From contig NZ_CP159837.1 of NCBI RefSeq assembly GCF_040564635.1, positions 4,451,001-4,515,000 of the forward strand: a stretch of 64,000 nucleotides of DNA, read 5' to 3'. Shown in pieces: positions 1 to 64,000 of this stretch. The position numbers and the translations under genes are program-made. The notes below the pieces were generated by a model. It was not told where the DNA came from and searched no databases. It was given only the letters and a program-made list of their open reading frames with translations. Positions within the stretch are counted from its first letter, which is position 1. Each line of letters opens with the position of its first letter. The DNA comes from Planktothricoides raciborskii GIHE-MW2. Its GTDB lineage: Bacteria; Cyanobacteriota; Cyanobacteriia; Cyanobacteriales; Laspinemataceae.

Positions 1-350
1 GGAACAATCTCTACAGGTTTACTGTAACCAACGTTTAAAATCAGATTTCGGCCTTGGATTTGCGCCCGATAGCCAACTCCCTGAATTAATAAACGTTTTT
101 GAAAGCCTTTGGAGACCCCCTCAACCATATTCGCAACCAATGTGCGAGACAAACCATGACGTTGACGGGCATTGCGAGATTCATCTCGCCGTTTCACCAT
201 CAGGGTATCATCCTGTTGTTCCACGATGACTTCAGGTGGTAGCTCTCTAGTGAGAGTCCCCTTTGCCCCTTTGACGGATACGTTCTGCCCCTCGATGGTA
301 ACCGTCACTTTGTCAGGAACTTTGATGGGGCGCTTACCAATTCGAGACAT
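1..350 (-). CDS. rplF: 50S ribosomal protein L6 (5' part, cut by window edge)
   Basis: This is the N-terminal ~116 residues of large-subunit protein uL6, which binds 23S rRNA near the sarcin-ricin loop and supports factor binding. Reading from the ATG at 348-350 gives MSRIGKRPIKVPDKV, the characteristic L6 start, followed by a GVSKGFQKRL-like stretch that matches the end of the first L6 repeat. The frame is open to base 1, so the C-terminal third lies outside. It sits 94 bases downstream of rpsH in the order expected for the spc part of the operon. No anomaly is visible. Confidence 0.95.
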   Translation of the reverse strand, partial: MSRIGKRPIKVPDKVTVTIEGQNVSVKGAKGTLTRELPPEVIVEQQDDTLMVKRRDESRNARQRHGLSRTLVANMVEGVSKGFQKRLLIQGVGYRAQIQGRNLILNVGYSKPVEIV

Positions 351-444
351 AAATCTTGTTACTCCTTGAGAATTTAGAATTCATAATTCAGTTTTTTTCA
401 GGAAACTGTCCTGTGTGCGAAAAGCTGAATGCATGAGTTCTTTT

Positions 445-846
445 CTACCAGACATAAGCCAGCACTTCTCCACCCAAGCCTTGGCTGCGGGCATCTCTGT
501 CGGTCATAATTCCCGATGATGTCGAAATGATGGCAATGCCAATCCCGCCTAAAACCCGTGGTAACTCTTTCCTATTAGAGTAAACTCGTAAGCCCGGTGT
601 ACTTACTCGCTTTAGGGTTTTGATAATAGGCTGACGGTTTTTGCCTTTATATTTCAATGAAATCATCAAGGTTTTTTTGACGCCTTCCCCAACTTCTTTA
701 TACTCCGTAATAAAGCCTTCTTCCAAAAGGACTTTGGCAATAGAACGGGTCATTTTTGTTGATGGAACTTCAGTTGTTTGGTGCCTTGCCAGACTAGCAT
801 TGCGGATGCGTGTAAGCATATCTGCAATCGTATCGTTAGCCGCCAT
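445..846 (-). CDS. rpsH: 30S ribosomal protein S8
   Basis: Small-subunit protein uS8, a primary binder of the central domain of 16S rRNA. The 133-residue product has the expected length. It starts [17 protein letters not shown] and ends with the conserved S8 block [27 protein letters not shown]. The start is fixed by a strong Shine-Dalgarno, AAGGAGGG, a few bases before ATG 846. It lies 22 bases after rplE, so the two are almost certainly cotranscribed. In E. coli S8 represses spc-operon translation; whether that holds here cannot be seen. Confidence 0.97.
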
Positions 847-868
847 TATTCCCTCCTTAATTAACCCG

Positions 869-1414
869 CTATTTGTCCCGGAAGGGCATACCCATTTCTT
901 TGAGCAAGGCGCGGCCCTCTTCGTCTGTGTTTGCCGTTGTGACGATTGAAATGTCCATTCCTCGGATTTGATCGATGCGATCGTATTCTATTTCTGGAAA
1001 AATTAGCTGTTCTCTCAAGCCTAGGTTGTAGTTGCCTCGGCCATCAAAGCTTTTTGGACTAATGCCGCGAAAATCCCGAATTCTTGGTAATGCTAAGTTG
1101 ATCAAGCGATCCAAAAATGCATACATCCGGTCGGAACGAAGTGTCACCATGACGCCAATCGGCATTCCTTGACGGATTTTAAATCCGGCGATCGCCTTCT
1201 TTGCCCGAGTAACAACTGGCTTTTGACCCGTGATCAGAGCAATTTCTTGAATCGATGATTCCAGAGCTTTGGCATTCTGAGAGGCATCACCTAAGCCTCG
1301 GTTGACAGTGACTTTCACCACCTTCGGCACCTGATGGATGTTCTTGTAGCTAAATTGTTCCATCAATTTGGCTACAATTTTATCTTCATACCGATTTTTG
1401 AGTGTTTCTGACAT
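869..1414 (-). CDS. rplE: 50S ribosomal protein L5
   Basis: Large-subunit protein uL5, which binds 5S rRNA and contacts the P-site tRNA. The product is 181 residues, close to the usual ~180. It carries the L5 signatures [29 protein letters not shown] and the C-terminal [19 protein letters not shown]. It is preceded by a 106-base spacer after rplX, the longest gap in this half of the operon. The spacer is AT-rich and shows no clear terminator. Confidence 0.97.
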
Positions 1415-1520
1415 AGTTTTTTAGGGTTTTACTTTTCCTGGTCTTTGTCAGGATCGTGATATACTTTTGCCCAATTTTTAGTGGCTTTTCCATAAATTTT
1501 GGGCGTTTTTTTGTTGTGCT

Positions 1521-1871
1521 TTAGTCAATAATTTCACCAGTTTTTTTGAGCATACGCACTTTCCGTCCTTCTTCGGTGAAAGTGTAGCAGACTCGGCTGG
1601 CTACTTCATTTTTAGTCGAATAAAGCATCACGTTAGAGCTATGAATCGGCGACTCAAAAGTTTCGATTCTACCGGATTCACCCTCTTGTTGAGGTTTGAC
1701 GTGCTTAGTTCTAATATTCACGCCTTTCACAACCACTTGGCTAGTCTTGGGAAGTGCTTTAATAATTTCGCCAATTTTGCCTTTTTCTTTGCCAGCAATC
1801 ACTTGTACAGTGTCACCTTTTTTAACGTGCATCTTGTAAGTGTTGGGCGCTTTGCTTTGCTTGGTCGCCAT
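1521..1871 (-). CDS. rplX: 50S ribosomal protein L24
   Basis: Large-subunit assembly initiator uL24. The N-terminal KOW motif is plain ([20 protein letters not shown], about residues 17-36), followed by [18 protein letters not shown]. At 116 residues it is typical for cyanobacteria. Its ATG overlaps the rplN stop by one base (TGATG), which implies translational coupling with rplN. Confidence 0.97.
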
Positions 1872-2236
1872 CAGAGTACCTCCGGCGCTAAGGAAACAAT
1901 TTTAGTGTAGTTTTTATCGCGTAATTCGCGAGCCACCGGACCAAAAACGCGAGTTCCTTTGGGGTTCCCATCTTGGTTCACAATCACGGCAGCGTTGTCG
2001 TCGAACCGAATGCTCATACCACTGGAACGGCGAATTCCTTTACGAGTACGCACGACAACGGCTCTAACGATATCGGACTTTTTCACTGCCATATTGGGAA
2101 TGGCATCTTTAACCACGGCAATAATTACATCACCTACACCTGCGTAAGTTCTGTTGCCACCTAAAACCCGGATGCACATTAATTTACGAGCTCCGCTGTT
2201 ATCGGCAACATTAAGATAAGACTCTTTCTGAATCAC
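1871..2236 (-). CDS. rplN: 50S ribosomal protein L14
   Basis: Large-subunit protein uL14, which forms an inter-subunit bridge and is the RsfS docking site. The 121-residue product begins [20 protein letters not shown] and contains the conserved [13 protein letters not shown] and [16 protein letters not shown] blocks. The initiation codon is GTG (2234-2236) with GGGAG about 8 bases upstream. The stop overlaps the start of rplX. Confidence 0.97.
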
Positions 2237-2254
2237 CTTCAGTCTCCCTTTTTC

Positions 2255-2512
2255 CTAGCGTCCGCTGTCGCTGGTCTGATTAAGAATTTCGATGACCTTC
2301 CAGCGTTTGGTTTTACTCAGCGGTCGAGTTTCCTGAATTCGGACGCGATCGCCTTCATTACACTGGTTGTCCTCGTCGTGAGCTTTATAGCGCTTGGTTT
2401 TAACGACGATTTTTCCGTATTTAGCGTTGGGGGCGCGGTTTTCCACCGCCACCACCACCGTTTTATTCATTTTGTTGCTTACAACTAAGCCGACTCGTTC
2501 TTTAACTGCCAT
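2255..2512 (-). CDS. rpsQ: 30S ribosomal protein S17
   Basis: Small-subunit protein uS17, which helps assemble the 16S 5' domain. The 85-residue product shows the family core [17 protein letters not shown] and [17 protein letters not shown]. The short acidic/serine tail is normal for cyanobacteria. An AAGGAG motif stands 9 bases before the ATG. It is placed between rpmC and rplN with short spacers, so it is in the operon. Confidence 0.96.
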
Positions 2513-2535
2513 TGCAACTTACTCCTTAATCACCA

Positions 2536-2757
2536 TTAACTCTCAACTGATTTCTGTTGGCTACGTTTTCTTTCCGATTCAACGGTTAGTAATTGAGCCA
2601 GCCGATGTTGAGCATGAGTGAATTCGTGAGTTTTCTCCAAACGGCGAGTTGCTTTTTGCAAACGAAGTTCAAATAGCTGTCGCTTTACGGTGATAACTTC
2701 CTTGACGATTTCTTCGTCGCTCAAAGCTCGCACTTCTGAAATCTTAGGCAATGCCAT
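2536..2757 (-). CDS. rpmC: 50S ribosomal protein L29
   Basis: Large-subunit protein uL29, located at the exit tunnel next to L23 where SRP and trigger factor dock. The 73-residue helical hairpin protein begins MALPKISEVRALSDEEI and has the conserved RQLFELRLQKAT segment. Only four bases separate it from the rplP stop, so coupled translation is likely. Confidence 0.96.
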   Translation of the reverse strand: MALPKISEVRALSDEEIVKEVITVKRQLFELRLQKATRRLEKTHEFTHAQHRLAQLLTVESERKRSQQKSVES

Positions 2758-2761
2758 AATC

Positions 2762-3181
2762 TTAAGACTTCTCCTCTTCTCTGGTGATTACCTTGGTCTT
2801 AATCGGCAATTTATAAGCCGCCAATCTCATAGCCTCACGGGCTGTTGATTCTGGCACACCGCCAATTTCAAATAAAACTCGACCGGGCTTAATCACGGCG
2901 ACCCAATACTCTGGGGAACCCTTACCAGAACCCATCCGGGTTTCTGCTGGACGCATAGTAACGGGTTTATCTGGAAACACACGAATCCAGATTTTGCCAC
3001 CTCTGCGGATATAACGAGTCATTGCTCTACGGCTGGCCTCGATTTGTCGAGAGGTCATCCAGCAGGGTTCTAGAGCTTGTAAGGCAAACTCGCCAAAGTT
3101 GACTTGATTACCCCTTGTGGCTAGGCCCCTCATTCTTCCCCGCTGTTGCTTGCGGAATTTAGTTCTTCTAGGACTTAACAT
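2762..3181 (-). CDS. rplP: 50S ribosomal protein L16
   Basis: Large-subunit protein uL16, which shapes the A-site tRNA cradle. The 139-residue protein starts [19 protein letters not shown] and carries the diagnostic [17 protein letters not shown] and [20 protein letters not shown] blocks. Length and residues are fully conserved, and it lies between rpsC and rpmC. Confidence 0.97.
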
Positions 3182-3241
3182 GACTTTTCTCCTGGGTTAT
3201 TCCTGAGTGCAAAAACAAAGAATTATTTGTTTAACCTTTGT

Positions 3242-3973
3242 TTAACCTTCACCCGATCGGTCTTCAAATTGTTGGCGACGACCCTTCCGGCGTCGCGGAC
3301 CTCCTGCACCGATGGCAGCGTTTTGTTCATCTTGTCCAGGAATAATTTCCCCTTTGAATATCCAAACTTTCACCCCAAGAATGCCATAAATGGTTTTGGC
3401 GGTGCAGTAAGCGTACTCAATATCCGCTCTCAAGGTATGAAGCGGCACCCGACCTTCCCGAGTCCATTCAGTGCGAGCAATTTCTGCCCCATTGAGGCGT
3501 CCACTGACTTGCACTTTGATCCCTTCTACCCCAGCTTTTTGGGCGCGTGTAATGGCTTGGCGGACTACTCGGCGGAAAGAAACCCGCCGTTCTAACTGTT
3601 GAGCAATATATTCCCCAATCAGGGTGGCATCAGCATCTACTTTGGCAACTTCCACCACGTTGATGCGGATTTGTCGATTGCTATTGCCTAACAATTCTTG
3701 TAAACCCGTTCGCAACGACTCAATCCCCGTGCCACCACGTCCAACCACAACCCCGGGTCGAGCGGTGCGGACTTCCAAATCAATTTGGTCGGCTTTTCGC
3801 TCAATGCGGACTTGAGAAATTCCCGCATTATTGAGGGTTTTTTGCACGTACTCGCGGATTACAAAGTCTTCTTGCAATAATTCTGAGTAGCGATTGCCAT
3901 CGGCATACCAACGAGAACGATGTTCTTGAGTCGTTCCCAGCCGAAAGCCAATTGGATGAATCTTCTGTCCCAC
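3242..3973 (-). CDS. rpsC: 30S ribosomal protein S3
   Basis: Small-subunit protein uS3, part of the mRNA entry channel and its helicase activity. The 243-residue product begins [20 protein letters not shown]. It has the type-2 KH domain with the [14 protein letters not shown] loop (about residues 75-90) and the C-terminal [19 protein letters not shown] block. The basic tail [16 protein letters not shown] is typical of cyanobacteria. The 60-base gap to rplP contains no terminator. Confidence 0.97.
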
Positions 3974-4034
3974 GGATAAAATCCCTTTAATGTTGTGCTG
4001 ATTTATTCTTGGTTTATGACCGAAGAAGTCATAA

Positions 4035-4397
4035 TTAATCTTCTTTTTCTTCAGGAGCCACTTTCACAGTAATGTGACAGCTTGGCTTGCGAATCATGTA
4101 AGCACGACCCTGGGCGCGAGGGCGATAACGCTTCAAGCTAGGGCCGCCGTCAGCAGATGCTTGAGAGACAACTAAGGTTGCCGGGTCTAAGCCAGCATTA
4201 TGCTCGGCATTGGCAACTGCTGAACGCAGAACTTTTAGCACAGGATCACAAGCGCGGTAAGGCATGAATTCCAAGATAATCAACGCTTCTCTGTAGGAGC
4301 GACCGCGAATTTGATCGAGAACTCGTCGCACCTTATAGGGAGACATCCGAATGTAACGGGCGACAGCTTTTACTTCTTTAGTAGTATCAATAGGCAT
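4035..4397 (-). CDS. rplV: 50S ribosomal protein L22
   Basis: Large-subunit protein uL22, whose hairpin lines the exit tunnel. The product is 120 residues. It contains the [23 protein letters not shown] start of the globular domain and the [20 protein letters not shown] hairpin/C-terminal strand. It follows rpsS after a 90-base spacer and precedes rpsC by 61 bases. Confidence 0.97.
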
Positions 4398-4486
4398 AGA
4401 TTTCTCCTGTTGAATCCGGAATTGAATTTTGAATCATGGCTTGTGAATCTAGACAAAATGCCTACGCAAAATTCAAAATTCCCCCA

Positions 4487-4765
4487 TTACCTCCGGGCTT
4501 TTTTATCACTTTTTGAATGTCCCCTAAAGGTGCGTGTTGGAGCAAATTCTCCCAGCTTGTGACCCACCATTTGTTCAGAAATATACACAGGCACGTGCTG
4601 CCGGCCATTATGAACGGCAATGGTATGCCCTACCATATCTGGAATGATGGTTGAAGCTCTTGACCAGGTTTTTACAACCTGTTTTTCACCTTTTTCATTC
4701 AATTTTTCTATTTTTGTTAGGAGATGGTCGGCAACAAAAGGCCCTTTTTTTAGAGAACGACCCAT
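4487..4765 (-). CDS. rpsS: 30S ribosomal protein S19
   Basis: Small-subunit head protein uS19. The 92-residue sequence [16 protein letters not shown], then [16 protein letters not shown] and [16 protein letters not shown], is nearly invariant in the family. It lies between rplB and rplV. A run of A/T and T-rich bases upstream is spacer only. Confidence 0.97.
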
Positions 4766-4866
4766 AGTCTTTAATGTCTAAATTTTGATCAGAATGAACG
4801 AACAATTAAGGCGTCACTAATTGATTGACGATTAATTCAGATTGACTCCTAAGAATCCATTCTGGA

Positions 4867-5733
4867 TTAAACATTTCTGCCGCCCCGACGCCGCTTGGAA
4901 GAACTGCGACGACGACGGACAATCAAAGAGTTGCTTAATTTCTTTTTCTTCCGAGTTTTTGCGCCTAAAGCTGGTTTGCCCCAAGGGGTTACCGGTCCAC
5001 TCCTGCCGATTGGTGCCCGACCTTCACCACCACCATGAGGGTGATCTACGGGGTTCATCACACTGCCTCGAACCTGTGGTCTGCGACCTTTCCAACGATT
5101 TCGGCCAGCTTTACCGATCTTGATGTTTCTGGCATCAATGTTGCCAACTTGACCGATGGTGGCGTAGCAATCTTTGCGGAATTTTCTGAATTCACCAGAA
5201 GGTAATTGCAGGGTGACAAATTCACCTTCTTTTGCTTTGATTGTCGCGCAGGCTCCGGCACTTCTCACCATTTGTCCACCTCGACCTGGTGTGAGTTCTA
5301 CGTTGTGGACACTGGTGCCTTCAGGAATATTGCTCAGTGGCAAGGCATTGCCAATATTGTCCACCGGTGAGTTCGGTCCAGCGATGACCACGGTGCCAAC
5401 TTTTAACCCTTCAGGATGAAGGATGTACCGCTTTTCTCCATCTTGATATTGGAGCAGAGCGATTCTGGCGTTACGATTGGGATCGTATTCAATTTCTACG
5501 ACTTGGGCAGGGATATTGTGCTTGTCGCGGCGAAAGTCGATCATTCGATATAGACGCTTGTGACCACCACCGCGATGTCGGCAGGTGATGATGCCACGAT
5601 TGTTCCGGCCTTTGGCACGGTGAATCCATACCGTTAGGGATTTTTCTGGCTCATTCCTGGTGATTTCCGCAAAGTCTGAACCTGACTTTTGGCGACTACC
5701 AGGAGTGTATGGCCGATAAAAACGAATACCCAT
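4867..5733 (-). CDS. rplB: 50S ribosomal protein L2
   Basis: Large-subunit protein uL2, needed for subunit joining and peptidyl transferase activity. The chosen start is ATG 5731-5733 ([17 protein letters not shown]), which matches family N-termini. The frame could be extended eight codons to a TTG, but AGGAAAA sits upstream of the ATG and the extension has no family match. The 288 residues include VKLTPGRGG-like strands and the C-terminal [18 protein letters not shown] signature with its essential histidine. Confidence 0.97.
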
Positions 5734-5833
5734 AACTGGAGAATTTTTTCCTGACAATTGTTTGGTCTACGGATGAGACATGGATGTCTCTAAAATGTCG
5801 ATCGCTTTTGAGGCGATCGCCTCGGAAAACTGA

Positions 5834-6142
5834 TTAGACTTCCGGGAAGAAGATATTCTGTAAAGAATAGCCTTCTGCCAATGTCACAATTGCTCTCTTA
5901 TATTGCGACCGATAGCCGACAAATTTACCAACTCTGCGTTGTTTACGCGGCGGTTGATGGGTGTTAACACTCTGAACTTTGACGTCAAAGATTTGTTCGA
6001 TCGCTGCTTGAATTTCTGGCTTTTTGGCTTTAGAAACAACATCAAATGTGTATTTGTTTTGTTCCATTAGCATAGTCGCCTTTTCAGTCAGGATCGGGCG
6101 AATGACTAAATCTATGATGTCGCGAGCATGATATTTAGTCAC
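5834..6142 (-). CDS. rplW: 50S ribosomal protein L23
   Basis: Large-subunit protein uL23 at the tunnel exit, the docking site of trigger factor and SRP. The start is set at GTG 6140-6142 ([12 protein letters not shown]), because a perfect AGGAGG lies six bases upstream; an eight-codon longer frame has no such signal. The 102 residues carry [21 protein letters not shown] and [20 protein letters not shown]. The start overlaps the end of rplD by eight bases (GTGACTAA), so translation is coupled. Confidence 0.95.
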
Positions 6143-6767
6143 TGTAAACCTCCTGAATTTTAGCAATCGCCGCTGCGGTCGTTACAATTTTGTCCGCTTC
6201 TAGCACATCATAAACATTCAGACTATCTGCCGGAATCATCTTCAAGGAAGGTACATTACGAGCGGACAAATAAATGTTTTCTGCAGGTTCTGCTAAAACT
6301 AATAGCACTTTTGCGTTAGATTCGATGCCCCAGCGATTCAAAGCACTCATTAGTTCTTTGGTTTTAGGCCGTGGCAGATTTTCCGCAAAACTTTCTACTA
6401 CAATTAAGTCTTCGTAACGACTCTGAAACGCGGTTCTCAATGCTAACCGACGTTCTTTGCGGTTCATTTTGATGCCATAATCTCTGGGTTGCGGCCCAAA
6501 GATCACACCGCCACCTCTCCAGAGAGGCGATCGAATTGAACCGGCACGAGCTCGCCCTGTTCCTTTTTGTCTCCAGGGTTTTCTGCCCCCGCCTCGGACT
6601 TCAGCTCGGGTTTTACTGGCGGCTGTTCCCTGACGACCATTACACATAATCCGTCTGAGAGCCTTGTGGACAATATGAGAAGCATTTTCTTCTACGGCGA
6701 CTTTTAATTCTAAAGTCGCTTGTCCAACTTCTTCCCCTTGCCAATTTTTTACGACACAGTTAACCAT
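6135..6767 (-). CDS. rplD: 50S ribosomal protein L4
   Basis: Large-subunit protein uL4, whose long loop reaches the exit tunnel. In E. coli it also autoregulates the S10 operon. The 210-residue product has the loop motif [25 protein letters not shown] (about residues 60-84) and [21 protein letters not shown]. It is downstream of rplC by 125 bases; that spacer holds a short TTGATTG heptamer run but no terminator. Confidence 0.97.
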
Positions 6768-6892
6768 TTCAGATGTCCAAAATATGCCTGTTTGTCGATT
6801 GTTGATTGTTGATTGGTGAAATGGTCATTATGGTTGCAAAACAACAAGACGCTCATCACCGACAACGCAACCAACAACAATTTGGGCTTAAT

Positions 6893-7570
6893 TTATTTGC
6901 CCACGATTTTGGTCGGGCGAATATTTACCAATGCACCAGGTTTACCGGGCACTGACCCTTTCACGAGAATTAGGTTGCGTTCTTTATCCAGTCGCACCAC
7001 TGTCAGCTTTCTGGTTGTGACTTGTTTACCACCAAGACGCCCCGCCATTCTTTTCCCAGGATAGACCCGCCCAGGGGTTGTCCCAGCACCAATTGAACCG
7101 GGCTGGCGATGATTTTTTGAGCCATGAGACATTGGTCCGCGGCCAAAGTTATTCCGTTTTTGGTTTCCGGCGAAACCCCGACCAATGCTGTTCGATGTCA
7201 CATCGATGATTTGTCCGGATTCAAAAATATCGACCCCAATTTCCTGACCTAGCTCATAATTTGCTGTGTCTTCTAGGCGATATTCACGCAAGTGACGCAG
7301 TAGCGGCGCTCCTGCTTTCCGCAGATGCCCCTGCTCAGGATTTGTCAAATATTTATTGACGGTTTTAGGCGTTTTGGTGTTTAGCTGACGGGTTTTGTCT
7401 TTGACTTCACCATAGCCCAACTGAATGGCACTGTAGCCATCAGTTTTTGGTGTTTTAATTTGTGTAACGACGCATGGCCCTGCTTGGATGACAGTGACGG
7501 GAATTGCTTTCCCTTCTTCGTCAAATACTTGGGTCATGCCGAGTTTTGTGCCGAGAATACCGACAGACAC
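6893..7570 (-). CDS. rplC: 50S ribosomal protein L3
   Basis: Large-subunit protein uL3, first gene of the operon here, involved in early 50S assembly. It starts at GTG 7568-7570 ([20 protein letters not shown]) with GGGGAG about 10 bases upstream. The 225 residues contain the uL3 signature [37 protein letters not shown] in the last third, given here as the central loop around residues 140-175. No rpsJ precedes it. Upstream is 1.35 kb without a gene, so the operon promoter should lie there. Confidence 0.96.
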
Positions 7571-8922
7571 GGCTTTCTGGTCTCCCCTTTATCTGCACTA
7601 CAATATGGAGCTTTTCAAGCAAGATCCACAGAATACACAAGCAAGTTCTCCGCTTTTGGGCGGCAAAGTTAGTCTCTTGGTCATCGACCTGAGACGGCTT
7701 TGTAGAATTTATGCAATATATCTAGAAGAAGAATAGAAACTATTCTTTGGTCGAGCGATTGCTCTAACCTTGCTTGGTTCTGGCCAGGACTTGAGTAGTA
7801 ATCTGCTCAGTATCCTTGTACGGCCAATCTGAAAGCGTTGGTTAAGGTTTTTTAGCTAGGATGACGAGCGCTGATTGGCTCTGACTTTCGCTCCTAGATA
7901 AATGGATGCCGTTAACTTTGGCGATTTGATTGGCGGACGATATCGCCCATAAGCTCCGGTGGTGACTCTGTAATTAATCGCCGATTCATTGCTTTGGATT
8001 CACTTAGGCTGTTGTTCGCTAAAATTAGCTGATAGCGCTTTTAGCTAGTGAGTTTCCTTAATTCCTGAATGGCGATCGCTTAATTTGAGCCACAATTTAA
8101 CAATATATATAATTTTTAGGCATTTGTCTAGTCTATCAAGAGATTTTTTTGACATTTCCGATCTTAATTTGCAAATTTTTATATAATTTAAATGTGTAAT
8201 TATTTTTTTTTATTTGAGCAGGGTAGAAAATATGCAAAACGAGTCATAATGGGTAATGGGCTATGGATTTGATGCAGCAGGTAAAAACAGGGCAAAACTC
8301 GGGCTTTTTGGTGATAAAATACTGAAACCCGAGGATAGAGGGTCTATTCTGCTATTGGCAGGTTTAAAAAAATAAACATTTAAAATAACTATTTTATTCG
8401 AGCATAACCCCTTAGCCTCTATATCTGCTCTATATCTGGTCTATATCTAGGAGAGGCAATGGATGAGTTTGTTCTCCCAGATACTCCCAGATACTCCCAG
8501 ATACTCCCAGATATCCAGCCAGATACTCCCAGATATCCAGCCAGATATAGAGGGTGGGGTGATGCCCGCTTGGTCAGTGCTGTTTTTTACACATCATTGA
8601 TCGCTTACAGGAAGATCGGCAGTAGAAGCGGGAAAGCGAACCGCCCCTAAATTGTATTGATGTGTCACCGCCTCGGAACGGCACCCTACAGAGGCGTTGC
8701 GTAAGTCCTGACTTAATTAGTAGATATTTAAAAAGACTCGGAGACAGCCGACCAGTTATACTTTTTGAAGATTTTGGTTGTCTTACTCAGTCCGGCGGTG
8801 ATTGATGAATTTCTTGTCTCCATCTGGGGGAAGATATGAGCAGATTAGCAGATCACCGTTGGTGAGTGAGTCGGCAAGCGAAAACTATCACAATAAAACA
8901 GATCGGGTAGAACTTAACATTT
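7571..8922. other. 1.35 kb gene-free region between rplC and ndhN
   Basis: No convincing gene is seen on either strand. The first 300 bases should include the promoter and leader of the ribosomal operon. Around 8090-8220 the DNA is very AT-rich. An inverted CTCGGG/CCCGAG pair (about 8298-8333) could form a hairpin. From 8425 to 8553 there are CTATATCTG-like and CCCAGATACT tandem repeats. No tRNA or known small RNA was recognised. Confidence 0.6.
8472..8553. repeat. Tandem repeat of CCCAGATACT / CCAGCCAGATA units
   Basis: Four near-perfect 10-base units (CTCCCAGATA) are followed by two 21-base composite units containing ATCCAGCCAGATA. A 63-codon open frame across it is only the repeat translated (DTPRYSQILPDIQPDTPRY) and is not accepted as a gene. 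Confidence 0.85.
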
Positions 8923-9381
8923 ATGGCACTGATTACAACTGGCAAGCCACTGATTCGGGATCTGGAAAAAATGGGATCCGTGGCAGTGTATGCGCCTTTA
9001 GAAGGAGGATTTGAAGGTCGATATATCCGGCGGCTGAGAGCAGCGGGTTATACGAGTTTATCTCTTTCGGCTCGAGGACTTGGCGATTTGTCGATGTACT
9101 TAACTGGAGTTCACGGGGTTCGTCCCCCTCATTTGGGCAAAAAAGATATCCGCACTTATTTTATTCCGCCGATTTTGAATTATCACTTGGAAAAACTGCC
9201 ACCTAAATCCAAAGGTTTGGTGCTATGGATTCTGGAAGGTTATGTTCTGTCTAGTCAAGAGATTGAATACCTGACGGTTTTACCGAGTCTGGAACCCCGT
9301 GTGAAACTGGTGGTGGAAATGGGTGGCGATCGCTCTTTCCGTTGGACTCCGCTCAAAGATATGTTAATTCCCACCGCTTAG
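8923..9381 (+). CDS. ndhN: NAD(P)H-quinone oxidoreductase subunit N (NDH-1)
   Basis: NdhN is an oxygenic-photosynthesis-specific subunit of the thylakoid NDH-1 complex, which accepts electrons from ferredoxin for cyclic electron flow, respiration and CO2 uptake. The 152-residue product starts MALITTGKPLIRDLEKMGS. It contains EGGFEGRYIRRLRAAGYTSL, GVHGVRPPHLGKK, LPPKSKGLVLWILEGYVLS and GGDRSFRWTPL, all NdhN hallmarks, and there is no membrane segment. It is monocistronic, closed by a strong terminator at 9459. ndhS lies in the same window at 47904. Confidence 0.95.
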   Translation: MALITTGKPLIRDLEKMGSVAVYAPLEGGFEGRYIRRLRAAGYTSLSLSARGLGDLSMYLTGVHGVRPPHLGKKDIRTYFIPPILNYHLEKLPPKSKGLVLWILEGYVLSSQEIEYLTVLPSLEPRVKLVVEMGGDRSFRWTPLKDMLIPTA

Positions 9382-9458
9382 AGTGGTGCGCTTAAGTCTA
9401 GAAACTCTGACATACTGCTAGGGTTTAATTAAGAAAAAACGAAAGGGAGAAACCCACA

Positions 9459-9484
9459 GGGAGTGCGATCGCACTCCCTTTTTT
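9459..9484 (+). terminator. Rho-independent terminator of ndhN
   Basis: A perfect 20-base palindromic stem (GGGAGTGCGATCGCACTCCC) is followed at once by six T. The stem centre contains the HIP1-like core TGCGATCGCA. It lies 78 bases after the ndhN stop. Confidence 0.9.
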
Positions 9485-9661
9485 CGTGTTAGGACTAAAG
9501 GCACGGGAGATTGATGATTCTGTTCATTGAGCAACCATCAACCCTAGCATCCGAGCCGTAACATACTAAAGAATACGAAATAAAATAGAAGAGAAGCATT
9601 GACTTATCTGCTATCTCTCCCTATCTCTCATTGAATTTGATCAAAAATCAACAAAAGGATT

Positions 9662-10282
9662 ATGACAGACCCAGGAATTTTGCAAAACCGTGACTACACC
9701 CTGATTATTGACAAAAGCGGGAGTATGTCGATCCAGGATCAACCGGGTGGCAGAAGTCGATGGCAAGAGGCTCAGGAGTCTACTTTGGCATTGGCGGCGA
9801 AATGTGAAGAGTTCGATCCCGATGGGATTACGGTTTATGTCTTTGCCAGACGCTTTAAGCGGTATGACAATGTGACGGCGAGTAAAGTGACTCAAGTTTT
9901 CCAAGAAAATGACCCGATGGGATCTACGGATCTCGCGGCAGTTCTGCAAGATGCGGTGGATAACTATTTTGCTCGGAAAGCAGCCGGTGAAGCTAAAGCT
10001 CATGGGGAAACGATCTTGGTGATCACAGACGGGGAGCCTGACGATCGCAAAGCGGTGATGGAAGTGATTATTAAGGCATCTCGAAAGATTGATCGAGATG
10101 ATGAACTAACGATGTCTTTTATTCAGGTTGGCAAAGATCCACAAGCCCAGCGATTTCTCAAAGCTTTGGATGATGAACTCCAAAGTGTTGGGGCAAAGTT
10201 TGACATTGTGGATACGGTGACAATTGATGATATGGAAGATATGACTCTGGCAGAGGTCTTGCTCAATGCCATTATTGACTAG
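9662..10282 (+). CDS. von Willebrand factor A (vWA) domain protein, copy 1
   Basis: This is a single-domain vWA protein of 206 residues, probably cytoplasmic (no signal peptide or membrane segment), of the TerY-like kind. The metal-ion-dependent adhesion site is intact: D17-K-S19-G-S21 in TLIIDKSGSMS, the threonine in MGSTDLAAVL and the aspartate in VITDGEPDD. Such proteins bind partners through Mg2+; the partner is unknown. ATG 9662 has AGGA upstream. The gene is followed after 15 bases by a paralogue ~70% identical by eye, so the two form an operon made by tandem duplication. No TerD, MoxR or kinase gene is adjacent. Confidence 0.85.
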   Translation: MTDPGILQNRDYTLIIDKSGSMSIQDQPGGRSRWQEAQESTLALAAKCEEFDPDGITVYVFARRFKRYDNVTASKVTQVFQENDPMGSTDLAAVLQDAVDNYFARKAAGEAKAHGETILVITDGEPDDRKAVMEVIIKASRKIDRDDELTMSFIQVGKDPQAQRFLKALDDELQSVGAKFDIVDTVTIDDMEDMTLAEVLLNAIID

Positions 10283-10297
10283 GAGAATTGATCTAAC

Positions 10298-10915
10298 ATG
10301 GAGGCAAGTATTTTGCAAAATCGTGACTATACCCTGATTATTGATAAAAGCGGCAGTATGTCGATTCCCGATCAACGGGGTGGTCGGACTCGGTGGGAAG
10401 AAGCCCAAGAGTCTACTGTGGCGGTGGCGAGAAAATGTGAACAGTTTGATCCCGATGGGATTACGCTGTATTTGTTTTCTGGTCGCTTTACCAGATATGA
10501 CAATGTGACTTCGAGTGCCGTGGCTCAGATTTTTATGGAAAATGAGCCAATGGGTCGCACGGATCTCGCTGGAGTGCTGCAAGATGCGGTGAATAATTAC
10601 TTTCACCGCAAAGCCCAAGGCCAAACTAAACCGGAAGGTGAAACCATTTTAGTGGTGACTGATGGGGAACCGGATGACCGGAAGGCGGTGATCCGGGTGA
10701 TTGTTGAAGCGTCTCGGAAACTCGATCGGGATGAAGAATTGGCGATTTCTATGATTCAGGTCGGCAATGATGCCCAAGCCACCCGATTTCTGAAAGCTTT
10801 GGATGATGATCTCCAAGGAATTGGCGCCAAGTTTGACATTGTGGATACGGTGACGATTGATGATATGGAGAATATGACTCTGGCTGAGATGTTGCTGAGT
10901 GCGATCGCTGATTAA
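10298..10915 (+). CDS. von Willebrand factor A (vWA) domain protein, copy 2
   Basis: This 205-residue paralogue of the preceding gene starts MEASILQNRDYTLIIDKSGSM. The MIDAS residues are conserved (D16-x-S-x-S, the threonine of MGRTDLAGVL, the aspartate of VVTDGEPDDRK). AGGAGAA stands upstream of the ATG and only 15 bases separate it from copy 1. Differences cluster on the surface-exposed middle (YLFSGRFTRYD against YVFARRFKRYD), which suggests diverged partners or a heterodimer; that is inference. Confidence 0.85.
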   Translation: MEASILQNRDYTLIIDKSGSMSIPDQRGGRTRWEEAQESTVAVARKCEQFDPDGITLYLFSGRFTRYDNVTSSAVAQIFMENEPMGRTDLAGVLQDAVNNYFHRKAQGQTKPEGETILVVTDGEPDDRKAVIRVIVEASRKLDRDEELAISMIQVGNDAQATRFLKALDDDLQGIGAKFDIVDTVTIDDMENMTLAEMLLSAIAD

Positions 10916-11061
10916 ACTGCCGCTTTAACTAATAATCTGTTAGTTCCTGACTACAGCCCGTTTTCTCTCCAGGGGGAAGACGGGTTTATCGTTGAACCCG
11001 CAGAGGAGAAAACACATCGGTTAAAATATGGTAAACGGCAAGTTGTTTTAGAGTGATTTCT

Positions 11062-11568
11062 ATGGATCCTATTGATAAACTTTTGGCTGAGGTGCAGGCA
11101 GAATACCAAGAAACCAAGACATCTAATCGGCCACAAAATCTGCAAAATCTGCAAAATCTATTAGAAAAACCAATCGAAAAACCAATCGAAAAACCAAGCG
11201 AGAAACCAATCGAGAAACCAATGGGGAAACCAACTCAGAGTTTGCCCAAAGCCACAACATCTTTTACTTCAGATCGAGGATTAGATAATTTGTTGGGTCA
11301 GGTGAAATCTGAATTTGACCAAGCCGATCGCTTTGAGGTGGAAAAACGAGCGGAAGAGTTGAAACAAGAAGCCCTGAAACAAGAACAAATTAGAAAGGAA
11401 AAACAGGCACAATTAAGGGGGGAAGCAGAGGAGTGGTTAAAGAGTTTAGATCCTTTGTCCGATGAAGGATTCTGGTTTGAACAGTTTGCAGAAAAATATC
11501 CGACGAGGTTAGATGCAGCGATCGCTTATTTAGAAGTGATTCCCGCATCTAACCTCGATGCACAATAA
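11062..11568 (+). CDS. Slr1339-like (salt-stress protein family) hypothetical protein
   Basis: The 168-residue product starts MDPIDKLLAEVQAEY; a GTG nine bases upstream is the only alternative. A low-complexity stretch of EKPI/EKPS units (about residues 35-57) separates the N-terminal LLAEV motif from a second copy of it (RGLDNLLGQVKSEFDQ). A charged coiled coil then leads to a C-terminal block WLKSLDPLSDEGFWFEQFAEKYPT followed by a helix. The doubled 'LLAxVxxEF' motif and C-terminal block resemble the cyanobacterial family annotated as salt stress protein Slr1339. The name rests on memory of that family, and no biochemical function is known to me. Confidence 0.55.
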   Translation: MDPIDKLLAEVQAEYQETKTSNRPQNLQNLQNLLEKPIEKPIEKPSEKPIEKPMGKPTQSLPKATTSFTSDRGLDNLLGQVKSEFDQADRFEVEKRAEELKQEALKQEQIRKEKQAQLRGEAEEWLKSLDPLSDEGFWFEQFAEKYPTRLDAAIAYLEVIPASNLDAQ

Positions 11569-11610
11569 GTCATCGATCGGGCTGGATCTTGACTTCAAAG
11601 TATTACGGGT

Positions 11611-12444
11611 TTATTCTGTTTCGGCAATCAATGGTTGTGTCAGCAGTGGTTGATTGGCGATCGCCTCTAACCCCACTGAATCTTGACTTAAAAAATTTGC
11701 CCACTGATTGGCATACTGGCTGAAATTTTGCGGCGATTTCCGCCATAGATTCCCTAGAATATTTAAAGAGTCATACCAGATGCCATTTTTGGCATAAAAT
11801 GCCGCCAATTCGATGCCAGTTTGATTCTGTGGTTGGTTCACAGTCATGGGCAAAGGTTCTACTCGTTTTACCCAGGAAGTAATCCGAGGGCTGTCCGGTC
11901 TCATGGTTTGATTACACATCAGTACCATTGACCATTGATAATTTTTACCGATTTCCAGAGAAGGGGCACTTTCGGGCAGCGAAAAGCTAATAATTCCCCC
12001 TGTTTGAGGGATAGAAAACTCGTTTTGATAAAGGGTCTGATTGTCTTGATCTATCAGGCTAAAAAATACTCTTTGTGCATTGGTTTCGGGAACATTCGCA
12101 TAAAAAGTAGGCCGTTCAGCAATCGTTAACCCATGATTATTGTGGGGTATCAGAGGCAAAAAGTTTATCAATAAATTTTGGTTTTGTTCAGCCACATTAT
12201 CCGATAAGCACAAAGATCCTCCGTCACGAGATGCCCCACCTACTGTATCTGAAGGTTGGTCTTCATCAGGGGGTTCAAAAGTCACTCTTGGTAATGGTTT
12301 TATTAATGTCAATGCCTGCTCTTGGCTGGAGAATGAGGCTGGGTTAGCCTGAGTTAATCCCTGATTAATTATAAGCAAAAAATTGAGGGATGCTCCTAGG
12401 TAACTCAAAGATAAAAATAAATATTTTTTCGTTGATTTACTCAT
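11611..12444 (-). CDS. DUF928 family secreted protein
   Basis: The 277-residue protein has an N-terminal hydrophobic signal/anchor segment (YLFLSLSYLGASLNFLLIIN, about residues 9-28), so it is probably exported. The body matches the cyanobacterial DUF928 pattern: GGxxRDGGSLCLS, LTIAERPTFYANVPET, SFSLPESAPSLEIGKNYQWSMVLMCN, and a final helical part (AAFYAKNGIWYDSLNILGNL). Function is unknown. It lies downstream of the CHAT/TPR gene on the same strand, and DUF928 genes are often found beside CHAT genes in cyanobacteria, so a shared envelope role is plausible. A 442-base repeat-containing gap separates them. Confidence 0.8.
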   Translation of the reverse strand: MSKSTKKYLFLSLSYLGASLNFLLIINQGLTQANPASFSSQEQALTLIKPLPRVTFEPPDEDQPSDTVGGASRDGGSLCLSDNVAEQNQNLLINFLPLIPHNNHGLTIAERPTFYANVPETNAQRVFFSLIDQDNQTLYQNEFSIPQTGGIISFSLPESAPSLEIGKNYQWSMVLMCNQTMRPDSPRITSWVKRVEPLPMTVNQPQNQTGIELAAFYAKNGIWYDSLNILGNLWRKSPQNFSQYANQWANFLSQDSVGLEAIANQPLLTQPLIAETE

Positions 12445-12886
12445 TTTTTAAACTCCGTTTTTTTTTGTTTTTTTTTATTTAAGCTGGTTTTTGTCAAATA
12501 ATTGGATGGGTTTATCCTGGCTAGAAAACTATCTAATTGATAATGTTTTTTAAAAAATCGACTGATTAACTATTTATCGGGTTAGACTTATTTTGAGAAA
12601 TATCAAAAACCCGGTAAATTGAATGTGGAATTGCGGGGAAATCGCCGAGGGCTAAATAGCGGGCGAAGGCGATCGCGCCGCTGCGATGAGATATACGGAT
12701 TAACCGATTATCAGATATGCAGATGATCTGTCAGGGTTGAACTAATCGGATATGCAGATGATCTGTCAGGGTTGAACTAATCAGAATGGATGATAGAGTA
12801 GGGATGCGGGAATTTGTCATCAGGTATGTCTTATTTTATCACAAGCAATATCACAAGCAATATCACAACCAATATCACCAGCAATA
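12445..12886. other. Repeat-containing gap between CHAT and DUF928 genes
   Basis: No gene is seen. It contains a 35-base direct duplication (12714-12783) and a 12-base tandem array (12838-12897) that runs into the stop of the CHAT gene, plus AT-rich DNA in front of DUF928. Confidence 0.7.
12714..12783. repeat. 35-base tandem duplication
   Basis: The unit GATATGCAGATGATCTGTCA... (35 bases) occurs twice head to tail at 12714 and 12749, differing only at the last bases. Confidence 0.9.
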
Positions 12887-12897
12887 TCACAACCAAT
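12838..12897. repeat. 12-base tandem array (ATCACAAGCAAT) x5
   Basis: Five units of ATCACAAGCAAT with C/G variants. The last unit overlaps the final codons and TGA stop of the CHAT gene, so the repeat supplies the end of that reading frame (GNWL stop). Confidence 0.85.
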
Positions 12898-15628
12898 TAC
12901 CGATGAGGACAAACGGTGCCCAGAAAAAAGGGTGTTGAAATTGACTATTTTTTAAGACCGCAATTTGGGCTTGACGCAATGCTTCGGCTTTGCTGACTTT
13001 TGAGGTGGCGATCGCCCGGTAAAATTCACTCATTAACTCTACCGTTGATTCGTCTGACACTGACCACAGGGTGGCTAAGGTACTGCGGGCGCCAGAGCGC
13101 ACGGCAACCCCGGCTAAACCTAAAGCCGCTCGGTTGTCACCCAAAGCGGTTTGACAAGCACTCAAGACTAATAATTCAATTTGAGAATCCTGACGATCTG
13201 AGGTGGGTCTGAGTAATTCATCTAATTCTTGGACATTAATTTTACCATCCCAGGTGAGGAGAAAGGTTTGTTCTGGGTTGGAACTAAATTGACCATGAGT
13301 GGCTAAATGCACTATCGGGAAGTGCGATCTATTTATTCTGGATTTCAAGTTAACTTTGGTAAAGTTTTGATTCAAGATGATTTCCCCGTCCACGTTTGCG
13401 GCAATTTGCTCTATTTCTAATTCGACTCCTGGTAGGGCGGCGAAATTCTGACGAGGTTTGCTGAGTCCACCGGATAAGACCTGGAGTTTTGTTTGTCGGA
13501 GCGATCGCGGGGAGAGTAATTGCAAACCGGGGGCGACAGCAATGGTATATTTTTCGATTAAATACTGTTGACCATCATAAAGAGCAGCCATAGGCAAATT
13601 CCGCAGGAAACCATCCAGGACAAAAACTAAAGTTTTGATGTCATTGGTGGCTAAGTCCGCAGCAGCAGGTTGAATTAACCAGTTATATATTTGTTGAGAA
13701 ATCCGCAGTCGCTCCACGTTGTCATAGGCTGGATTGAGGGATTTTAGCCAGTGTTTCAGTATATTTTCTACTTGATGGGCTGGTATATGGGTTTCGTAGT
13801 AACTGAACCGTTGACCGGGCAAGGAAAGAATTACCCCTAAGCGATCGGGTAAAATAATCGGATAAATGACCGCAGCGCTGGGATCGACTTGATCGATTTG
13901 TTCGGGAAATACTTCTACACAGCTATTCCGAAAAAAGTTATCCAGTTCTGCGAGGTTTAGTGCTTCGATTATTTCTCTGGCTTGTTGGAGATTTTTTGCG
14001 GGATGTGTGCTGATATTTTCTGGGTAATTAAGCGCATCTAACCTCCGTGGGTGAGTTGCAGTATAGTTAGTATTTGTTAATAGCAATGCGACCAGTTCTC
14101 GATAGATGGGTTCGACGGTATCTTGAAAGGAAAATTGCAGTTCAGAACCCGCTGCCACCAGTTCTTTGCGGAGAGATTTTAGGGTTTGAAATGCTGAGGT
14201 ATAAGCAGCGATCGCTTCTGGGATATTTCCTTGTTGTTTGTGAATTCTGCCTAGTTGCCATTGAGCCAGGGCGATAATATCCTGTGCTTGAATTTTTTCG
14301 GCTTGAATAATTGCTTGCTCAGTCATTTGACTGGCATCTGTCCATTGGGCTGCTTGTTCGTAAACCGATCCTAATTGCTTCAAAGCATAAGATTCGGCTC
14401 GGATATCTTCCAGGTTTCTCGCCCCTTGCACCGCTTGCGCCAAAATTAAGGCAATTTCTTTCAGGTTAATTAGTTGGTTTTGGTTGTTGATATTTGCTTG
14501 AGATACTTGATAATGTTTTGCTTTAATTTGAATTATTTTGATTAATTTACTGGCAAAGTTTACTTGGGCGTAAATTGAGAAGCGACTCAACGGTAAGCTG
14601 CTCAGAAGCGATTCTATGTGGGGAAGTAAAGCGATCGCTTCTGGCAGTTTTTCGGTTTCAATGAATAAGCTGAGTTGATTGATTTGGACTTCTAATTTAC
14701 CGATTGTGGTAGTGGCGATGGTGGCAGCTTGTTGATAATATTTTTGGGCAACTTCTGGCTGTTTTAAGGCTCTGGAGGTGTTGCCTAAAGCAATTAATGT
14801 AGCACTGATTTCATCGGCGTTGCGAAACTGATGGCGGTTAAGTTGTTGGGATATGGCTAAACTGGTTTCTAATGCTTGTTGCGATCGCTCCCAGGAACCC
14901 ATAATATATAAAGAAATACCAAAACTGCGTAAGCCTAGGGCTTTAATTGGCGATGCTGGCATCTGTGCCAATGTTTCCTCGATCTGGGTTAAAGTTTGCT
15001 GCGATCGCCGATACATTCCCAACTGTTGTAAAGCCTCAGCTTGGTTAATTTTACTGCCTAAAATTCCTTCTATGTCACTGATTTGACTATAGATTTTTTC
15101 CCCTTCTTGCCAAGTTTCTAACGCAGCAGCATTTTGCCCTCGATCGAACTGGATATGTCCCCAAGTATTTAATAATAGTGCTTCAACTTTTAGCTTTTTA
15201 TTAGTCGTTTGCTCCAGGTTATTCAAGAGGTTGCCGCTGGTAAATATTGCCTGTTGTGCGTCTTCCCAATGGCCTAATTCTTGATAAATATTGGCCAGAT
15301 AGATGCCGATTAATGCTTGACCAAGAAAATCGCGATCGCGTTGATAAATTTCGGCGGCTGACTGCAAAGTGGCGATCGCTTCTCGATACTGTCCACCTTC
15401 ATATAATCTCTTGCCTCTGGTTAATAATTCGGCAGGATTGATTTCAGCGACTACCGATTTTTTTATATCGGTTGGGGCGGCCTGTTTTTGCCCGGTATTG
15501 AAGTTATGGCTAGGAAATGAGTAAGCAACCTGCTGATATTGAGTAATTTGAAAAGTTATTATAAGAGAGATTAAAATATAAATAAATTTATTTTTTAGAT
15601 TTTTTAAATATTTATTAATGCATTTCAT
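12887..15628 (-). CDS. CHAT domain protease-like protein with TPR repeats
   Basis: The 913-residue protein has three parts. An N-terminal membrane/signal segment (FIYILISLIITFQITQY, about residues 15-31) is followed by a long TPR-like helical array (about 60-560), for example RGKRLYEGGQYREAIATLQ and WQLGRIHKQQGNIPEAIAAYTSAF. A C-terminal CHAT domain (about 640-913) carries the caspase-like dyad H778 (HLATHGQF) and C825 (LSACQTALG). CHAT proteins are cysteine proteases of the caspase/separase clan; TPRs present partners. The exported form, with DUF928 downstream, is common in filamentous cyanobacteria; substrates are unknown. The catalytic residues are present, so activity is likely. Confidence 0.88.
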   Translation of the reverse strand: MKCINKYLKNLKNKFIYILISLIITFQITQYQQVAYSFPSHNFNTGQKQAAPTDIKKSVVAEINPAELLTRGKRLYEGGQYREAIATLQSAAEIYQRDRDFLGQALIGIYLANIYQELGHWEDAQQAIFTSGNLLNNLEQTTNKKLKVEALLLNTWGHIQFDRGQNAAALETWQEGEKIYSQISDIEGILGSKINQAEALQQLGMYRRSQQTLTQIEETLAQMPASPIKALGLRSFGISLYIMGSWERSQQALETSLAISQQLNRHQFRNADEISATLIALGNTSRALKQPEVAQKYYQQAATIATTTIGKLEVQINQLSLFIETEKLPEAIALLPHIESLLSSLPLSRFSIYAQVNFASKLIKIIQIKAKHYQVSQANINNQNQLINLKEIALILAQAVQGARNLEDIRAESYALKQLGSVYEQAAQWTDASQMTEQAIIQAEKIQAQDIIALAQWQLGRIHKQQGNIPEAIAAYTSAFQTLKSLRKELVAAGSELQFSFQDTVEPIYRELVALLLTNTNYTATHPRRLDALNYPENISTHPAKNLQQAREIIEALNLAELDNFFRNSCVEVFPEQIDQVDPSAAVIYPIILPDRLGVILSLPGQRFSYYETHIPAHQVENILKHWLKSLNPAYDNVERLRISQQIYNWLIQPAAADLATNDIKTLVFVLDGFLRNLPMAALYDGQQYLIEKYTIAVAPGLQLLSPRSLRQTKLQVLSGGLSKPRQNFAALPGVELEIEQIAANVDGEIILNQNFTKVNLKSRINRSHFPIVHLATHGQFSSNPEQTFLLTWDGKINVQELDELLRPTSDRQDSQIELLVLSACQTALGDNRAALGLAGVAVRSGARSTLATLWSVSDESTVELMSEFYRAIATSKVSKAEALRQAQIAVLKNSQFQHPFFWAPFVLIGNWL

Positions 15629-15869
15629 TTTCCCTGTTAAGCGATAAATAATTAACCGAAATTATTGAGGCTCAAACCGATAATCCGGTGATTTGATGCA
15701 ATTTTAATTCAGCAGGTGGTTTGGTCTGCAAACCTAGAGAATAGGATTTTTAGACCAAACCCCGACATTTTTTCGCAAATCATTGAGAATATTCAGAATT
15801 GCGATGGTAGGGCGCATCAACAGCGATCGATAGGTCTAAATTAGACAGAAACCGTAAGTCTGAAAAAAT

Positions 15870-16697
15870 TTAGAGTTCTAGGATAACTGGGGTGTGGTCG
15901 CTGGGCTTTTCCCAGGTTCTGGGTTCTTTATCGATTATACAGCTTTGGGCGCGATCGCTTAAATTTTCGGTGAGATAAAAATGGTCAATCCGCCAACCGC
16001 GATTTTGGGGAAAGCCGCCGCGACGATAATCCCACCAAGTATAATGTCCAGCATCAGGGTTAAATTTGCGGAAGGCGTCGGTAAAACCGAGATCGAGAAT
16101 TGCTTGTAAACTCTGGCGTTCTTGTGGGGATGCCATAATCTCTGTATCTTTAGTTTGGCGATAAATATCTCGACTTTCTAAGGCAATATTAAAATCACCG
16201 CAAATACAGATATTAGGAGTTGTTTTCAGGGCTACTTCCAGGTACTCGCGCAGTACCTTTAACCATTGCAGTTTATATTCATATTTTTCACTGCCAACCT
16301 CACTGCCATTGGGGACATAAAGATTGAGAATCAAAATGTCTTCAAATATGCCAGCGATCGCTCTTTTTTGCTCATCTAATTCAGAAACCCGGTTGCTTGA
16401 AGAAACCTCAGAAACTTGAGAAACACGGTTGCTTGAAGAAACCGGGTTTCTATGGGCAAAACCGACGCTGACATTCTGGAGAGGAATTTTGCTAAAAATC
16501 GCGACCCCGTTGTAAGATTTTTGCCCGGAAATATAAAGATGATAGGCCAGTTCCTCGAAGGGCGATCGCGGAAAATCAGAGTCAATCACTTTGGTTTCCT
16601 GCAAACAAATCACGTCAACGGGATTTTTTTGCAACCAGTTAGTGAGATGTTCTTGACGAGAACGAATTGAGTTAACGTTCCAAGTGGCAATTTTCAT
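15870..16697 (-). CDS. xth: Exodeoxyribonuclease III
   Basis: This is an AP endonuclease and 3'-5' exonuclease of base excision repair. The start is ATG 16695-16697 (MKIATWNVNSIRSRQEHL). A 51-codon extension upstream is only a heptamer array translated (VVCCLLF, STINHQP) and is rejected. The 275 residues show the EEP-fold catalytic motifs: NVNS, LQETK, CGDFNIALE, GWRIDHFYL and the final PSDHTPV. An insert of about 24 residues (HRNPVSSSNRVS...) stands before the conserved LDEQKRAIAG and comes from GAAACCCGGTTTC-type repeat DNA. It probably forms a surface loop, so the enzyme should still work. Confidence 0.92.
   Translation of the reverse strand: MKIATWNVNSIRSRQEHLTNWLQKNPVDVICLQETKVIDSDFPRSPFEELAYHLYISGQKSYNGVAIFSKIPLQNVSVGFAHRNPVSSSNRVSQVSEVSSSNRVSELDEQKRAIAGIFEDILILNLYVPNGSEVGSEKYEYKLQWLKVLREYLEVALKTTPNICICGDFNIALESRDIYRQTKDTEIMASPQERQSLQAILDLGFTDAFRKFNPDAGHYTWWDYRRGGFPQNRGWRIDHFYLTENLSDRAQSCIIDKEPRTWEKPSDHTPVILEL
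16383..16451. repeat. GAAACCCGGTTTC-type repeats inside xth
   Basis: Three degenerate copies of GAAACC(C)GGTTGCTTGAAG / GAAACCGGGTTTCTATGGG lie inside the reading frame of exonuclease III and encode the SSSNRVSQVSEVSSSNRVSE insert. The same element recurs at 18549-18775 and in the 30.75 kb hairpin. Confidence 0.8.
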
Positions 16698-16702
16698 TAA
16701 TT

Positions 16703-16867
16703 TTGATGGTTGATAGTTGATGGTTGATAGTTGATGGTTGATGGTTGATGGTTGATAGTTGATGGTTGATGGTTGACAAACAACGAACAAACAACAAACA
16801 ACAAACAACAAACAACAAACAACAAACAACAAACAACAAACAACCACCAACCATCAACCATCAACAA
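16703..16867. repeat. Heptamer tandem array, two opposed arms
   Basis: About ten TTGATGG/TTGATAG units are followed by about ten AACAAAC units and end in CCATCAACCATCAA, the reverse complement of the first arm. The array fills the gap between the 2-OGDC gene and xth. It has no stop codon in any phase, which creates false upstream extensions of xth. Confidence 0.9.
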
Positions 16868-16871
16868 TTAA

Positions 16872-18518
16872 CTAAATATGACAAGTTAAGCCACCGGCTT
16901 TTTTGCTAAAGCGGAGGTTTTCCCGGTAGTCTACGGGACAGTCAATCACCGCAGGGACATCTTGTTCTAATGCTTCTTTGAGAATGGGCACTAAATCTAG
17001 GGTGTTTTCCACGCGGTAGCCTTTGAGTCCCATGCTTTCGGCAAATTTGACAAAATCAGGGTTGCCAAATTTAATAAAGTTGGATTCGTCAAATTGATTG
17101 TGTTGTTTCCACTCAATCAAGCCGTAGCCGCCATCATGGAAAATAATGGTGACGAAGGCAGTCCCCACCCGTAAGGCGGTTTCTAATTCTTGGCAATTCA
17201 TCATAAAGCCACCGTCCCCGGTTGCGGCGATGACTTTGCGGTCAGGATAGACGAGTTTGGCCGCGATCGCCCCAGGAATGGCAATGCCCATTGCCGCAAA
17301 CCCGTTAGAAATTAAGCAAGTGTTGGGGCGATCGCAGTGGTAATGGCGGGCAATCCACATTTTGTGCGCCCCTACATCAGAAATGAGAATATCTTCCGGC
17401 CCCATCACCTGGCGCATATCATAGACCAGTTTTTGCGGTTTGACCGGATAGGCTTCATCATGGGCATATTGCTCATAGTCGGCGCGAATATCATTGCGAA
17501 GTTGGCAACCATAAGGGGCGGCTTTGCCTTGGCGATCGGACCGCCGCAAAATTTCTAACAGGGAATCAGAAATATCTCCCACCACTTCCACTTGAGGAAT
17601 GTAGCTGCTGTCAATTTCCGCATGATCTGCCCCAATATGGATAATCGGAATACTGCCTTGGGGATTCCACTTTTTCGGCGAATATTCAATCAGGTCATAA
17701 CCGACGGAAATAATTAGATCGGTTTGTTCAAAAGCACAGGTAATTAAATCGCGCTGTTGTAGTCCCGTCGTCCATAATGCCAGGGGATGAGTGTAAGGAA
17801 TCACCCCTTTGCCCATAAAAGTATTGGTGACAGGGATTTGCAAGCGAGTGGCAAATTCCGTCAGCGCAGCGGAAGCATGAGCGCGAATTGCCCCATTGCC
17901 CACTAAAATTAAAGGATTTTCGGCGCGGGAAATTAATGCTGCTGCTTCGTTGAGGCTTTGGTAAGAGGCATAACTTTTTTCTTGTTTGTCTTTAGTCAGA
18001 GGTTGCCCAACCACTGGCATGGCAGCAATATTTTCCGGCACATCAATATGGACAGCCCCGGGTTTTTCCGTTTGGGAGCGCTTAAACGCCCGCCGCACCA
18101 GTTCTGGGGTAATGCTGGGGCGGACAATTTGAGCATTCCATTTGGTGACGGGCTCAAACATGGCCACCAAGTCTAAGTATTGGTGGGATTCAATATGCAT
18201 CCGGTCGGTGCCCACTTGTCCGGTGATGGCAACTAACGGGGCACCATCCAGGTTGGCGTCGGCGACCCCAGTCATTAAATTGGTGGCACCGGGGCCGAGG
18301 GTGGAGAGACAAACTCCGGCTTTGCCGGTGAGTCGTCCGTAAACGTCCGCCATGAAAGCGGCGCCTTGTTCGTGTCTCGTGGTAATAAATTGAATCGAAG
18401 AATTTTTCAGGGCTTGGAGGACTGCTAGATTTTCTTCTCCGGGTAGTCCAAATATATATTCAACGCCTTCGTTTTCTAAACAGCGCACCAAAAGTTCTGC
18501 TGTGTTCATTTCACCCAT
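16872..18518 (-). CDS. 2-oxoglutarate decarboxylase (acetolactate-synthase-like TPP enzyme)
   Basis: This 548-residue thiamine diphosphate enzyme looks like the acetolactate synthase large subunit. It has the conserved TPP glutamate in TRHEQGAAFMADVYGR (E50), the GPGATNLMTGVADA block and the GDG...N cofactor motif in ATGDGGFMMNCQEL. Immediately upstream on the same strand is succinic semialdehyde dehydrogenase, the same pair shown in Synechococcus sp. PCC 7002 (Zhang and Bryant 2011) to convert 2-oxoglutarate to succinate through succinic semialdehyde and close the TCA cycle. I therefore call it 2-oxoglutarate decarboxylase; acetolactate synthase is the alternative. ATG 18518 has GAGG upstream; a second ATG is nine bases in. 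Confidence 0.75.
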   Translation of the reverse strand: MGEMNTAELLVRCLENEGVEYIFGLPGEENLAVLQALKNSSIQFITTRHEQGAAFMADVYGRLTGKAGVCLSTLGPGATNLMTGVADANLDGAPLVAITGQVGTDRMHIESHQYLDLVAMFEPVTKWNAQIVRPSITPELVRRAFKRSQTEKPGAVHIDVPENIAAMPVVGQPLTKDKQEKSYASYQSLNEAAALISRAENPLILVGNGAIRAHASAALTEFATRLQIPVTNTFMGKGVIPYTHPLALWTTGLQQRDLITCAFEQTDLIISVGYDLIEYSPKKWNPQGSIPIIHIGADHAEIDSSYIPQVEVVGDISDSLLEILRRSDRQGKAAPYGCQLRNDIRADYEQYAHDEAYPVKPQKLVYDMRQVMGPEDILISDVGAHKMWIARHYHCDRPNTCLISNGFAAMGIAIPGAIAAKLVYPDRKVIAATGDGGFMMNCQELETALRVGTAFVTIIFHDGGYGLIEWKQHNQFDESNFIKFGNPDFVKFAESMGLKGYRVENTLDLVPILKEALEQDVPAVIDCPVDYRENLRFSKKAGGLTCHI

Positions 18519-18548
18519 TGTGGTTTACCTCACGATTTTGCTTGATTG

Positions 18549-18775
18549 TAGAAACCGGGTTTCTTTAAACTATCTTTGTGACTCAGCCGAAGTGTTCATA
18601 GAAACCCGGTTTCTTTAATTCGGGTTTCTTTAAACTATCTTTGTCACTCAACCGAAGTGTTCATAGAAACCCGGTTTCTTTATTCGGGTTTCTTTAAGCT
18701 ATCTTTGTCAGTCAACCTAGTAGGGGCGTTCTCGCATTCGCCCCTACTAGAAACCCGGTTTCTTTATTTGATCCA
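18549..18775. repeat. ~65-base repeats of GAAACCCGGTTTC elements plus a GTAGGGGCG hairpin
   Basis: Units start at about 18556, 18621 and 18685. Each has CGGGTTTCTTTAAACTATCT and, in the first two, ends with TTCATAGAAACCCGG. A 12-base-stem hairpin (CTAGTAGGGGCG / CGCCCCTACTAG, 18717-18750) is embedded. The last TTTCTTTA provides the TAA stop of the SSADH gene. Confidence 0.85.
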
Positions 18776-20131
18776 AACGGTTTTGACATTCACAAATTCG
18801 TGAATGCCTTGAATGCTGAGTTCTCGTCCGTACCCAGAACGCTTGATCCCTCCAAAGGGCAAGCGAGGGTCGGATTTGACTAAGCCATTGATAAAGACTG
18901 CACCAGCTTCCAGTTCTTTGATGAAGCGATCGCGTTCTGCCGCATTATTCGTCCAAGCACTTGCCCCTAAGCCAAAACAAGTGCTGTTGGCAAGGGCGAT
19001 CGCTTCATCAATTCCTTTGACCCGGAATAACAATGCCACTGGGCCAAAAAATTCTTCCGTATATCCAGGGCAACCGGGGGGTAAGTCCGCTAGTAAAGTC
19101 GGGGCATAAAAGTTACCGGGGAGATCGCTTAAACGCTGACCTCCGGCTACAACCCGGGCGCCTTGAGAGACGCAAGCTTTAACCAGGTCATCGATTTCTT
19201 GTAAAATATCTGGAGTAGCCAGCGGCCCAATGTCTGTTTGTGGATCCATTGGGTCGCCTACTTGCAAGGCTTTAATTTTTTCGGCCATGCGTTGCTCAAA
19301 TTCATCGGCGATCGCTTCTGCCACAATAAAGCGTTTTGCCGCAATACAAGATTGGCCATTATTAATCATTCGGGCTGTCACTGCCGTGGTCGCAGCGACT
19401 TCTAGATCCACACTTTCTAGAACAATAAACGGATCGCTCCCCCCTAATTCTAGGACAGTTTTCTTAATTTGCTTGCCACAATTTGCCGCTAAAGATGCCC
19501 CGGCAAATTCGCTGCCGGTTAACGTCGCTGCTTGCACCCGGTCATCTTCGACAATTTTGGCTACTTGACTGGCCCCAATTAATAAGGTTTGAAATACCCC
19601 TTCAGGAAAACCCGCTTTTTCCACAATTTCTTGAATGGCTAAGGCGCATTGTGGCACATTAGAAGCGTGTTTCAAAATCCCCACATTTCCCGCCATTAAA
19701 GCGGGGGCAAGAAACCGAAACACTTGCCAAAAAGGAAAATTCCACGGCATTACTGCCAGAATAATTCCCAAGGGGTGATAAGCCACAAAGCTTTGGTCGG
19801 CATCCGTTGCGATCGGCACATTAGCCAAAAATTCTGGGGCTTTTTCCGCATAAAAACGGCAAACTAAGGCACATTTTTCCACTTCTGCCACGGCAGATTT
19901 GAAAGTTTTGCCCATTTCCAGGGTCATCATGGCCGCAAATTCTGATTTGCGCTGTTCTAAAATATCCGCCGCTGCATTCATCCATTGGGCTTTTTGCTCA
20001 AAGGGTAGATGCCGATATTGTTTATAAGCCCTTTCTGCCGTCACCAGTTTCGCTTCTACTTCAGCGTCCGTTAGCGGTATAAAGGTTTTTATGGTTTCTC
20101 CAGTTGCCGGGTTAATCGTAGCGATACCCAT
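18764..20131 (-). CDS. gabD: NAD(P)+-dependent succinic semialdehyde dehydrogenase
   Basis: This 455-residue aldehyde dehydrogenase oxidises succinic semialdehyde to succinate. It starts MGIATINPATGETIKTF. It contains the Rossmann segment, the general-base glutamate in VLELGGSDPFIV, the catalytic cysteine in NNGQSCIAAKRF and the EEFFGPVA motif. Length and residues fit the short cyanobacterial SSADH class. It lies 245 bases upstream of the 2-OGDC gene on the same strand, together forming the two-step bypass of the missing 2-oxoglutarate dehydrogenase. The stop codon is supplied by repeat DNA. Confidence 0.88.
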   Translation of the reverse strand: MGIATINPATGETIKTFIPLTDAEVEAKLVTAERAYKQYRHLPFEQKAQWMNAAADILEQRKSEFAAMMTLEMGKTFKSAVAEVEKCALVCRFYAEKAPEFLANVPIATDADQSFVAYHPLGIILAVMPWNFPFWQVFRFLAPALMAGNVGILKHASNVPQCALAIQEIVEKAGFPEGVFQTLLIGASQVAKIVEDDRVQAATLTGSEFAGASLAANCGKQIKKTVLELGGSDPFIVLESVDLEVAATTAVTARMINNGQSCIAAKRFIVAEAIADEFEQRMAEKIKALQVGDPMDPQTDIGPLATPDILQEIDDLVKACVSQGARVVAGGQRLSDLPGNFYAPTLLADLPPGCPGYTEEFFGPVALLFRVKGIDEAIALANSTCFGLGASAWTNNAAERDRFIKELEAGAVFINGLVKSDPRLPFGGIKRSGYGRELSIQGIHEFVNVKTVWIK

Positions 20132-20878
20132 TTGCTTATCTCCAAATCAACAATAAAACTTGTTGTTTGTTACTGGTTATTAGTTATTGGTTATTGGTTA
20201 CTAGGTTTCTGATTCAAATAACCAATAACCAACAAGTATTGTTGGCTATTGGTTATTGGTTGCTGTTTATTCGGTTTCTGATGCAAATAACAAATAACAA
20301 TTACAGAGTTTTATTGACTACCCTACTATTCTGTCAAAAATGCAACCCTTTAAATATTAAATTTTAGTTTTGTTTTGTAATTTTATTAATTATTAGTTAT
20401 TAGTTATTTGTTATTTATTGGTTGTTGGTTGTTTGTTATTAGGCTTAAACGATAACAAATAACTAATAACCAACAACCAACAAACAGGAAACAGGGAACA
20501 GGCAACAGAGAACAGTGTTGCAGGGGAGCTTCAGGAGCTTCAGGAGAGAGTGAATAGTGAATAGTGAAAGGGAGGATGCATAGGAAAGAGGATGCATAGG
20601 AAAGAGGAAAGAGGATGCATAGGAAAGAGGATGCATAGGAAAGAGGAAAGAGGATGCATAGGAAAGATATTCTCTCCTCTCTTTTCTCTCCTCTCTTTTC
20701 TCTCTTGGCCATTCGCCCCTACGACTTTTCACTTTCCCCGTTCCACGCCACTTGCTAGACTTGGGGAGACCCCAAGATCGCAGTGGCTCCTGATAACTGT
20801 TCCCCGTTCCCCAACCAACAACTAACAACCAACAACCAACAAACAACTAACAACTAACAACTAACAACTAACAACAAA
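20132..20878. repeat. Repeat-filled intergenic region (heptamer arms, GAGGATGCATAGGAAA array)
   Basis: No gene is present. Three heptamer hairpins (GTTATTGG-type left arms, AACCAATAAC-type right arms) occupy 20160-20250, 20250-20310 and 20395-20486. They are followed by AACAGGG-type heptamers. An array of GAGGATGCATAGGAAA units covers 20573-20667. Then come CTCTTTTCTCTC tracts, a half copy of the GTAGGGGCGAATGG palindrome (near 20710) and more AACAACT heptamers up to the gmd stop. Open frames here (for example PLSYASSFLCI) are translated repeats. Confidence 0.85.
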
Positions 20879-21838
20879 TTATAAAGATGCTTGTTTGGCC
20901 GCAATCATCATTCTGACTACATCCTGCATCTTATATTTCGCTTGCCAACCAAGGACTTCTCTGGCTTTGGCGGGGTGTCCCCGACCGACGGCAATGTCCG
21001 TAGGACGATATAAGCTGCGATCGCTGGTGACATGATCGCGCCAATTGAGGTTGACACAGGCAAACGCTTCGGCGACAAAATCTTCTAATTTATTGCTTTC
21101 TCCCGTGGCAATTACATAATCATCGGGTTGTTCATGTTGCAACATTAAATGCATCGCCTCGACATATTCCGGCGCCCAGCCCCAGTCCCGTCTGATGGAC
21201 ATATTCCCTAAAGTCAGGGTTTCTTTACTCCCTTGGGCAATGCGGCAAGCAGCGGCGATAATTTTTTGGGTGACAAATCTTTCCGGTCTTAGGGGGGATT
21301 CGTGGTTGTACAAAATGCCGGAACAGGCAAATAATCCATAAGCTTCCCGGTAGTTGGCGACTTCCCAAAAGGCGGCTGCTTTGGCGACGGCGTAAGGGCT
21401 GCGGGGTCTGAATGGGGTGCCTTCGTCCGCAGAGCGATCGCTGGTATCCCCAAAACATTCACTAGATCCAGCGTTGTACAGTTTGATCGGTGCGCCGGTA
21501 AAGCGAATCGCTTCTAATATATTTAAGGTGCCCGTGGTGATGCTATCCAGGGTTTCTACCGGCTGGTCAAAGGATAAGCCCACGGAACTCTGACCGGCAA
21601 GATTATAAATTTCATCGGGCTGAATTTTGTTGATTACCTGCAAGACACTGCGAAAATCGGTGAGGGACATGGAGGTTAATTTCACCTGTTCCCGAATTTC
21701 CAACCGTTGAAGATTTCTAAAGGAGGACATTTGAGCATCCCGTGAAGTGCCGGTGACTTCATAGCCTTTTTCTAGGAGTAATTTGGCTAAATAGGCGCCG
21801 TCTTGCCCGGATATCCCACAAATCAGTGCTTTTTTCAT
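20879..21838 (-). CDS. gmd: GDP-mannose 4,6-dehydratase
   Basis: This short-chain dehydrogenase converts GDP-mannose to GDP-4-keto-6-deoxymannose, the first step to GDP-fucose or GDP-rhamnose for cell-surface polysaccharide. The 319 residues start MKKALICGISGQDGAYLAKLL (NADP-binding GxxGxxG). They carry GSSECFGD and SPYAVAKAAAFWEV with the catalytic Tyr-Lys pair, plus LYNHESPLRP and RRDWGWAPEYVEAM, both specific to GMD. No fucose synthase is adjacent. It is transcribed away from the ATPase block. Confidence 0.92.
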   Translation of the reverse strand: MKKALICGISGQDGAYLAKLLLEKGYEVTGTSRDAQMSSFRNLQRLEIREQVKLTSMSLTDFRSVLQVINKIQPDEIYNLAGQSSVGLSFDQPVETLDSITTGTLNILEAIRFTGAPIKLYNAGSSECFGDTSDRSADEGTPFRPRSPYAVAKAAAFWEVANYREAYGLFACSGILYNHESPLRPERFVTQKIIAAACRIAQGSKETLTLGNMSIRRDWGWAPEYVEAMHLMLQHEQPDDYVIATGESNKLEDFVAEAFACVNLNWRDHVTSDRSLYRPTDIAVGRGHPAKAREVLGWQAKYKMQDVVRMMIAAKQASL

Positions 21839-22111
21839 TTAACTGTTAATTAACCTTTCTCAATTTTTACGATCGTCGATGCGATCTAGGTATAAAGTGG
21901 CTCGCATCAATGATAAACTATGTTTTGTCTACCCAGAATCGTGGGAAATTTTTCATTTTTTTAATTTTTTATTGAAATTGAGGGCGATCGCTAATTTTCA
22001 ACCAATTTTAAGCCAATTTTCAAATTAAATCAAATTAAACTCCATGAGTCTGCCTTGGGGCGGTTTGTTATTTATTGAAAGTTTATCTGTGTTTATTATT
22101 TTTAACGTTCA

Positions 22112-24232
22112 ATGACTACTATCGATCAAATTATTCAACAAGAACCGAATCCATTTGATGCCGAAACTTTTTGGTCGGGTAATTTTTGGCAAGAAGACCA
22201 AAATCCTGAATTTGTGGTGGAGTCAATCCATCAAGAGGCAATTAAGGCGATCGGACAAACTCTGGATCTGATTTCCCAGGATCATCGCACTCGGACGTTA
22301 ATGCTGGAAGGAGAAACCGGATCTGGTAAGACATATTTGTTGGGACGGCTGAGACGTATGCTGAACCCAAAAGCCTTTTTTGTCTATATTGAACCCTTTA
22401 CGGCAAGTGATTATATTTGGCGGCATATTTTACGTTACACCGTTGATAGTTTATTAGAAGTTCCCGCCGGAGAACAAGATTCTCAGTTAATTTTATGGCT
22501 AAAAGGTTTGTGGGGTTTTAAACAGCGAGGCTTGCTGGACTGGTTGCGCGGGGAACGCCTTATGGTGATTAAAAACCTCCGGGCAATTTACCCAGCGGGA
22601 ATTTACAATGCCAATGAATTTTTTGGAGTTTTGTATGATTTAACCAATCCCAAATTAAAAGAGTTAGCTTGTGAGTGGTTGCGCGGCGATGATTTAGATG
22701 AAGAGCAGTTGAAATTGTTGCACGTTCAACATTCCATTGATACGGAAGATGCGGCCCAAAAAATACTGGCAAATTTTGGCCGCATCGCCGCTGAAAGTAA
22801 GCCTATTGTGCTATGTTTTGACCAAATTGATAATATTGCTCGTCTCAGTGATGGCCATATTGATTTACAAAGTCTGTTCAGCGTGAATTCAGTAATTCAC
22901 AATCAAAAGCTGAAAAATTTTCTGGTAATTATTAGTATTATTACCGATACTTGGCGACAAAATGCCCATCGCATCCAACCAACGGATAAAGACCGCGTTG
23001 ATGCTTCGATTGTATTGAAAAAAATTAACTTGTATGAAGCAGAAACTTTATGGAAAAGTCGCCTAAATCGGCTCTATCTTCAGGCAAATCCTCGGCCTGT
23101 TTCGTCCATTTATCCCCTGAGTCGAGATATCCTGGAAATTAAATTTCCCGGAGGAAAAACTCGTCCGCGAAATACGCTGATGTTGGGTCGGAAGTTATTT
23201 CAAGATTATAAACTTAGTTTGATGGAAAATGGCCATGCTGTTTCCAGGCAAAACGCAGAGGCAGGGGCAGAACCTTTAGAAATTTTGCAGGCTGAGTTAA
23301 TTGTTGAAGACTCTCGTCCTTGGACTGTGCCAACTTTAGAGGCTTTGGCAGATGAAGCTGATGCCCAAGTGGAGAAAAATGGCTCAAATTTAGCGACTAC
23401 GGCAGCGTTTAAGTTGGTTTGGTTGAGGAAGTTTAATCAAACGGTCGATCGCATTTCTCGGATTCGTCAATATTCTTCCCCAGAATTAGTTACGATGTTG
23501 GCTGAGGCGATCGCGGCGATTCAACCTGTGGAAATTCAACCTCGTTTTCTATCTTCAAGTCGGACTTATGCCAGTTATTCTCTCAGTTATCAATTATCGG
23601 GTAAATCAACTCAGGTGGGGGTGGTTTGGTCGGAAGATTTGAATATGGTGAAATTTTGCAATCTGATGAAGGTCTGCCAGGAGGCGATCGCCGAAAATCT
23701 CTGTCAAAATTTCTATTTAATTCGCTCGGAAAGCGTGGGAAATCCCACTAACCAAGGTTATCAACTGCACCAAAAACTATTTAGCCAGCCCCAGCATATC
23801 CATATTATTCCTGCTCTGAATTCGGTTCACTATTTAGTCACCTATCATGGTTTAGTTAATGATGCGATCGCTGGTGAATTAGTGGTCGGAGATACCACCC
23901 CTAATCTGGCTGAATTAGAATCCTTGATCCGCGAGTCAAATATTTTGTCAAATTGCCAATTATTGCAAGAATTAAGCCTAATTTCTGTCAATTCCGTGGC
24001 TGCCGATCCTGATAATTTGCTCAATGTCCAAGAATTTATCCTGAATCGATTAATGACTCAGCAGTGTATTGCCCGTCAGCGGTTAATCGAAGAATCCCGC
24101 AGTCAATTTAGCCCCGCAAGTGAGTCCCAAGTCCAAGGAATTATCGACCGTTTATGCCAAGAAAACGAAAAAATTAATATCTTAGACCCTAATGCCAAAA
24201 TTGAGGAGCAATTAATTTATTTTGCTCAATAA
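22112..24232 (+). CDS. Uncharacterised P-loop ATPase, paralogue A1 of three
   Basis: The 706-residue protein begins MTTIDQIIQQEPNPFD with an NPF motif (13-15) and GNFW (23-26), both shared with its two paralogues downstream. Walker A is GETGSGKT (67-74). Walker B-like IVLCFDQID has D237 and D240, with an aspartate-x-x-aspartate end rather than DE, as in STAND/ORC-like ATPases. A sensor-like strand (FLVIISIITDTW) follows. After a variable linker (about 375-430) a second conserved domain (about 440-620) includes VGVVWSEDLN, FYLIRSE and the signature SVHYLVTYHGLVNDAIAGEL (from ~571). I do not recognise that domain. A winged-helix-like end is possible. It is the first gene of a plus-strand block with two paralogues, two winged-helix-like proteins and a nuclease-translocase. 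Confidence 0.75.
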   Translation: MTTIDQIIQQEPNPFDAETFWSGNFWQEDQNPEFVVESIHQEAIKAIGQTLDLISQDHRTRTLMLEGETGSGKTYLLGRLRRMLNPKAFFVYIEPFTASDYIWRHILRYTVDSLLEVPAGEQDSQLILWLKGLWGFKQRGLLDWLRGERLMVIKNLRAIYPAGIYNANEFFGVLYDLTNPKLKELACEWLRGDDLDEEQLKLLHVQHSIDTEDAAQKILANFGRIAAESKPIVLCFDQIDNIARLSDGHIDLQSLFSVNSVIHNQKLKNFLVIISIITDTWRQNAHRIQPTDKDRVDASIVLKKINLYEAETLWKSRLNRLYLQANPRPVSSIYPLSRDILEIKFPGGKTRPRNTLMLGRKLFQDYKLSLMENGHAVSRQNAEAGAEPLEILQAELIVEDSRPWTVPTLEALADEADAQVEKNGSNLATTAAFKLVWLRKFNQTVDRISRIRQYSSPELVTMLAEAIAAIQPVEIQPRFLSSSRTYASYSLSYQLSGKSTQVGVVWSEDLNMVKFCNLMKVCQEAIAENLCQNFYLIRSESVGNPTNQGYQLHQKLFSQPQHIHIIPALNSVHYLVTYHGLVNDAIAGELVVGDTTPNLAELESLIRESNILSNCQLLQELSLISVNSVAADPDNLLNVQEFILNRLMTQQCIARQRLIEESRSQFSPASESQVQGIIDRLCQENEKINILDPNAKIEEQLIYFAQ

Positions 24233-24233
24233 A

Positions 24234-24346
24234 TTAATTTGTTGTTTGTTGTTTGTTGTTTGTTGTTTGTTGTTGGTTATTTGTTGTTTGTTTTTGCCTA
24301 AATCGCCCGAATAACAAATAACTAATAACCAATAAACAAGAACAAA
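24234..24346. repeat. Heptamer hairpin between ATPases A1 and A2
   Basis: A left arm of TTGTTTG units is followed by a ~20-base spacer (TTTTTGCCTAAATCGCCCGA) and a right arm AATAACAAATAACTAATAACC. The two arms are inverted, so the transcript could fold just ahead of the A2 start. Confidence 0.8.
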
Positions 24347-24371
24347 ATTTAATCAAATGAGGTAATATTCT

Positions 24372-26426
24372 GTGACATCCATCCAGCAAATTATTCAGGA
24401 AACCTTAAACCCGTTTGACTCGACAACGTTTCGCCCAGGAAATTTCTGGCAGGAACAGCAAGAAACGGATTTAACTGTGGATTCAATTCATCAAGATGTG
24501 GTGCATGAAATTGAAGAATTATTGCAACAAGTCAACCAGGATCGTCGTACCAGAACTTTGTTATTAGCCGGTGATTCTGGGGCAGGCAAAAGTTATTTGT
24601 TAGGGCGAATTAAAGAAAGTTTGAATTGTCAGGCGTTTTTTGCTTACATTGGCCCGTGGCCGGAAAGTGATTTTATTTGGCGGCATATTTTACGCAATAC
24701 GGTAGATAGTTTGATGTATGTGCCAACCGGAGAAAAATCATCTCAATTACTGCTTTGGATTAAGAGTTTATCGGCTGTTCACTCGGAAGGGTTTATGAAA
24801 CGCTTTTTGGGTGAACGGCAGTTGTTTATCCATAATCTAAAAGGAATTTTTCCTTCAGGGATTTATAACCCCAATGAGTTTTTTGGGGTACTCTATGATT
24901 TGAGTAATCCTGACTTGTACCCGATCGCCTGTGAATGGTTGAAGGGCGATCGCTTAGATGAAGAAAGTCTCAAACTATTGCGGGTAAAAAATGCTATTGA
25001 TACGGAAACCGCTGCCCGGAATATTTTAGGTAATTTGGGCAAAATTGCGGCGGTGACTCAGCCGATTGTTTTATGTTTTGATAATTTAGATAATATTGAC
25101 CGGGCTTTAGATGGATTTATTAATTTACAAGCTTTGTTTAGCGTGAATTCTATCCTACATAATGAAAAGCTGAAAAACTTTATCGTAATTATTAGTATTG
25201 TCACGAATACTTGGAAGCAGCATCAAAAGCGGGTACAAGGGGCAGACCTTGCCCGAATTGATCGAGAAATTCGCCTGCAACCGATTAGTTTAGACCAAGC
25301 AGAAGCATTATGGGCAACCCGACTTTATCCCCTACATCAACAAGCAGAAATTCACCCGCGATCGCGCATTTATCCCCTGTCTCGCGATGCCCTAAATTTT
25401 AAGTTTCCTGGGGGAAAAACCAAGCCCCGCTATGTGTTGATGTTGGGACGGCAGCTTTTTCAAGAAGCAAAACAAGTCGGACTTGATGATTTTCATCAAT
25501 CCCAACAAGAAAAATATCAAAAATATGCGGTTCATATTAGCAGACCGGATCCCTTAGCGGCGTTTAAATTACTCTGGCTGAAAGAATTTAAGAAAACCGA
25601 GCACAAAATTAGCCGAATTCGTCAGTTTTCCGCCCCGGAATTGATCAAAATGCTGCGAGAAGCTTTGGAAGCTTTACAGGTAATTGGCATTGAAGCGAAA
25701 CTATTGCCTAGTCCCAAGTATGCTAGTTATTCTTTAAGCTACCATTTGCCGGTACAAATTGGCCGAATTGGGTTAGTTTGGACAGAAGATCCGAATTTAG
25801 TTGGGTTTTTTCATATGATGAAAGCTTGTGAAAAAGCTTTGCTGATAAACCGGTGTAAAACTCTATTTTTGATTCGGTCTGAAAATTTAGGCACCAGGAA
25901 AAATCAAGGCAATCAATTATATAGTAAAATTTTTACCGGATATCCCCATCGTCATTTATTACCGGATATGATTTCGGTGCATTATTTAGCAAGTTATCAT
26001 AATTTGGTGAATGCGGCTTGTGCTGGTGAGTTGGTGTTAGGCGATCGCACTCCTAATTTAAAAGAGTTACAAGAGTTAATTAGAGAGTCTAATCTTTTAC
26101 AAGATTGTCCTTTGTTGGATGCGTTGGGAATTTTTGCCGGTTATACTCGGATTGTTGGGGTGACTGGGGTTCCCCAAAGAAAAATTACTTCTGGTCAGGA
26201 TCTTAGTCAGGAGTTGCAAAAGGTGAAAGATTATTTGTTGGCTTTAATGCAAACTCAGCAAATGATGGGTCGTTATGTGTTGATGCAAAATACTTTGGAT
26301 CAGTTTCCTGATGTTGATGATGTGGTGGTTAATCAGTTAATTACTGAACTTTGTCAGGAGGAAAAAATGATAATTCTGGATGAAACGGCGCCAGTGCATT
26401 CCCAGTTACTTTGCTTGTTGAAGTAA
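24372..26426 (+). CDS. Uncharacterised P-loop ATPase, paralogue A2 of three
   Basis: The 684-residue protein starts at GTG 24372 (MTSIQQIIQETLNPFD) with GAGG upstream. The architecture matches A1 residue for residue in the first half: NPF at 13-15, Walker A GDSGAGKS (67-74), and Walker B IVLCFDNLD with D237. The variable linker is shorter (near DFHQSQQEKYQKY). The C-terminal signature SVHYLASYHNLVNAACAGEL lies near 536, preceded by IGLVWTEDPNLVGFF and LFLIRSEN. A 38-base perfect palindrome follows the gene. The function is not known; the strict conservation of both halves argues for an active NTPase with a sensor or effector second domain. Confidence 0.75.
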   Translation: MTSIQQIIQETLNPFDSTTFRPGNFWQEQQETDLTVDSIHQDVVHEIEELLQQVNQDRRTRTLLLAGDSGAGKSYLLGRIKESLNCQAFFAYIGPWPESDFIWRHILRNTVDSLMYVPTGEKSSQLLLWIKSLSAVHSEGFMKRFLGERQLFIHNLKGIFPSGIYNPNEFFGVLYDLSNPDLYPIACEWLKGDRLDEESLKLLRVKNAIDTETAARNILGNLGKIAAVTQPIVLCFDNLDNIDRALDGFINLQALFSVNSILHNEKLKNFIVIISIVTNTWKQHQKRVQGADLARIDREIRLQPISLDQAEALWATRLYPLHQQAEIHPRSRIYPLSRDALNFKFPGGKTKPRYVLMLGRQLFQEAKQVGLDDFHQSQQEKYQKYAVHISRPDPLAAFKLLWLKEFKKTEHKISRIRQFSAPELIKMLREALEALQVIGIEAKLLPSPKYASYSLSYHLPVQIGRIGLVWTEDPNLVGFFHMMKACEKALLINRCKTLFLIRSENLGTRKNQGNQLYSKIFTGYPHRHLLPDMISVHYLASYHNLVNAACAGELVLGDRTPNLKELQELIRESNLLQDCPLLDALGIFAGYTRIVGVTGVPQRKITSGQDLSQELQKVKDYLLALMQTQQMMGRYVLMQNTLDQFPDVDDVVVNQLITELCQEEKMIILDETAPVHSQLLCLLK

Positions 26427-26429
26427 GAG

Positions 26430-26540
26430 GGGCAACGGATTGGCAACGGATGGGTTAACTGATGGGATAAGAGATTGGCAAGGGATTGGCAAAGGATGGG
26501 TTAACTGATGGGATAACTGATGGGCAACGGATTAGCGTGG
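26430..26540. repeat. GGATTGGCAACGGATGGGTTAACTGATGG-type direct repeats
   Basis: Blocks of GGATTGGCAA and GGGTTAACTGATGGGATAA recur two to four times between A2 and the next gene. No reading frame or hairpin was seen in it. Confidence 0.75.
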
Positions 26541-26568
26541 GGATGGGCAATAGATTGCGGATGGGATG

Positions 26569-26606
26569 AAAAGCTAATAACTTTTAGCTAAAAGTTATTA
26601 GCTTTT
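26569..26606. repeat. Perfect 38-base palindrome
   Basis: The arm AAAAGCTAATAACTTTTAG is followed directly by its exact reverse complement, with no loop base. It lies 143 bases after A2 and 56 bases before the next start. It could be a dimeric protein-binding site, a cruciform, or an mRNA hairpin that limits read-through; AT content is too high for a classical terminator and there is no T run beyond four bases. Confidence 0.9.
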
Positions 26607-26661
26607 GGATTGGTGCTAGGATTCGGATTTGATGCTGTTTAATTGATGTTAGAGAAAACCA

Positions 26662-27720
26662 ATGGATTCTAATGCAGTGAAATTTTTGTTAAATTTATTG
26701 AGTTTTCCCAATTATCGGGCGCCGATAAGTCACGTGAAACCTACGCCAAAAATGCAGGCAGCGGCACGAAATAAAATTTGTCGTGAATTGTGCGATCGCG
26801 ATTTAGTGGCTTGTTCGGAACAGATTAAAACACTCAGGATTTCTCAGCAGGGTAAGACTTGGCTTAAATCGGCTCAACTACAGGGAGAATTAACCTTAGA
26901 AGAATTGAAGGTATTACAAGCCTGTTTAACGGAAAAAATTTCTCCGGGTAAAACCGGATTGCCTGCGGATTCTCGTCTGAAAATTATTGCAGATTTAGCC
27001 CGTCGTGATTTGTTGGTGCTTGAGCCAGAAATTGATGAAGTCTGGTTGACGGAAACCGGACAAAAGTTTTTAATTCAAGATTACGATCCCAGGGAGCAGT
27101 CGGGGAATATTCCTTTTAATATGTTAGCGGATTATTTGCGATTGGTTCATCAATTTTATCAACAGCCAGCCCCAAGACTCATCAATCATATCCCAAATCA
27201 TATCCGAGGGGCGGTGAAAGCGAAGCTAATCCAGCCGTCAAAGCTGATGAATTACTCGGATAATTTTCCGATAAATGAACTGGATATTTTACAGACAATT
27301 CGCCAATTAGATATTCACTTAGGGGCGTTAAAAGATATGCCTACAGATATGCCCACAGATATGCCCACAGAAATGTCACCGATTCTACCCAGTGATGAGG
27401 ATATTTTACAACTGATTTCACAGTTAGATCGGGAGTTGGGTACAGAAAATTATTTGCCAATTTTTCATCTGCGGGAAAAGTTACAAAGTTTATTGGTTAG
27501 GGAAGAATTAGACCAAGCTTTATATCGTCTGCAAGCCAATCAGGAAATTCAACTAAAATCCTTGGAGGAGGTTCTCCATTACAGTCCAGAGTATTTTGAT
27601 GCGGCAATTCCTCAAGAAAAAGCATGGTCATTATTTTTCATTGTCAGGACTTATCCCTCGAAGGAAAAAATCAGGGGTGAGGATGAGGATGACAGGAAGG
27701 GTTTGATTACTTTTGATTAA
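26662..27720 (+). CDS. Winged-helix-like protein H1, partner of the ATPase block
   Basis: The 352-residue, soluble protein is not recognised as a named family. The N-terminal part (KFLLNLLSFPNYRAP, then RNKICRELCDRDLVACSEQIKTLRIS...GKTWL) has the helix-helix-wing rhythm of winged helices. A second such unit follows (LPADSRLKIIADLARRDLLVLE...VWLTETGQKFL). The C-terminal unit, ENYLPIFHLREKLQS...LDQALYRLQANQEIQLKSL, is a third. A 15-base repeat encodes DMPTDMPTDMPTEM in the linker. The last ~28 residues after LFFIV are absent from the paralogue H2 and look like a run-on after a changed stop. Probably DNA- or protein-binding; inferred from pattern and context. Confidence 0.6.
   Translation: MDSNAVKFLLNLLSFPNYRAPISHVKPTPKMQAAARNKICRELCDRDLVACSEQIKTLRISQQGKTWLKSAQLQGELTLEELKVLQACLTEKISPGKTGLPADSRLKIIADLARRDLLVLEPEIDEVWLTETGQKFLIQDYDPREQSGNIPFNMLADYLRLVHQFYQQPAPRLINHIPNHIRGAVKAKLIQPSKLMNYSDNFPINELDILQTIRQLDIHLGALKDMPTDMPTDMPTEMSPILPSDEDILQLISQLDRELGTENYLPIFHLREKLQSLLVREELDQALYRLQANQEIQLKSLEEVLHYSPEYFDAAIPQEKAWSLFFIVRTYPSKEKIRGEDEDDRKGLITFD
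27340..27378. repeat. 15-base repeat encoding DMPT units in H1
   Basis: Three copies of GATATGCC(T/C)ACA with a final AAATG variant give DMPTDMPTDMPTEM in the linker between the second and third winged-helix-like units of H1. H2 lacks it. Confidence 0.75.
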
Positions 27721-27813
27721 AAAATGTTTAATTTTGAAAAAAAATGTGCCAATTGCCCCAATTTGAGCGATCCTAGTATAACGGGCTAATCAATACATAT
27801 GAGGTGACATACA

Positions 27814-28668
27814 ATGGATGCTAAAGAACTGAAGTTTCTGTTAAAGTTATTGAGTTTCCCTAATTACCGTGCTCCTCTGAGTGAAATTCAACCAACCCCG
27901 AAAATGCGATCGCCGGAACGAAATAGCATTTGTCGAGAACTACGCGATCGCGAGTTGGTTGCTTGTCGGGAACAAATTAAAAATTTGACCATTGCCCCTC
28001 CAGGCAAATCTTTGCTCAAAATTGACTCCACCAATTTGCCGGTGACTCCCGAAGAAATTAAAGTGCTGCAAGCAAGTAGTCAAGGGCCAATTACTCCGGG
28101 AAAAATCAATATTCCTAGTCAGGAACGGGAAACGGTAATTGAGGGTTTAGCTAATCGTGGCTTTATTAAGACGGAAAAAGAAATTAAAGAAGTTTGGTTA
28201 ACCGAACGGGGTCAGCAATTTTTAATTGAAGAATATCAGTCTAATAGCAGTTCGGCGAATATTACTTTAAAAATGCTGACGGATTATTTGCGGTTGATGC
28301 GAAAAGTTCAGGTAAATTCTGCATATATTGCCACACCGAACCAGGCAATCTCATCGACAGTCGCTGCGGCAGATATTACGGCAGAAAAATCTGTGGGTAA
28401 ACCAAGCGATCGCGAGATTTTGCAAATTATCAGCGATTTAGATCGGGGACTGGGAACGGAGAATTATTTGCCAATTTTTCACTTGTGGGAAAAATTGAAA
28501 GCTTCTATGTCTAAGGATGAGTTCGATCGCGCCCTTTATCGGTTGCAACGGGAAAATAAAATAGAACTAAGTTCTTTACAAGAAGGGATGAATTACACTC
28601 CAGAGCAAATTGCCGCCGGAATTCGTCTAGAATTCGGGGGCTATCTATTTTTTATCATCCTCAATTAA
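27814..28668 (+). CDS. Winged-helix-like protein H2, paralogue of H1
   Basis: The 284-residue protein starts MDAKELKFLLKLLSFPNYRAPLSEIQPTPKM, with GAGGTGA before the ATG. It shares with H1 the N-terminal RNSICRELRDRELVACREQIKNL, the VWLTERGQQFLIEEY middle and the C-terminal LDRGLGTENYLPIFHLWEKLK...ALYRLQRENKIELSSLQE. It ends GGYLFFIILN, which is probably the ancestral C-terminus. It lies 93 bases after H1 and 49 bases before ATPase A3, so the three are likely cotranscribed. No catalytic motif is visible. Confidence 0.65.
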   Translation: MDAKELKFLLKLLSFPNYRAPLSEIQPTPKMRSPERNSICRELRDRELVACREQIKNLTIAPPGKSLLKIDSTNLPVTPEEIKVLQASSQGPITPGKINIPSQERETVIEGLANRGFIKTEKEIKEVWLTERGQQFLIEEYQSNSSSANITLKMLTDYLRLMRKVQVNSAYIATPNQAISSTVAAADITAEKSVGKPSDREILQIISDLDRGLGTENYLPIFHLWEKLKASMSKDEFDRALYRLQRENKIELSSLQEGMNYTPEQIAAGIRLEFGGYLFFIILN

Positions 28669-28717
28669 GAATGCGTGTTTGGGCAAAATTTATCGATGTT
28701 TTAGGTGGAATTAACTT

Positions 28718-30745
28718 ATGGCAACTATTGATGACATTATTAAACAAGATGTGAATCCGTTCGATCCAGTGACTTTTTATACGAGTGATTTTTGGCAAGA
28801 ATCACAACAGTCTGGATTGACGGTAGATTCAATTCACCAAGAGGCGATCGCAGAAATTACCGAATTACTGAACCAAGTCGCTAAAGATCATCAAACTCGC
28901 AGTATTTTACTACTTGGCGATCGCGGTTCGGGGAAAAGTTATCTGTTATCTCGACTCAAACAGCAACTTAACCAATCGGCTTTTTTTGCCTATATTGGTC
29001 CGTGGGTAGAACAGGGGCAAATTTGGCGACATATTCTCCGTTATACCGTGGATAGTTTAATGCAAAAGCCTGCTGGAGAAACCGAGTCCCAGTTATTGTT
29101 ATGGTTAAAGAGTTTATCCGCATTTCGCGATCGCGGGCTGAAAAAGAAAATCTTGGGAGAAAGGGGTTTATTTATTCATAACTTGAGGGGAACCTATCCG
29201 TCAGGAATTTATAACCCTAATGAATTTTTTGGCGCCCTGTATGATTTAACCAATCCTGACTTATATTATACCGTTTGTGATTGGTTGCGCGGTGATGATT
29301 TAGATGAAGAAAGTTTAAAAGCGATTCGAGTCAAACGGTCAATTGACAATGAAACTGATGCCAAAAATATTTTAAGCAATTTTGGCAAAATTTCGGCAAA
29401 TACTCAGCCCATTGTCCTCTGTTTTGACCAGATCGACAAAGTGGCAGAGACTGCCGGCCATGAAGAACTCCAAGCATTATTTACCGTCAATACCACCATC
29501 CATAATGAAAGGCTGAAAAACTTTTTCATTATTATTAGTCTGATTAAAAATACCTGGGAACAACATAAAAAAAATATTCTGGAAGCGGATCAAGATCGAA
29601 TTTATAAAGGAGTTTCTCTCAAATCAATTACCTGGGATCAAGCAGAAAGCTTGTGGGCAAAACGGCTAGATTTTTTTCATCAACAAGCCAGCCCCAAACC
29701 CCCTTCACCGATTTATCCTTTAACTCGACAAGTATTGGAAGCAAAATTTCCTGCGGGGAAAACATTTCCTCGCTATGCCCTACAGCTTGCCCGCCAACTC
29801 TATCAGAATTATAAGTTAAATTTGGCCGTTGATGTAAAGCCAAATCCCCAACCAGAACCACCGCAAACAAAAACACCGCTAGACGCGATCGCCGCCTTTA
29901 ATTTGCTTTGGCAGCATGAATTCAAAAAAACTCAGGAAAAAATCCTGAAAATTCGCCATTTTTCTAATTCAGAATTGATTCAAATGTTAAGAGAAGCCCT
30001 GGAAGCTTTCGAGGTGGCGAAAATTCAACCGCGACTGTTACCCAGTGAAAAATACCACAATTCTTCCCTGAGTTGTCAGTTGCCCCAAGTTTCTGGAAAA
30101 GTGGGATTAGTTTGGACAGAAGATAGCAATTTGATGAATTTTTTCCACTTTATGAATGCTTGCCATAAAACAATTAACCATAATCTTTGCCAAAAGCTAT
30201 ATCTGATTCGAGAAACCGGGTTGGGAAATGCCCAAAATAAAGGCTACACCCTTTACAAGCAAATTTTTACCGGGATGCATCATGTGCATATTATTCCCTC
30301 CCTAGAATCAGTGCATTATTTGGCCACATATCACAGTTTAGTTAATGCGGCTGCGGCTGGAGAATTAGTGGTAGGCGATCGCACTCCGAATATTCCTGAA
30401 CTGCAAAGTATTGTGCGCGAAGCTAAAATATTGCATGATTGTCAATTATTACAAGATTTAGGAATTTTTGCCCAAACTCAAAGCAAGCAACCAGACTTGG
30501 TGAACCCCAAAGACGAACAATTACTCAAAGCCAAGAAATATATGTTGAGTTTAGTAGAAACTCAGCAACTTTTGGGGCGGTCTATTTTAGAAAATAATAT
30601 GCTGACTTTTGATATGCGGCTGACTCCAGAAACCATTAATCAATTGATTTGTGAATTGGTAGACGAGCAAAAAATTCAGGTTTCCGATCCGGGGACAAAC
30701 CGGGCTGATCAATTTATTTTTTGGGTGCCTAAATCTGCCGTATAG
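28718..30745 (+). CDS. Uncharacterised P-loop ATPase, paralogue A3 of three
   Basis: The 675-residue protein starts MATIDDIIKQDVNPFD, with AGGTGG upstream. Walker A is GDRGSGKS (67-74); Walker B is IVLCFDQID with D237 in the same register as A1 and A2. A proline-rich linker (PNPQPEPPQTKTP) replaces the linkers of A1 and A2. The second domain has VGLVWTEDSNLMNFF, LYLIRETG and SVHYLATYHSLVNAAAAGEL (near 531). A CCGGG hairpin follows the stop. Because the linker and the C-terminal tail differ most between paralogues, the three may form a mixed oligomer or respond to different inputs; that is inference. Confidence 0.75.
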   Translation: MATIDDIIKQDVNPFDPVTFYTSDFWQESQQSGLTVDSIHQEAIAEITELLNQVAKDHQTRSILLLGDRGSGKSYLLSRLKQQLNQSAFFAYIGPWVEQGQIWRHILRYTVDSLMQKPAGETESQLLLWLKSLSAFRDRGLKKKILGERGLFIHNLRGTYPSGIYNPNEFFGALYDLTNPDLYYTVCDWLRGDDLDEESLKAIRVKRSIDNETDAKNILSNFGKISANTQPIVLCFDQIDKVAETAGHEELQALFTVNTTIHNERLKNFFIIISLIKNTWEQHKKNILEADQDRIYKGVSLKSITWDQAESLWAKRLDFFHQQASPKPPSPIYPLTRQVLEAKFPAGKTFPRYALQLARQLYQNYKLNLAVDVKPNPQPEPPQTKTPLDAIAAFNLLWQHEFKKTQEKILKIRHFSNSELIQMLREALEAFEVAKIQPRLLPSEKYHNSSLSCQLPQVSGKVGLVWTEDSNLMNFFHFMNACHKTINHNLCQKLYLIRETGLGNAQNKGYTLYKQIFTGMHHVHIIPSLESVHYLATYHSLVNAAAAGELVVGDRTPNIPELQSIVREAKILHDCQLLQDLGIFAQTQSKQPDLVNPKDEQLLKAKKYMLSLVETQQLLGRSILENNMLTFDMRLTPETINQLICELVDEQKIQVSDPGTNRADQFIFWVPKSAV

Positions 30746-30752
30746 AGATTAA

Positions 30753-30801
30753 AAAACCGGGTTATTTGAACTTAATTTAGCTTAATTTAAAACCCGGTTT
30801 T
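30753..30801 (+). terminator. Possible terminator or attenuator between A3 and the nuclease-translocase gene
   Basis: An 11-base perfect stem (AAAACCGGGTT / AACCCGGTTTT) encloses a 27-base AT-rich loop that contains CTTAATTTAG twice. Four T end the stem. The core is the same ACCCGGTTT element seen elsewhere, so it may be a repeat that happens to sit here. It could reduce transcription into the next gene. Confidence 0.5.
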
Positions 30802-30849
30802 GGCTAAATATTTAAACGTAAATAATCAATTATTCATTTTTTTCGACTA

Positions 30850-33399
30850 ATGGTTTATTGGCAAAATGCCCAAGATATTCAACAGTTGATTAGGGAATTA
30901 ACCCACTCAAAAATTATCTGGGCTGATACAGAAGTGGCTGATTGGCAGACACAGAAACCCCGACTATCTTTGATTCAAGTATTGAGTGATCGCGCGGACT
31001 TGACTGGGAAAAATGGCTATATACTAGATGTATTGGATCGACCAGATTTGGTGACATATTTTATTCAGCAAATTATGGTCAATCAGAGAATTGAAAAGGT
31101 GTTTCATAATGCCAGCTATGATTTAAAATTTTTGGGCAAATCGCAAGCCAAGAATGTGACTTGTACTTTAAAAATGGCGAAAAAAATTGGCCGCAATCGC
31201 CTAGGAGTGACCAATTTAAAACTCAAAACTTTAGCCGCCGAACTGTGCCATTTTGCGGATATTCACCCCGAATCACAAACTAGCGACTGGGGTCAGCGTC
31301 CCCTGAGTCAAGCACAACTAAATTATGCTAAAATGGATGTGGTTTATCTGTCGCAAGTTCATCAGTATTTACTGCATAAATTAAAACCAGAACATCCGAA
31401 TTATCAGGAGAACTTTATGCCTCAAGAAAAATCAGCAGCATCAACGGCTTTGACTGCCACAGATTTACGAGTTGCCTTTGAATGTCCTCGGTTATTTTAC
31501 TTGGGTCAGCGGTTTGGAGGAATGACCCTATTTTTACCCCCCAATGAAATGGGAGGCATTGGCAACCCTTTTCACGATTTAGCGAAAAAATTTACTCTTT
31601 TAATTCAGGAAAACCCTCGGTTTCAAGATAGTTTAAATTTGCCCATTGACCAGATTAACCCCAAAACTGTGGCGCTTCAGATGCAACAGCTTTTTTATGA
31701 GTTGGTCTTTTTGCCCTATCTGCAAAATGCGATCGCCCAAGAACCGAAAAAAATCGCCACATTAAATCAAATTTGGCAAGGATTACAAGGACTAATTCGT
31801 CGCTATGCGGAAATTTTAGTGGCAAATCGACGTGATTATTCTGCTGAACAGGTGATTAATCAAACTTTTGTGAGTCAAGAATTGACTATTCAGCATTTAT
31901 TTCAATTACCGGATGGAACAAAACAACTGGTTAAGGGACAATTAGATAGTTTAATTTTGAAGGGCGATCGCCTTTGTGTGGTGGAATATAAAACATATCA
32001 ACCGGCAGATTTAACGGCGCAATTAGCCCAAGTTGCTTTATACAGTTATATGTTATTCCAAGAGAAAAAACAGCCGATAGACTCTGCGGTTTATTGCGTT
32101 CTGCCAGAATTTAAAGAATTGCTGTTTTCTTGGGAAGAATTAGAAGCAAAATTTCACCAGCTTATTCCCCATAAATTAGCCCAAATGCGGCAATGGTTAA
32201 TCTGGGAACCGCCACAACCGAATCCTCCACCTCCGACTCCTCAGTCGCAACTTTGTGAGATTTGTTCTCAGCGGAATAAATGTCAGAGTTTTTTTGCAGA
32301 AAATCCCGCCCAATTTTCTATTCAAAAAGTGAGCAATCCCCCCCAAACTCCCCTTAAAAAGGGGGGGATAGAGGAAAATATTGCCCAACAATTAATCAAA
32401 ACTTTGGCATCTTTTAAAATAGGCGTCGATTATTTAGGGGCTGCGGTAGGACCAGCATTTATTAGAGTAAAACTGAAACCGCATCTGGGGGTAAAAGTGG
32501 CTGGTTTAGTCAAATTATCGGCGGATTTACAAGTGCAATTGGGGATTAATTTTCCCCCGATGATATCCCCACAAGCCGGTTATGTGAGTGTGGACTTGCC
32601 CCGCAGCGATCGCCAAGTAGCCCAGTTTGAAAGTTATATTCAACAGCAGCAAAATCCTATTGATGCGGAGGTGAAAATTGCCATTGGTATTGATTTAGAT
32701 GGTCAGCTAATTGAAGCGGATTTATCTGACCCCAATACTTGTCATTTTTTGGTGGGGGGAACCACAGGCAGCGGCAAAAGTGAGTTTCTGCGATCGCTGT
32801 TATTATCTTTACTTTATCGCCATTCTCCTGACCAGTTAAAAATTGCCTTAGTTGACCCCAAACGGGTGACATTTCCCGAATTTGCCCAGATGCGATGGTT
32901 ATATTCTCCTGTAGTCAAAGATAGCGAAGCTGCCATAGAGTTAATGACTGAATTAGTGGCGGAAATGGAATCGCGTTATCAGCGTTTTGAGTTGGCTGGT
33001 TGTGCCGATATTCAAAGTTATAATCAGAAAAAAACTAATCAGCAGTTACCGAGAATTGTTTGCATTTTTGACGAGTATGCTGACTTTATGGCTGAAAAAG
33101 AAACCCGTAGTGAATTAGAATTAAGTATTAAAAGATTAGGGGCAATGGCTAGGGCGGCGGGCATCCATTTAATTATTGCCACTCAACGGCCAGAAGCGAA
33201 AGTTGTCACCCCGATTATTCGCTCAAATTTACCCGGACGAGTTGCCCTGCGGACTGCCAGTGAAGCGGATTCTATGATTATATTAGGAGGGAAACAAACG
33301 GCGGCGGCTTATTTATTAGGTAAAGGGGATTTACTATATCAAGTAGGCGCACAGTTGCAGCGATTACAAAGTTTATTCGCGGCAAATTTTCAGATTTAA
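30850..33399 (+). CDS. DEDDy exonuclease - Cas4/RecB-like nuclease - FtsK translocase fusion
   Basis: The 849-residue protein has three domains. Residues 1-185 form an RNase D-like 3'-5' exonuclease with the full DEDDy set: D26 and E28 (WADTE), D91 (HNASYD), Y159 and D163 (YAKMD). Residues ~200-485 form a PD-(D/E)XK nuclease of Cas4/RecB type: H242, D366 (GQLDS), E379-x-K381, QVALY. Cysteines C212, C469, C472 and C478 are placed as in the Cas4/AddB iron-sulfur cluster. Residues ~510-849 are an FtsK motor with its alpha subdomain, Walker A GGTTGSGKS (636-644) and Walker B FDEYAD (D741, E742). It has no membrane domain and no gamma domain. The linker at 495-507 (NPPQTPLKKGG) is encoded by a dispersed repeat. 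It probably translocates along and degrades DNA; the target is unknown. Confidence 0.85.
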   Translation: MVYWQNAQDIQQLIRELTHSKIIWADTEVADWQTQKPRLSLIQVLSDRADLTGKNGYILDVLDRPDLVTYFIQQIMVNQRIEKVFHNASYDLKFLGKSQAKNVTCTLKMAKKIGRNRLGVTNLKLKTLAAELCHFADIHPESQTSDWGQRPLSQAQLNYAKMDVVYLSQVHQYLLHKLKPEHPNYQENFMPQEKSAASTALTATDLRVAFECPRLFYLGQRFGGMTLFLPPNEMGGIGNPFHDLAKKFTLLIQENPRFQDSLNLPIDQINPKTVALQMQQLFYELVFLPYLQNAIAQEPKKIATLNQIWQGLQGLIRRYAEILVANRRDYSAEQVINQTFVSQELTIQHLFQLPDGTKQLVKGQLDSLILKGDRLCVVEYKTYQPADLTAQLAQVALYSYMLFQEKKQPIDSAVYCVLPEFKELLFSWEELEAKFHQLIPHKLAQMRQWLIWEPPQPNPPPPTPQSQLCEICSQRNKCQSFFAENPAQFSIQKVSNPPQTPLKKGGIEENIAQQLIKTLASFKIGVDYLGAAVGPAFIRVKLKPHLGVKVAGLVKLSADLQVQLGINFPPMISPQAGYVSVDLPRSDRQVAQFESYIQQQQNPIDAEVKIAIGIDLDGQLIEADLSDPNTCHFLVGGTTGSGKSEFLRSLLLSLLYRHSPDQLKIALVDPKRVTFPEFAQMRWLYSPVVKDSEAAIELMTELVAEMESRYQRFELAGCADIQSYNQKKTNQQLPRIVCIFDEYADFMAEKETRSELELSIKRLGAMARAAGIHLIIATQRPEAKVVTPIIRSNLPGRVALRTASEADSMIILGGKQTAAAYLLGKGDLLYQVGAQLQRLQSLFAANFQI
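32335..32375. repeat. Dispersed CCCCAAACTCCCCTTAAAAAGGGGGGG repeat inside the fusion gene
   Basis: An inverted-repeat element (CCCCCC...CCCC TTAAAAA GGGGGGG) lies in frame at the junction of the nuclease and FtsK parts and encodes NPPQTPLKKGG. A related copy (CCCCTAACCCCCCTTTCCAAGGG) stands at about 50300 in non-coding DNA. Confidence 0.75.
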
Positions 33400-33447
33400 T
33401 CTAGTTTAAATAGTCATTTAATTGGTTATTGGCTGTTAGGGTAAAAT

Positions 33448-33473
33448 GTAAGGGTCAAAAGTTAGACCCTTAC
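33448..33473. terminator. Hairpin between convergent genes
   Basis: A 9-base perfect stem (GTAAGGGTC / GACCCTTAC) with an 8-base loop lies between the end of the fusion gene and the end of the glycosyltransferase gene on the other strand. There is no clear T run, so it is at best a weak bidirectional terminator. Confidence 0.5.
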
Positions 33474-33487
33474 CGCGAAATCTGCAT

Positions 33488-34348
33488 TTAAGAGGGCAAG
33501 CGGACTTGATTACCAATTAAAGATAAAAACGCATTACCGAAATGCTGAATTTCCAGGAAACCCAATGGGTCAGCCGGTTTATAAATCCTAAAAGTTTTCA
33601 TAATTCCCAAGGTTGCTGCACTTTCTAATGGGCCAATAAATCGACAATCTCGATCTAAAAAATATGGTTGTTGTGCCCAATAAGCCATTTGTTTGGCATT
33701 TAAAAAATAACAGCCAGAATGGGGGTTGAGGGCGCGACGAAATAGCACCGGCTGTTCCATAATAAATCCCTTGAGTTCTGGTTTTTCTTGCACATTTTGA
33801 AATTGCTCCGTGGCTTGGGAAATGATGTCTCCATCTACATAAGCTTTAGTGATGGGGTTTAAGGCGCCGATTTCATAGCGATTCGGTTGGAGCAGATTGC
33901 GATCGCCTGCTTGTTTGGTAAACCAATTTAATTTAATGAAAAACCAAGGGTCACGCAAGACTAAATCATCTTCTAAATAACAATAATAGTCATAGTAACC
34001 GAGGCGATCGCGCAACAGGGCTTGACATTCAAATGCTAACATCATCGGTTCCGCATTAGTGGGATAATGATGATAGAAATTTTTCGGGATTGGCAGTTGG
34101 TCTAAAACATGACGATTTTGGGTGGTACAAACGACAATATCAACATCTGATGCTTGCGGTTCATTCACCGGCAAAGCCACACATTGAGCAATATCAATCA
34201 GGCATTGAGATTGACTAAATACTCCCCGTAAATTGGTTAAGCAATTGGTTAAAGCGGTAATCCGAGGTCGAGGATCTTTAGAGAGAGAACCATGTTTTCC
34301 GCCGCCTTCCGAGTTAAAGTAATGAGCAATGGTAAAGAGAATTTTCAT
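33488..34348 (-). CDS. Glycosyltransferase-like protein
   Basis: The 286-residue, soluble protein begins MKILFTIAHYFNSEGGGKHGS. The middle carries YYDYYCYLEDDLVLRDPWFF, with an acidic EDDL in the place of the DxD metal site of GT-A glycosyltransferases, after a stretch of alternating strands and helices. It then has GCYFLNAKQMAYW and FLDRDCRFIGPLESAATLG. The family is not certain. It lies five bases downstream of a methyltransferase-glycosyltransferase gene on the same strand, so it is almost surely cotranscribed with it and part of a surface glycan or protein-glycosylation route. Confidence 0.6.
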   Translation of the reverse strand: MKILFTIAHYFNSEGGGKHGSLSKDPRPRITALTNCLTNLRGVFSQSQCLIDIAQCVALPVNEPQASDVDIVVCTTQNRHVLDQLPIPKNFYHHYPTNAEPMMLAFECQALLRDRLGYYDYYCYLEDDLVLRDPWFFIKLNWFTKQAGDRNLLQPNRYEIGALNPITKAYVDGDIISQATEQFQNVQEKPELKGFIMEQPVLFRRALNPHSGCYFLNAKQMAYWAQQPYFLDRDCRFIGPLESAATLGIMKTFRIYKPADPLGFLEIQHFGNAFLSLIGNQVRLPS

Positions 34349-34353
34349 AGTTT

Positions 34354-36054
34354 TTAATCAATAAACAACTCTGGAACCCTGACGCGCAATTCTTGGTTTA
34401 ATTCCGGTAGGCGATCGCGCATTTCACAATACCAGTCGAACCGTTGGCGGTAATGCTGAGAAAGCAGGCGATTTTTAGCCACCCATTCATAAGCATTGCT
34501 GGCTAAATATTGTCGCATTTCAGGGTTTTTAATCAGTTTTTCTAGCTTCAGTTCAAACTCTTCAGGCGATCGAAAAATAAATCCGGTTTTTCCTTCAATA
34601 ATACTGTTTTCATAGACCGTCGGACTAGCCAATACTGCCACCCCATGACCGGCACATTCAATAAACTTGAGGTCAGATTTCATGCTGTTAACCCGGTTAA
34701 AATTGAGGGGCAACAAAGCAATATCACAAGTATGAAGAATTTCTTGATATCGCTCATAAGCACAAAATGGCTCAAATTCTTTATTAGGAATTGCCAAAGC
34801 CTCAAAAAATTGTTGGTCATGGAGCACTTTGACTTTTACTTGTGGCGAATGCTGGGCTAATACCCGATTTAAGGCTGGCATTATAGGTTGCCAATCTGCT
34901 TCTCGGTTTAATGCCCCAAAAAAGATCGTTACAGTGTCTTTGGAGTAGGTGCGGGGTGCGGGCAAATAGGCAAGCTGATTTTGGAAGACCGCCACATGAG
35001 GATTATGTTGCCGCAAATAGTCCGCGAGGAGTTCGGTGGAAGTTTGGACACAGTGGCAACCTCGGTAACTGAGAAACCGATTTTGGGCATATTCCGGTCG
35101 TCGTAGGGGGTCATCATCAATTTCCGCCACGATTAAGTAACCCTTTTGCAAGAGATGTCTGAGTTTTGGCAGGTAGTCGGGATAACTCATAATGGTGCGC
35201 TGCCAAATAAATACTTTTTCTTCCCCAGCTAATGGGACATTTAAATCCGCTGATTTGACGCTGGAGATGGTGCGAACTCCGGGAATTGTGGCGCTGAGGC
35301 GATCGGGTTCTAAGACTCGGACGCGATCGCACGCAGTAGGAGCCATTAAAATAGTTTGAATCAGCAATCTTCTGGGTGCTTCTGGAGATTTGCTGGCTCG
35401 GACTATATATTGAGTAGCTTTAGTTTGGGTGGCAAACGTAGCCGCTGAAATGCCCAACCCTTGTAAAGCAGGTGCCATAATTTGTTGAAACTTCTCAAAT
35501 TCGGCTGTGCTTTGGCCTTTAGTCTGAATTTCGTAGAGATATAATCCCGCTTGAGTGAATAGTTGCTTAATACTTTCTAAGGTGAAAAAGCGCAACGGTA
35601 AAGGCGATTTCCCGGCGATCGTTTGATTCTCTTCCGGTTCCCATTTTCCTCGCAGGAGTTTAACAATCCGATGCCAATGTTGGGTATTAGGAATATTCGC
35701 CAAAACTTGACCATCGGGTTTCAGCCAATTGACCGATTGCTGGAGGATATCCCAAGGATTAATCACTTGCGGAAAAATATCATTGAAAATAATACAGTCA
35801 ACGGTGCCATCGGTGATTTCCGTGGTAGATAAATCCAGACTATCTAAATCAGTGGCGATCACCATATCAAATTTTTGCTCGGCGATTTTGGCTTGGTCAG
35901 CATTTTGGTCAATGCCAACATACAAGCAATTCGGATTAATCCGTTTATACTCTGCCCCAGTTTCCCCCGTACCACAGCCAAATTCCAGAATAATATTCGC
36001 ATCTGCTGGAATCAGTTTCAGCAAATCCAGATTGACTTTTTGTGTTCGATCCAT
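34354..36054 (-). CDS. SAM methyltransferase - glycosyltransferase fusion, copy 1
   Basis: The 566-residue, two-domain enzyme. Residues 1-210 are a class I methyltransferase: IILEFGCGTGETGAEYKR (motif I), YVGIDQNADQA (motif II), then VDCIIFNDIFPQVINPWDIL and LANIPNTQHWHRIV. Residues ~225-566 are a GT-B glycosyltransferase-like domain ending with [42 protein letters not shown], the usual nucleotide-sugar-binding helix-strand region, and [22 protein letters not shown]. It is a paralogue of the next gene upstream and lies five bases before the glycosyltransferase-like gene. The acceptor is unknown. Confidence 0.78.
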   Translation of the reverse strand: MDRTQKVNLDLLKLIPADANIILEFGCGTGETGAEYKRINPNCLYVGIDQNADQAKIAEQKFDMVIATDLDSLDLSTTEITDGTVDCIIFNDIFPQVINPWDILQQSVNWLKPDGQVLANIPNTQHWHRIVKLLRGKWEPEENQTIAGKSPLPLRFFTLESIKQLFTQAGLYLYEIQTKGQSTAEFEKFQQIMAPALQGLGISAATFATQTKATQYIVRASKSPEAPRRLLIQTILMAPTACDRVRVLEPDRLSATIPGVRTISSVKSADLNVPLAGEEKVFIWQRTIMSYPDYLPKLRHLLQKGYLIVAEIDDDPLRRPEYAQNRFLSYRGCHCVQTSTELLADYLRQHNPHVAVFQNQLAYLPAPRTYSKDTVTIFFGALNREADWQPIMPALNRVLAQHSPQVKVKVLHDQQFFEALAIPNKEFEPFCAYERYQEILHTCDIALLPLNFNRVNSMKSDLKFIECAGHGVAVLASPTVYENSIIEGKTGFIFRSPEEFELKLEKLIKNPEMRQYLASNAYEWVAKNRLLSQHYRQRFDWYCEMRDRLPELNQELRVRVPELFID

Positions 36055-36206
36055 ATTTTTAGAGTGATTTAATTCTCATATGTTAGATTTTATAACGATT
36101 CAACCCGATGGTCATTTGTCCTTTGTCATTTTTCAACGAAACCGCCAACAACAAAGGATCCTTTTCTCCCCTGCCGACGGCAGGCCCCTCCGCCCCTCCG
36201 CTTTTT

Positions 36207-37910
36207 CTAAACAAACAACTCTGGAAAGCGATCGCGCAATTGTTGATTTAATTCCGGCAGGCGATCGCGCATTTGGACATACCAATCGCGCCGTTGACGA
36301 TAATGTTGGGAAAGTAAGCGATTATGAGACACCCACTCATAAGCATTTGCCGCCAAAGTTCGCCGCAATTGAATATTAACAATTAACTCTTCTAACTTCA
36401 GGGCAAAATCTTCAGGCGATCGATAAATTAACCCGGTTTTCCCTTCAACGATTGTTTTTTCATACACCGTCGGACTTGCCAACACTGTCACCCCATGTCC
36501 AGCACATTCAATAAACTTCAGATCCGATTTCATCTGATTAAAGCGAGTTGGATTTAAAGGTAACAAGGCAATATCACAAGTTCTTAAAATTTCTTGATAT
36601 CGCTCATAAGGACAAATGGGTTCAAATTGTTTTTGCGTGGTCGGCAATGCATCAAAAAATTGCTCATCATAAATTACCTGGAAACGAAGCCGATCTTGAT
36701 ATTTTTGCACCAGGCGATTAATTGCTGGCATAATCAGTTGCCAATCCTCTTCTCGACGAAATGCCCCAAAAAATATCGTTACCGAATTATCTTCAGGGTA
36801 AATCCGTGGTTCGGGCAAATAGGGCAACTGATTAGGAAAAACTGCTACATTAGGATTAAATTGGCGCAAATATTCTCCCAATGTTTCCGTAGAAGTTTGG
36901 ACACAGTGACAACCCCGGAAATTAAAAAACTGACCCTGGGCATATTCGGGACGCCATAAGGGATCGTCATCGGTTTCGGCGACAATTAAATAATCTCGTT
37001 CTAGTAAGGCTTTAATTTTAGGAATGTCGCCGGGATAACTCAGCATTGACCGCTGCCAAATAAACACTTTTTCTTCTTGAGGTAGGGCAATATTTAAATC
37101 AGCAGTTTTCACCGTTGCCACCGTTCTAACTCCGGGAATTGTCCGGGTTAAAGCATCGGGTTCAATTACTCTAATTCTATAAACTGGCCACGAACCCATC
37201 ATATTAGTTTGAATCAGTAATCGCCGGGGCGGTTGGGAGGATTTTGTAGCGCGAATTATATATTGAAAAGCCCCGGTTTCTGTGGCAAATATTCCTGAAT
37301 TAATCCCTAATGCTTGAACCACGGGCGACATAAGTTTTTGAAATCGATGATATTCTTCCGCTTTGCGTCCAATGGTTTGAATTTCATCGATTTGTAATCC
37401 CGCTTGCATAAATAGTTGTTTAATACTATCTAAGGTAAAAAAATGCAGGTGAGTGCGGTCTAAGATGCCTTCGTCTTGGTATTCCCATTGTCCCGCTAAA
37501 AGACGGGCCAGCGATCGCCAATGTTGAATATTAGGAATACAAGCGAGGATTTGACCATCATCTTTTAACCATTGACAATGGTGTTTCAGGGTCATCCAAG
37601 GGTCGATCGTATGTTCCAGAACATCCCCATAAACCAAACAATCAACAGTCCCCTGGGGAATGTTAATATCTGTTTCCAGATTTTCGGCATTGCTGACAAT
37701 TACTCGGTCAATTCTGGTGGCGGCAATTTCCGCCGCTTGGAGATTAATTTCTATGCCAATATATTGACCATGAGGATTAACCCGCTTATATTCCTGACCT
37801 AATGCCCCAGCGCCACAACCCACTTCCACGATGACTTGGGCATCACCGGGTAGCAGTTTGAGTAAGGTGGGGTTGATGCGATCGTAGTAATCTAAATTAG
37901 CAGCATTCAT
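36207..37910 (-). CDS. SAM methyltransferase - glycosyltransferase fusion, copy 2
   Basis: The 567-residue paralogue of copy 1 has the same domain order: [18 protein letters not shown] and [19 protein letters not shown] in the methyltransferase, then [16 protein letters not shown]. The glycosyltransferase half has [28 protein letters not shown]. The start is ATG 37908-37910 ([20 protein letters not shown]). The 65 codons upstream in frame are a heptamer array (NNQQPTT-like) and are excluded. Copy 2 keeps the canonical GDVLEH of methyltransferase motif post-I, which copy 1 has changed to NDIFPQ, so copy 2 may be the catalytically normal one. Confidence 0.8.
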
Positions 37911-38343
37911 TTGATAATTGTTGTTGGTTGTTGGTTGGTGGTTGTTGATTGTTGGTTGGTGGTTGTTGATTGTTGGTTGGTGGTTGTTGGTTGTTGGTTG
38001 TTGGTTGTTGGTTGTTGATTGTTGATTGTTGATTGTTGGGTAGGGATTCTTTTGTTGTTGGTTGTTTAAAAATATAACAAATAACCAATAACAATCAAAA
38101 AACAAAAAAATTGTGAATTATTTTCAGTGTTTTTTTTGGATGACAAGTGTTATTTTTATTGGGTATTTTTTGTGGGATATTTGTTAATTTTTGACCAAAA
38201 AATACGCCAGAACAAAAGAATCCCTACCCAACAACAAAAGAATCCCTACCCAACAACAAAAGAATCCCTACCCAAAAACCAACAACAAAAGAATCCCTAC
38301 CCAACAACCAACAACAAACAACATTGTTAATTATTCTCGAGAT
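37911..38343. repeat. Heptamer array and 22-base GAATCCCTACCC repeats
   Basis: From 37911 to about 38060 lie TTGTTGG/TTGGTGG/TTGATTG heptamers, followed by GGGTAGGGATTCTTTTG. AT-rich DNA follows to 38210. From 38213 to 38330 come four copies of AAAAGAATCCCTACCCAACAAC in the reverse orientation. So the outer parts are inverted with respect to each other. No gene is seen. Confidence 0.85.
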
Positions 38344-39306
38344 TTAATTCTCAGCCAAAGCCGCAATTACTTGATCGTGAATCGTGCCATTACTCACTAC
38401 GATCCCCCGGTTATTCATCATCTTGCTGCCTTCAGCAAAATTCAAAGGCTGACCATACATATCCGAGACTCGACCACCGGCTTCTTCCACCACGATCGCC
38501 CCTGCGGCATGATCCCAAATATTCTCCCGATAATCGGGATATTTTGGCGAAGGCAACCGCAAATATAACGCCGCTTTCCCGGAAGCCACAATGCCATATT
38601 TCGCCTGAGAATCCACTCGGAATGACTCCGTAGTAATCCCCACTGCTTGCGCGATCGCATTTTGCTTAGACTGGTCGCCGTGGGCAGCTTCCACACTTTC
38701 CACAAATCGGAAATTAGCCACATCATCTGCCATCACCACCTGCAACCGTTGGGGTTCACCTCCGGACAGGGGAACCATTGTCGCCCCCTCACCCCGGACT
38801 GCCACATAAAGCGCCCCGGTTTGTCCCCCATCCAAGGGCATCGCCGGACAAGCCAAAACCCCCACTTTCACCTCGCCATTTTCGACCAAAGCTAAAGCCA
38901 CCGCATATTGATCCTGACGCAAAAATCCTTTTGTGCCATCAATCGGATCCAAAGTCCAATAGCGAGATGAAACTTGACCATTGCCATGATCGATCCAACG
39001 AGTCACATCTTCTGGGGTGGCATCCGGTGACAATGCCTGGACATAATGGGTTACTTTGGTTAAAGTTTCCGCCATTTCTGGTTTGCGTAATTCTTTGGCA
39101 TCTTCTTCTCCCACCACCGGATCGTCGGGAAATGCTGCCGCCAAAGCTTGACAAATAATCGCCTGGGCGCCAAAATCCGCCACGGTCACGGGGCTTTTAT
39201 CTTTTTTTTCGATCGCCTGGGGAATATCCGCCCGGACTTGTTCGCAGAGTTTTGCCGCTGCGGTTGCGGCGGCGATCGCTACTTCTTTTTCTTTTGCGTA
39301 AGTCAT
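38344..39306 (-). CDS. cysQ: 3'(2'),5'-bisphosphate nucleotidase (inositol monophosphatase family)
   Basis: This enzyme removes the 3'-phosphate from PAP/PAPS, relieving inhibition in sulfate assimilation. The 320-residue product has the family metal-binding motifs in order: GEEDAKEL (glutamates), LDPIDGTKGFLR (DPxDGT, about residue 122), and WDHAAGAIVVEEAGGRVSDM near the C-terminus. It resembles plant SAL1/yeast HAL2 more than E. coli CysQ because of the GVLACPAMP and the long insert before DPIDGT. It is divergent from tsaB and has its own promoter region. Confidence 0.88.
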   Translation of the reverse strand: MTYAKEKEVAIAAATAAAKLCEQVRADIPQAIEKKDKSPVTVADFGAQAIICQALAAAFPDDPVVGEEDAKELRKPEMAETLTKVTHYVQALSPDATPEDVTRWIDHGNGQVSSRYWTLDPIDGTKGFLRQDQYAVALALVENGEVKVGVLACPAMPLDGGQTGALYVAVRGEGATMVPLSGGEPQRLQVVMADDVANFRFVESVEAAHGDQSKQNAIAQAVGITTESFRVDSQAKYGIVASGKAALYLRLPSPKYPDYRENIWDHAAGAIVVEEAGGRVSDMYGQPLNFAEGSKMMNNRGIVVSNGTIHDQVIAALAEN

Positions 39307-39534
39307 AATAGATAATTAGGTTGGATTGGAAGAGTTAAAAAATTTTCTCTTTATTTAAAGTGCATCCGCACCGATCAAGAGAATTCTCGTTCAAATAAGC
39401 CCTCATTACCTTAGCAAATCCACATAATTGAGGAAAGAGGATGCTGATGAAAGAGGCAGGAGGAAAAATCTCTTTTCTCTCTTCTCTCTTCTCTCTCCTC
39501 TGTTTGTATAACTTTGGTCGCCACTGCATTCCCC

Positions 39535-40254
39535 ATGAAATATTCTCTCGCCATCAATACAACGACTGCCGAACTAGGCTTATGTCTCAGCGATTTTCGG
39601 GAAGATTTTCGCTGTCAAACTTGGAACTTAGGACAGGAACTATCCACCTTAATGCATCAATGTCTGGCTGAGTTTATCCAGCCGCAACCCTGGCAAGATT
39701 TCCAGTGGCTTGCCGTCGCCAAAGGGCCGGGAGGTTTTACCGGGACTCGGATTGGTGTAGTGACAGCCAGAACTCTGGCCCAGCAATTAGAAATACCTTT
39801 ATTTGCGATTTCCACATTAGCGGCGGTGGCTTGGTCTGCGGTGCATCCCACCTTGCATCCCATCCCCACCAGCGCCGCAGAATTGCCTCAGTTATCGGTG
39901 ACAGAGGAGAAAAACATGGGGAGGGAGAAAAGCGATCTGGCGATCGCGAAGCGGCGCGGATGCGCCATAGCCGTACAAATGCCCGCCCAACGGGGTGAAT
40001 TATTTGTGGCCATTTATAGGGTAAATTCTCAGGGCATAGAGGCACTTTTAGACGATACGGTGATGACCCCGGAAGCATGGCAAGAAACCTTGAGTCAATG
40101 GCATCACCTGGATCAAAAGATTTCCCTTCCGCCCGGTTCTGGTGCCTCCGTTGCCACCATCCTGCAACTTGCGGATTTGGAGTGGCAACAGGGCAAACGA
40201 CCTCACTGGTCAGATGCCCTGCCATTTTACGGTCAACATCCGGTTGCTTTGTAA
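39535..40254 (+). CDS. tsaB: tRNA threonylcarbamoyladenosine biosynthesis protein TsaB
   Basis: TsaB is the scaffold of the TsaBD(E) complex that makes t6A37 in ANN-decoding tRNAs. The start is set at ATG 39535 (MKYSLAINTTTAELGL); the frame extends seven codons to a TTG with no support. The ASKHA-fold core is present: INTTTAELGLCLSD and VAKGPGGFTGTRIGVVTARTLAQQL. An unusual insert (about residues 115-150, EEKNMGREKSDLAIAKRRGCA) comes from HIP1-rich sequence. The later VQMPAQRGELFVAIYR matches the family D/R-rich strand. The C-terminus is as expected. Confidence 0.88.
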   Translation: MKYSLAINTTTAELGLCLSDFREDFRCQTWNLGQELSTLMHQCLAEFIQPQPWQDFQWLAVAKGPGGFTGTRIGVVTARTLAQQLEIPLFAISTLAAVAWSAVHPTLHPIPTSAAELPQLSVTEEKNMGREKSDLAIAKRRGCAIAVQMPAQRGELFVAIYRVNSQGIEALLDDTVMTPEAWQETLSQWHHLDQKISLPPGSGASVATILQLADLEWQQGKRPHWSDALPFYGQHPVAL

Positions 40255-40330
40255 AGCTTCCAGAGAAAAATAAAAATGCTGTATCAGCTTTTCGCCAGTT
40301 GCGATACTTTTCGGAAAGGAAAATAGCCCG

Positions 40331-40392
40331 CGATTAATCCGCGATTAATTAATATTAATTAAATATTAATTAAATATTAATTAATTAATTGG
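40331..40392. repeat. ATTAATTAAAT tandem repeat
   Basis: Units of AATTAAATATT recur three to four times between tsaB and the end of thf1, which are convergent. It is AT only, with no GC stem. Confidence 0.7.
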
Positions 40393-41110
40393 CACTCGAT
40401 TCATCGGTGCTATTGGCAGAATTAGTCGCTGCGGCTTTTTCTTTTTCCCGCTGTTCTCGTTTTTTCTTGTCCGCTGCCAGGATATCCTGCATTACTTGCC
40501 TTGCTTGGGTCATTTTTTCCAAGTTGCTGGAATATAATTCCAAGTCTTTGGTGATTTTGTCTGCGGGCAACTTCAGGGCGGCAGCGATTTTTTCCAAGGC
40601 GGGAGTGCGCTGCTTTTCGTCTTTGAGCATTTCGGGATTGACTATTTCCACAATGCTGAATAGACCAATAGCAAATATACGACTGTATTTAAATTTAGGA
40701 TTAGCCGCGATCGCATCGAGAACCCCTTGGAATTCCCCGGACTCTGGCAGATTAATTTCTTTACTCAGCCATGCCAATAAATTCTCCGAGGAGAGACTTT
40801 TGGCAAATTCTTGTAATTTTTGAGCATCTTGGCGATATTTCTCAGGATCTTGTTCTACGGCTTGACAAATGGCATCAAAAATAGAAGTCCGATCCGCTTC
40901 GGGACGATAGCCTTGCATAAAACGGTCATAAGAAGTCACGACCCCCAGGGCATAAATGGGGTCATAGCGAAAATCTACATTGACCGAGAGTAAGTGCATC
41001 TCCACCATCAACTCTTCTACAAATCTTCTGTAGATAGAGTTGAGCGGACGAGAGTGCATCGTGTAAAAGGCGCGTTTGGTATCTGATACTGTGCGGACGT
41101 TATTATTCAC
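40385..41110 (-). CDS. thf1: Thylakoid formation protein Thf1/Psb29
   Basis: Thf1 (Psb29) is a thylakoid/stroma-side protein needed for FtsH-dependent photosystem II repair. The start is set at GTG 41108-41110 (VNNNVRTVSDTKRAFYTMHSRPLNSIYRR), which gives 241 residues, the usual length. An in-frame extension of 33 codons to a TTG has no family support. The core EELMVEMHLLSVNVDFRYDPIYALGVVTSYDRFMQGY is diagnostic, and the C-terminal coiled coil (KKKREQREKEKAAA) is typical. No strong Shine-Dalgarno is visible. Confidence 0.92.
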   Translation of the reverse strand: MNNNVRTVSDTKRAFYTMHSRPLNSIYRRFVEELMVEMHLLSVNVDFRYDPIYALGVVTSYDRFMQGYRPEADRTSIFDAICQAVEQDPEKYRQDAQKLQEFAKSLSSENLLAWLSKEINLPESGEFQGVLDAIAANPKFKYSRIFAIGLFSIVEIVNPEMLKDEKQRTPALEKIAAALKLPADKITKDLELYSSNLEKMTQARQVMQDILAADKKKREQREKEKAAATNSANSTDESSAN

Positions 41111-41466
41111 ACTGGTGGCTATGAAAAGGGACGCGATCCCATTGTCCACTGTTCGAGTCACTTTGCCAAGAAAATCAATGGGGATCGCTCTCGAAATCAG
41201 GGATAACAATAGTCAGCGAGTCCAGGGAAATCAAGATCGTGAAGCGTAGCTATCGCTTTGGGATCGCGAATCGCCCGATAATACAGACATAAAAAACATC
41301 GGCCTAGGCGATCGCCCGCTAAAAACTTCAAATCGTTGGCGATCGTGGCCAGATTTTCCCCGCAGACAACTTTTCCGCTTCCGTCTTTTTGCCGGATTTG
41401 AGCGAACGCTAAAAAGAATCTGAGATTTTAGACTATTTAAGAAAATCCAAAATCCCAAATTCCTTA
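41111..41466. other. Gap between thf1 and the STAS gene
   Basis: There are two or three HIP1 octamers and a sequence GGGATCGCGAATCGCCC, also found inside the HAS-barrel gene. A 75-codon minus-strand frame has no recognisable product. Nothing else is seen. Confidence 0.5.
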
Positions 41467-41835
41467 TCAGCCACCGACAATACTTGAGCCAGCGTCCAGC
41501 GCTTCTTCTTCTGTTTCAAAGATTTCAAACACGGAATCCATCATAGTCACCTCAAAAACCAACTTGGCTTCGGGATGAACATTACAAATTCGGAAGCTAC
41601 CTTTCACTTTGTCAGCATCTCGCATTCCTGCCACCAAAGACGTGAGACCAGAACTATCAATAAAGTTAACCTGACCTAAATTCACGACAATATGGCGACT
41701 GAGTTTAGAAATACACTCCTGCAACTTGAGACGAAATTGCCAAGCGGTGGTAATGTCCAGCCGTCCAGTTGGGGCTAAAACAATTATCTTAGTCCCATCT
41801 GGGATAGTGTGTTCTTTTTGCTCGATGTGGATCAC
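41467..41835 (-). CDS. STAS-domain anti-sigma-factor antagonist
   Basis: This 122-residue single STAS domain is of the SpoIIAA/RsbV type. It has the phosphorylation motif NFIDSSGLTSLVAG, with S61 or S62 the likely target of a partner kinase, and the last strand FRICNVHPEAKLVFEVTMMD. Such proteins bind and block anti-sigma kinases and are reactivated by SpoIIE-type phosphatases. One such phosphatase is encoded at 55246 in this window, but 14 kb away and with no evident link. It is a single gene; no kinase is next to it. Confidence 0.85.
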   Translation of the reverse strand: MIHIEQKEHTIPDGTKIIVLAPTGRLDITTAWQFRLKLQECISKLSRHIVVNLGQVNFIDSSGLTSLVAGMRDADKVKGSFRICNVHPEAKLVFEVTMMDSVFEIFETEEEALDAGSSIVGG

Positions 41836-41901
41836 AGAGCCTCCCTAATACGCTAATTGCCTACCTGCCTTCAGCAGTTTAGCTTAACCGATACCTTTTT
41901 G

Positions 41902-43066
41902 CTAACTTTCATTAACAAATGCAAGATGCTCACGCATCCAGGGCGTATCTACCAAAGCCCGCAAGAATATCCCGCGAGCGCCATTTACGTCTCGATCCAT
42001 CACCTTTCCATCAAGATCCGACTTAATGGTTTTCGCCCCGCCAATTGCTCGAATCTCACCAGTCCAGCTAACCGTTTTGCTGGTGTACCCTTCACAGACA
42101 TCCACCACCAGAGACCCGCGCTCTGTTGCTTTATGTTTCAGGAATTGCTCGAAACGGTAATGCCCAAATGAAAGCATATTCCGCACAGTCTTTGAGCGGA
42201 TTTTTCTTGTGGCCTTGCGGCTCATATTTGAAGTCTCAAACGTTGGCAGGAGAATTACATCAAAGTTGTCTACCAGAAATCTGGCGGCAATGCGGATGCA
42301 ATTCATCTACCAGGTTGCGAATCCTCGCCCTGATCCTGTCAGCGGCTTTTTTCATCCGCCGCCGTTGCGGGGCGCTTACACAGCTAAATCGAGAAATCAG
42401 ATCGTCGAGGTGATGACATAGACGTTGAATCCTGGAGAAATCTGACTCTCCTATCTTCCCGACTTTCTGTTCAGAAAAGAAGGTTAGGAATGTTCTAACT
42501 CCAGGGTCTAAGGCTACCACCCGCCCTTGGTTGTCGGGCTGATGGGTGGTAGGCCCGGATGAGGGGACGCACAGATAATACTGCCCGCGGACACGAACTA
42601 ACCGACAGTCCCCAAAGTTTTCCGGCAACTCTTCTGCATAGTCAAGTTGACCCAAAATTGTGTGGTATATGCCCCGAGGCTTAACGGCAGATTTTGGGAT
42701 ATAGCATGACTGGTAAGGGTTCTTTCTGGATCTCAAAGAGACCTGCTGACAGCAAAGAGTCTTTTTGTACTTCGCTTTAGCATTGCTGACCGCCTTGCAA
42801 GCGTCCTTAACCGCTATCGATTTAATTTGGTAAGGCACGGAAGAGCAAAACTCTGGCAATGATTTCAATATGTCGCCTTTAATGGCTTTCCAGTTAGCCT
42901 TGGTGTCAGGCTGCTGGAGGTACTTTACGGTGGTATTAAAGACGAGTCTTGATACCCCAAACCATTGCCTAATCAGATTTCTTTGAGTCGCATTTGGATA
43001 GATCCGGATCTTGCTTGATTTTCTGACCGTATTTCCTGAGTCCGTGCATTCTGCAACTGAAGACAT
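41902..43066 (-). pseudogene. tnpB: TnpB (RNA-guided nuclease family), frameshifted
   Basis: Two frames make one TnpB. The first (to 42260) has the N-terminal KIRIYPNATQRNLIRQWFG and the first RuvC aspartate in VVALDPGVRTF. The second (41902-42306) has the glutamate in VILLPTFETSNM and the last aspartate in DRDVNGARGIF. Reading NLVDELH in frame one and then RIAARFLVDNFDV in frame two restores the family sequence, so a single extra base near 42295 breaks the gene. The usual CxxC...CxxC zinc ribbon is missing: TSKTVSWTG and KTIKSDLDG stand where cysteines are expected. The start is put at ATG 43066, inside tnpA. Probably inactive. Confidence 0.82.
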
Positions 43067-43568
43067 GAATGATGGACAGAAGATCGGCGGTAAGTTCTGA
43101 GTCGGGGCTGTGAACAGTGTTGTCGAGAACCACGATTTTTCCACCGTTTTGCTCGACCATCCACTCAATAAGCTCGAATCCGAATCTTGCCAGTCTGTCA
43201 CGGTAGGCAACAACAAGCGTGAACTGGTCTCGGCGCATAAGTCGTTCCAGTAAGGTTTTAAGTCCTTTCCGCTTGAAGTTGAGTCCCGATCCGATATCTT
43301 TGATGATTTCGGCTTTTGGGAACAGGGAGACCATGTAAGCAACTTGTTTATCCAGGTCGTCTCTCTGCTTAGTGCTGCTAACTCGGCAATAGCAAATCTG
43401 ATAGTCGGTCTTAGGCTTTGACTCGTAAATAAAGCTGTCAACGTCAAATAGACGTTGATTTGCCGCATTTCTGATTGAGTAAATCCGACCTTGATCTGCA
43501 TATTTCCGGAGTGTGTTGGGGTGCAAGCCCGTCCGTTTTACCGCTACGCGGAGAGGAACTAAGCTCAT
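42969..43568 (-). CDS. tnpA: IS607-family serine recombinase TnpA
   Basis: The 199-residue protein begins with a MerR-like helix-turn-helix (PLRVAVKRTGLHPNTLRKYADQGRIYSIR). It then has the resolvase domain IxYCRVSSTKQRDDLDKQVAYM, with the catalytic serine in RVSS, and LVVAYRDRLARFGFELIEW with the conserved arginines. The order HTH then catalytic domain is the IS607 pattern. The frame is intact. It ends with a lysine/aspartate-rich tail and overlaps the tnpB start by about 100 bases. Confidence 0.88.
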   Translation of the reverse strand: MSLVPLRVAVKRTGLHPNTLRKYADQGRIYSIRNAANQRLFDVDSFIYESKPKTDYQICYCRVSSTKQRDDLDKQVAYMVSLFPKAEIIKDIGSGLNFKRKGLKTLLERLMRRDQFTLVVAYRDRLARFGFELIEWMVEQNGGKIVVLDNTVHSPDSELTADLLSIIHVFSCRMHGLRKYGQKIKQDPDLSKCDSKKSD

Positions 43569-43618
43569 ACCCTATATTAGCATATATAAGCAAATGTTAG
43601 GTAATCATGCACTGTTAA

Positions 43619-44665
43619 TTAACCTTTAGAGGTAGTATCACTCTGACTCCATTCGGCCCAATTTTGTGGCTTTAAGAAAAATTCGGTTAATTCGGCTTCT
43701 GGGGTATTGGGTTCTGGTTCATAGCAATATTCCCAACGTACCAAGGGAGGCAGAGACATCAAAATCGACTCCGTGCGGCCATTAGTCTGGAGGCCAAAAA
43801 TTGTCCCGCGATCGTACACCAGGTTAAATTCTACATAACGACCCCGACGATAGAGTTGGAAATTCCGTTCGCGATCGCCATAAGCCATGCCACGGCGCCG
43901 TTGCACAATCGGCACATAAGCAGGTAAAAAAGCTTTGGCACAATCTTGGACAAAAGCAAACAACTCTTCCCAGCCGCGAGGTTCAGGAGCGCCAATTTTT
44001 TTACTATACTCAGCAGCAGCCTTCGTCGGATGTGGCCCACGATACAATTCCCCTTGACCATCTTGGTAATCAAAGAAAATCCCGCCCACCCCACGCATTT
44101 CTTGACGATGGTTCAAATAAAAATACTCATCGCACCAATGCTTAAACACCTGATAATACTCTGGGTGGTGAGCATCACAAGCTTGTTTCAAAGTTTTATG
44201 TAAATGCGCCGCATCTTCAGCAAAAGGATAATAGGGGGTTAAATCCAAACCGCCCCCAAACCACCAAACCGGGCCTGCTTCAAAATAACGATAGTTGAGG
44301 TGTACCGTCGGCACATAAGGGTTGCGGGGGTGTAACACCATCGAAGTCCCGGTAGCATAAAAACCGTGACCTTCGGCTTCTGGACGTTGTTTTAAAATCG
44401 AGGGAGGCAACTGGTGTCCCCAGACTTCGGAAAAGTTCACGCCACCTTGTTCAAACACATCCCCATCACGCATCACTCTAGAGCGACCACCGCCACCTTC
44501 TGGGCGGTCCCAAGCATCTTGTTTAAATACGCCAACGCCATCGACTTCGGTTAAGCCTTGACAAATATCATCTTGGATCGATCGCATAAACTGGCTGACC
44601 CGTTCGCGGGAGTTTTCCGGGGGCAAAAACTTATTTTGAACTGTCTCAGTCTGGGGAGAAACCAT
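43619..44665 (-). CDS. hemF: Oxygen-dependent coproporphyrinogen III oxidase
   Basis: This enzyme oxidatively decarboxylates coproporphyrinogen III to protoporphyrinogen IX in heme and chlorophyll synthesis. The start is ATG 44663-44665 ([13 protein letters not shown]), with AGGATGATC just upstream; a longer frame of 23 codons is not supported. The 348 residues contain [91 protein letters not shown], all family blocks. It is divergent from mrp. Confidence 0.95.
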
Positions 44666-45001
44666 GATCATCCTAACAAAACCTCCTGTACCCTCTATCT
44701 GTTTTACAACTGCGCCCATGCTCTGACACAACATGGCCTGGATGACAAAGCTATTTTATGGGCTAGGTGCCCTGAATTGAGAACGTGGTTAAGAATTCTT
44801 AAAATTTTATCTTTACATTGCTATATATTTATATTTGGATTCACAAATCTACATAATACGCAAAGAAAAGATACATTGGTAGGTAGGTAAAAATTCATAC
44901 AATCCTGAGCAGGGGTAGCCAAAATCTAGCCAGAAAGTTTTTTTAGACCCCTGCTTATCTAAAATTACCCAACAATTAAACTGCCCAGGGTGGAGAACCT
45001 T
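44666..45001. promoter_or_regulatory. Divergent promoter region hemF/mrp
   Basis: 336 bases separate the two divergent starts. The part next to mrp has an 8-base inverted repeat (GCAGGGGT at 44909, ACCCCTGC at 44947), which could form a leader hairpin. The part near 44800-44890 is AT-rich. No -35/-10 pair could be named with confidence. Confidence 0.4.
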
Positions 45002-46072
45002 ATGTCCGTACAACTGAGTGAAAAATCTGTGTTAGAAGTCTTGCAACCTGTTCAAGACCCCGAACTGCAAAAAAGTTTGGTGGACTTAAACATGATTCGC
45101 AATGTCAAAATCATCGACGGTCAAGTCAGCTTTACCTTAGTCTTGACCACCCCAGCTTGTCCATTACGCGAATTTATCGTTGAAGACTGCCAAAAAGCGG
45201 TTCGTACCTTACCAGGGGTTAAAGATGTCACCGTAGAAGTCACCGCCGAGACCCCCCAACAGAAATCCTTGCCAGACCGTCAAGGCATTGATGGGGTGAA
45301 AAATATTATCGCCATCTCCAGTGGCAAAGGTGGCGTCGGCAAAAGCACCGTCGCCGTCAACGTCGCCGTATCCCTCGCCGCAGCGGGGGCGAAAGTCGGA
45401 TTACTGGACGCGGATATTTACGGCCCCAACGCCCCGACCATGTTAGGGTTAAGCGAAGCTCAAGTCATGGTACGCCAAGGGACCCAAGGAGAAGTGCTCG
45501 AACCCGCCTTTAATCATGGGGTGAAATTGGTTTCAATGGCCTTTTTGATCGACAAAGATCAGCCCGTGATTTGGCGCGGCCCCATGTTAAATGGGGTAAT
45601 TCGCCAGTTTCTCTATCAAGTGCAGTGGGGCGACCTGGACTATTTAATTGTGGATTTACCCCCAGGAACAGGAGATGCTCAATTAACGATGGTGCAGGCT
45701 GTCCCAATGGCCGGGGCAGTCATTGTCAGTACCCCACAAACCGTGGCCTTGTTAGATGCGCGGAAAGGCTTAAAAATGTTCCAGCAGCTTAATGTACCCG
45801 TGCTGGGCATTGTGGAAAATATGAGTTATTTTATTCCCCCAGATTTACCGGATAAGCAATATGACATTTTTGGGTCTGGCGGTGGCGCAAAAACTTCCCA
45901 GGAATTAGGGGTGTCTTTACTGGGTTGTGTGCCCTTAGAAATCGGCTTACGAGAAGGAGGCGATACCGGATTGCCCATTGTCGTCGGTTCTCCAGAGTCC
46001 GCTTCGGCTAAGGCACTGCGTGAAATTGCCCAAAAAATTGCGGCGAAAGTTTCCGTGGCCGCCCTGACCTAA
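45002..46072 (+). CDS. mrp: Mrp/ApbC-type P-loop ATPase, iron-sulfur cluster carrier family
   Basis: The 356-residue protein starts at ATG 45002 (MSVQLSEKSVLEVLQP) with GGAG upstream. It has an N-terminal MIP18/DUF59 domain (1-90, LVLTTPACPLREFIVEDC) and a deviant Walker A ATPase (ISSGKGGVGKSTVAVNVA). LLDADIYGPNAPTMLG and VDLPPGTGDAQLT follow. The C-terminal CxxC that holds the bridging cluster in other Mrp/ApbC is replaced by MSYFIPPDLPDKQYDIFG, as in other cyanobacterial Mrp to my knowledge. So cluster binding must differ. Confidence 0.88.
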   Translation: MSVQLSEKSVLEVLQPVQDPELQKSLVDLNMIRNVKIIDGQVSFTLVLTTPACPLREFIVEDCQKAVRTLPGVKDVTVEVTAETPQQKSLPDRQGIDGVKNIIAISSGKGGVGKSTVAVNVAVSLAAAGAKVGLLDADIYGPNAPTMLGLSEAQVMVRQGTQGEVLEPAFNHGVKLVSMAFLIDKDQPVIWRGPMLNGVIRQFLYQVQWGDLDYLIVDLPPGTGDAQLTMVQAVPMAGAVIVSTPQTVALLDARKGLKMFQQLNVPVLGIVENMSYFIPPDLPDKQYDIFGSGGGAKTSQELGVSLLGCVPLEIGLREGGDTGLPIVVGSPESASAKALREIAQKIAAKVSVAALT

Positions 46073-46487
46073 GCTGTAATGTAATGACTAAACAGGTAGG
46101 GGCAGGTTTTAAACCTGCCCCTACAGATGTTTTATATCAACCATAAATTCAGATCGCGAAACAGATCGCCTATAGGGGCAATTCATCAATTGCCCCAACT
46201 CCCCTGGTTTAAAAATATGGCTTAAAAATAGGGGGTTGGGCGCTGTGTTGCAGAAATGGCCATTTATTTATCGCAATTTCTGGCCAGAAATTGCCAGAAA
46301 TTGATATCACTTCTGGTTTTTTTATGATTATTGCGTAAGCATTTAAGCACAAATCCGATTGGGTGAACAAAACATAATCTGGATTGCCTTGTTGAAATTA
46401 TTAACTAAAATCTAACTAAAATCTTAAGTGATATATTTTAGGTTTAAGTTCTTTGGGTAGGGATTCTTTTTCCCCTAGGGCGAAAAT
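46073..46487. other. Gap between mrp and rodA with two hairpins
   Basis: A 29-base palindrome (GTAGGGGCAGGTTT and its reverse complement around one T, 46096-46124) lies 24 bases after the mrp stop. A second hairpin with 9-base stem GGGGCAATT / AATTGCCCC is at 46175-46196. The first may help stop mrp transcription. No gene is seen. GGGTAGGGATTCTTT occurs at 46456. Confidence 0.6.
46096..46124. repeat. GTAGGGGC-type palindrome
   Basis: Perfect 14-base arms around a single T. Same family as the palindromes at 18717 and 48755 (GTAGGGGC...GCCCCTAC). Confidence 0.85.
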
Positions 46488-47774
46488 ATGTTGCACAATT
46501 CTCTTGGAAAAAGTTGGCTCGGCAAGCCAAAGCGTCGGCTTAACTTCAGATTTCTCAAATCCTTACAAGATATAGACTGGTTTTTGATGATTCTGTCAAT
46601 TGTACTGACTCTGGTTGGTACAGTGGCCATCCACAGTACGGAACTGGATACGCCAGATTATCAAACCTCGTTTCAGCACACTTTAGTTGGTGCCATTGGT
46701 CTAGGTTTGGCGTTGATGATTGCCCGATCAAATTACCAGAATCTCCTGAATTGGAAGTGGGTGATCTATGGCATCACGAATATTTCTTTGCTGCTGGTGA
46801 TGTTTATCGGCACTACGGCATTGGGGGCGCAACGCTGGATTACCATTGGCGGATTTAATATTCAGCCCTCGGAATTTGCTAAGTTAGGGATGATTATTAC
46901 CCTAGCGGCTCTCCTGGAACAAAAGACGGCTGAAAATATCCCAGCAATTGTCAAAAGTCTTTCGATTACCGCCTTTCCTTGGTTGTTGGTATTTATCCAG
47001 CCGGATTTGGGAACTTCCTTGGTTTTTGGTGCGATTATCTTGGCCATGCTCTATTGGGGAAACGCTAAACTCGGTTGGGTGGTGCTGATGGTTTCGCCTT
47101 TGGTGTCGGCTATTTTGTTTGGGGTCTATTTTCCCGGATGGTTGGTTTGGGTGAACCTGATGGGGGTTGTGGCTTGGTTTACTTTGCCTTGGCGTTGGAT
47201 TAGCAGTTTGCTGGCTACGGCGATCAATGTGATTTGCAGTGAACTGGGAGTAATATTGTGGGGTTTGCTGAAGGACTATCAGCGCGATCGCTTGATTTTA
47301 TTTTTGGCTCCAGAAAAAGATCCCCTCGGCGGTGGCTATCACTTGATTCAATCTCGGATTGCCATTGGTTCGGGACAACTCTGGGGCCGCGGATTGTATC
47401 AGGGGACTCAAACCCAAGGGTCTTTTATTCCCGAACAACATACGGATTTTATCTTTTCGGCGATCGGCGAAGAGTTTGGTTTTGTGGGCGCGGTCTGTTT
47501 GATTGTTCTGTTTTGGCTGTTTTGCCTGCGTTTGGTGATCGTAGCCAGTACAGCCCCAGATAATTTTGGATCTTTGATCTGTATTGGCACTCTGGCCATG
47601 ATTGTGTTCCAATTGGTGGTGAACTTGGGCATGACCATTGGTTTGGCCCCGGTGACTGGGATTCCTTTGCCTTGGATCAGTTATGGGCGTTCGGCTTTGT
47701 TGACTAATTTTATGGCGATCGGGATTGTGCAGTCAGTGGCGCGGCAACGTCCCAAGAAGCGATCGCGATATTAG
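46488..47774 (+). CDS. rodA: Peptidoglycan glycosyltransferase RodA
   Basis: This SEDS-family polytopic membrane protein (428 residues) polymerises lipid II during side-wall growth with a class B PBP. About ten membrane segments are evident, for example WFLMILSIVLTLVGTVAI. SEDS signatures are GAQRWITIGGFNIQPSEFAKL, a loop with GRGLYQGTQTQGSFIPEQHTDFIFSAIGEEFGF, and TGIPLPWISYGRSALLTNF. RodA is preferred over FtsW because of the HTDFIFSAIGEEFG/TGIPLPWISYG version and the lack of a long C-terminal tail. A 129-base spacer separates it from ndhS. Confidence 0.92.
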   Translation: MLHNSLGKSWLGKPKRRLNFRFLKSLQDIDWFLMILSIVLTLVGTVAIHSTELDTPDYQTSFQHTLVGAIGLGLALMIARSNYQNLLNWKWVIYGITNISLLLVMFIGTTALGAQRWITIGGFNIQPSEFAKLGMIITLAALLEQKTAENIPAIVKSLSITAFPWLLVFIQPDLGTSLVFGAIILAMLYWGNAKLGWVVLMVSPLVSAILFGVYFPGWLVWVNLMGVVAWFTLPWRWISSLLATAINVICSELGVILWGLLKDYQRDRLILFLAPEKDPLGGGYHLIQSRIAIGSGQLWGRGLYQGTQTQGSFIPEQHTDFIFSAIGEEFGFVGAVCLIVLFWLFCLRLVIVASTAPDNFGSLICIGTLAMIVFQLVVNLGMTIGLAPVTGIPLPWISYGRSALLTNFMAIGIVQSVARQRPKKRSRY

Positions 47775-47903
47775 AGTCGTAACACTTGATATTAGAAATC
47801 CGGTTGCTGGGTCTGTCCCTGTTAATATCCAACAATTTTTCAGGGCAGGGCTTTCGCCCTAGCTGTAAACTAGGTAAATGTCCATCATTCCTTTGAAGAA
47901 ATT

Positions 47904-48098
47904 ATGATTCTGCCCGGATCTGCGGTTCGTATTAAAAATATCAATGACACTTACTATGGTTTTCAAGGACAAGTTCAACGAATTACCGATGGTAAGGTGG
48001 CAGTGCTGTTTGAAGGTGGCAACTGGGATAAGTTAGTCACTTTTCGCTTGTCTGAGTTGGAACTGGTAGACGCAACTACCACGAGTAAAGGAAAGTAA
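47904..48098 (+). CDS. ndhS: NDH-1 subunit S (ferredoxin-docking subunit)
   Basis: This 64-residue SH3-like protein is of the NdhS family (Ssl0352-like), which contributes to the ferredoxin-binding site of thylakoid NDH-1. Its sequence [20 protein letters not shown], then [20 protein letters not shown], is the family core almost complete; no membrane segment. The Shine-Dalgarno is weak (GAAGAAATT before ATG). Long heptamer arrays follow the stop. Confidence 0.88.
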
Positions 48099-48918
48099 AT
48101 TAATTGTTGACTGTTGATTGTTGATTGTTATTTGTTATTTGTTATTTGATTAACAACCAACAAACAACAATCAACAACCAACAAATAGGGAACAGGGAAC
48201 AGGGAACAGGCAACAGTGGTGAATAGTGAATAGGGAATAGGCAACAGTGGTGAATAGGGAATAGGGAACAGGGAACAGGGAACAGGGAACAGGGAACAGG
48301 GAACAGGGAACAGGCAACAGGGAACAGGGAACAGGCAACAGGGAACAGGGAACAGGCAACAGGGAACAGGGAACAGGGAACAGGGAACAGGCAACAGGGA
48401 ACAGGGAACAGGGAACAGGCAACAGGGAACAGGGAACAGGGAACAGGGAATAGGGAATAGGGAATAAAAAATAGTAAATAATGAATAGTGAATAGTGAAT
48501 AATGAATAGTAAATAATAAATAGTAAATAATGAATAGTAAATAATGAATAGTAAATAATGAATAGTAAATAATGAATAGTAAATAATGAATAGTAAATAA
48601 TGAATAGTAAATAATGAATAGTAAATAATGAATAGTAAATAATGAATAGTAAATAATGAACAGGGAATAGGGAACAGGCAACAGTGGTGAATAGTGAATA
48701 GTGAATAGTGAATAGTGATACTTCTTTTAACTTTTCACTTTTAACTTTTCACTTGTAGGGGCGAATGGCCATTCGCCCCTACGACTTTTCACTTTTAACT
48801 TTTCACTTGTACGGGCGAATGCGCTCGTCGCCCCTACGACTTTCCCCGTTCCCTGATAACTGTTCCCCGTTCCCCAACCAACAACCAAAGAATCCCTACC
48901 CAACAACCAACAAATAAT
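48099..48918. repeat. Large heptamer tandem array region (~800 bases)
   Basis: 48104-48187 holds opposed TTGATTG and AACAACC arms. 48188-48465 holds about forty AACAGGG/AACAGGC/AATAGGG/AACAGTG heptamers. 48466-48665 holds alternating AATAATG-AATAGTA heptamers (14-base period). At 48725-48845 come TTTTCACTTTTAAC repeats with a perfect 28-base palindrome (48755-48782) and a degraded second copy (near 48811). Then follow AACAACC heptamers and GAATCCCTACCC. Open frames on the minus strand (SLFPVPC-type) are repeat translation. Confidence 0.9.
48755..48782. repeat. Perfect 28-base palindrome GTAGGGGCGAATGG/CCATTCGCCCCTAC
   Basis: Two exact 14-base arms with no loop, flanked by TTTTCACTT on the left and GACTTTTCACTT on the right. 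A half copy is at about 20710 and related hairpins are at 18717 and 48811. Confidence 0.9.
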
Positions 48919-49614
48919 ATGCGCCTCCCTCTGCCTCAATTCGCCACGGAAGATCGCCACCCAAATCATATTGCGGAAGTAATTGAAACTTCCACGACAG
49001 AATTTTTGGCTCAATGTTTGGAACCGGATGATTTAAATTTTCCGGCGATGCCCCCGTTTGGCAGTTGGGTGAGGGCCGTTGATGAGGAGTCCGGCAATCA
49101 AGTTTATGCGGTGGTTTATTATGCCACCACGAGTCCGATCGATTCAATTCATCGGGCTCGGGCTTTGGGGTTGTCTTTGCAAGGGTTACGGGAGCAACAA
49201 CCCCAGATTTTTGCTATGCTGAAAACGGAGTTTCGCGCCGTGATTGTGGGGTTTGCATCCCCAGGGGCAAGCGGGAATGGGTCTAAACCAGCAGGCGATT
49301 CCGCAGAGCGGATCGCGAATGCGAATCGCATCTATCAGTATATTCCTCCCCGTCCGCCACAAATCCATCAAGCAGTTTACCAATGCGAACCCCAGGAAGT
49401 GATTCACTTTACGGAAGAGTTGGACTTTTTGCGGATTTTGCTTCAGTTAATGGGAGTTCCCGTGGATGCCCTGGTTGCCGCTGTGATTCGGGAAGTTTAC
49501 CAGCTACGACAGCGCGATCGCCAGTGGTTAGTTAAAGCCGGTCGTAATCTAAGTATGCTGCTTAAAGATGATTACGATCGGCTTCGATTGATTTTACGTC
49601 AGCTTCAGCCTTAA
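48919..49614 (+). CDS. HAS-barrel domain protein
   Basis: The 231-residue, soluble protein begins MRLPLPQFATEDRHPNHIAEVIETSTTEFLAQCLEPDDLNFPAMPPFGSWVRA in its first 53 residues, which reads like the HAS barrel found at the N-terminus of HerA-type ATPases; VYAVVYYATTSPIDSIHR follows. A glycine/serine-rich insert (GASGNGSKPAGDSAERIANANR, about 117-138) derives from repeat-like HIP1-rich DNA. The C-terminal half is helical (FLRILLQLMGVPVDALVAAVIREVYQLRQRDRQWL). No ATPase domain is attached. It is conserved in cyanobacteria as far as I recall; function unknown. Confidence 0.6.
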   Translation: MRLPLPQFATEDRHPNHIAEVIETSTTEFLAQCLEPDDLNFPAMPPFGSWVRAVDEESGNQVYAVVYYATTSPIDSIHRARALGLSLQGLREQQPQIFAMLKTEFRAVIVGFASPGASGNGSKPAGDSAERIANANRIYQYIPPRPPQIHQAVYQCEPQEVIHFTEELDFLRILLQLMGVPVDALVAAVIREVYQLRQRDRQWLVKAGRNLSMLLKDDYDRLRLILRQLQP

Positions 49615-49618
49615 TCAT

Positions 49619-50062
49619 TTACTGAATTCGATCTAGTGCGCGTTCACCGCCCCACTTTTGCACAATAATATCATCGTAGTCATCAGCGACTTGGAGCACG
49701 GCATTGACGGAAGATTCTAGTTCTTTTTGATCGCAGGTAGAACCCACAATACTATGTTCAAAGAGAATATCTCCGTGTTCGTCTACCCCAAACGCCCCAA
49801 ACAGCATTTGGCTATTTTCTTTGAGCAAAAAAAGCATCAGATCGGGGGTGAGTTCTGCCCCGGTTACGACATAAGAACGGGTATTAATAATGGCATCATC
49901 CTCTCCCCAGGGAAACACCAGCACTTCCACTAAGGCTGACCCCATAAATAGTCCTAATCCCGGAACATCTGGACGAGCACAGGGAAACTTGCCGAATAAT
50001 TCCCGCATCCATACAGCGACTTTGTTATAACAAGATTCTTGCATTGAGTTTTGAAATTCCAT
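49619..50062 (-). CDS. YbjN / type III secretion chaperone-like protein
   Basis: The 147-residue, acidic, soluble protein starts at ATG 50062 (MEFQNSMQESCYNKVAVWMREL) with a clear AAGGAG nine bases upstream; 29 more codons upstream in frame have no such signal. The order of helix, strands (LGLFMGSALVEVLVFPWG, AIINTRSYVVTG), LTPDLMLFLLKENSQMLFGAFGVDEHGDILFEHSIVG and a final helix matches the YbjN/CesT-like fold. Its role in cyanobacteria is unknown; peptide-binding chaperone activity is a guess from fold. It is convergent with the HAS-barrel gene four bases away. Confidence 0.65.
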   Translation of the reverse strand: MEFQNSMQESCYNKVAVWMRELFGKFPCARPDVPGLGLFMGSALVEVLVFPWGEDDAIINTRSYVVTGAELTPDLMLFLLKENSQMLFGAFGVDEHGDILFEHSIVGSTCDQKELESSVNAVLQVADDYDDIIVQKWGGERALDRIQ

Positions 50063-50402
50063 ATAAATTCTCCTTGCGGTGGGATTGACTTGATAGATGC
50101 TTTTTATCATTATCGGGGGATAGGGGCTATTGAAAGGATTTTGTAGCATTTCTCAATAAATCAAGTAAATATGTTGTTATATGGCATCTGTTATTTAGTA
50201 TTATTTATTTTTAAATTAAGCGTGTATTCTTGAATATTTGATTAACGCAGTTTTATCCCATTTATCTCATTAGACAATTCTTGCTTTCATACTGGATCTA
50301 CCCCTAACCCCCCTTTCCAAGGGAGGATTTTTATAATTTTGCCAGAATTTTCTATTGATTCCGATTAATATAGATTGATTCACCCATTCAGTCAATAAAT
50401 CT
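50063..50402. other. Divergent intergenic region
   Basis: AT-rich DNA between two divergent genes, with one copy of the CCCCTAACCCCCCTTTCCAAGGG dispersed element at about 50300-50324. Promoters of both genes should lie here; none is clear. Confidence 0.5.
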
Positions 50403-51143
50403 ATGACACAATCAAACCAACCAAAGCCAACTGCAACGGCTAACCGTTCTCTTGCAATCGCACTCTGGATCTTTTCTGCCATCTATATTTATCTTTTATT
50501 GTTGTCTCCCAGTCAACAATTATTGCCCGGTGAACCGATTTGGGACATTCAGCCAGAAACCTTCACAGAAATTGTCAATGAATCCATTAACTTTTTCTTT
50601 ATTCTGCCTTTTTTAAATGCCTTGGGGATTCATTATATGGAAGCCCCAGTGGTGCATCCGTCTTTGGAAGCCTTATTTAATTTTGCGGAAGCTTGGATAT
50701 TTATGTTTTTGCCGCTTTTGCTGGCAGATCCTCGCGGTCAAGTCATGCCAAAAATTATTATTTGGAGTCTGGCTATGTTTCTAACTAATACTTTTTTAGC
50801 CCCGTATATGGCAGCATTGACCATGAGTAAACCCACCCCAGAAACCCCGATGAAAAAAGGGTTATTAGCGCGAATATTTGGCTGGACGGGTCTAATAATT
50901 GGGATGATTTCTCTGATTTGGACTGGTTTCGGTCGGCCAGAGTTTGGCGATTTGACGGCACGCTGCCAATTTTTTATTCACTCTTTAATGATCGATCGCC
51001 TCACCATTGCCTTTTGTATAGATATAATTCTTTTTGGCATATTTCAAGCCATGCTTATTGGCAATATTGAACCTCCTGGGAGTGGGAAACGTTGGCTCAG
51101 ATTTTTGCCATTTTGGGGATTAGCGATTTGGCTGATTATTTAA
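50403..51143 (+). CDS. Conserved integral membrane protein
   Basis: The 246-residue protein has about six to seven hydrophobic segments: LAIALWIFSAIYIYLLLL, FFFILPFLNALGIHYM, AWIFMFLPLLLAD, IIIWSLAMFLTNTFLA, IFGWTGLIIGMISLIW, IAFCIDIILFGIFQAML, and the C-terminal FWGLAIWLII. No catalytic motif was recognised. It is followed after 10 bases by an aldo/keto reductase on the same strand, so they are likely cotranscribed. Function unknown. Confidence 0.7.
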   Translation: MTQSNQPKPTATANRSLAIALWIFSAIYIYLLLLSPSQQLLPGEPIWDIQPETFTEIVNESINFFFILPFLNALGIHYMEAPVVHPSLEALFNFAEAWIFMFLPLLLADPRGQVMPKIIIWSLAMFLTNTFLAPYMAALTMSKPTPETPMKKGLLARIFGWTGLIIGMISLIWTGFGRPEFGDLTARCQFFIHSLMIDRLTIAFCIDIILFGIFQAMLIGNIEPPGSGKRWLRFLPFWGLAIWLII

Positions 51144-51171
51144 ACAAATAACCGTGGAAACATCTATAAAA

Positions 51172-52155
51172 ATGACATCAACTAACCAAAAAATATCGTT
51201 ACCCAAAATGGGTTGTGGAACTTGGGCATGGGGCAATCGCCTGCTCTGGAATTATGAGCCAAGTATGGATGGAGAATTGCAGGAAGTTTTTAACTTTTGT
51301 GTTAAAAACGGCGTCACTTTATTTGATACGGGAGATTCTTATGGCACTGGAAAATTAAAAGGCCAAAGTGAGAAACTCTTGGGAAAATTTGCTCAGGAAT
51401 ATGCCGGTGATAATCAGGATAATATTTGTTTGGCCACCAAATTAGCCCCGTATCCTTGGCGATTAACCCGAAAATCAATGGTTGCGGCGGGTAATGCTTC
51501 GGCAAATCGCTTGGGGACTGGGGTTGATTTAGTGCAGATGCACTGGTCTACGGCCAACTATTTACCCTGGCAAGAATGGCCTTTGTTAGATGGATTGATG
51601 GATTTATATGAACAGGGGAAAGTCAAAGGTGTGGGACTCTCTAATTATGGCCCAAAACGCTTGAAACAGGTTTATCAAAAATTTCGCGATCGCGGCATTG
51701 CCATTACCAGTTTACAAGTGCAATATTCCCTGTTATCGACTTATCCCGTCACCGAGTTAGGACTGAAAGAAGTTTGCGACGAGTTGGGCATTCAATTGAT
51801 TGCTTATAGTCCTTTAGCTTTGGGTTTGTTAACGGGCAAATTTTCGGAAACTGGCCTATTTCCCAAAGGTCTACGGGGTTTAGTCTGTAAGCAGTTATTG
51901 CCGGGAATGCGTCCGTTGTTAAGTTGCTTAGAGGCGATCGCTAAATCCCGATATAAAACCATGTCCCAAGTTGCTTTAAATTGGTGCATTTGTAAAGGGA
52001 CTATCCCCATTCCAGGGGCAAAAAACCTCAGACAAGCCCAAGAAAATATTGGGGCATTAGGGTGGCAATTAGACTATGGAGAAATAGCCGAATTAGATAA
52101 AGCTGCTGCCCAGGTAGAGAAACCAATGGTACAGAATATCTTTCAAAGTAAGTAA
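51172..52155 (+). CDS. Aldo/keto reductase
   Basis: This NADPH-dependent oxidoreductase has a TIM barrel. The catalytic tetrad is visible: D and Y in TLFDTGDSYGTG, K in LATKLAP, H in LVQMHWS. GVGLSNYGPKRLKQV and the NADPH-binding IPIPGAKNLRQAQENIGAL complete it. The start is put at ATG 51172 (MTSTNQKISLPKMGCG); a GTG at 51154 (six codons earlier) is possible. Substrate unknown. Plant and cyanobacterial homologues are annotated as chloroplast-type reductases. It is followed by a heptamer hairpin. Confidence 0.88.
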   Translation: MTSTNQKISLPKMGCGTWAWGNRLLWNYEPSMDGELQEVFNFCVKNGVTLFDTGDSYGTGKLKGQSEKLLGKFAQEYAGDNQDNICLATKLAPYPWRLTRKSMVAAGNASANRLGTGVDLVQMHWSTANYLPWQEWPLLDGLMDLYEQGKVKGVGLSNYGPKRLKQVYQKFRDRGIAITSLQVQYSLLSTYPVTELGLKEVCDELGIQLIAYSPLALGLLTGKFSETGLFPKGLRGLVCKQLLPGMRPLLSCLEAIAKSRYKTMSQVALNWCICKGTIPIPGAKNLRQAQENIGALGWQLDYGEIAELDKAAAQVEKPMVQNIFQSK

Positions 52156-52156
52156 T

Positions 52157-52262
52157 TGATTGGTGATTGGTGATTATTTATTGGTTGGTGGTTGTTGGTG
52201 CGTGGGATTTTCATAGCAACGAATAACTAATAACCAATCACCAATAAATAATCACCAATCAA
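52157..52262. repeat. Heptamer hairpin between convergent genes
   Basis: The left arm TTGATTGGTGATTGGTGATT and the right arm AATAACCAATCACCAATAAAT are inverted copies around a ~35-base spacer. It may act as a bidirectional terminator for the aldo/keto reductase and Rpn genes. Confidence 0.75.
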
Positions 52263-52263
52263 T

Positions 52264-53178
52264 TTACTGCTGAAGAAGTTGTTGTAACTGTTGTACTTTC
52301 TCCACGGATAAGCCGGTATATCCCACTACTTGTTCCACGGTCATGCCACTGGTTAACAAGTTACGGGCGACTTGTTCGAGTCCTTGTTCGAGTCCTTGTT
52401 CGAGTCCTTGTTCGAGTCCTTGTTCGAGTCCTTGTTCGAGTCCTTGTTCGAGTCCTTGTTCGAGTCCTCGTTCCAGTCCTCGTTTAAGTCCTTGTTCAAG
52501 TCCTTGCTTTATGCCTTCTTTGAGTCCTTCTACTAAGCCTTCTTGTTTACCTTCGAGTTTAATTTCTTGATAAATGACTGATTCGCGCATAATTTCTTGC
52601 CTCAAGACTCGTTGAATCAAATCTTTCTCTAATACTAGACCAGCCAGAATCGAACTGGCCGCAGCTATATTTGACTGTTGTCGCCCCTCGCCGATCGCCT
52701 CGATTTTGGCGCTGACTTCTCGCAACACATCCGCTTTATTTTCCCCAGCGGTTAACACCGCAAAAGGCAATAATCCCGGAGACTGTAAAAATAACTCCGT
52801 GGGTTGTTCCCACAGACGAATCACCTCAAATTGGTGCTGAGTTTTTTCCAAGGTAAAACTATTTTGATAAACCAATGGGGAAGCGCTTTCCCGCAGATAA
52901 ATCACCACTTGTTGCATGGTTTTCCCTGGATAGCGGCGATATACCCGCAAGCGATAGTCGGCCATGCGAAAAGGAATATCTGATTCCGGTTTCGTTTGAA
53001 ATTCCGCATGGAGCACTAAGGAGGTAGACTGCCGCAAGATTAAGGAATCAGTCCGAATCGGTTCGAGAGAAAGTTCTTTCGGACTGAGTTCTGCCAGGGG
53101 AACTGGTTCGCCAAGCAACCAAGTGGCGATTTCGGTGGGAAACTCTTCCGCCAGAAATTTGCAAACGTTGTCGTACAT
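52264..53178 (-). CDS. Rpn-family PD-(D/E)XK nuclease-like protein with GLEQ repeat tail
   Basis: Rpn/transposase_31-type proteins are DNA nucleases that promote recombination. The start is ATG 53178 (MYDNVCKFLAEEFPTEIATWLLG); 34 codons upstream are not supported. The nuclease core has TDSLILR and LHAEFQTKPESDIPFRMADYR (D and E-x-Q), giving the PD-(D/E)XK set. The C-terminal half is helical and ends with about nine GLEQ tetrapeptides from 12-base repeats, then SGMTVEQVVGYTGLSVEKVQQL, a small helix-turn-helix-like tail. These genes are abundant and mobile-like in filamentous cyanobacteria. Length of the repeat probably varies between strains. Confidence 0.8.
   Translation of the reverse strand: MYDNVCKFLAEEFPTEIATWLLGEPVPLAELSPKELSLEPIRTDSLILRQSTSLVLHAEFQTKPESDIPFRMADYRLRVYRRYPGKTMQQVVIYLRESASPLVYQNSFTLEKTQHQFEVIRLWEQPTELFLQSPGLLPFAVLTAGENKADVLREVSAKIEAIGEGRQQSNIAAASSILAGLVLEKDLIQRVLRQEIMRESVIYQEIKLEGKQEGLVEGLKEGIKQGLEQGLKRGLERGLEQGLEQGLEQGLEQGLEQGLEQGLEQGLEQVARNLLTSGMTVEQVVGYTGLSVEKVQQLQQLLQQ
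52376..52483. repeat. 12-base coding tandem repeat (GLEQ)
   Basis: About nine units of TCCTTGTTCGAG code for GLEQ on the minus strand, an extended amphipathic helix. Each contains GTTCGAGTCC, which imitates a tRNA T-loop but has no tRNA around it. Confidence 0.9.
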
Positions 53179-53236
53179 TAGATAGGTTGCTCCTTGATTA
53201 CTTCTTATTTTATCATTACTTCTTTGATGTACATCT

Positions 53237-53288
53237 AAAAAAATATGGAATGAGGTGATTATTAGATAATTAACAATCAACTCATTCC
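53237..53288 (-). terminator. Intrinsic terminator of argH
   Basis: Read on the minus strand, GGAATGAG-x-TGATT pairs with AATCA-x-CTCATTCC and is followed by ATATTTTTTT. It lies 36 bases after the argH stop and before the Rpn gene, so the two genes are separate units. Confidence 0.85.
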
Positions 53289-53323
53289 AGAGATTTTAAT
53301 TCCAATTCAAGAGAAAATTATCC

Positions 53324-54745
53324 CTAAAAATCTGAGTTATTTGGTTCATAACTTTGGGCTAATTTGAGGCGATCGCAGGCGGCAATTAAAGCTTGGCGCA
53401 CTTGCTCAAATCCCGTGCCCCCGTAGCTATTCCGGGCGGCTACGACTTGGCGAGGAGTAATGGCATGATAGATATCTTCTTCAAAGGCTGGGTGAATACT
53501 TTGCCATTCAGTAATGGTTAAATCCTTGAGTAATTTTCCCGCAGCCAAAGAAGTTTTCACCACTTTACCCACTAAGTTATAAGCTTCTCGGAAGGGGACA
53601 CCTTTGCTGGCTAAATAATCCGCTACATCGGTGGCATTGGAAAAATCTTCTTCTACCGCAGCGGCCAGTCTTTCCGTTTTAAATTCAATGCCTTCTTGCA
53701 ACAAAATTGTCATTGCTTCCAGGCAACCTTTGACCGTATTCACGCTATCAAATAGCGCTTCTTTGTCATCTTGCAAGTCTTTATTGTAGGCTAAAGGTAG
53801 CCCTTTCATTAATACTAATAAGGCTTGTAAATGCCCAAATACTCGCCCAGTTTTCCCGCGCACTAATTCGGGAACATCAGGATTTTTCTTTTGGGGCATA
53901 ATACTGGAACCCGTGGCACAACTATCTTTGAGGGTGACAAAGCCAAATTCTTGGGAAGACCAGAGAATAATTTCCTCGGATAATCGGCTGAGGTGTACCA
54001 TAATTAAGCTGGCAGCGGCCAAAAATTCTATGGCAAAATCGCGATCGCTCACCCCATCTAAACTATTAGCATAAGGGGCAGAAAATCCCAATTGTTCAGC
54101 GGTATAATGGCGGTCAATGGGGAAAGTTGTGCCCGCCAAAGCCCCAGAACCGAGGGGGGAAATATTCACTCTTTTGTAAACATCTCCCAACCGTTCCCAG
54201 TCCCGGGCGGCCATTTCAAAATAAGCCAATAAGTGATGGGCTAAACTTAAAGGTTGTGCCCGTTGTAAGTGGGTATAACCGGGAATTAGAGTTTCTACAT
54301 TTGGTTCCGCTAACTTTAGTAAAACGCTTTGAAATTCTAAGAGTTGATGACGAATTTGGGTAATTTGATCGCGCAAATATAGCCTAGTATCCGTGCCTAC
54401 TTGGTCATTGCGCGATCGCGCCGTATGCAGCTTTTTACCCACATCGCCAGTAATTTCAGTTAGGCGTTTTTCTACCGCAAAATGTACATCTTCGGCGTCA
54501 ACACCGGGAGTAAATTTACCTTCTCGATATTCGCGACGAACCTGTTCTAAACCTGCTATGAGTTTTTCCCCTTCTTCGGGGGAAATAATGCCAGTTTTTA
54601 CCAGCATCTTGGCATGAGCCTGGGAGCCTGTGATATCATATTCAATTAATTGGATATCAAAACCAATACTGGCATTAAAACGGGCGATCGCTGGATGTAA
54701 TGCGGATTCAAATCGCTGACTCCAAGTGTTCTTTTTTTCAGTCAT
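53324..54745 (-). CDS. argH: Argininosuccinate lyase
   Basis: The last step of arginine synthesis: argininosuccinate to arginine and fumarate. The start is ATG 54745 ([30 protein letters not shown]). The frame is open 67 codons further up but overlaps the small membrane gene, with no family match. The 473 residues carry [42 protein letters not shown], and the fumarase/aspartase superfamily signature [21 protein letters not shown] with the catalytic serine. A terminator follows. Confidence 0.95.
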
Positions 54746-54806
54746 TTTCAATACAAGATTCCTTTCTGATTGACGAATTTTCCTGCTTGGTAAAGCCTTT
54801 ATCGGA

Positions 54807-55058
54807 TTATCTGCCGATGATGCCTCTAAAGACAAAACCGAGAACCAGCCCCACCAATAATGCCCAAACTTGGCCGGTTGAGACAAAGTGCTTCCAGTTA
54901 GTGGCAATTTGACCCATAATATCTGGGTCATTGACCTGTTGAGCAATAATCATTTGGGGCTGGGATTGTTGTAAAAAACTATGCCTCAGTTCCTGCGGCA
55001 ATTCTGTATGATTTGAGGCAACGGGGGTTAATTCCATTTTCGGGATTACTTGAGTCAT
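54807..55058 (-). CDS. Small membrane protein, hypothetical
   Basis: The 83-residue protein starts at ATG 55058 ([20 protein letters not shown]), chosen because GGGGAGG lies just upstream; a longer frame (15 codons) has no such signal. A hydrophilic N-terminal two thirds ([18 protein letters not shown]) leads to one C-terminal membrane segment ([19 protein letters not shown]), so it is probably tail-anchored. Not recognised. It is 61 bases before argH on the same strand and may be cotranscribed with it. Confidence 0.65.
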
Positions 55059-55245
55059 TGTTTCCTCCCCTTTGCTGAAAAAATTTAGGATTTCTGAGTT
55101 CAATGGAAAAACCGGCGATCGCCTGAAGATCGCCTGGGTTCATTGGTCAGGATTAATCGGTCAAAACCTAACCGCGAACGGTCTTGAGTCAACCAGGGAT
55201 TTTTTCTCGGTGGCAAGAGGCTAATTTTCGCACTGCCGATAGTTT

Positions 55246-56739
55246 TCAGTTCGCCTCCTGAACCTGCATCACAATTAAAGTCATATCATCACTATTATAA
55301 TGACTTGCCCCAATAAATTTTTGCACCTTATCAAAAAGATAATCGAGAGTTGCTTGGGGAGTGGGACAATGCAAACAAGCCCAGCGAAATGCTTCGATCA
55401 GGTTTTCTTCATCAAAGCGATCGCCATGAGCATTCGCTGCATCCGTAAAGCCATCGGTATAATAAATGACGCGATCGCCGGGATGTAACTGAATCCGATC
55501 CTCTTGATATTGGCTATCCACATCTAAGCCAATCAACATCCCCAAAGTATCTAAACGCTGAATTGTTTGGGTAGAAGCCTGCCACAACAACGGGGGATTA
55601 TGGGCAGCATTACTATAAGATAAAAATCGCGTTTGGGGATCGTACTCGGAATAAAACAGGGTGACAAAGCGATTAGAATTTTCCAAATCGGTGTACATCA
55701 CCCGATTCAAATGCTGCAAAATTTTCGCGGGGGAATGACCATTGTGTACTTCAGCCCGCAACATTCCTCTGGTCATGGTCATAATCAAACCAGCGGGAAC
55801 CCCTTTGCCCATCACATCGCCAATCACCACACTCCAGACTCCCCCTGGGTTGCCACCATGTTGCTTCGGGCTGATTTGGTCGTGACTGCTGGGGATAAAA
55901 TCGTAATAATCCCCGCCAACGCGGTTAGCGGTTTTACAACGGGCGGCCAGTTCTAATCCTTGAATTTTCGGACAATGACGCGGGAATAATTGGCGTTGAA
56001 TTTCCGAGCCAATTTCTAACTCCCGATCTAAGCGTTCTTTTTTCCGCAATTCTGCGGTTAGTTCGTCATTTTCAATGGCCACGGCGGTTTGATCCGCCAC
56101 CAGTCGCATTAATTTTTGTTTGGTGGGAGTCCAAGCATATTCTGGATCGTTACTAAAGACATAAAGTCGCCCCCGTTCAGAATTTTTCAACAGAATGGGA
56201 ATGGCAAACAGTTGAACTTGTGGTTCAAAGTAACTTTTGATTTGATAATCAAATTTAGCCAGGAGCGATGAGTTGCCTGATGTTAAGGGGAAGTTTTGGG
56301 TCATTTTATGGGCGATCGCCTCAATTGCTGCCCGAATATCTGGGCAAGCATGACCATCGAGGCAATGTTCTCGGAGCAATTTAATTTGGCCATTGGGCTT
56401 AAATAAAACGAGCGCGGCTCCATCACTATCGGTGACTCGACTAGCCACCAAAGGAATCAATTCTAAAAACTGATTCAGATTGTTAAAACTGCGTAGGGCA
56501 AAACTCAAAGACCCCAATAAATCTTGAATTTTATTTTGTTCTCGATGCCAACAGGCTAACAATTCTTTTAAAGCCAAAACGGGACTGACACCAGGGGTGG
56601 TATCAGCTTCAATTATTACCGGCGGTATAATTGCGGCGCTATTTTCATTAATTAGCGTCGAGATTTCTTCGCGATCGCTGCTATTACTAGGACGATCTTC
56701 GGGTTCATAAGGCGGTCGAGGAAGAGGCGCAGCAGTCAT
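55246..56739 (-). CDS. GAF domain - SpoIIE/PP2C-type serine phosphatase
   Basis: The 497-residue signalling phosphatase has a GAF domain (about residues 75-225, with LELIPLVASRVTDSDGAALVLF, RGRLYVFSNDPEYAWTPTKQKLMRLVADQTAVAIENDEL), then a short coiled coil (LDRELEIGSEIQRQLFPRHCP), then the RsbU/SpoIIE PP2C domain. Metal-binding aspartates are in GGDYYDFI, VIGDVMGKGVPA, YTDGFTDA and NSDDMTL. Members dephosphorylate STAS proteins to control anti-sigma factors. The N-terminal 60 residues are low complexity. No membrane segment is present. Confidence 0.9.
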   Translation of the reverse strand: MTAAPLPRPPYEPEDRPSNSSDREEISTLINENSAAIIPPVIIEADTTPGVSPVLALKELLACWHREQNKIQDLLGSLSFALRSFNNLNQFLELIPLVASRVTDSDGAALVLFKPNGQIKLLREHCLDGHACPDIRAAIEAIAHKMTQNFPLTSGNSSLLAKFDYQIKSYFEPQVQLFAIPILLKNSERGRLYVFSNDPEYAWTPTKQKLMRLVADQTAVAIENDELTAELRKKERLDRELEIGSEIQRQLFPRHCPKIQGLELAARCKTANRVGGDYYDFIPSSHDQISPKQHGGNPGGVWSVVIGDVMGKGVPAGLIMTMTRGMLRAEVHNGHSPAKILQHLNRVMYTDLENSNRFVTLFYSEYDPQTRFLSYSNAAHNPPLLWQASTQTIQRLDTLGMLIGLDVDSQYQEDRIQLHPGDRVIYYTDGFTDAANAHGDRFDEENLIEAFRWACLHCPTPQATLDYLFDKVQKFIGASHYNSDDMTLIVMQVQEAN

Positions 56740-56900
56740 TAATTCACATTTGAGTCAGTTGATGTACAATCCCTTGATTTTTGTTAGGATAAATATCCCT
56801 GAAATCTATCTAAAACCGGGCTTTCCTTGTCAAAAAATTAGTCAGATTATCAATATTTCTGGAAATCGGAGATTTTTTTATCTTCAACTGGTTGAGTATA

Positions 56901-56922
56901 GCCGGGAGTTTTGCCTCCCGGC
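56901..56922. repeat. Short perfect hairpin after ftsY
   Basis: An 8-base stem GCCGGGAG / CTCCCGGC with loop TTTTGC lies 100 bases after the ftsY stop. There is no T run on the minus strand, so it is not a clear terminator. Confidence 0.6.
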
Positions 56923-57021
56923 AATGGGATTTGATACCGAGCATATCAGAGAATATTGTGTAATCTTCATCTCGGTCAAATCTTGGCTGGTTTATTTCTG
57001 AAAATCAATCGCGATCGCGCC

Positions 57022-58788
57022 CTAGCCATTGAGCATCGCTTCCACGAACTCATAACTAGCAAATGGTCGCAGATCGTCAATTCCTTCACCGGCACCGATA
57101 AAGCGGATCGGCAGACCCATTTGCTGGGATACCGCCAGAGCTATGCCACCTTTAGCAGTTCCGTCCAGTTTTGTCAAGATAACTCCAGACAAATTAATCG
57201 CTTCCGAGAAGACTTCCGCTTGACGCAAGCCATTTTGTCCCAGGGTAGCATCCAGGACAATCAACGCCTCGACGATGGTGTCCGGGGCTTTTTTGTCAAT
57301 AATTCGCCGAATTTTGCTCAGTTCCTCCATGAGATTTTTCTTATTTTGCAGCCGTCCGGCGGTATCTACGAGCAGCAATTCCGTACCACGGGATTGCGCC
57401 GCTGCGATCGCATCAAAGACCACCGCTGCCGGATCCGTATTCTTACCGGGGTTGGCAATCACTTCCACACCGCTGCGCTCACCCCACACCTTCACCTGTT
57501 CCACCGCTGCGGCCCGGAAAGTATCCGCTGCGGCAATTAAGGTTTTATAACCAGATTTTTGGGCTAGGTGAGCTAATTTGCCAATGGTGGTAGTTTTGCC
57601 TGCCCCATTCACCCCAGCAATTAACCAAATATTCAGCCGGTCTTTTTCTGGAAACAGCATCCGGTTTTCCCGATTTTGGTTCGGTGCATCCAGAATATCT
57701 CGGAGAATTTGTTTCAAATAGGCGATCGCCTCTTTCGGGGGTAAAGCTTCTTCTCGCAGCTTATTTTGCAGCGCCTGAATAATATAATCAGTCGCCTCAA
57801 TGCCCACATCCGCTTGCAACAGGGCGGCCTCAATTTCCGTCACCGCTTCCCGGTTCAATGGGCCTGCACCTACAATCGACTTCAGTTGATTAATTAAGCC
57901 TAAACGAGTCTTATCTAACCCCTGTCTCAGCTTTTGCAGCCAGTTAATTTCCTCAATGGAAACTTCATCCGGGCGCCGTCCCTGACGGGCCAAGACTTCC
58001 GCTGACCATAAAAATTCCTCATCAAATTCCATCCCTGGAACTGCTGGGGTCTTAACCGCTGGCTTGGTGTAGTCTTCCTCAACCGGCGTTTCCATCGCCG
58101 TTTCCGCCAACTGTTTCAAGCGTTCTTGGCGTTCCGCTTCTGCCTTAGCCCAGTTCAATATGGGTTGGGGAGCCTCCGGCGCCGTTTCCGTTTCCGCTGC
58201 CGTTTCCGCTCCTGTTTCCCCTGCTTCGGTTGTTGCCGCTGTTTCCGTTCCTTCGGGTTCTAATGTTGCCGGAACTTCAGTGACAGTTGCTTCAGTGGCT
58301 TTAGTTGCTTCACTGACTGGGGCTGTGATTTCTGCGGTTTCGGCGGTTTCTGCTGGTGGCGGAACTTCCGGGACAGTTATTGGAGCCGCGATCGGGGATG
58401 CGGTGGCTTCGGGTTCAACAGTTTCGATTGTTTCTATTTCGATTGTTTCTGATGTTGATGAAACTTCCGCCTCTGGGGTCGCTTCCGGTTCAACCAGATC
58501 GATCGCTGATGCCGCAGACTCTACCACGGGGGATTCATCCGGTGGTTCCTGGGGAAGAGTACCGCTTTCTTTTGTTGATTCAGAAACCGTTGCCTGGGTG
58601 GGTTGTTGTTGCTTTTGAAGATTTTGATAAGCCGCTTTCGCCCACTTCAGGTACTCATCCTCAGAATCTTCTGATGAATCAGTCGTTGGTTCCGGGGCAG
58701 AATCTGCGGGATCCGGGGCTTCTTGTTTTGGTTTTTCTTCAGGCTGTTTTTTGTCATCAAACTGACGGCGAAACCAATTAAATACCAT
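57022..58788 (-). CDS. ftsY: Signal recognition particle receptor FtsY
   Basis: SRP receptor GTPase, which docks ribosome-SRP complexes at the membrane. The 588 residues have a short membrane-binding helix (MVFNWFRRQFDD) and a very long acidic, E/T/A-rich linker (20-260, e.g. ETVEPEATASPIA), the usual cyanobacterial form. Then come the N domain (RQGLDKTRLGLINQLKSIVG) and the G domain with P-loop GVNGAGKTTTIGKLA (about 395), DTAGRLQNKKNLMEEL and TKLDGTAKGG. The GIDDLRPF ending is typical. Upstream are nusB and DUF502. Confidence 0.96.
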   Translation of the reverse strand: MVFNWFRRQFDDKKQPEEKPKQEAPDPADSAPEPTTDSSEDSEDEYLKWAKAAYQNLQKQQQPTQATVSESTKESGTLPQEPPDESPVVESAASAIDLVEPEATPEAEVSSTSETIEIETIETVEPEATASPIAAPITVPEVPPPAETAETAEITAPVSEATKATEATVTEVPATLEPEGTETAATTEAGETGAETAAETETAPEAPQPILNWAKAEAERQERLKQLAETAMETPVEEDYTKPAVKTPAVPGMEFDEEFLWSAEVLARQGRRPDEVSIEEINWLQKLRQGLDKTRLGLINQLKSIVGAGPLNREAVTEIEAALLQADVGIEATDYIIQALQNKLREEALPPKEAIAYLKQILRDILDAPNQNRENRMLFPEKDRLNIWLIAGVNGAGKTTTIGKLAHLAQKSGYKTLIAAADTFRAAAVEQVKVWGERSGVEVIANPGKNTDPAAVVFDAIAAAQSRGTELLLVDTAGRLQNKKNLMEELSKIRRIIDKKAPDTIVEALIVLDATLGQNGLRQAEVFSEAINLSGVILTKLDGTAKGGIALAVSQQMGLPIRFIGAGEGIDDLRPFASYEFVEAMLNG

Positions 58789-59019
58789 TTCAATTATCCT
58801 AATAGGCTATTAAGAATTTGAGACATCAATTATGAGGCTTATATGAGGCTTATTTTGTTTGATTCATTCCTATAATTTCCCTGCGTTATATCAACCCATT
58901 CAATAAAAATTAAATAAACCATTCCTGGTCTTTTTGGTTAGGGATATTACAGACCCAAAAAATTTTCTCCTATTCCCCCAAATATATCTCACCGAATTGC
59001 CGGACTTTTTTCTCGTACT

Positions 59020-59634
59020 TTAGCTTTTTATCTCATTACTAACGCGCCGCAACACGCCATTAATAAATCTATGAGAATCCTCATCGCTATAGCGCTTGGC
59101 AATTTCAATTGCTTCATTAATAGCTACTTTTTCAGGAGTACCAAGATAAGCCATTTCTGCTAAGGCCATTCTTAAAATATCTTGATCGATGCGGGGGAGC
59201 CGACTTAATTGCCAATCAACCATTGATTGATTAAGTTTTTCATCAATCTCTCCTTGATGCTCATTGACTTTGCTGAGAATCTCTAAAGCGTAATTTCTGA
59301 CTTCCTTTTGATTAGAAAGTTGGACTAACTCAGGAATTTCTATGGCAAAACTTAAGCGATTAATCGCTGTTTGAGTATGTTCGATCGCCTGATAAACCAT
59401 TGCCCGGGAACTTTTCAGAGTGGTGGCCTCTATTTCACTATTAATTAGGCGATCGCTGCCTCGTTTAATTTCTGAGGCTGCCGTTTCCAAAATCTCGTGG
59501 GCTTCGGTTGCCAAAGTTCTCACTGCTGCCACTAAAATATCTTGCAGTTGTGCCATGGCCAATTTTTTTTGGTTGTTGGGGATCTGACTGAGACTGAGCA
59601 AAGCTAGTTCACGGGCGATTCGGCGAGGTTGCAT
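59020..59634 (-). CDS. nusB: Transcription antitermination factor NusB
   Basis: NusB forms, with S10/NusE, the antitermination complex on boxA in rRNA operons. The 204-residue, all-helical protein begins MQPRRIARELALLSLSQIPNNQKKL and ends LPRIDQDILRMALAEMAYLGTPEKVAINEAIEIAKRYSDEDSHRFINGVLRRV, the classical NusB core. The middle (60-130) is longer than in E. coli (139 aa), as is usual in cyanobacteria. The order DUF502-nusB-ftsY on one strand is conserved in this phylum. Confidence 0.94.
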   Translation of the reverse strand: MQPRRIARELALLSLSQIPNNQKKLAMAQLQDILVAAVRTLATEAHEILETAASEIKRGSDRLINSEIEATTLKSSRAMVYQAIEHTQTAINRLSFAIEIPELVQLSNQKEVRNYALEILSKVNEHQGEIDEKLNQSMVDWQLSRLPRIDQDILRMALAEMAYLGTPEKVAINEAIEIAKRYSDEDSHRFINGVLRRVSNEIKS

Positions 59635-59992
59635 GGTTTCAGTAATGTATAAATAAAATAAATGAAAAGGGATCTAAGTCAATAAATTGACAGATTGGCA
59701 GGGGGAACAATCCGATATCTTAACGACCCTGCCAAACCAAAAGCATATCCTATAAAATCTGTAATGAATTGACAGGTTTGTCAAGTCATCATCAAAAGAT
59801 CCTTGACAATTTAGAACGAATCAGAATTGAGGCCAGATTCGGCCAGATTTGGCCAGATTCGGCGAGATTCGGCCAGATTCGGCCAAATGAGAACAGATTA
59901 GACAAAAGGACGACAGAAATTAGGCAGCCAATGGATAGAACCTGAAATATCAAATATTTAAGGCCAGAAGATTGGCTGAATTGACAAAAAAG
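59635..59992. other. Gap between nusB and DUF502 with GGCCAGATTC repeats
   Basis: Five near-perfect 11-base units of GGCCAGATTC(G) lie at 59829-59886. The rest is plain AT-rich DNA. No gene or clear terminator was seen. It is probably the leader of the nusB-ftsY unit. Confidence 0.6.
59829..59886. repeat. GGCCAGATTCG tandem repeat
   Basis: Five units with single-base variants (GATTTGG, GGCGAGATT). Confidence 0.85.
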
Positions 59993-60721
59993 TTAAGTAT
60001 ATTCCTCTTCTGTTTGAATTTGAGAAATATTAGAGGTGGGCATCAAAGATTCCAATTTAATTTTTTTAGCCGATTCTGCGATCGCTAAGTTGGGTGTACT
60101 CGGAGAAACAATCCCCCCGGAAATGATCAGTTTAAATGCTTCTTCCACAGAGATAGGTATGGGCAGCACTTCTTCTTCTTTCACAATGGCATACCAACCA
60201 CTGGTCGGATTGGGGGTCGTCGGGATAAACACATTGAGCATTGGGCCGGAAAACTGGGCTTGAAAATCTGGACTCATCGTTCCGGTGACAAATCCGAGTG
60301 CCCAGACGCCTTTCCGGGGATACTCCACCAAAACCACACGGCGAAACTTATCCTTGGAATCCTGAAGTAAAGTTTCCAGTAATTGTTTAAGGGTTTTGTA
60401 CACGGAACCGGCAAAAGGAATGGCCTGAAGAATCCCTTCTCCTAGGTCAAGCAGCCATCGACCGACAATATTCCGCGCCATTAAACCAATGAGCAAGATG
60501 CCGAACAAAGGAACTGTTAGTCCGACAAAAACATTGAGAAGATTGACTAAGATTGGATCCAAACCATCAAAAGGATTTAATCTTTTGGGAATTCGGGTCA
60601 GCATATCAATGACCCAAGTGGCCATATTGAAACTTAGCCAAATGGTGGTCGCCAAAGGAATTACGACCAACAAACCGGCGATCAAGTCATTTTTAAAGTC
60701 TTGTTTGAGGCGTTGCAACAC
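59993..60721 (-). CDS. DUF502 family membrane protein
   Basis: The 242-residue protein has two strong membrane segments: LIAGLLVVIPLATTIWLSFNM (about 13-33) and VNLLNVFVGLTVPLFGILLIGLMA (about 60-82). Then comes a soluble domain: IVGRWLLDLGEGILQAIPFAGSVYKTLKQLLETLLQ, FRRVVLVEYPRKGVWALGFVTG, and VFIPTTPNPTSGWYAIV...VLPIPISVEEAFKLIISGGIVSP. These are the DUF502 blocks. Plant homologues (COV/LCV) affect vascular patterning; the bacterial role is unknown. It is the first gene of the DUF502-nusB-ftsY group. Confidence 0.9.
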   Translation of the reverse strand: MLQRLKQDFKNDLIAGLLVVIPLATTIWLSFNMATWVIDMLTRIPKRLNPFDGLDPILVNLLNVFVGLTVPLFGILLIGLMARNIVGRWLLDLGEGILQAIPFAGSVYKTLKQLLETLLQDSKDKFRRVVLVEYPRKGVWALGFVTGTMSPDFQAQFSGPMLNVFIPTTPNPTSGWYAIVKEEEVLPIPISVEEAFKLIISGGIVSPSTPNLAIAESAKKIKLESLMPTSNISQIQTEEEYT

Positions 60722-61272
60722 AGCTAGACCCTACTCCTTCTACTACAATAAGTCGATTAGGCTGATTGTCATTTGTGTTAAATTGAATGGGTCAACGGCC
60801 AATTTTATCGATGATTAAATCTGATTATAGCTAGTTAGCAATGCCGTTGATCTCGAAATGGCTGCAATGTAATTGTGCTGGCGCCAGTTAGGGGATAGAC
60901 TCTTTTATTGAGCCATAATAAAAGCGTCCGAAAGATCCGAAACATTTTCGGGTACGGCAGAAACACCGCAACAAAAGCAGTTTGTGAGATTTTGTCCGCC
61001 TGGTTTTTGGCATCTTACAGGAGAATCCGCCGATGTCAATTAGTCCGGTTCAGCAAAATCTGCTCTTTTATGAGAGATTGTAAAGAATTATTTCACACTT
61101 TGGCCAAAAGGCGATCGGCTTTGAGGGATTTATGGGAGATATGGCAGGGAGGATTTTTGTCTATGGCTATCCCTGGCTGAACCATATGAGTCAATATCAC
61201 TCTTCGACTCCCAGATTAAACAATGATTAAACGATTAAACAACGATTAAACAACGATTAAAGAAAATTTAGT
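60722..61272. other. Gene-free gap between DUF502 and a glycosyltransferase
   Basis: A hairpin with an 8-base stem (CTTTTATT / AATAAAAG) is at about 60901-60925, near the left end. GATTAAACAAC repeats four times at 61215-61262. A 90-codon plus-strand frame from a TTG (60908) shows no domain or family signal and was not accepted. Confidence 0.55.
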
Positions 61273-62169
61273 CTAACTGCTCGAAGAACGCACCGGATCT
61301 GTCCCTTTGGCGGTCTTGCCATTAGAATCGTTGACCGCGATGTTCGATCGCGCAATAGGCATATTTTGCAGTTCCCAAACTTTTAGCAAAATCAGATACT
61401 CATAAAACGCTTGTAAGGTACACCAGGCAAAACCTGGGCGACCATCTAAGCAACCTCCGAGTAAAAAATACATATAAAAAAACCGCACCAAGGGTCGAAA
61501 GGGCAAGCGCAGGGATAAGTCCTTGAGGGCACGGCGTTTTTCGACTTCTGATTTACCAAAAAATAAATTTTGCCAAGAGACAGAACCAGATTTGAGTTGC
61601 CGCATGGTTTCGGCGGCTTCATCGCTAGAATAGCGGTTGTGTTTTTCAATCCAGCGATTTAATCCTTTGCTACAGGTGTAATGGGGATAGGTTTCTTTGA
61701 GAAAACCTGTTCGCCCATCACAGACTTCTCGTTCGGTATGGCCATAGTCCGTAAACCAGACTTTATCTTTGCGGAATAGGCGCATTTGATAGCGAGGATA
61801 CTGGGTGCTACGGCGAATCCATTGATTCATAAAGATGACTCGCTCGGCGACATAGTAACCAATATATTCTTTACTTTTAATGGCTTGCAGGCATTCTTGG
61901 AAAAGTTCTGGGGTCATCCGTTCATCGGCTTCTAGGATATAGACCCACTCATGTTTGGTTTCCAGTTCCCGCAACATCCAAGTGCGTTGCCTGCCATGAC
62001 TTTCAAAGGGGTGTTGGACGATGCGGACTGGATACTGTTGGGCAATTTCTATGGTGCGATCGCTACTGAGGGAATCCACCAGAATAATGTCATCGGAGAG
62101 CATCGCTGACTCAATACAAGCCGCAATATCAATTTCTTCGTTGTGGGTGAGGATATAGATAGAGAACAT
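61273..62169 (-). CDS. Family 2 glycosyltransferase (WaaE-like)
   Basis: The 298-residue GT-A enzyme begins MFSIYILTHNEEIDIAACIESAMLSDDIILVDSLSSDRT. It has a typical GT2 nucleotide-binding part and a DxD-like EADERMTPELF (about residue 80). It then has the WaaE-type region YYVAERVIFMNQWIRRSTQYPRYQMRLFRKDKVWF and HEREV-like GHTEREVCDG. The C-terminal part is hydrophobic (VRFFYMYFLLGGCLDG), probably membrane-associated. It likely adds a sugar to a lipid-linked glycan. Next to it are HpsJ-like and TIGR04283 genes on the same strand. Confidence 0.85.
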   Translation of the reverse strand: MFSIYILTHNEEIDIAACIESAMLSDDIILVDSLSSDRTIEIAQQYPVRIVQHPFESHGRQRTWMLRELETKHEWVYILEADERMTPELFQECLQAIKSKEYIGYYVAERVIFMNQWIRRSTQYPRYQMRLFRKDKVWFTDYGHTEREVCDGRTGFLKETYPHYTCSKGLNRWIEKHNRYSSDEAAETMRQLKSGSVSWQNLFFGKSEVEKRRALKDLSLRLPFRPLVRFFYMYFLLGGCLDGRPGFAWCTLQAFYEYLILLKVWELQNMPIARSNIAVNDSNGKTAKGTDPVRSSSS

Positions 62170-62215
62170 GAGTGCATTGCCGTTTTCTTTACAGAAATTA
62201 GGGGGAATGAAGATG

Positions 62216-62355
62216 ATTGTTATTGGTTATTGGTTATGGGTTATTGGTTATTCATGAATTGCTGGCCAATAACCCATAACCAACAACCAATAACTAACAG
62301 CCAATAACTAACAACCAATAACTAACAACCAATAACCAATAACCAATAACAAATA
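62216..62355. repeat. Heptamer hairpin between the glycosyltransferase and HpsJ-like genes
   Basis: The left arm is GTTATTGGTTATTGGTTATG. The right arm has about ten units of AACAACC/AATAACT/AATAACC. The spacer ATTCATGAATTGCTGGCC contains its own short inverted repeat. Confidence 0.85.
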
Positions 62356-62362
62356 ATCAATA

Positions 62363-63181
62363 TTATCTAGGTCTACCACCAGCACGACCGCCGATAAAGC
62401 CCAGATTTTTTAACCCTGTCCAGCCAACTGCACTATAGGCGGCTGCCAGCAGTAAACTACTGATCCCAGTTTGCAGTCCTGATTTTACGGATCTGATTTT
62501 GGCTTGTGCTTCCCGTTCATCCTGTCGCTGACGAATCTCTTGTAACTGTTGATTTTGAATGGCTTGGGCGCTGAAGTTTTGATTGACGAATTGATCCACA
62601 TTGGAGGGATTCTCTTGAAAGGTTTTAAGTAATTGTTTTTCCTGTTCGGTGACTTCTTCGCTTTCTAGTCTTTGTTGCAACAATTGCGGGTCGGAAATCA
62701 GTTTTTGCAGTTCAGTTTTAAATCGGTTTTGGATTTCAGAAATCTGTTGTTGACCCTGGGTACTGCCAATTCGCTGGGCTAAGACCGCTTCTTGTTGGGC
62801 GGCTTCTTCGCGAATGCTTTGCAGGGCGGCAGATCGCTCCATACGGACATTATTGAGGTGCAGGGGAAATAGCAGCAGAAAAATTAAGCCAAACACCGTA
62901 GAAAAAATTAATGCCCAAAATCTTAAGTCTAGTAACGCCGGACGAGAAATTTTGGAGGTTCCGGCATTACTTTCAATCCAAAACCCCAGCAAAACTAAGG
63001 CAACGCCCATGAGTGGAATCACTCCTCGGTCTACTAATTGAGTGGTGTAGCCTAGTTGCCACTGTCTATTTAGGAGTTCCGGCGGAAAGGCCAAAATTAA
63101 ATAGTCTAATACAGAAGAAACGATTAAAAGTAATCCCACCACTTTCATGGTCAGGGATGCAACGGCAGAAGATGGATTCAT
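62363..63181 (-). CDS. HpsJ-like membrane protein
   Basis: The 272-residue protein has an N-terminal region with three membrane segments (VVGLLLIVSSVLDYLILAF, GVIPLMGVALVLLGFWI, FWALIFSTVFGLIFLLLFPL). The strongest family match is the stretch NRQWQLGYTTQLVDRGVIPL between the first two. A glutamine-rich coiled coil (105-225) follows, then a last membrane segment (GLQTGISSLLLAAAYSAVGWTGL) and a basic GRAGGRPR tail. This layout is that of HpsJ, linked to hormogonium polysaccharide secretion in filamentous cyanobacteria. The heptamer array begins just after the stop. Confidence 0.75.
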   Translation of the reverse strand: MNPSSAVASLTMKVVGLLLIVSSVLDYLILAFPPELLNRQWQLGYTTQLVDRGVIPLMGVALVLLGFWIESNAGTSKISRPALLDLRFWALIFSTVFGLIFLLLFPLHLNNVRMERSAALQSIREEAAQQEAVLAQRIGSTQGQQQISEIQNRFKTELQKLISDPQLLQQRLESEEVTEQEKQLLKTFQENPSNVDQFVNQNFSAQAIQNQQLQEIRQRQDEREAQAKIRSVKSGLQTGISSLLLAAAYSAVGWTGLKNLGFIGGRAGGRPR

Positions 63182-63371
63182 AAGTTTTCAGTAATTTTAG
63201 GGGTAAGTTTTGTAAGTGCTTGTCTCAGGGTGTTTGTCTCAGGTTGTCAGTCCGATAGCTTTGGTTTTGAAAAGCCAACGGGAAATTTTTTCCAGTTCCA
63301 ATTTTACAAGCATCTTTAGTAGCATCCCTGTTGATTCAGTGAATTTACGGTTGTCTGTTGTGGCAAAATGG

Positions 63372-64000
63372 TTATTTTTTGCTGATTTCCCTATTTCCTC
63401 GATACCACTGAACCAGGCGATCGGGGGAAACTCCGAGATAATAACCAATAATCATTAGCTGATTAATGACTGTGGTTTTCAGGAGTCCCAGTTTCTGCCA
63501 GCGTCGGGCTGAGGTGCGTACCGCTACAGGGGCGATCGCAATTTTTCCCAGTTTTTTTAATCGGCGCATTAGTTCAAAGTCTTCCATAATGGGAAGTTGA
63601 GCAAAGCCACCAAGTTGACGAAACACTTCGGATCGTAAGAATATTCCCTGGTCGCCGTAGGGTAGGGACAACCAGTGCGATCGCCACTTTACCCCAGTTT
63701 CGATCGCCCGTAGACCCCATCCCTGACTATCAATGCAAAGTTCAAAAGCTCCGGCAATGACTTCCGGATCTTCTAACTGTTCTAACACGATCCGATCGAA
63801 TCTCTGAGGCAATTGGGTGTCTGCGTGCAAAAATAATAAGATTTCGCCGATCGCTCGTTTGGCCCCTGCGTTCATTTGATTAGCCCGACCGGGGGTAGTG
63901 GAAATGACTTGAACCCCTAAAGATTGGGCAATTTCCCCGGTTTTATCTTGACTGCCACCATCCACCACAATGATTTCTAGGCTATTGCTATGTTGGTTTT
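63372..64000 (-). CDS. TIGR04283-type glycosyltransferase (5' end outside window)
   Basis: This family-2 glycosyltransferase runs off the right edge. The visible C-terminal ~209 residues start NQHSNSLEIIVVDGGSQDKTGEIA, which is inside the nucleotide-binding domain, so about 10-20 residues are missing. Marks are VDGGSQDKT, TPGRANQMNAGAKRAIGEILLFLHADTQLP (the DxD is HADT), YGDQGIFLRSEVFRQLGGFAQLPIMEDFELMRRLKKLGKIAI, and TSARRWQKLGLLKTTVINQLMIIGYYLGVSP. These are the TIGR04283 signatures, named after arsenosugar clusters though most members have other, unknown substrates. The gene lies 190 bases upstream of the HpsJ-like gene. Confidence 0.85.
   Translation of the reverse strand, partial: NQHSNSLEIIVVDGGSQDKTGEIAQSLGVQVISTTPGRANQMNAGAKRAIGEILLFLHADTQLPQRFDRIVLEQLEDPEVIAGAFELCIDSQGWGLRAIETGVKWRSHWLSLPYGDQGIFLRSEVFRQLGGFAQLPIMEDFELMRRLKKLGKIAIAPVAVRTSARRWQKLGLLKTTVINQLMIIGYYLGVSPDRLVQWYRGNREISKK

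Follow-up and report, generated by a model that had tools for sequence, protein, structure and literature searches.

Analysis of the window (the whole analyzed stretch, 64,000 nucleotides) revealed a cluster of six genes at 22112-33399, the last of which encodes a fusion protein designated H (Table 1). The five co-directional genes upstream of H, on which a preliminary description of this DNA was silent, comprise three paralogous F genes and two paralogous G genes. Elsewhere in the window, overlapping open reading frames at 42260-43568 appeared by eye to be an IS607-type pair (a resolvase with a MerR-like start and a TnpB-like protein). Low-complexity repeats with short coding-like units (CSLFPVP, LFTIHY, TNNHQP) lie at 48142-48681, at 20463-20846, and at the start of 36207-38105.

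Table 1. Features of the six-gene cluster and of the Dnd locus of the same genome
Feature	Position	Strand	Description
F1, paralogue of F3	22112..24232	+	706 aa
F2, paralogue of F3	24372..26426	+	684 aa, GTG start
G1, paralogue of G2	26662..27720	+	352 aa
G2, winged-helix-like	27814..28668	+	284 aa; same family as the G preceding F-H in other cyanobacteria
F3, AAA_16/KAP-type ATPase, weakly Orc/Cdc6-like	28718..30745	+	675 aa, directly upstream of H
H, fusion protein	30850..33399	+	849 aa, ATG start, 0 internal stops
DEDDy 3'-5' exonuclease domain of H	30862..31383	+	aa 5-178; D26, E28, D91, Y159, D163; Pfam DNA_pol_A_exo1, E=3.3e-25
Cas4/Dna2/RecB-like PD-(D/E)XK domain of H	31450..32286	+	aa 201-479; D366, E379, K381; Pfam PDDEXK_1, E=4.6e-11
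FtsK-alpha domain of H	32374..32601	+	aa 509-584; Pfam FtsK_alpha, E=3.2e-8
FtsK/SpoIIIE motor of H	32665..33192	+	aa 606-781; Walker A (GSGKS end, 640-644), Walker B (D741 E742); Pfam FtsK_SpoIIIE, E=1.6e-39
Dnd locus of the window genome	L148, 9335-19735		dndB, HNH endonuclease, dndC, dndD, second weakly DndB-like protein

Analysis of the H protein sequence with Pfam predicted a DEDDy exonuclease, a PD-(D/E)XK nuclease, an FtsK-alpha domain, and an FtsK motor, in this order, and all four matches exceed the curated cut-offs. Conservation of the active sites was determined in an alignment of 54 H sequences, namely 51 chosen from 76 named full-length open reading frames and those of the window, L149, and L151. 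All 54 sequences retain D91, Y159, and D163 of the exonuclease; D366, K381, C212, C469, C472, and C478 of the nuclease; and K643, S644, D741, and E742 of the motor. D26 and E28 are present in 52 sequences (the exceptions are L103, with a gap, and L100, with other residues), and E379 is present in 50, with D in the remaining 4. The cysteines C212, C469, C472, and C478 are predicted to be Fe-S ligands. Since the maximum 19-residue Kyte-Doolittle mean of H is 1.16, no membrane segment is indicated. Pfam matches of H at E≤1 did not include FtsK_gamma, the DNA-reading domain; chromosomal FtsK has a membrane domain and a gamma domain, whereas H has neither. These results agree with the preliminary description, which had recognized the three DNA-enzyme domains, their order and catalytic residues, and the lack of a membrane domain; the exonuclease and Cas4-like parts that it proposed are both backed by Pfam matches above cut-off.

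The label "Cas4-like" given there holds in the wide Cas4/Dna2/RecB sense and not in the narrow one, as the Cas4 equivalog model TIGR00372 gave 28.5 bits for H against a cut-off of 65. Scanning of 52 H nuclease domains revealed PDDEXK_1 in 48, Dna2 in 15, and Cas_Cas4 in 10. H and the Fe-S nucleases of the Cas4, Dna2, and AddB types share the PD-(D/E)XK core, together with four cysteines that are invariant; H differs from Cas4 in scoring below the Cas4 cut-off and in being fused to a motor. Searching the Protein Data Bank (PDB) sequences with the H nuclease-domain profile revealed no relative (best E, 0.23). No CRISPR gene was recognized by eye among the listed open reading frames of the window.

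Searching for relatives of the H exonuclease among PDB sequences revealed diDNase, NrnC, RNase D, and Rrp6. The DEDDy core is common to H and its best PDB matches NrnC, diDNase, and RNase D, and in comparison with these proteins no HRDC domain was found in H by Pfam. The EXOII motif of H is HNAxxD, whereas the available text of PMC11706625 gives H(F/Y)(A/G)RFD and HHAxFD for NrnC/diDNase. H86 and N87 are unchanged in 54/54 aligned sequences, and a dinucleotidase role of the H exonuclease appears unlikely because its motif departs from that of NrnC/diDNase. Among the parts of H, the exonuclease is the one most often lost. It is missing or shortened, with the nuclease and the motor kept, in genomes G101, G121, G159, and G278, at locus L110, and on a Pseudanabaena plasmid; in G278, an in-frame deletion takes out D91. 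L107, which has the same H length as G278, probably represents the same genome. Stand-alone DEDDy proteins of 307 to 450 aa, about 50 to 60% identical, are present in the order to which the window belongs. A single origin of the fused exonuclease is compatible with the data (AU p = 0.42), so that a single fusion event was not rejected.

The F proteins match two Pfam ATPase families: AAA_16 is above cut-off in F3 and F2 and just below it in F1, and KAP_NTPase is above cut-off in F3 and F1. The orc1/cdc6 model TIGR02928 matched F with E values of 0.003 and 0.013, far under its cut-off. Neither Pfam nor comparison of the F profile with REase profiles revealed a REase family in F. The Walker B aspartate of F is followed at position 238 by Q or N, without exception among the 54 aligned F sequences; such a residue, found in the F1-F3 family, is unusual for an active AAA+ ATPase. 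The presence of Q/N in place of the catalytic acid suggests that F may be a slow switch or loader and not a motor. No Pfam family was found for G. Its profile gave weak winged-helix signals in two places (MarR-type HosA, E=0.0013, aa 76-173; Zalpha 34L, E=0.0096, aa 197-253), and the DndG model did not match it.

The search in named genomes returned relatives of which the best 80 of 143 were all cyanobacterial by title. At 81 loci (these 80 and the window), H was found in 81, F in 77, and G in 70, and several of the F and G misses fall at contig ends. To describe the distribution, 386 genomes from the phylum, including 105 from the window's order, were searched, with two H candidates scored per genome. 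Some H match at E≤1e-10 was found in 101/386 genomes, many of these matches being merely separate DEDDy or FtsK proteins. Hand sorting of the 105 genomes of the order revealed an open H frame spanning nuclease and motor in 37, broken remains in 6, and none in 62; the 37 include G131, with a degenerate nuclease, and G101, G121, G159, and G278, with an incomplete exonuclease. Family f6 (42 genomes) has 20 open, 6 broken, and 16 absent cases, and a lone F remains at the site in 3 of the 16 genomes without H.

F was searched for in 80 of the 105 genomes and was found in 47. H was never without F in the tested genomes (37/37 with an open H frame). Because every tested carrier has F, H is not a stand-alone enzyme. 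F lies far from H in G051, G101, and G233, and G adjoins the distant F in G051 and G101, the two of these loci that were examined. F without an open H frame was found in 10/80 genomes (G072, G109, G118, G119, G199, G231, G305, G306, G320, and G385); in G320, F is accompanied by G and by a solitary nuclease-like protein with a degenerate active site and no motor.

The inheritance of H was studied in 30 carriers by comparing the tree of its nuclease-motor part with that of ArgH and IleS (found in 29/30 and 30/30, respectively). Tree distances correlated with r = 0.93, and 0/2000 permutations were as high (top value, 0.57); within f6, r was 0.84. H evolved about 2.75 times faster than ArgH+IleS. 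Strictly vertical descent is contradicted by the trees having only 10/27 splits in common and by a differing nearest neighbor for 17/30 rows. Also against it, G159 (family f8) clusters with G129 (f7) in the H tree, and its H looks transferred. Overall, the cyanobacterial system is passed on mainly along with the host lineage. A ParA-family gene lies no more than 3 kb from H in 19/22 carriers and 5/6 broken cases of families f6 and f3, and a ParA-like gene is downstream of H at many Nostocales loci; the remaining 15 carriers, outside f6 and f3, have no ParA-family gene within 3 kb of H. The ParA gene occurs in 98/386 genomes, with or without H, and in the window genome it is 0.79 Mb from H. It was rejected as a partner of H because it occurs independently of H and only marks the site. 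The overall picture is one of host inheritance and repeated loss in place. At the same chromosomal site, L160 (7355-9522) and L164 (10287-12397) carry a gene pair beside a lone F; one gene encodes an HSDR_N-like part fused to ParA (458 aa), the other a protein of the ParB_N type (244 to 262 aa).

Two remodeled H proteins, found in one genome each, have gained further domains. In G131, a Ser/Thr kinase is inserted between exonuclease and nuclease (L173, 10496-13870), with PADLOC matches to PD-T4-6 (1.2e-60), mad6 (4.2e-37), and MkoA (2.2e-29). Its in-line nuclease is degenerate, with N for D366 and E for K381, and a separate gene in the operon (L173, 5925-6785) encodes a 287-aa PD-(D/E)XK protein in which the motif residues (D, D, K) and four cysteines are present. 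H of L097, from a Prochloraceae genome, is extended at its N terminus (9326-10000) by DUF4145 (3.9e-14), a domain that occurs in type I restriction subunits.

Coverage of H of at least 80% was found in 0/817 matching plasmid records and 0/189 matching phage records, and a scan of viral contigs revealed no H relative. Pseudanabaena plasmid NC_019690 encodes an exonuclease-less H with 60% identity over 76% of H. Outside the H family, the closest motors are those of FtsK proteins from plasmids and cyanophages, with about 39 to 41% identity; a motor tree of 21 rows has very long branches and unsettled bootstrap values and is too deep to resolve the origin.

The preliminary description knew of no described system with this domain order. 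The class had, in fact, been predicted: in the available text of their paper, Rakesh, Aravind, and Krishnan (2024; PMC10853773) predict anti-invader systems of the Orc/CDC6-linked "HerA/FtsK capture" type, note that a 3'→5' exonuclease can be joined to their FtsK part, and describe the neighborhoods as mobile. In 2026, related authors widened the capture idea to BREX-related systems (PMC12839542, available text). A narrow literature search, which tests absence weakly, found no published experiment on the class. G-F-H is assigned here, as a probable member, to this predicted Orc/CDC6-linked HerA/FtsK capture type. As far as the capture systems are described there, they share with G-F-H an active REase (in H, PDDEXK_1 with the kept D366/E379/K381) and an FtsK motor with FtsK-alpha, and a subset shares with H the exonuclease fused to the motor protein. 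An AAA+ ATPase and a wHTH partner would be further common parts, F being weakly Orc/Cdc6-like and G weakly winged-helix-like. H appears to differ in combining exonuclease, REase, and motor in a single chain. The capture ATPase has an inactive REase between AAA+ and a C-terminal wHTH, which was undetected by sequence in F, and the capture wHTH is rapidly evolving and DndG-related; G gave the weak signals noted above and no DndG match. The capture neighborhoods are mobile, whereas that of G-F-H is mostly chromosomal and vertically inherited (r = 0.93 and a fixed f6 site, with one plasmid relative and G159 as exceptions). New are the H variants and the inheritance pattern, for which no description was found.

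G-F-H was also compared with known three-part restriction systems. SspFGH, from the available text of PMC8092258, has a similar G/F/H logic with a Walker A protein and an FtsK-like C terminus of SspH, and the SspH model matches a C-terminal part of H (325 aa) with 224 bits. SspH has about 1,770 to 1,800 aa compared to 849 aa for H, H has no linked sspBCD, and at E≤1 neither F nor G matched SspF or SspG. Membership in SspFGH was rejected because just the C-terminal part of H matches and matches to SspF and SspG are lacking. In cyanobacteria outside the order, L172, L255, and L256 encode SspH-like proteins of about 1,770 to 1,810 aa, L172 being a full-length match to the SspH model. The P-loop, wHTH, and nuclease-HerA/FtsK proteins of DndFGH parallel F, G, and H. 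DndH, however, has about 1,700 aa and eight domains, and H has none of its SF2, TRD, or methylase-like parts but carries an exonuclease in their place. F matches DndF at the P-loop level alone, and the DndG model gave no match; membership in DndFGH was rejected on the size and other domains of H and on the P-loop-level DndF match. HerA-NurA is a ring translocase with a nuclease and processes DNA ends in archaea. H resembles it in this combination, but its motor is of the FtsK type with FtsK-alpha, and Pfam revealed no NurA family in any of the six cluster proteins.

We consider it probable (about 0.6) that G-F-H acts against invaders as a chromosomally encoded restriction complex, of the Orc/CDC6-linked HerA/FtsK capture type, which would pump and cut foreign DNA. 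We infer recognition, loading, pumping, and cutting by the complex. G, through its winged helices, and F, as an ATP-binding AAA+ protein, might recognize foreign or unusually structured DNA; F, acting as a slow switch or loader, would together with G place H on this DNA as a ring of the FtsK type. The H motor would then pump duplex DNA past the Fe-S PD-(D/E)XK domain, which would nick or cut it, and the DEDDy domain, as an optional aid, could trim 3' ends or small products. Several results support this reading: F accompanies H in all 37 carriers, even where the two are unlinked (G051, G101, and G233); the H active sites are kept; G131, with D366 and K381 replaced in its in-line nuclease, has a separate intact nuclease in its operon; H took up conflict-system domains twice (kinase and DUF4145); its presence is patchy with decay, as in f6; its closest outside motors are those of plasmid and cyanophage FtsK proteins; its C-terminal half scores with SspH of a known anti-phage system; and a prediction of the class is published (PMC10853773, available text). 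The preliminary proposal that H could "strip and degrade invading DNA" remains the best-supported function, but H is neither of an undescribed kind nor a stand-alone enzyme. Counting against a defense role, the six-gene cluster contains no modification gene, host inheritance and the fixed f6 site also fit housekeeping, the kinase and DUF4145 gains are confined to one genome each, and F without H in 10/80 genomes indicates that F may have other work.

A housekeeping complex for chromosome processing, in which F would mark, or load at, structures formed in replication or recombination and H would resect DNA ends or clear them, as in HerA-NurA, appears unlikely to us. The largely vertical inheritance, the constant place next to the ParA-family gene in f6 and f3, and the strong conservation of the H active sites are in line with such a role, and exonuclease, Fe-S nuclease, and motor would form a plausible resection set. 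However, H is missing or broken in 22/42 f6 genomes and in 68/105 genomes of the order, the ParA gene is present and unlinked where H sits elsewhere, H evolves much faster than the host markers, and it has been fused to a kinase and to DUF4145. That H is a leftover, kept by chance, of a module for plasmid or conjugative transfer or for partition is highly improbable: its motor is closest to plasmid and phage FtsK, an exonuclease-less relative is carried by NC_019690, and the f6 site adjoins a ParA-family gene, but the active sites are kept across a deep tree and no matching plasmid or phage record reached 80% coverage of H.

A further alternative links H to phosphorothioate modification. H could be the restriction half of a Dnd system with genes far apart, attacking unmarked DNA like DndFGH or SspFGH, although we regard this as improbable. 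With the same low probability, G-F-H would serve, from an unlinked site, as the restriction side of the "orphan" Dnd modification of filamentous cyanobacteria: a compact DndFGH counterpart, passed on vertically, in which an Orc-like switch loads a nuclease-tipped FtsK motor on unmarked DNA. In the window genome, dndB, an HNH gene, dndC, and dndD lie together at about 1.13 to 1.14 Mb, about 3.3 Mb from H, with DndE at 3.65 Mb, and DndC is above cut-off in 93/105 genomes of the order. According to the available text of Jian et al. (2021; PMC8569181), dnd genes are enriched in Nostocales and dndFGH is absent. The F-G-H architecture resembles DndFGH. Both H carriers without DndC are, moreover, unclean exceptions. 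G159 lacks DndC and has DndE, in a draft of 200 contigs, and G051 (single contig, 99% complete) lacks DndC, DndE, and ArgH, which its sister G233 has in one stretch. Of the G233 10-kb pieces around DndC/DndE and ArgH, only repeats or paralogues were found in G051, whereas a piece from another 30 kb along the sequence gave a 95 to 96% match; the stretch is therefore missing from G051, through assembly or deletion. On the other side, the association of H with DndC is not significant (H+Dnd+, 35; H+Dnd−, 2; H−Dnd+, 58; H−Dnd−, 10; Fisher p = 0.21, kinship not being taken into account), so that co-occurrence gives the phosphorothioate link no statistical support. In addition, H and the dnd genes are unlinked, the SspF/SspG and DndG matches are lacking and that to DndF is confined to the P-loop, and G051, if Dnd is truly lost, still has open G, F, and H.

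A true phosphorothioate link would account for what the Dnd modification, near-universal in these cyanobacteria, protects against. As a putative anti-invader restriction complex, G-F-H offers a concrete and compact test object, in hosts for which laboratory strains and phages are known, for a defense class found only as a prediction.
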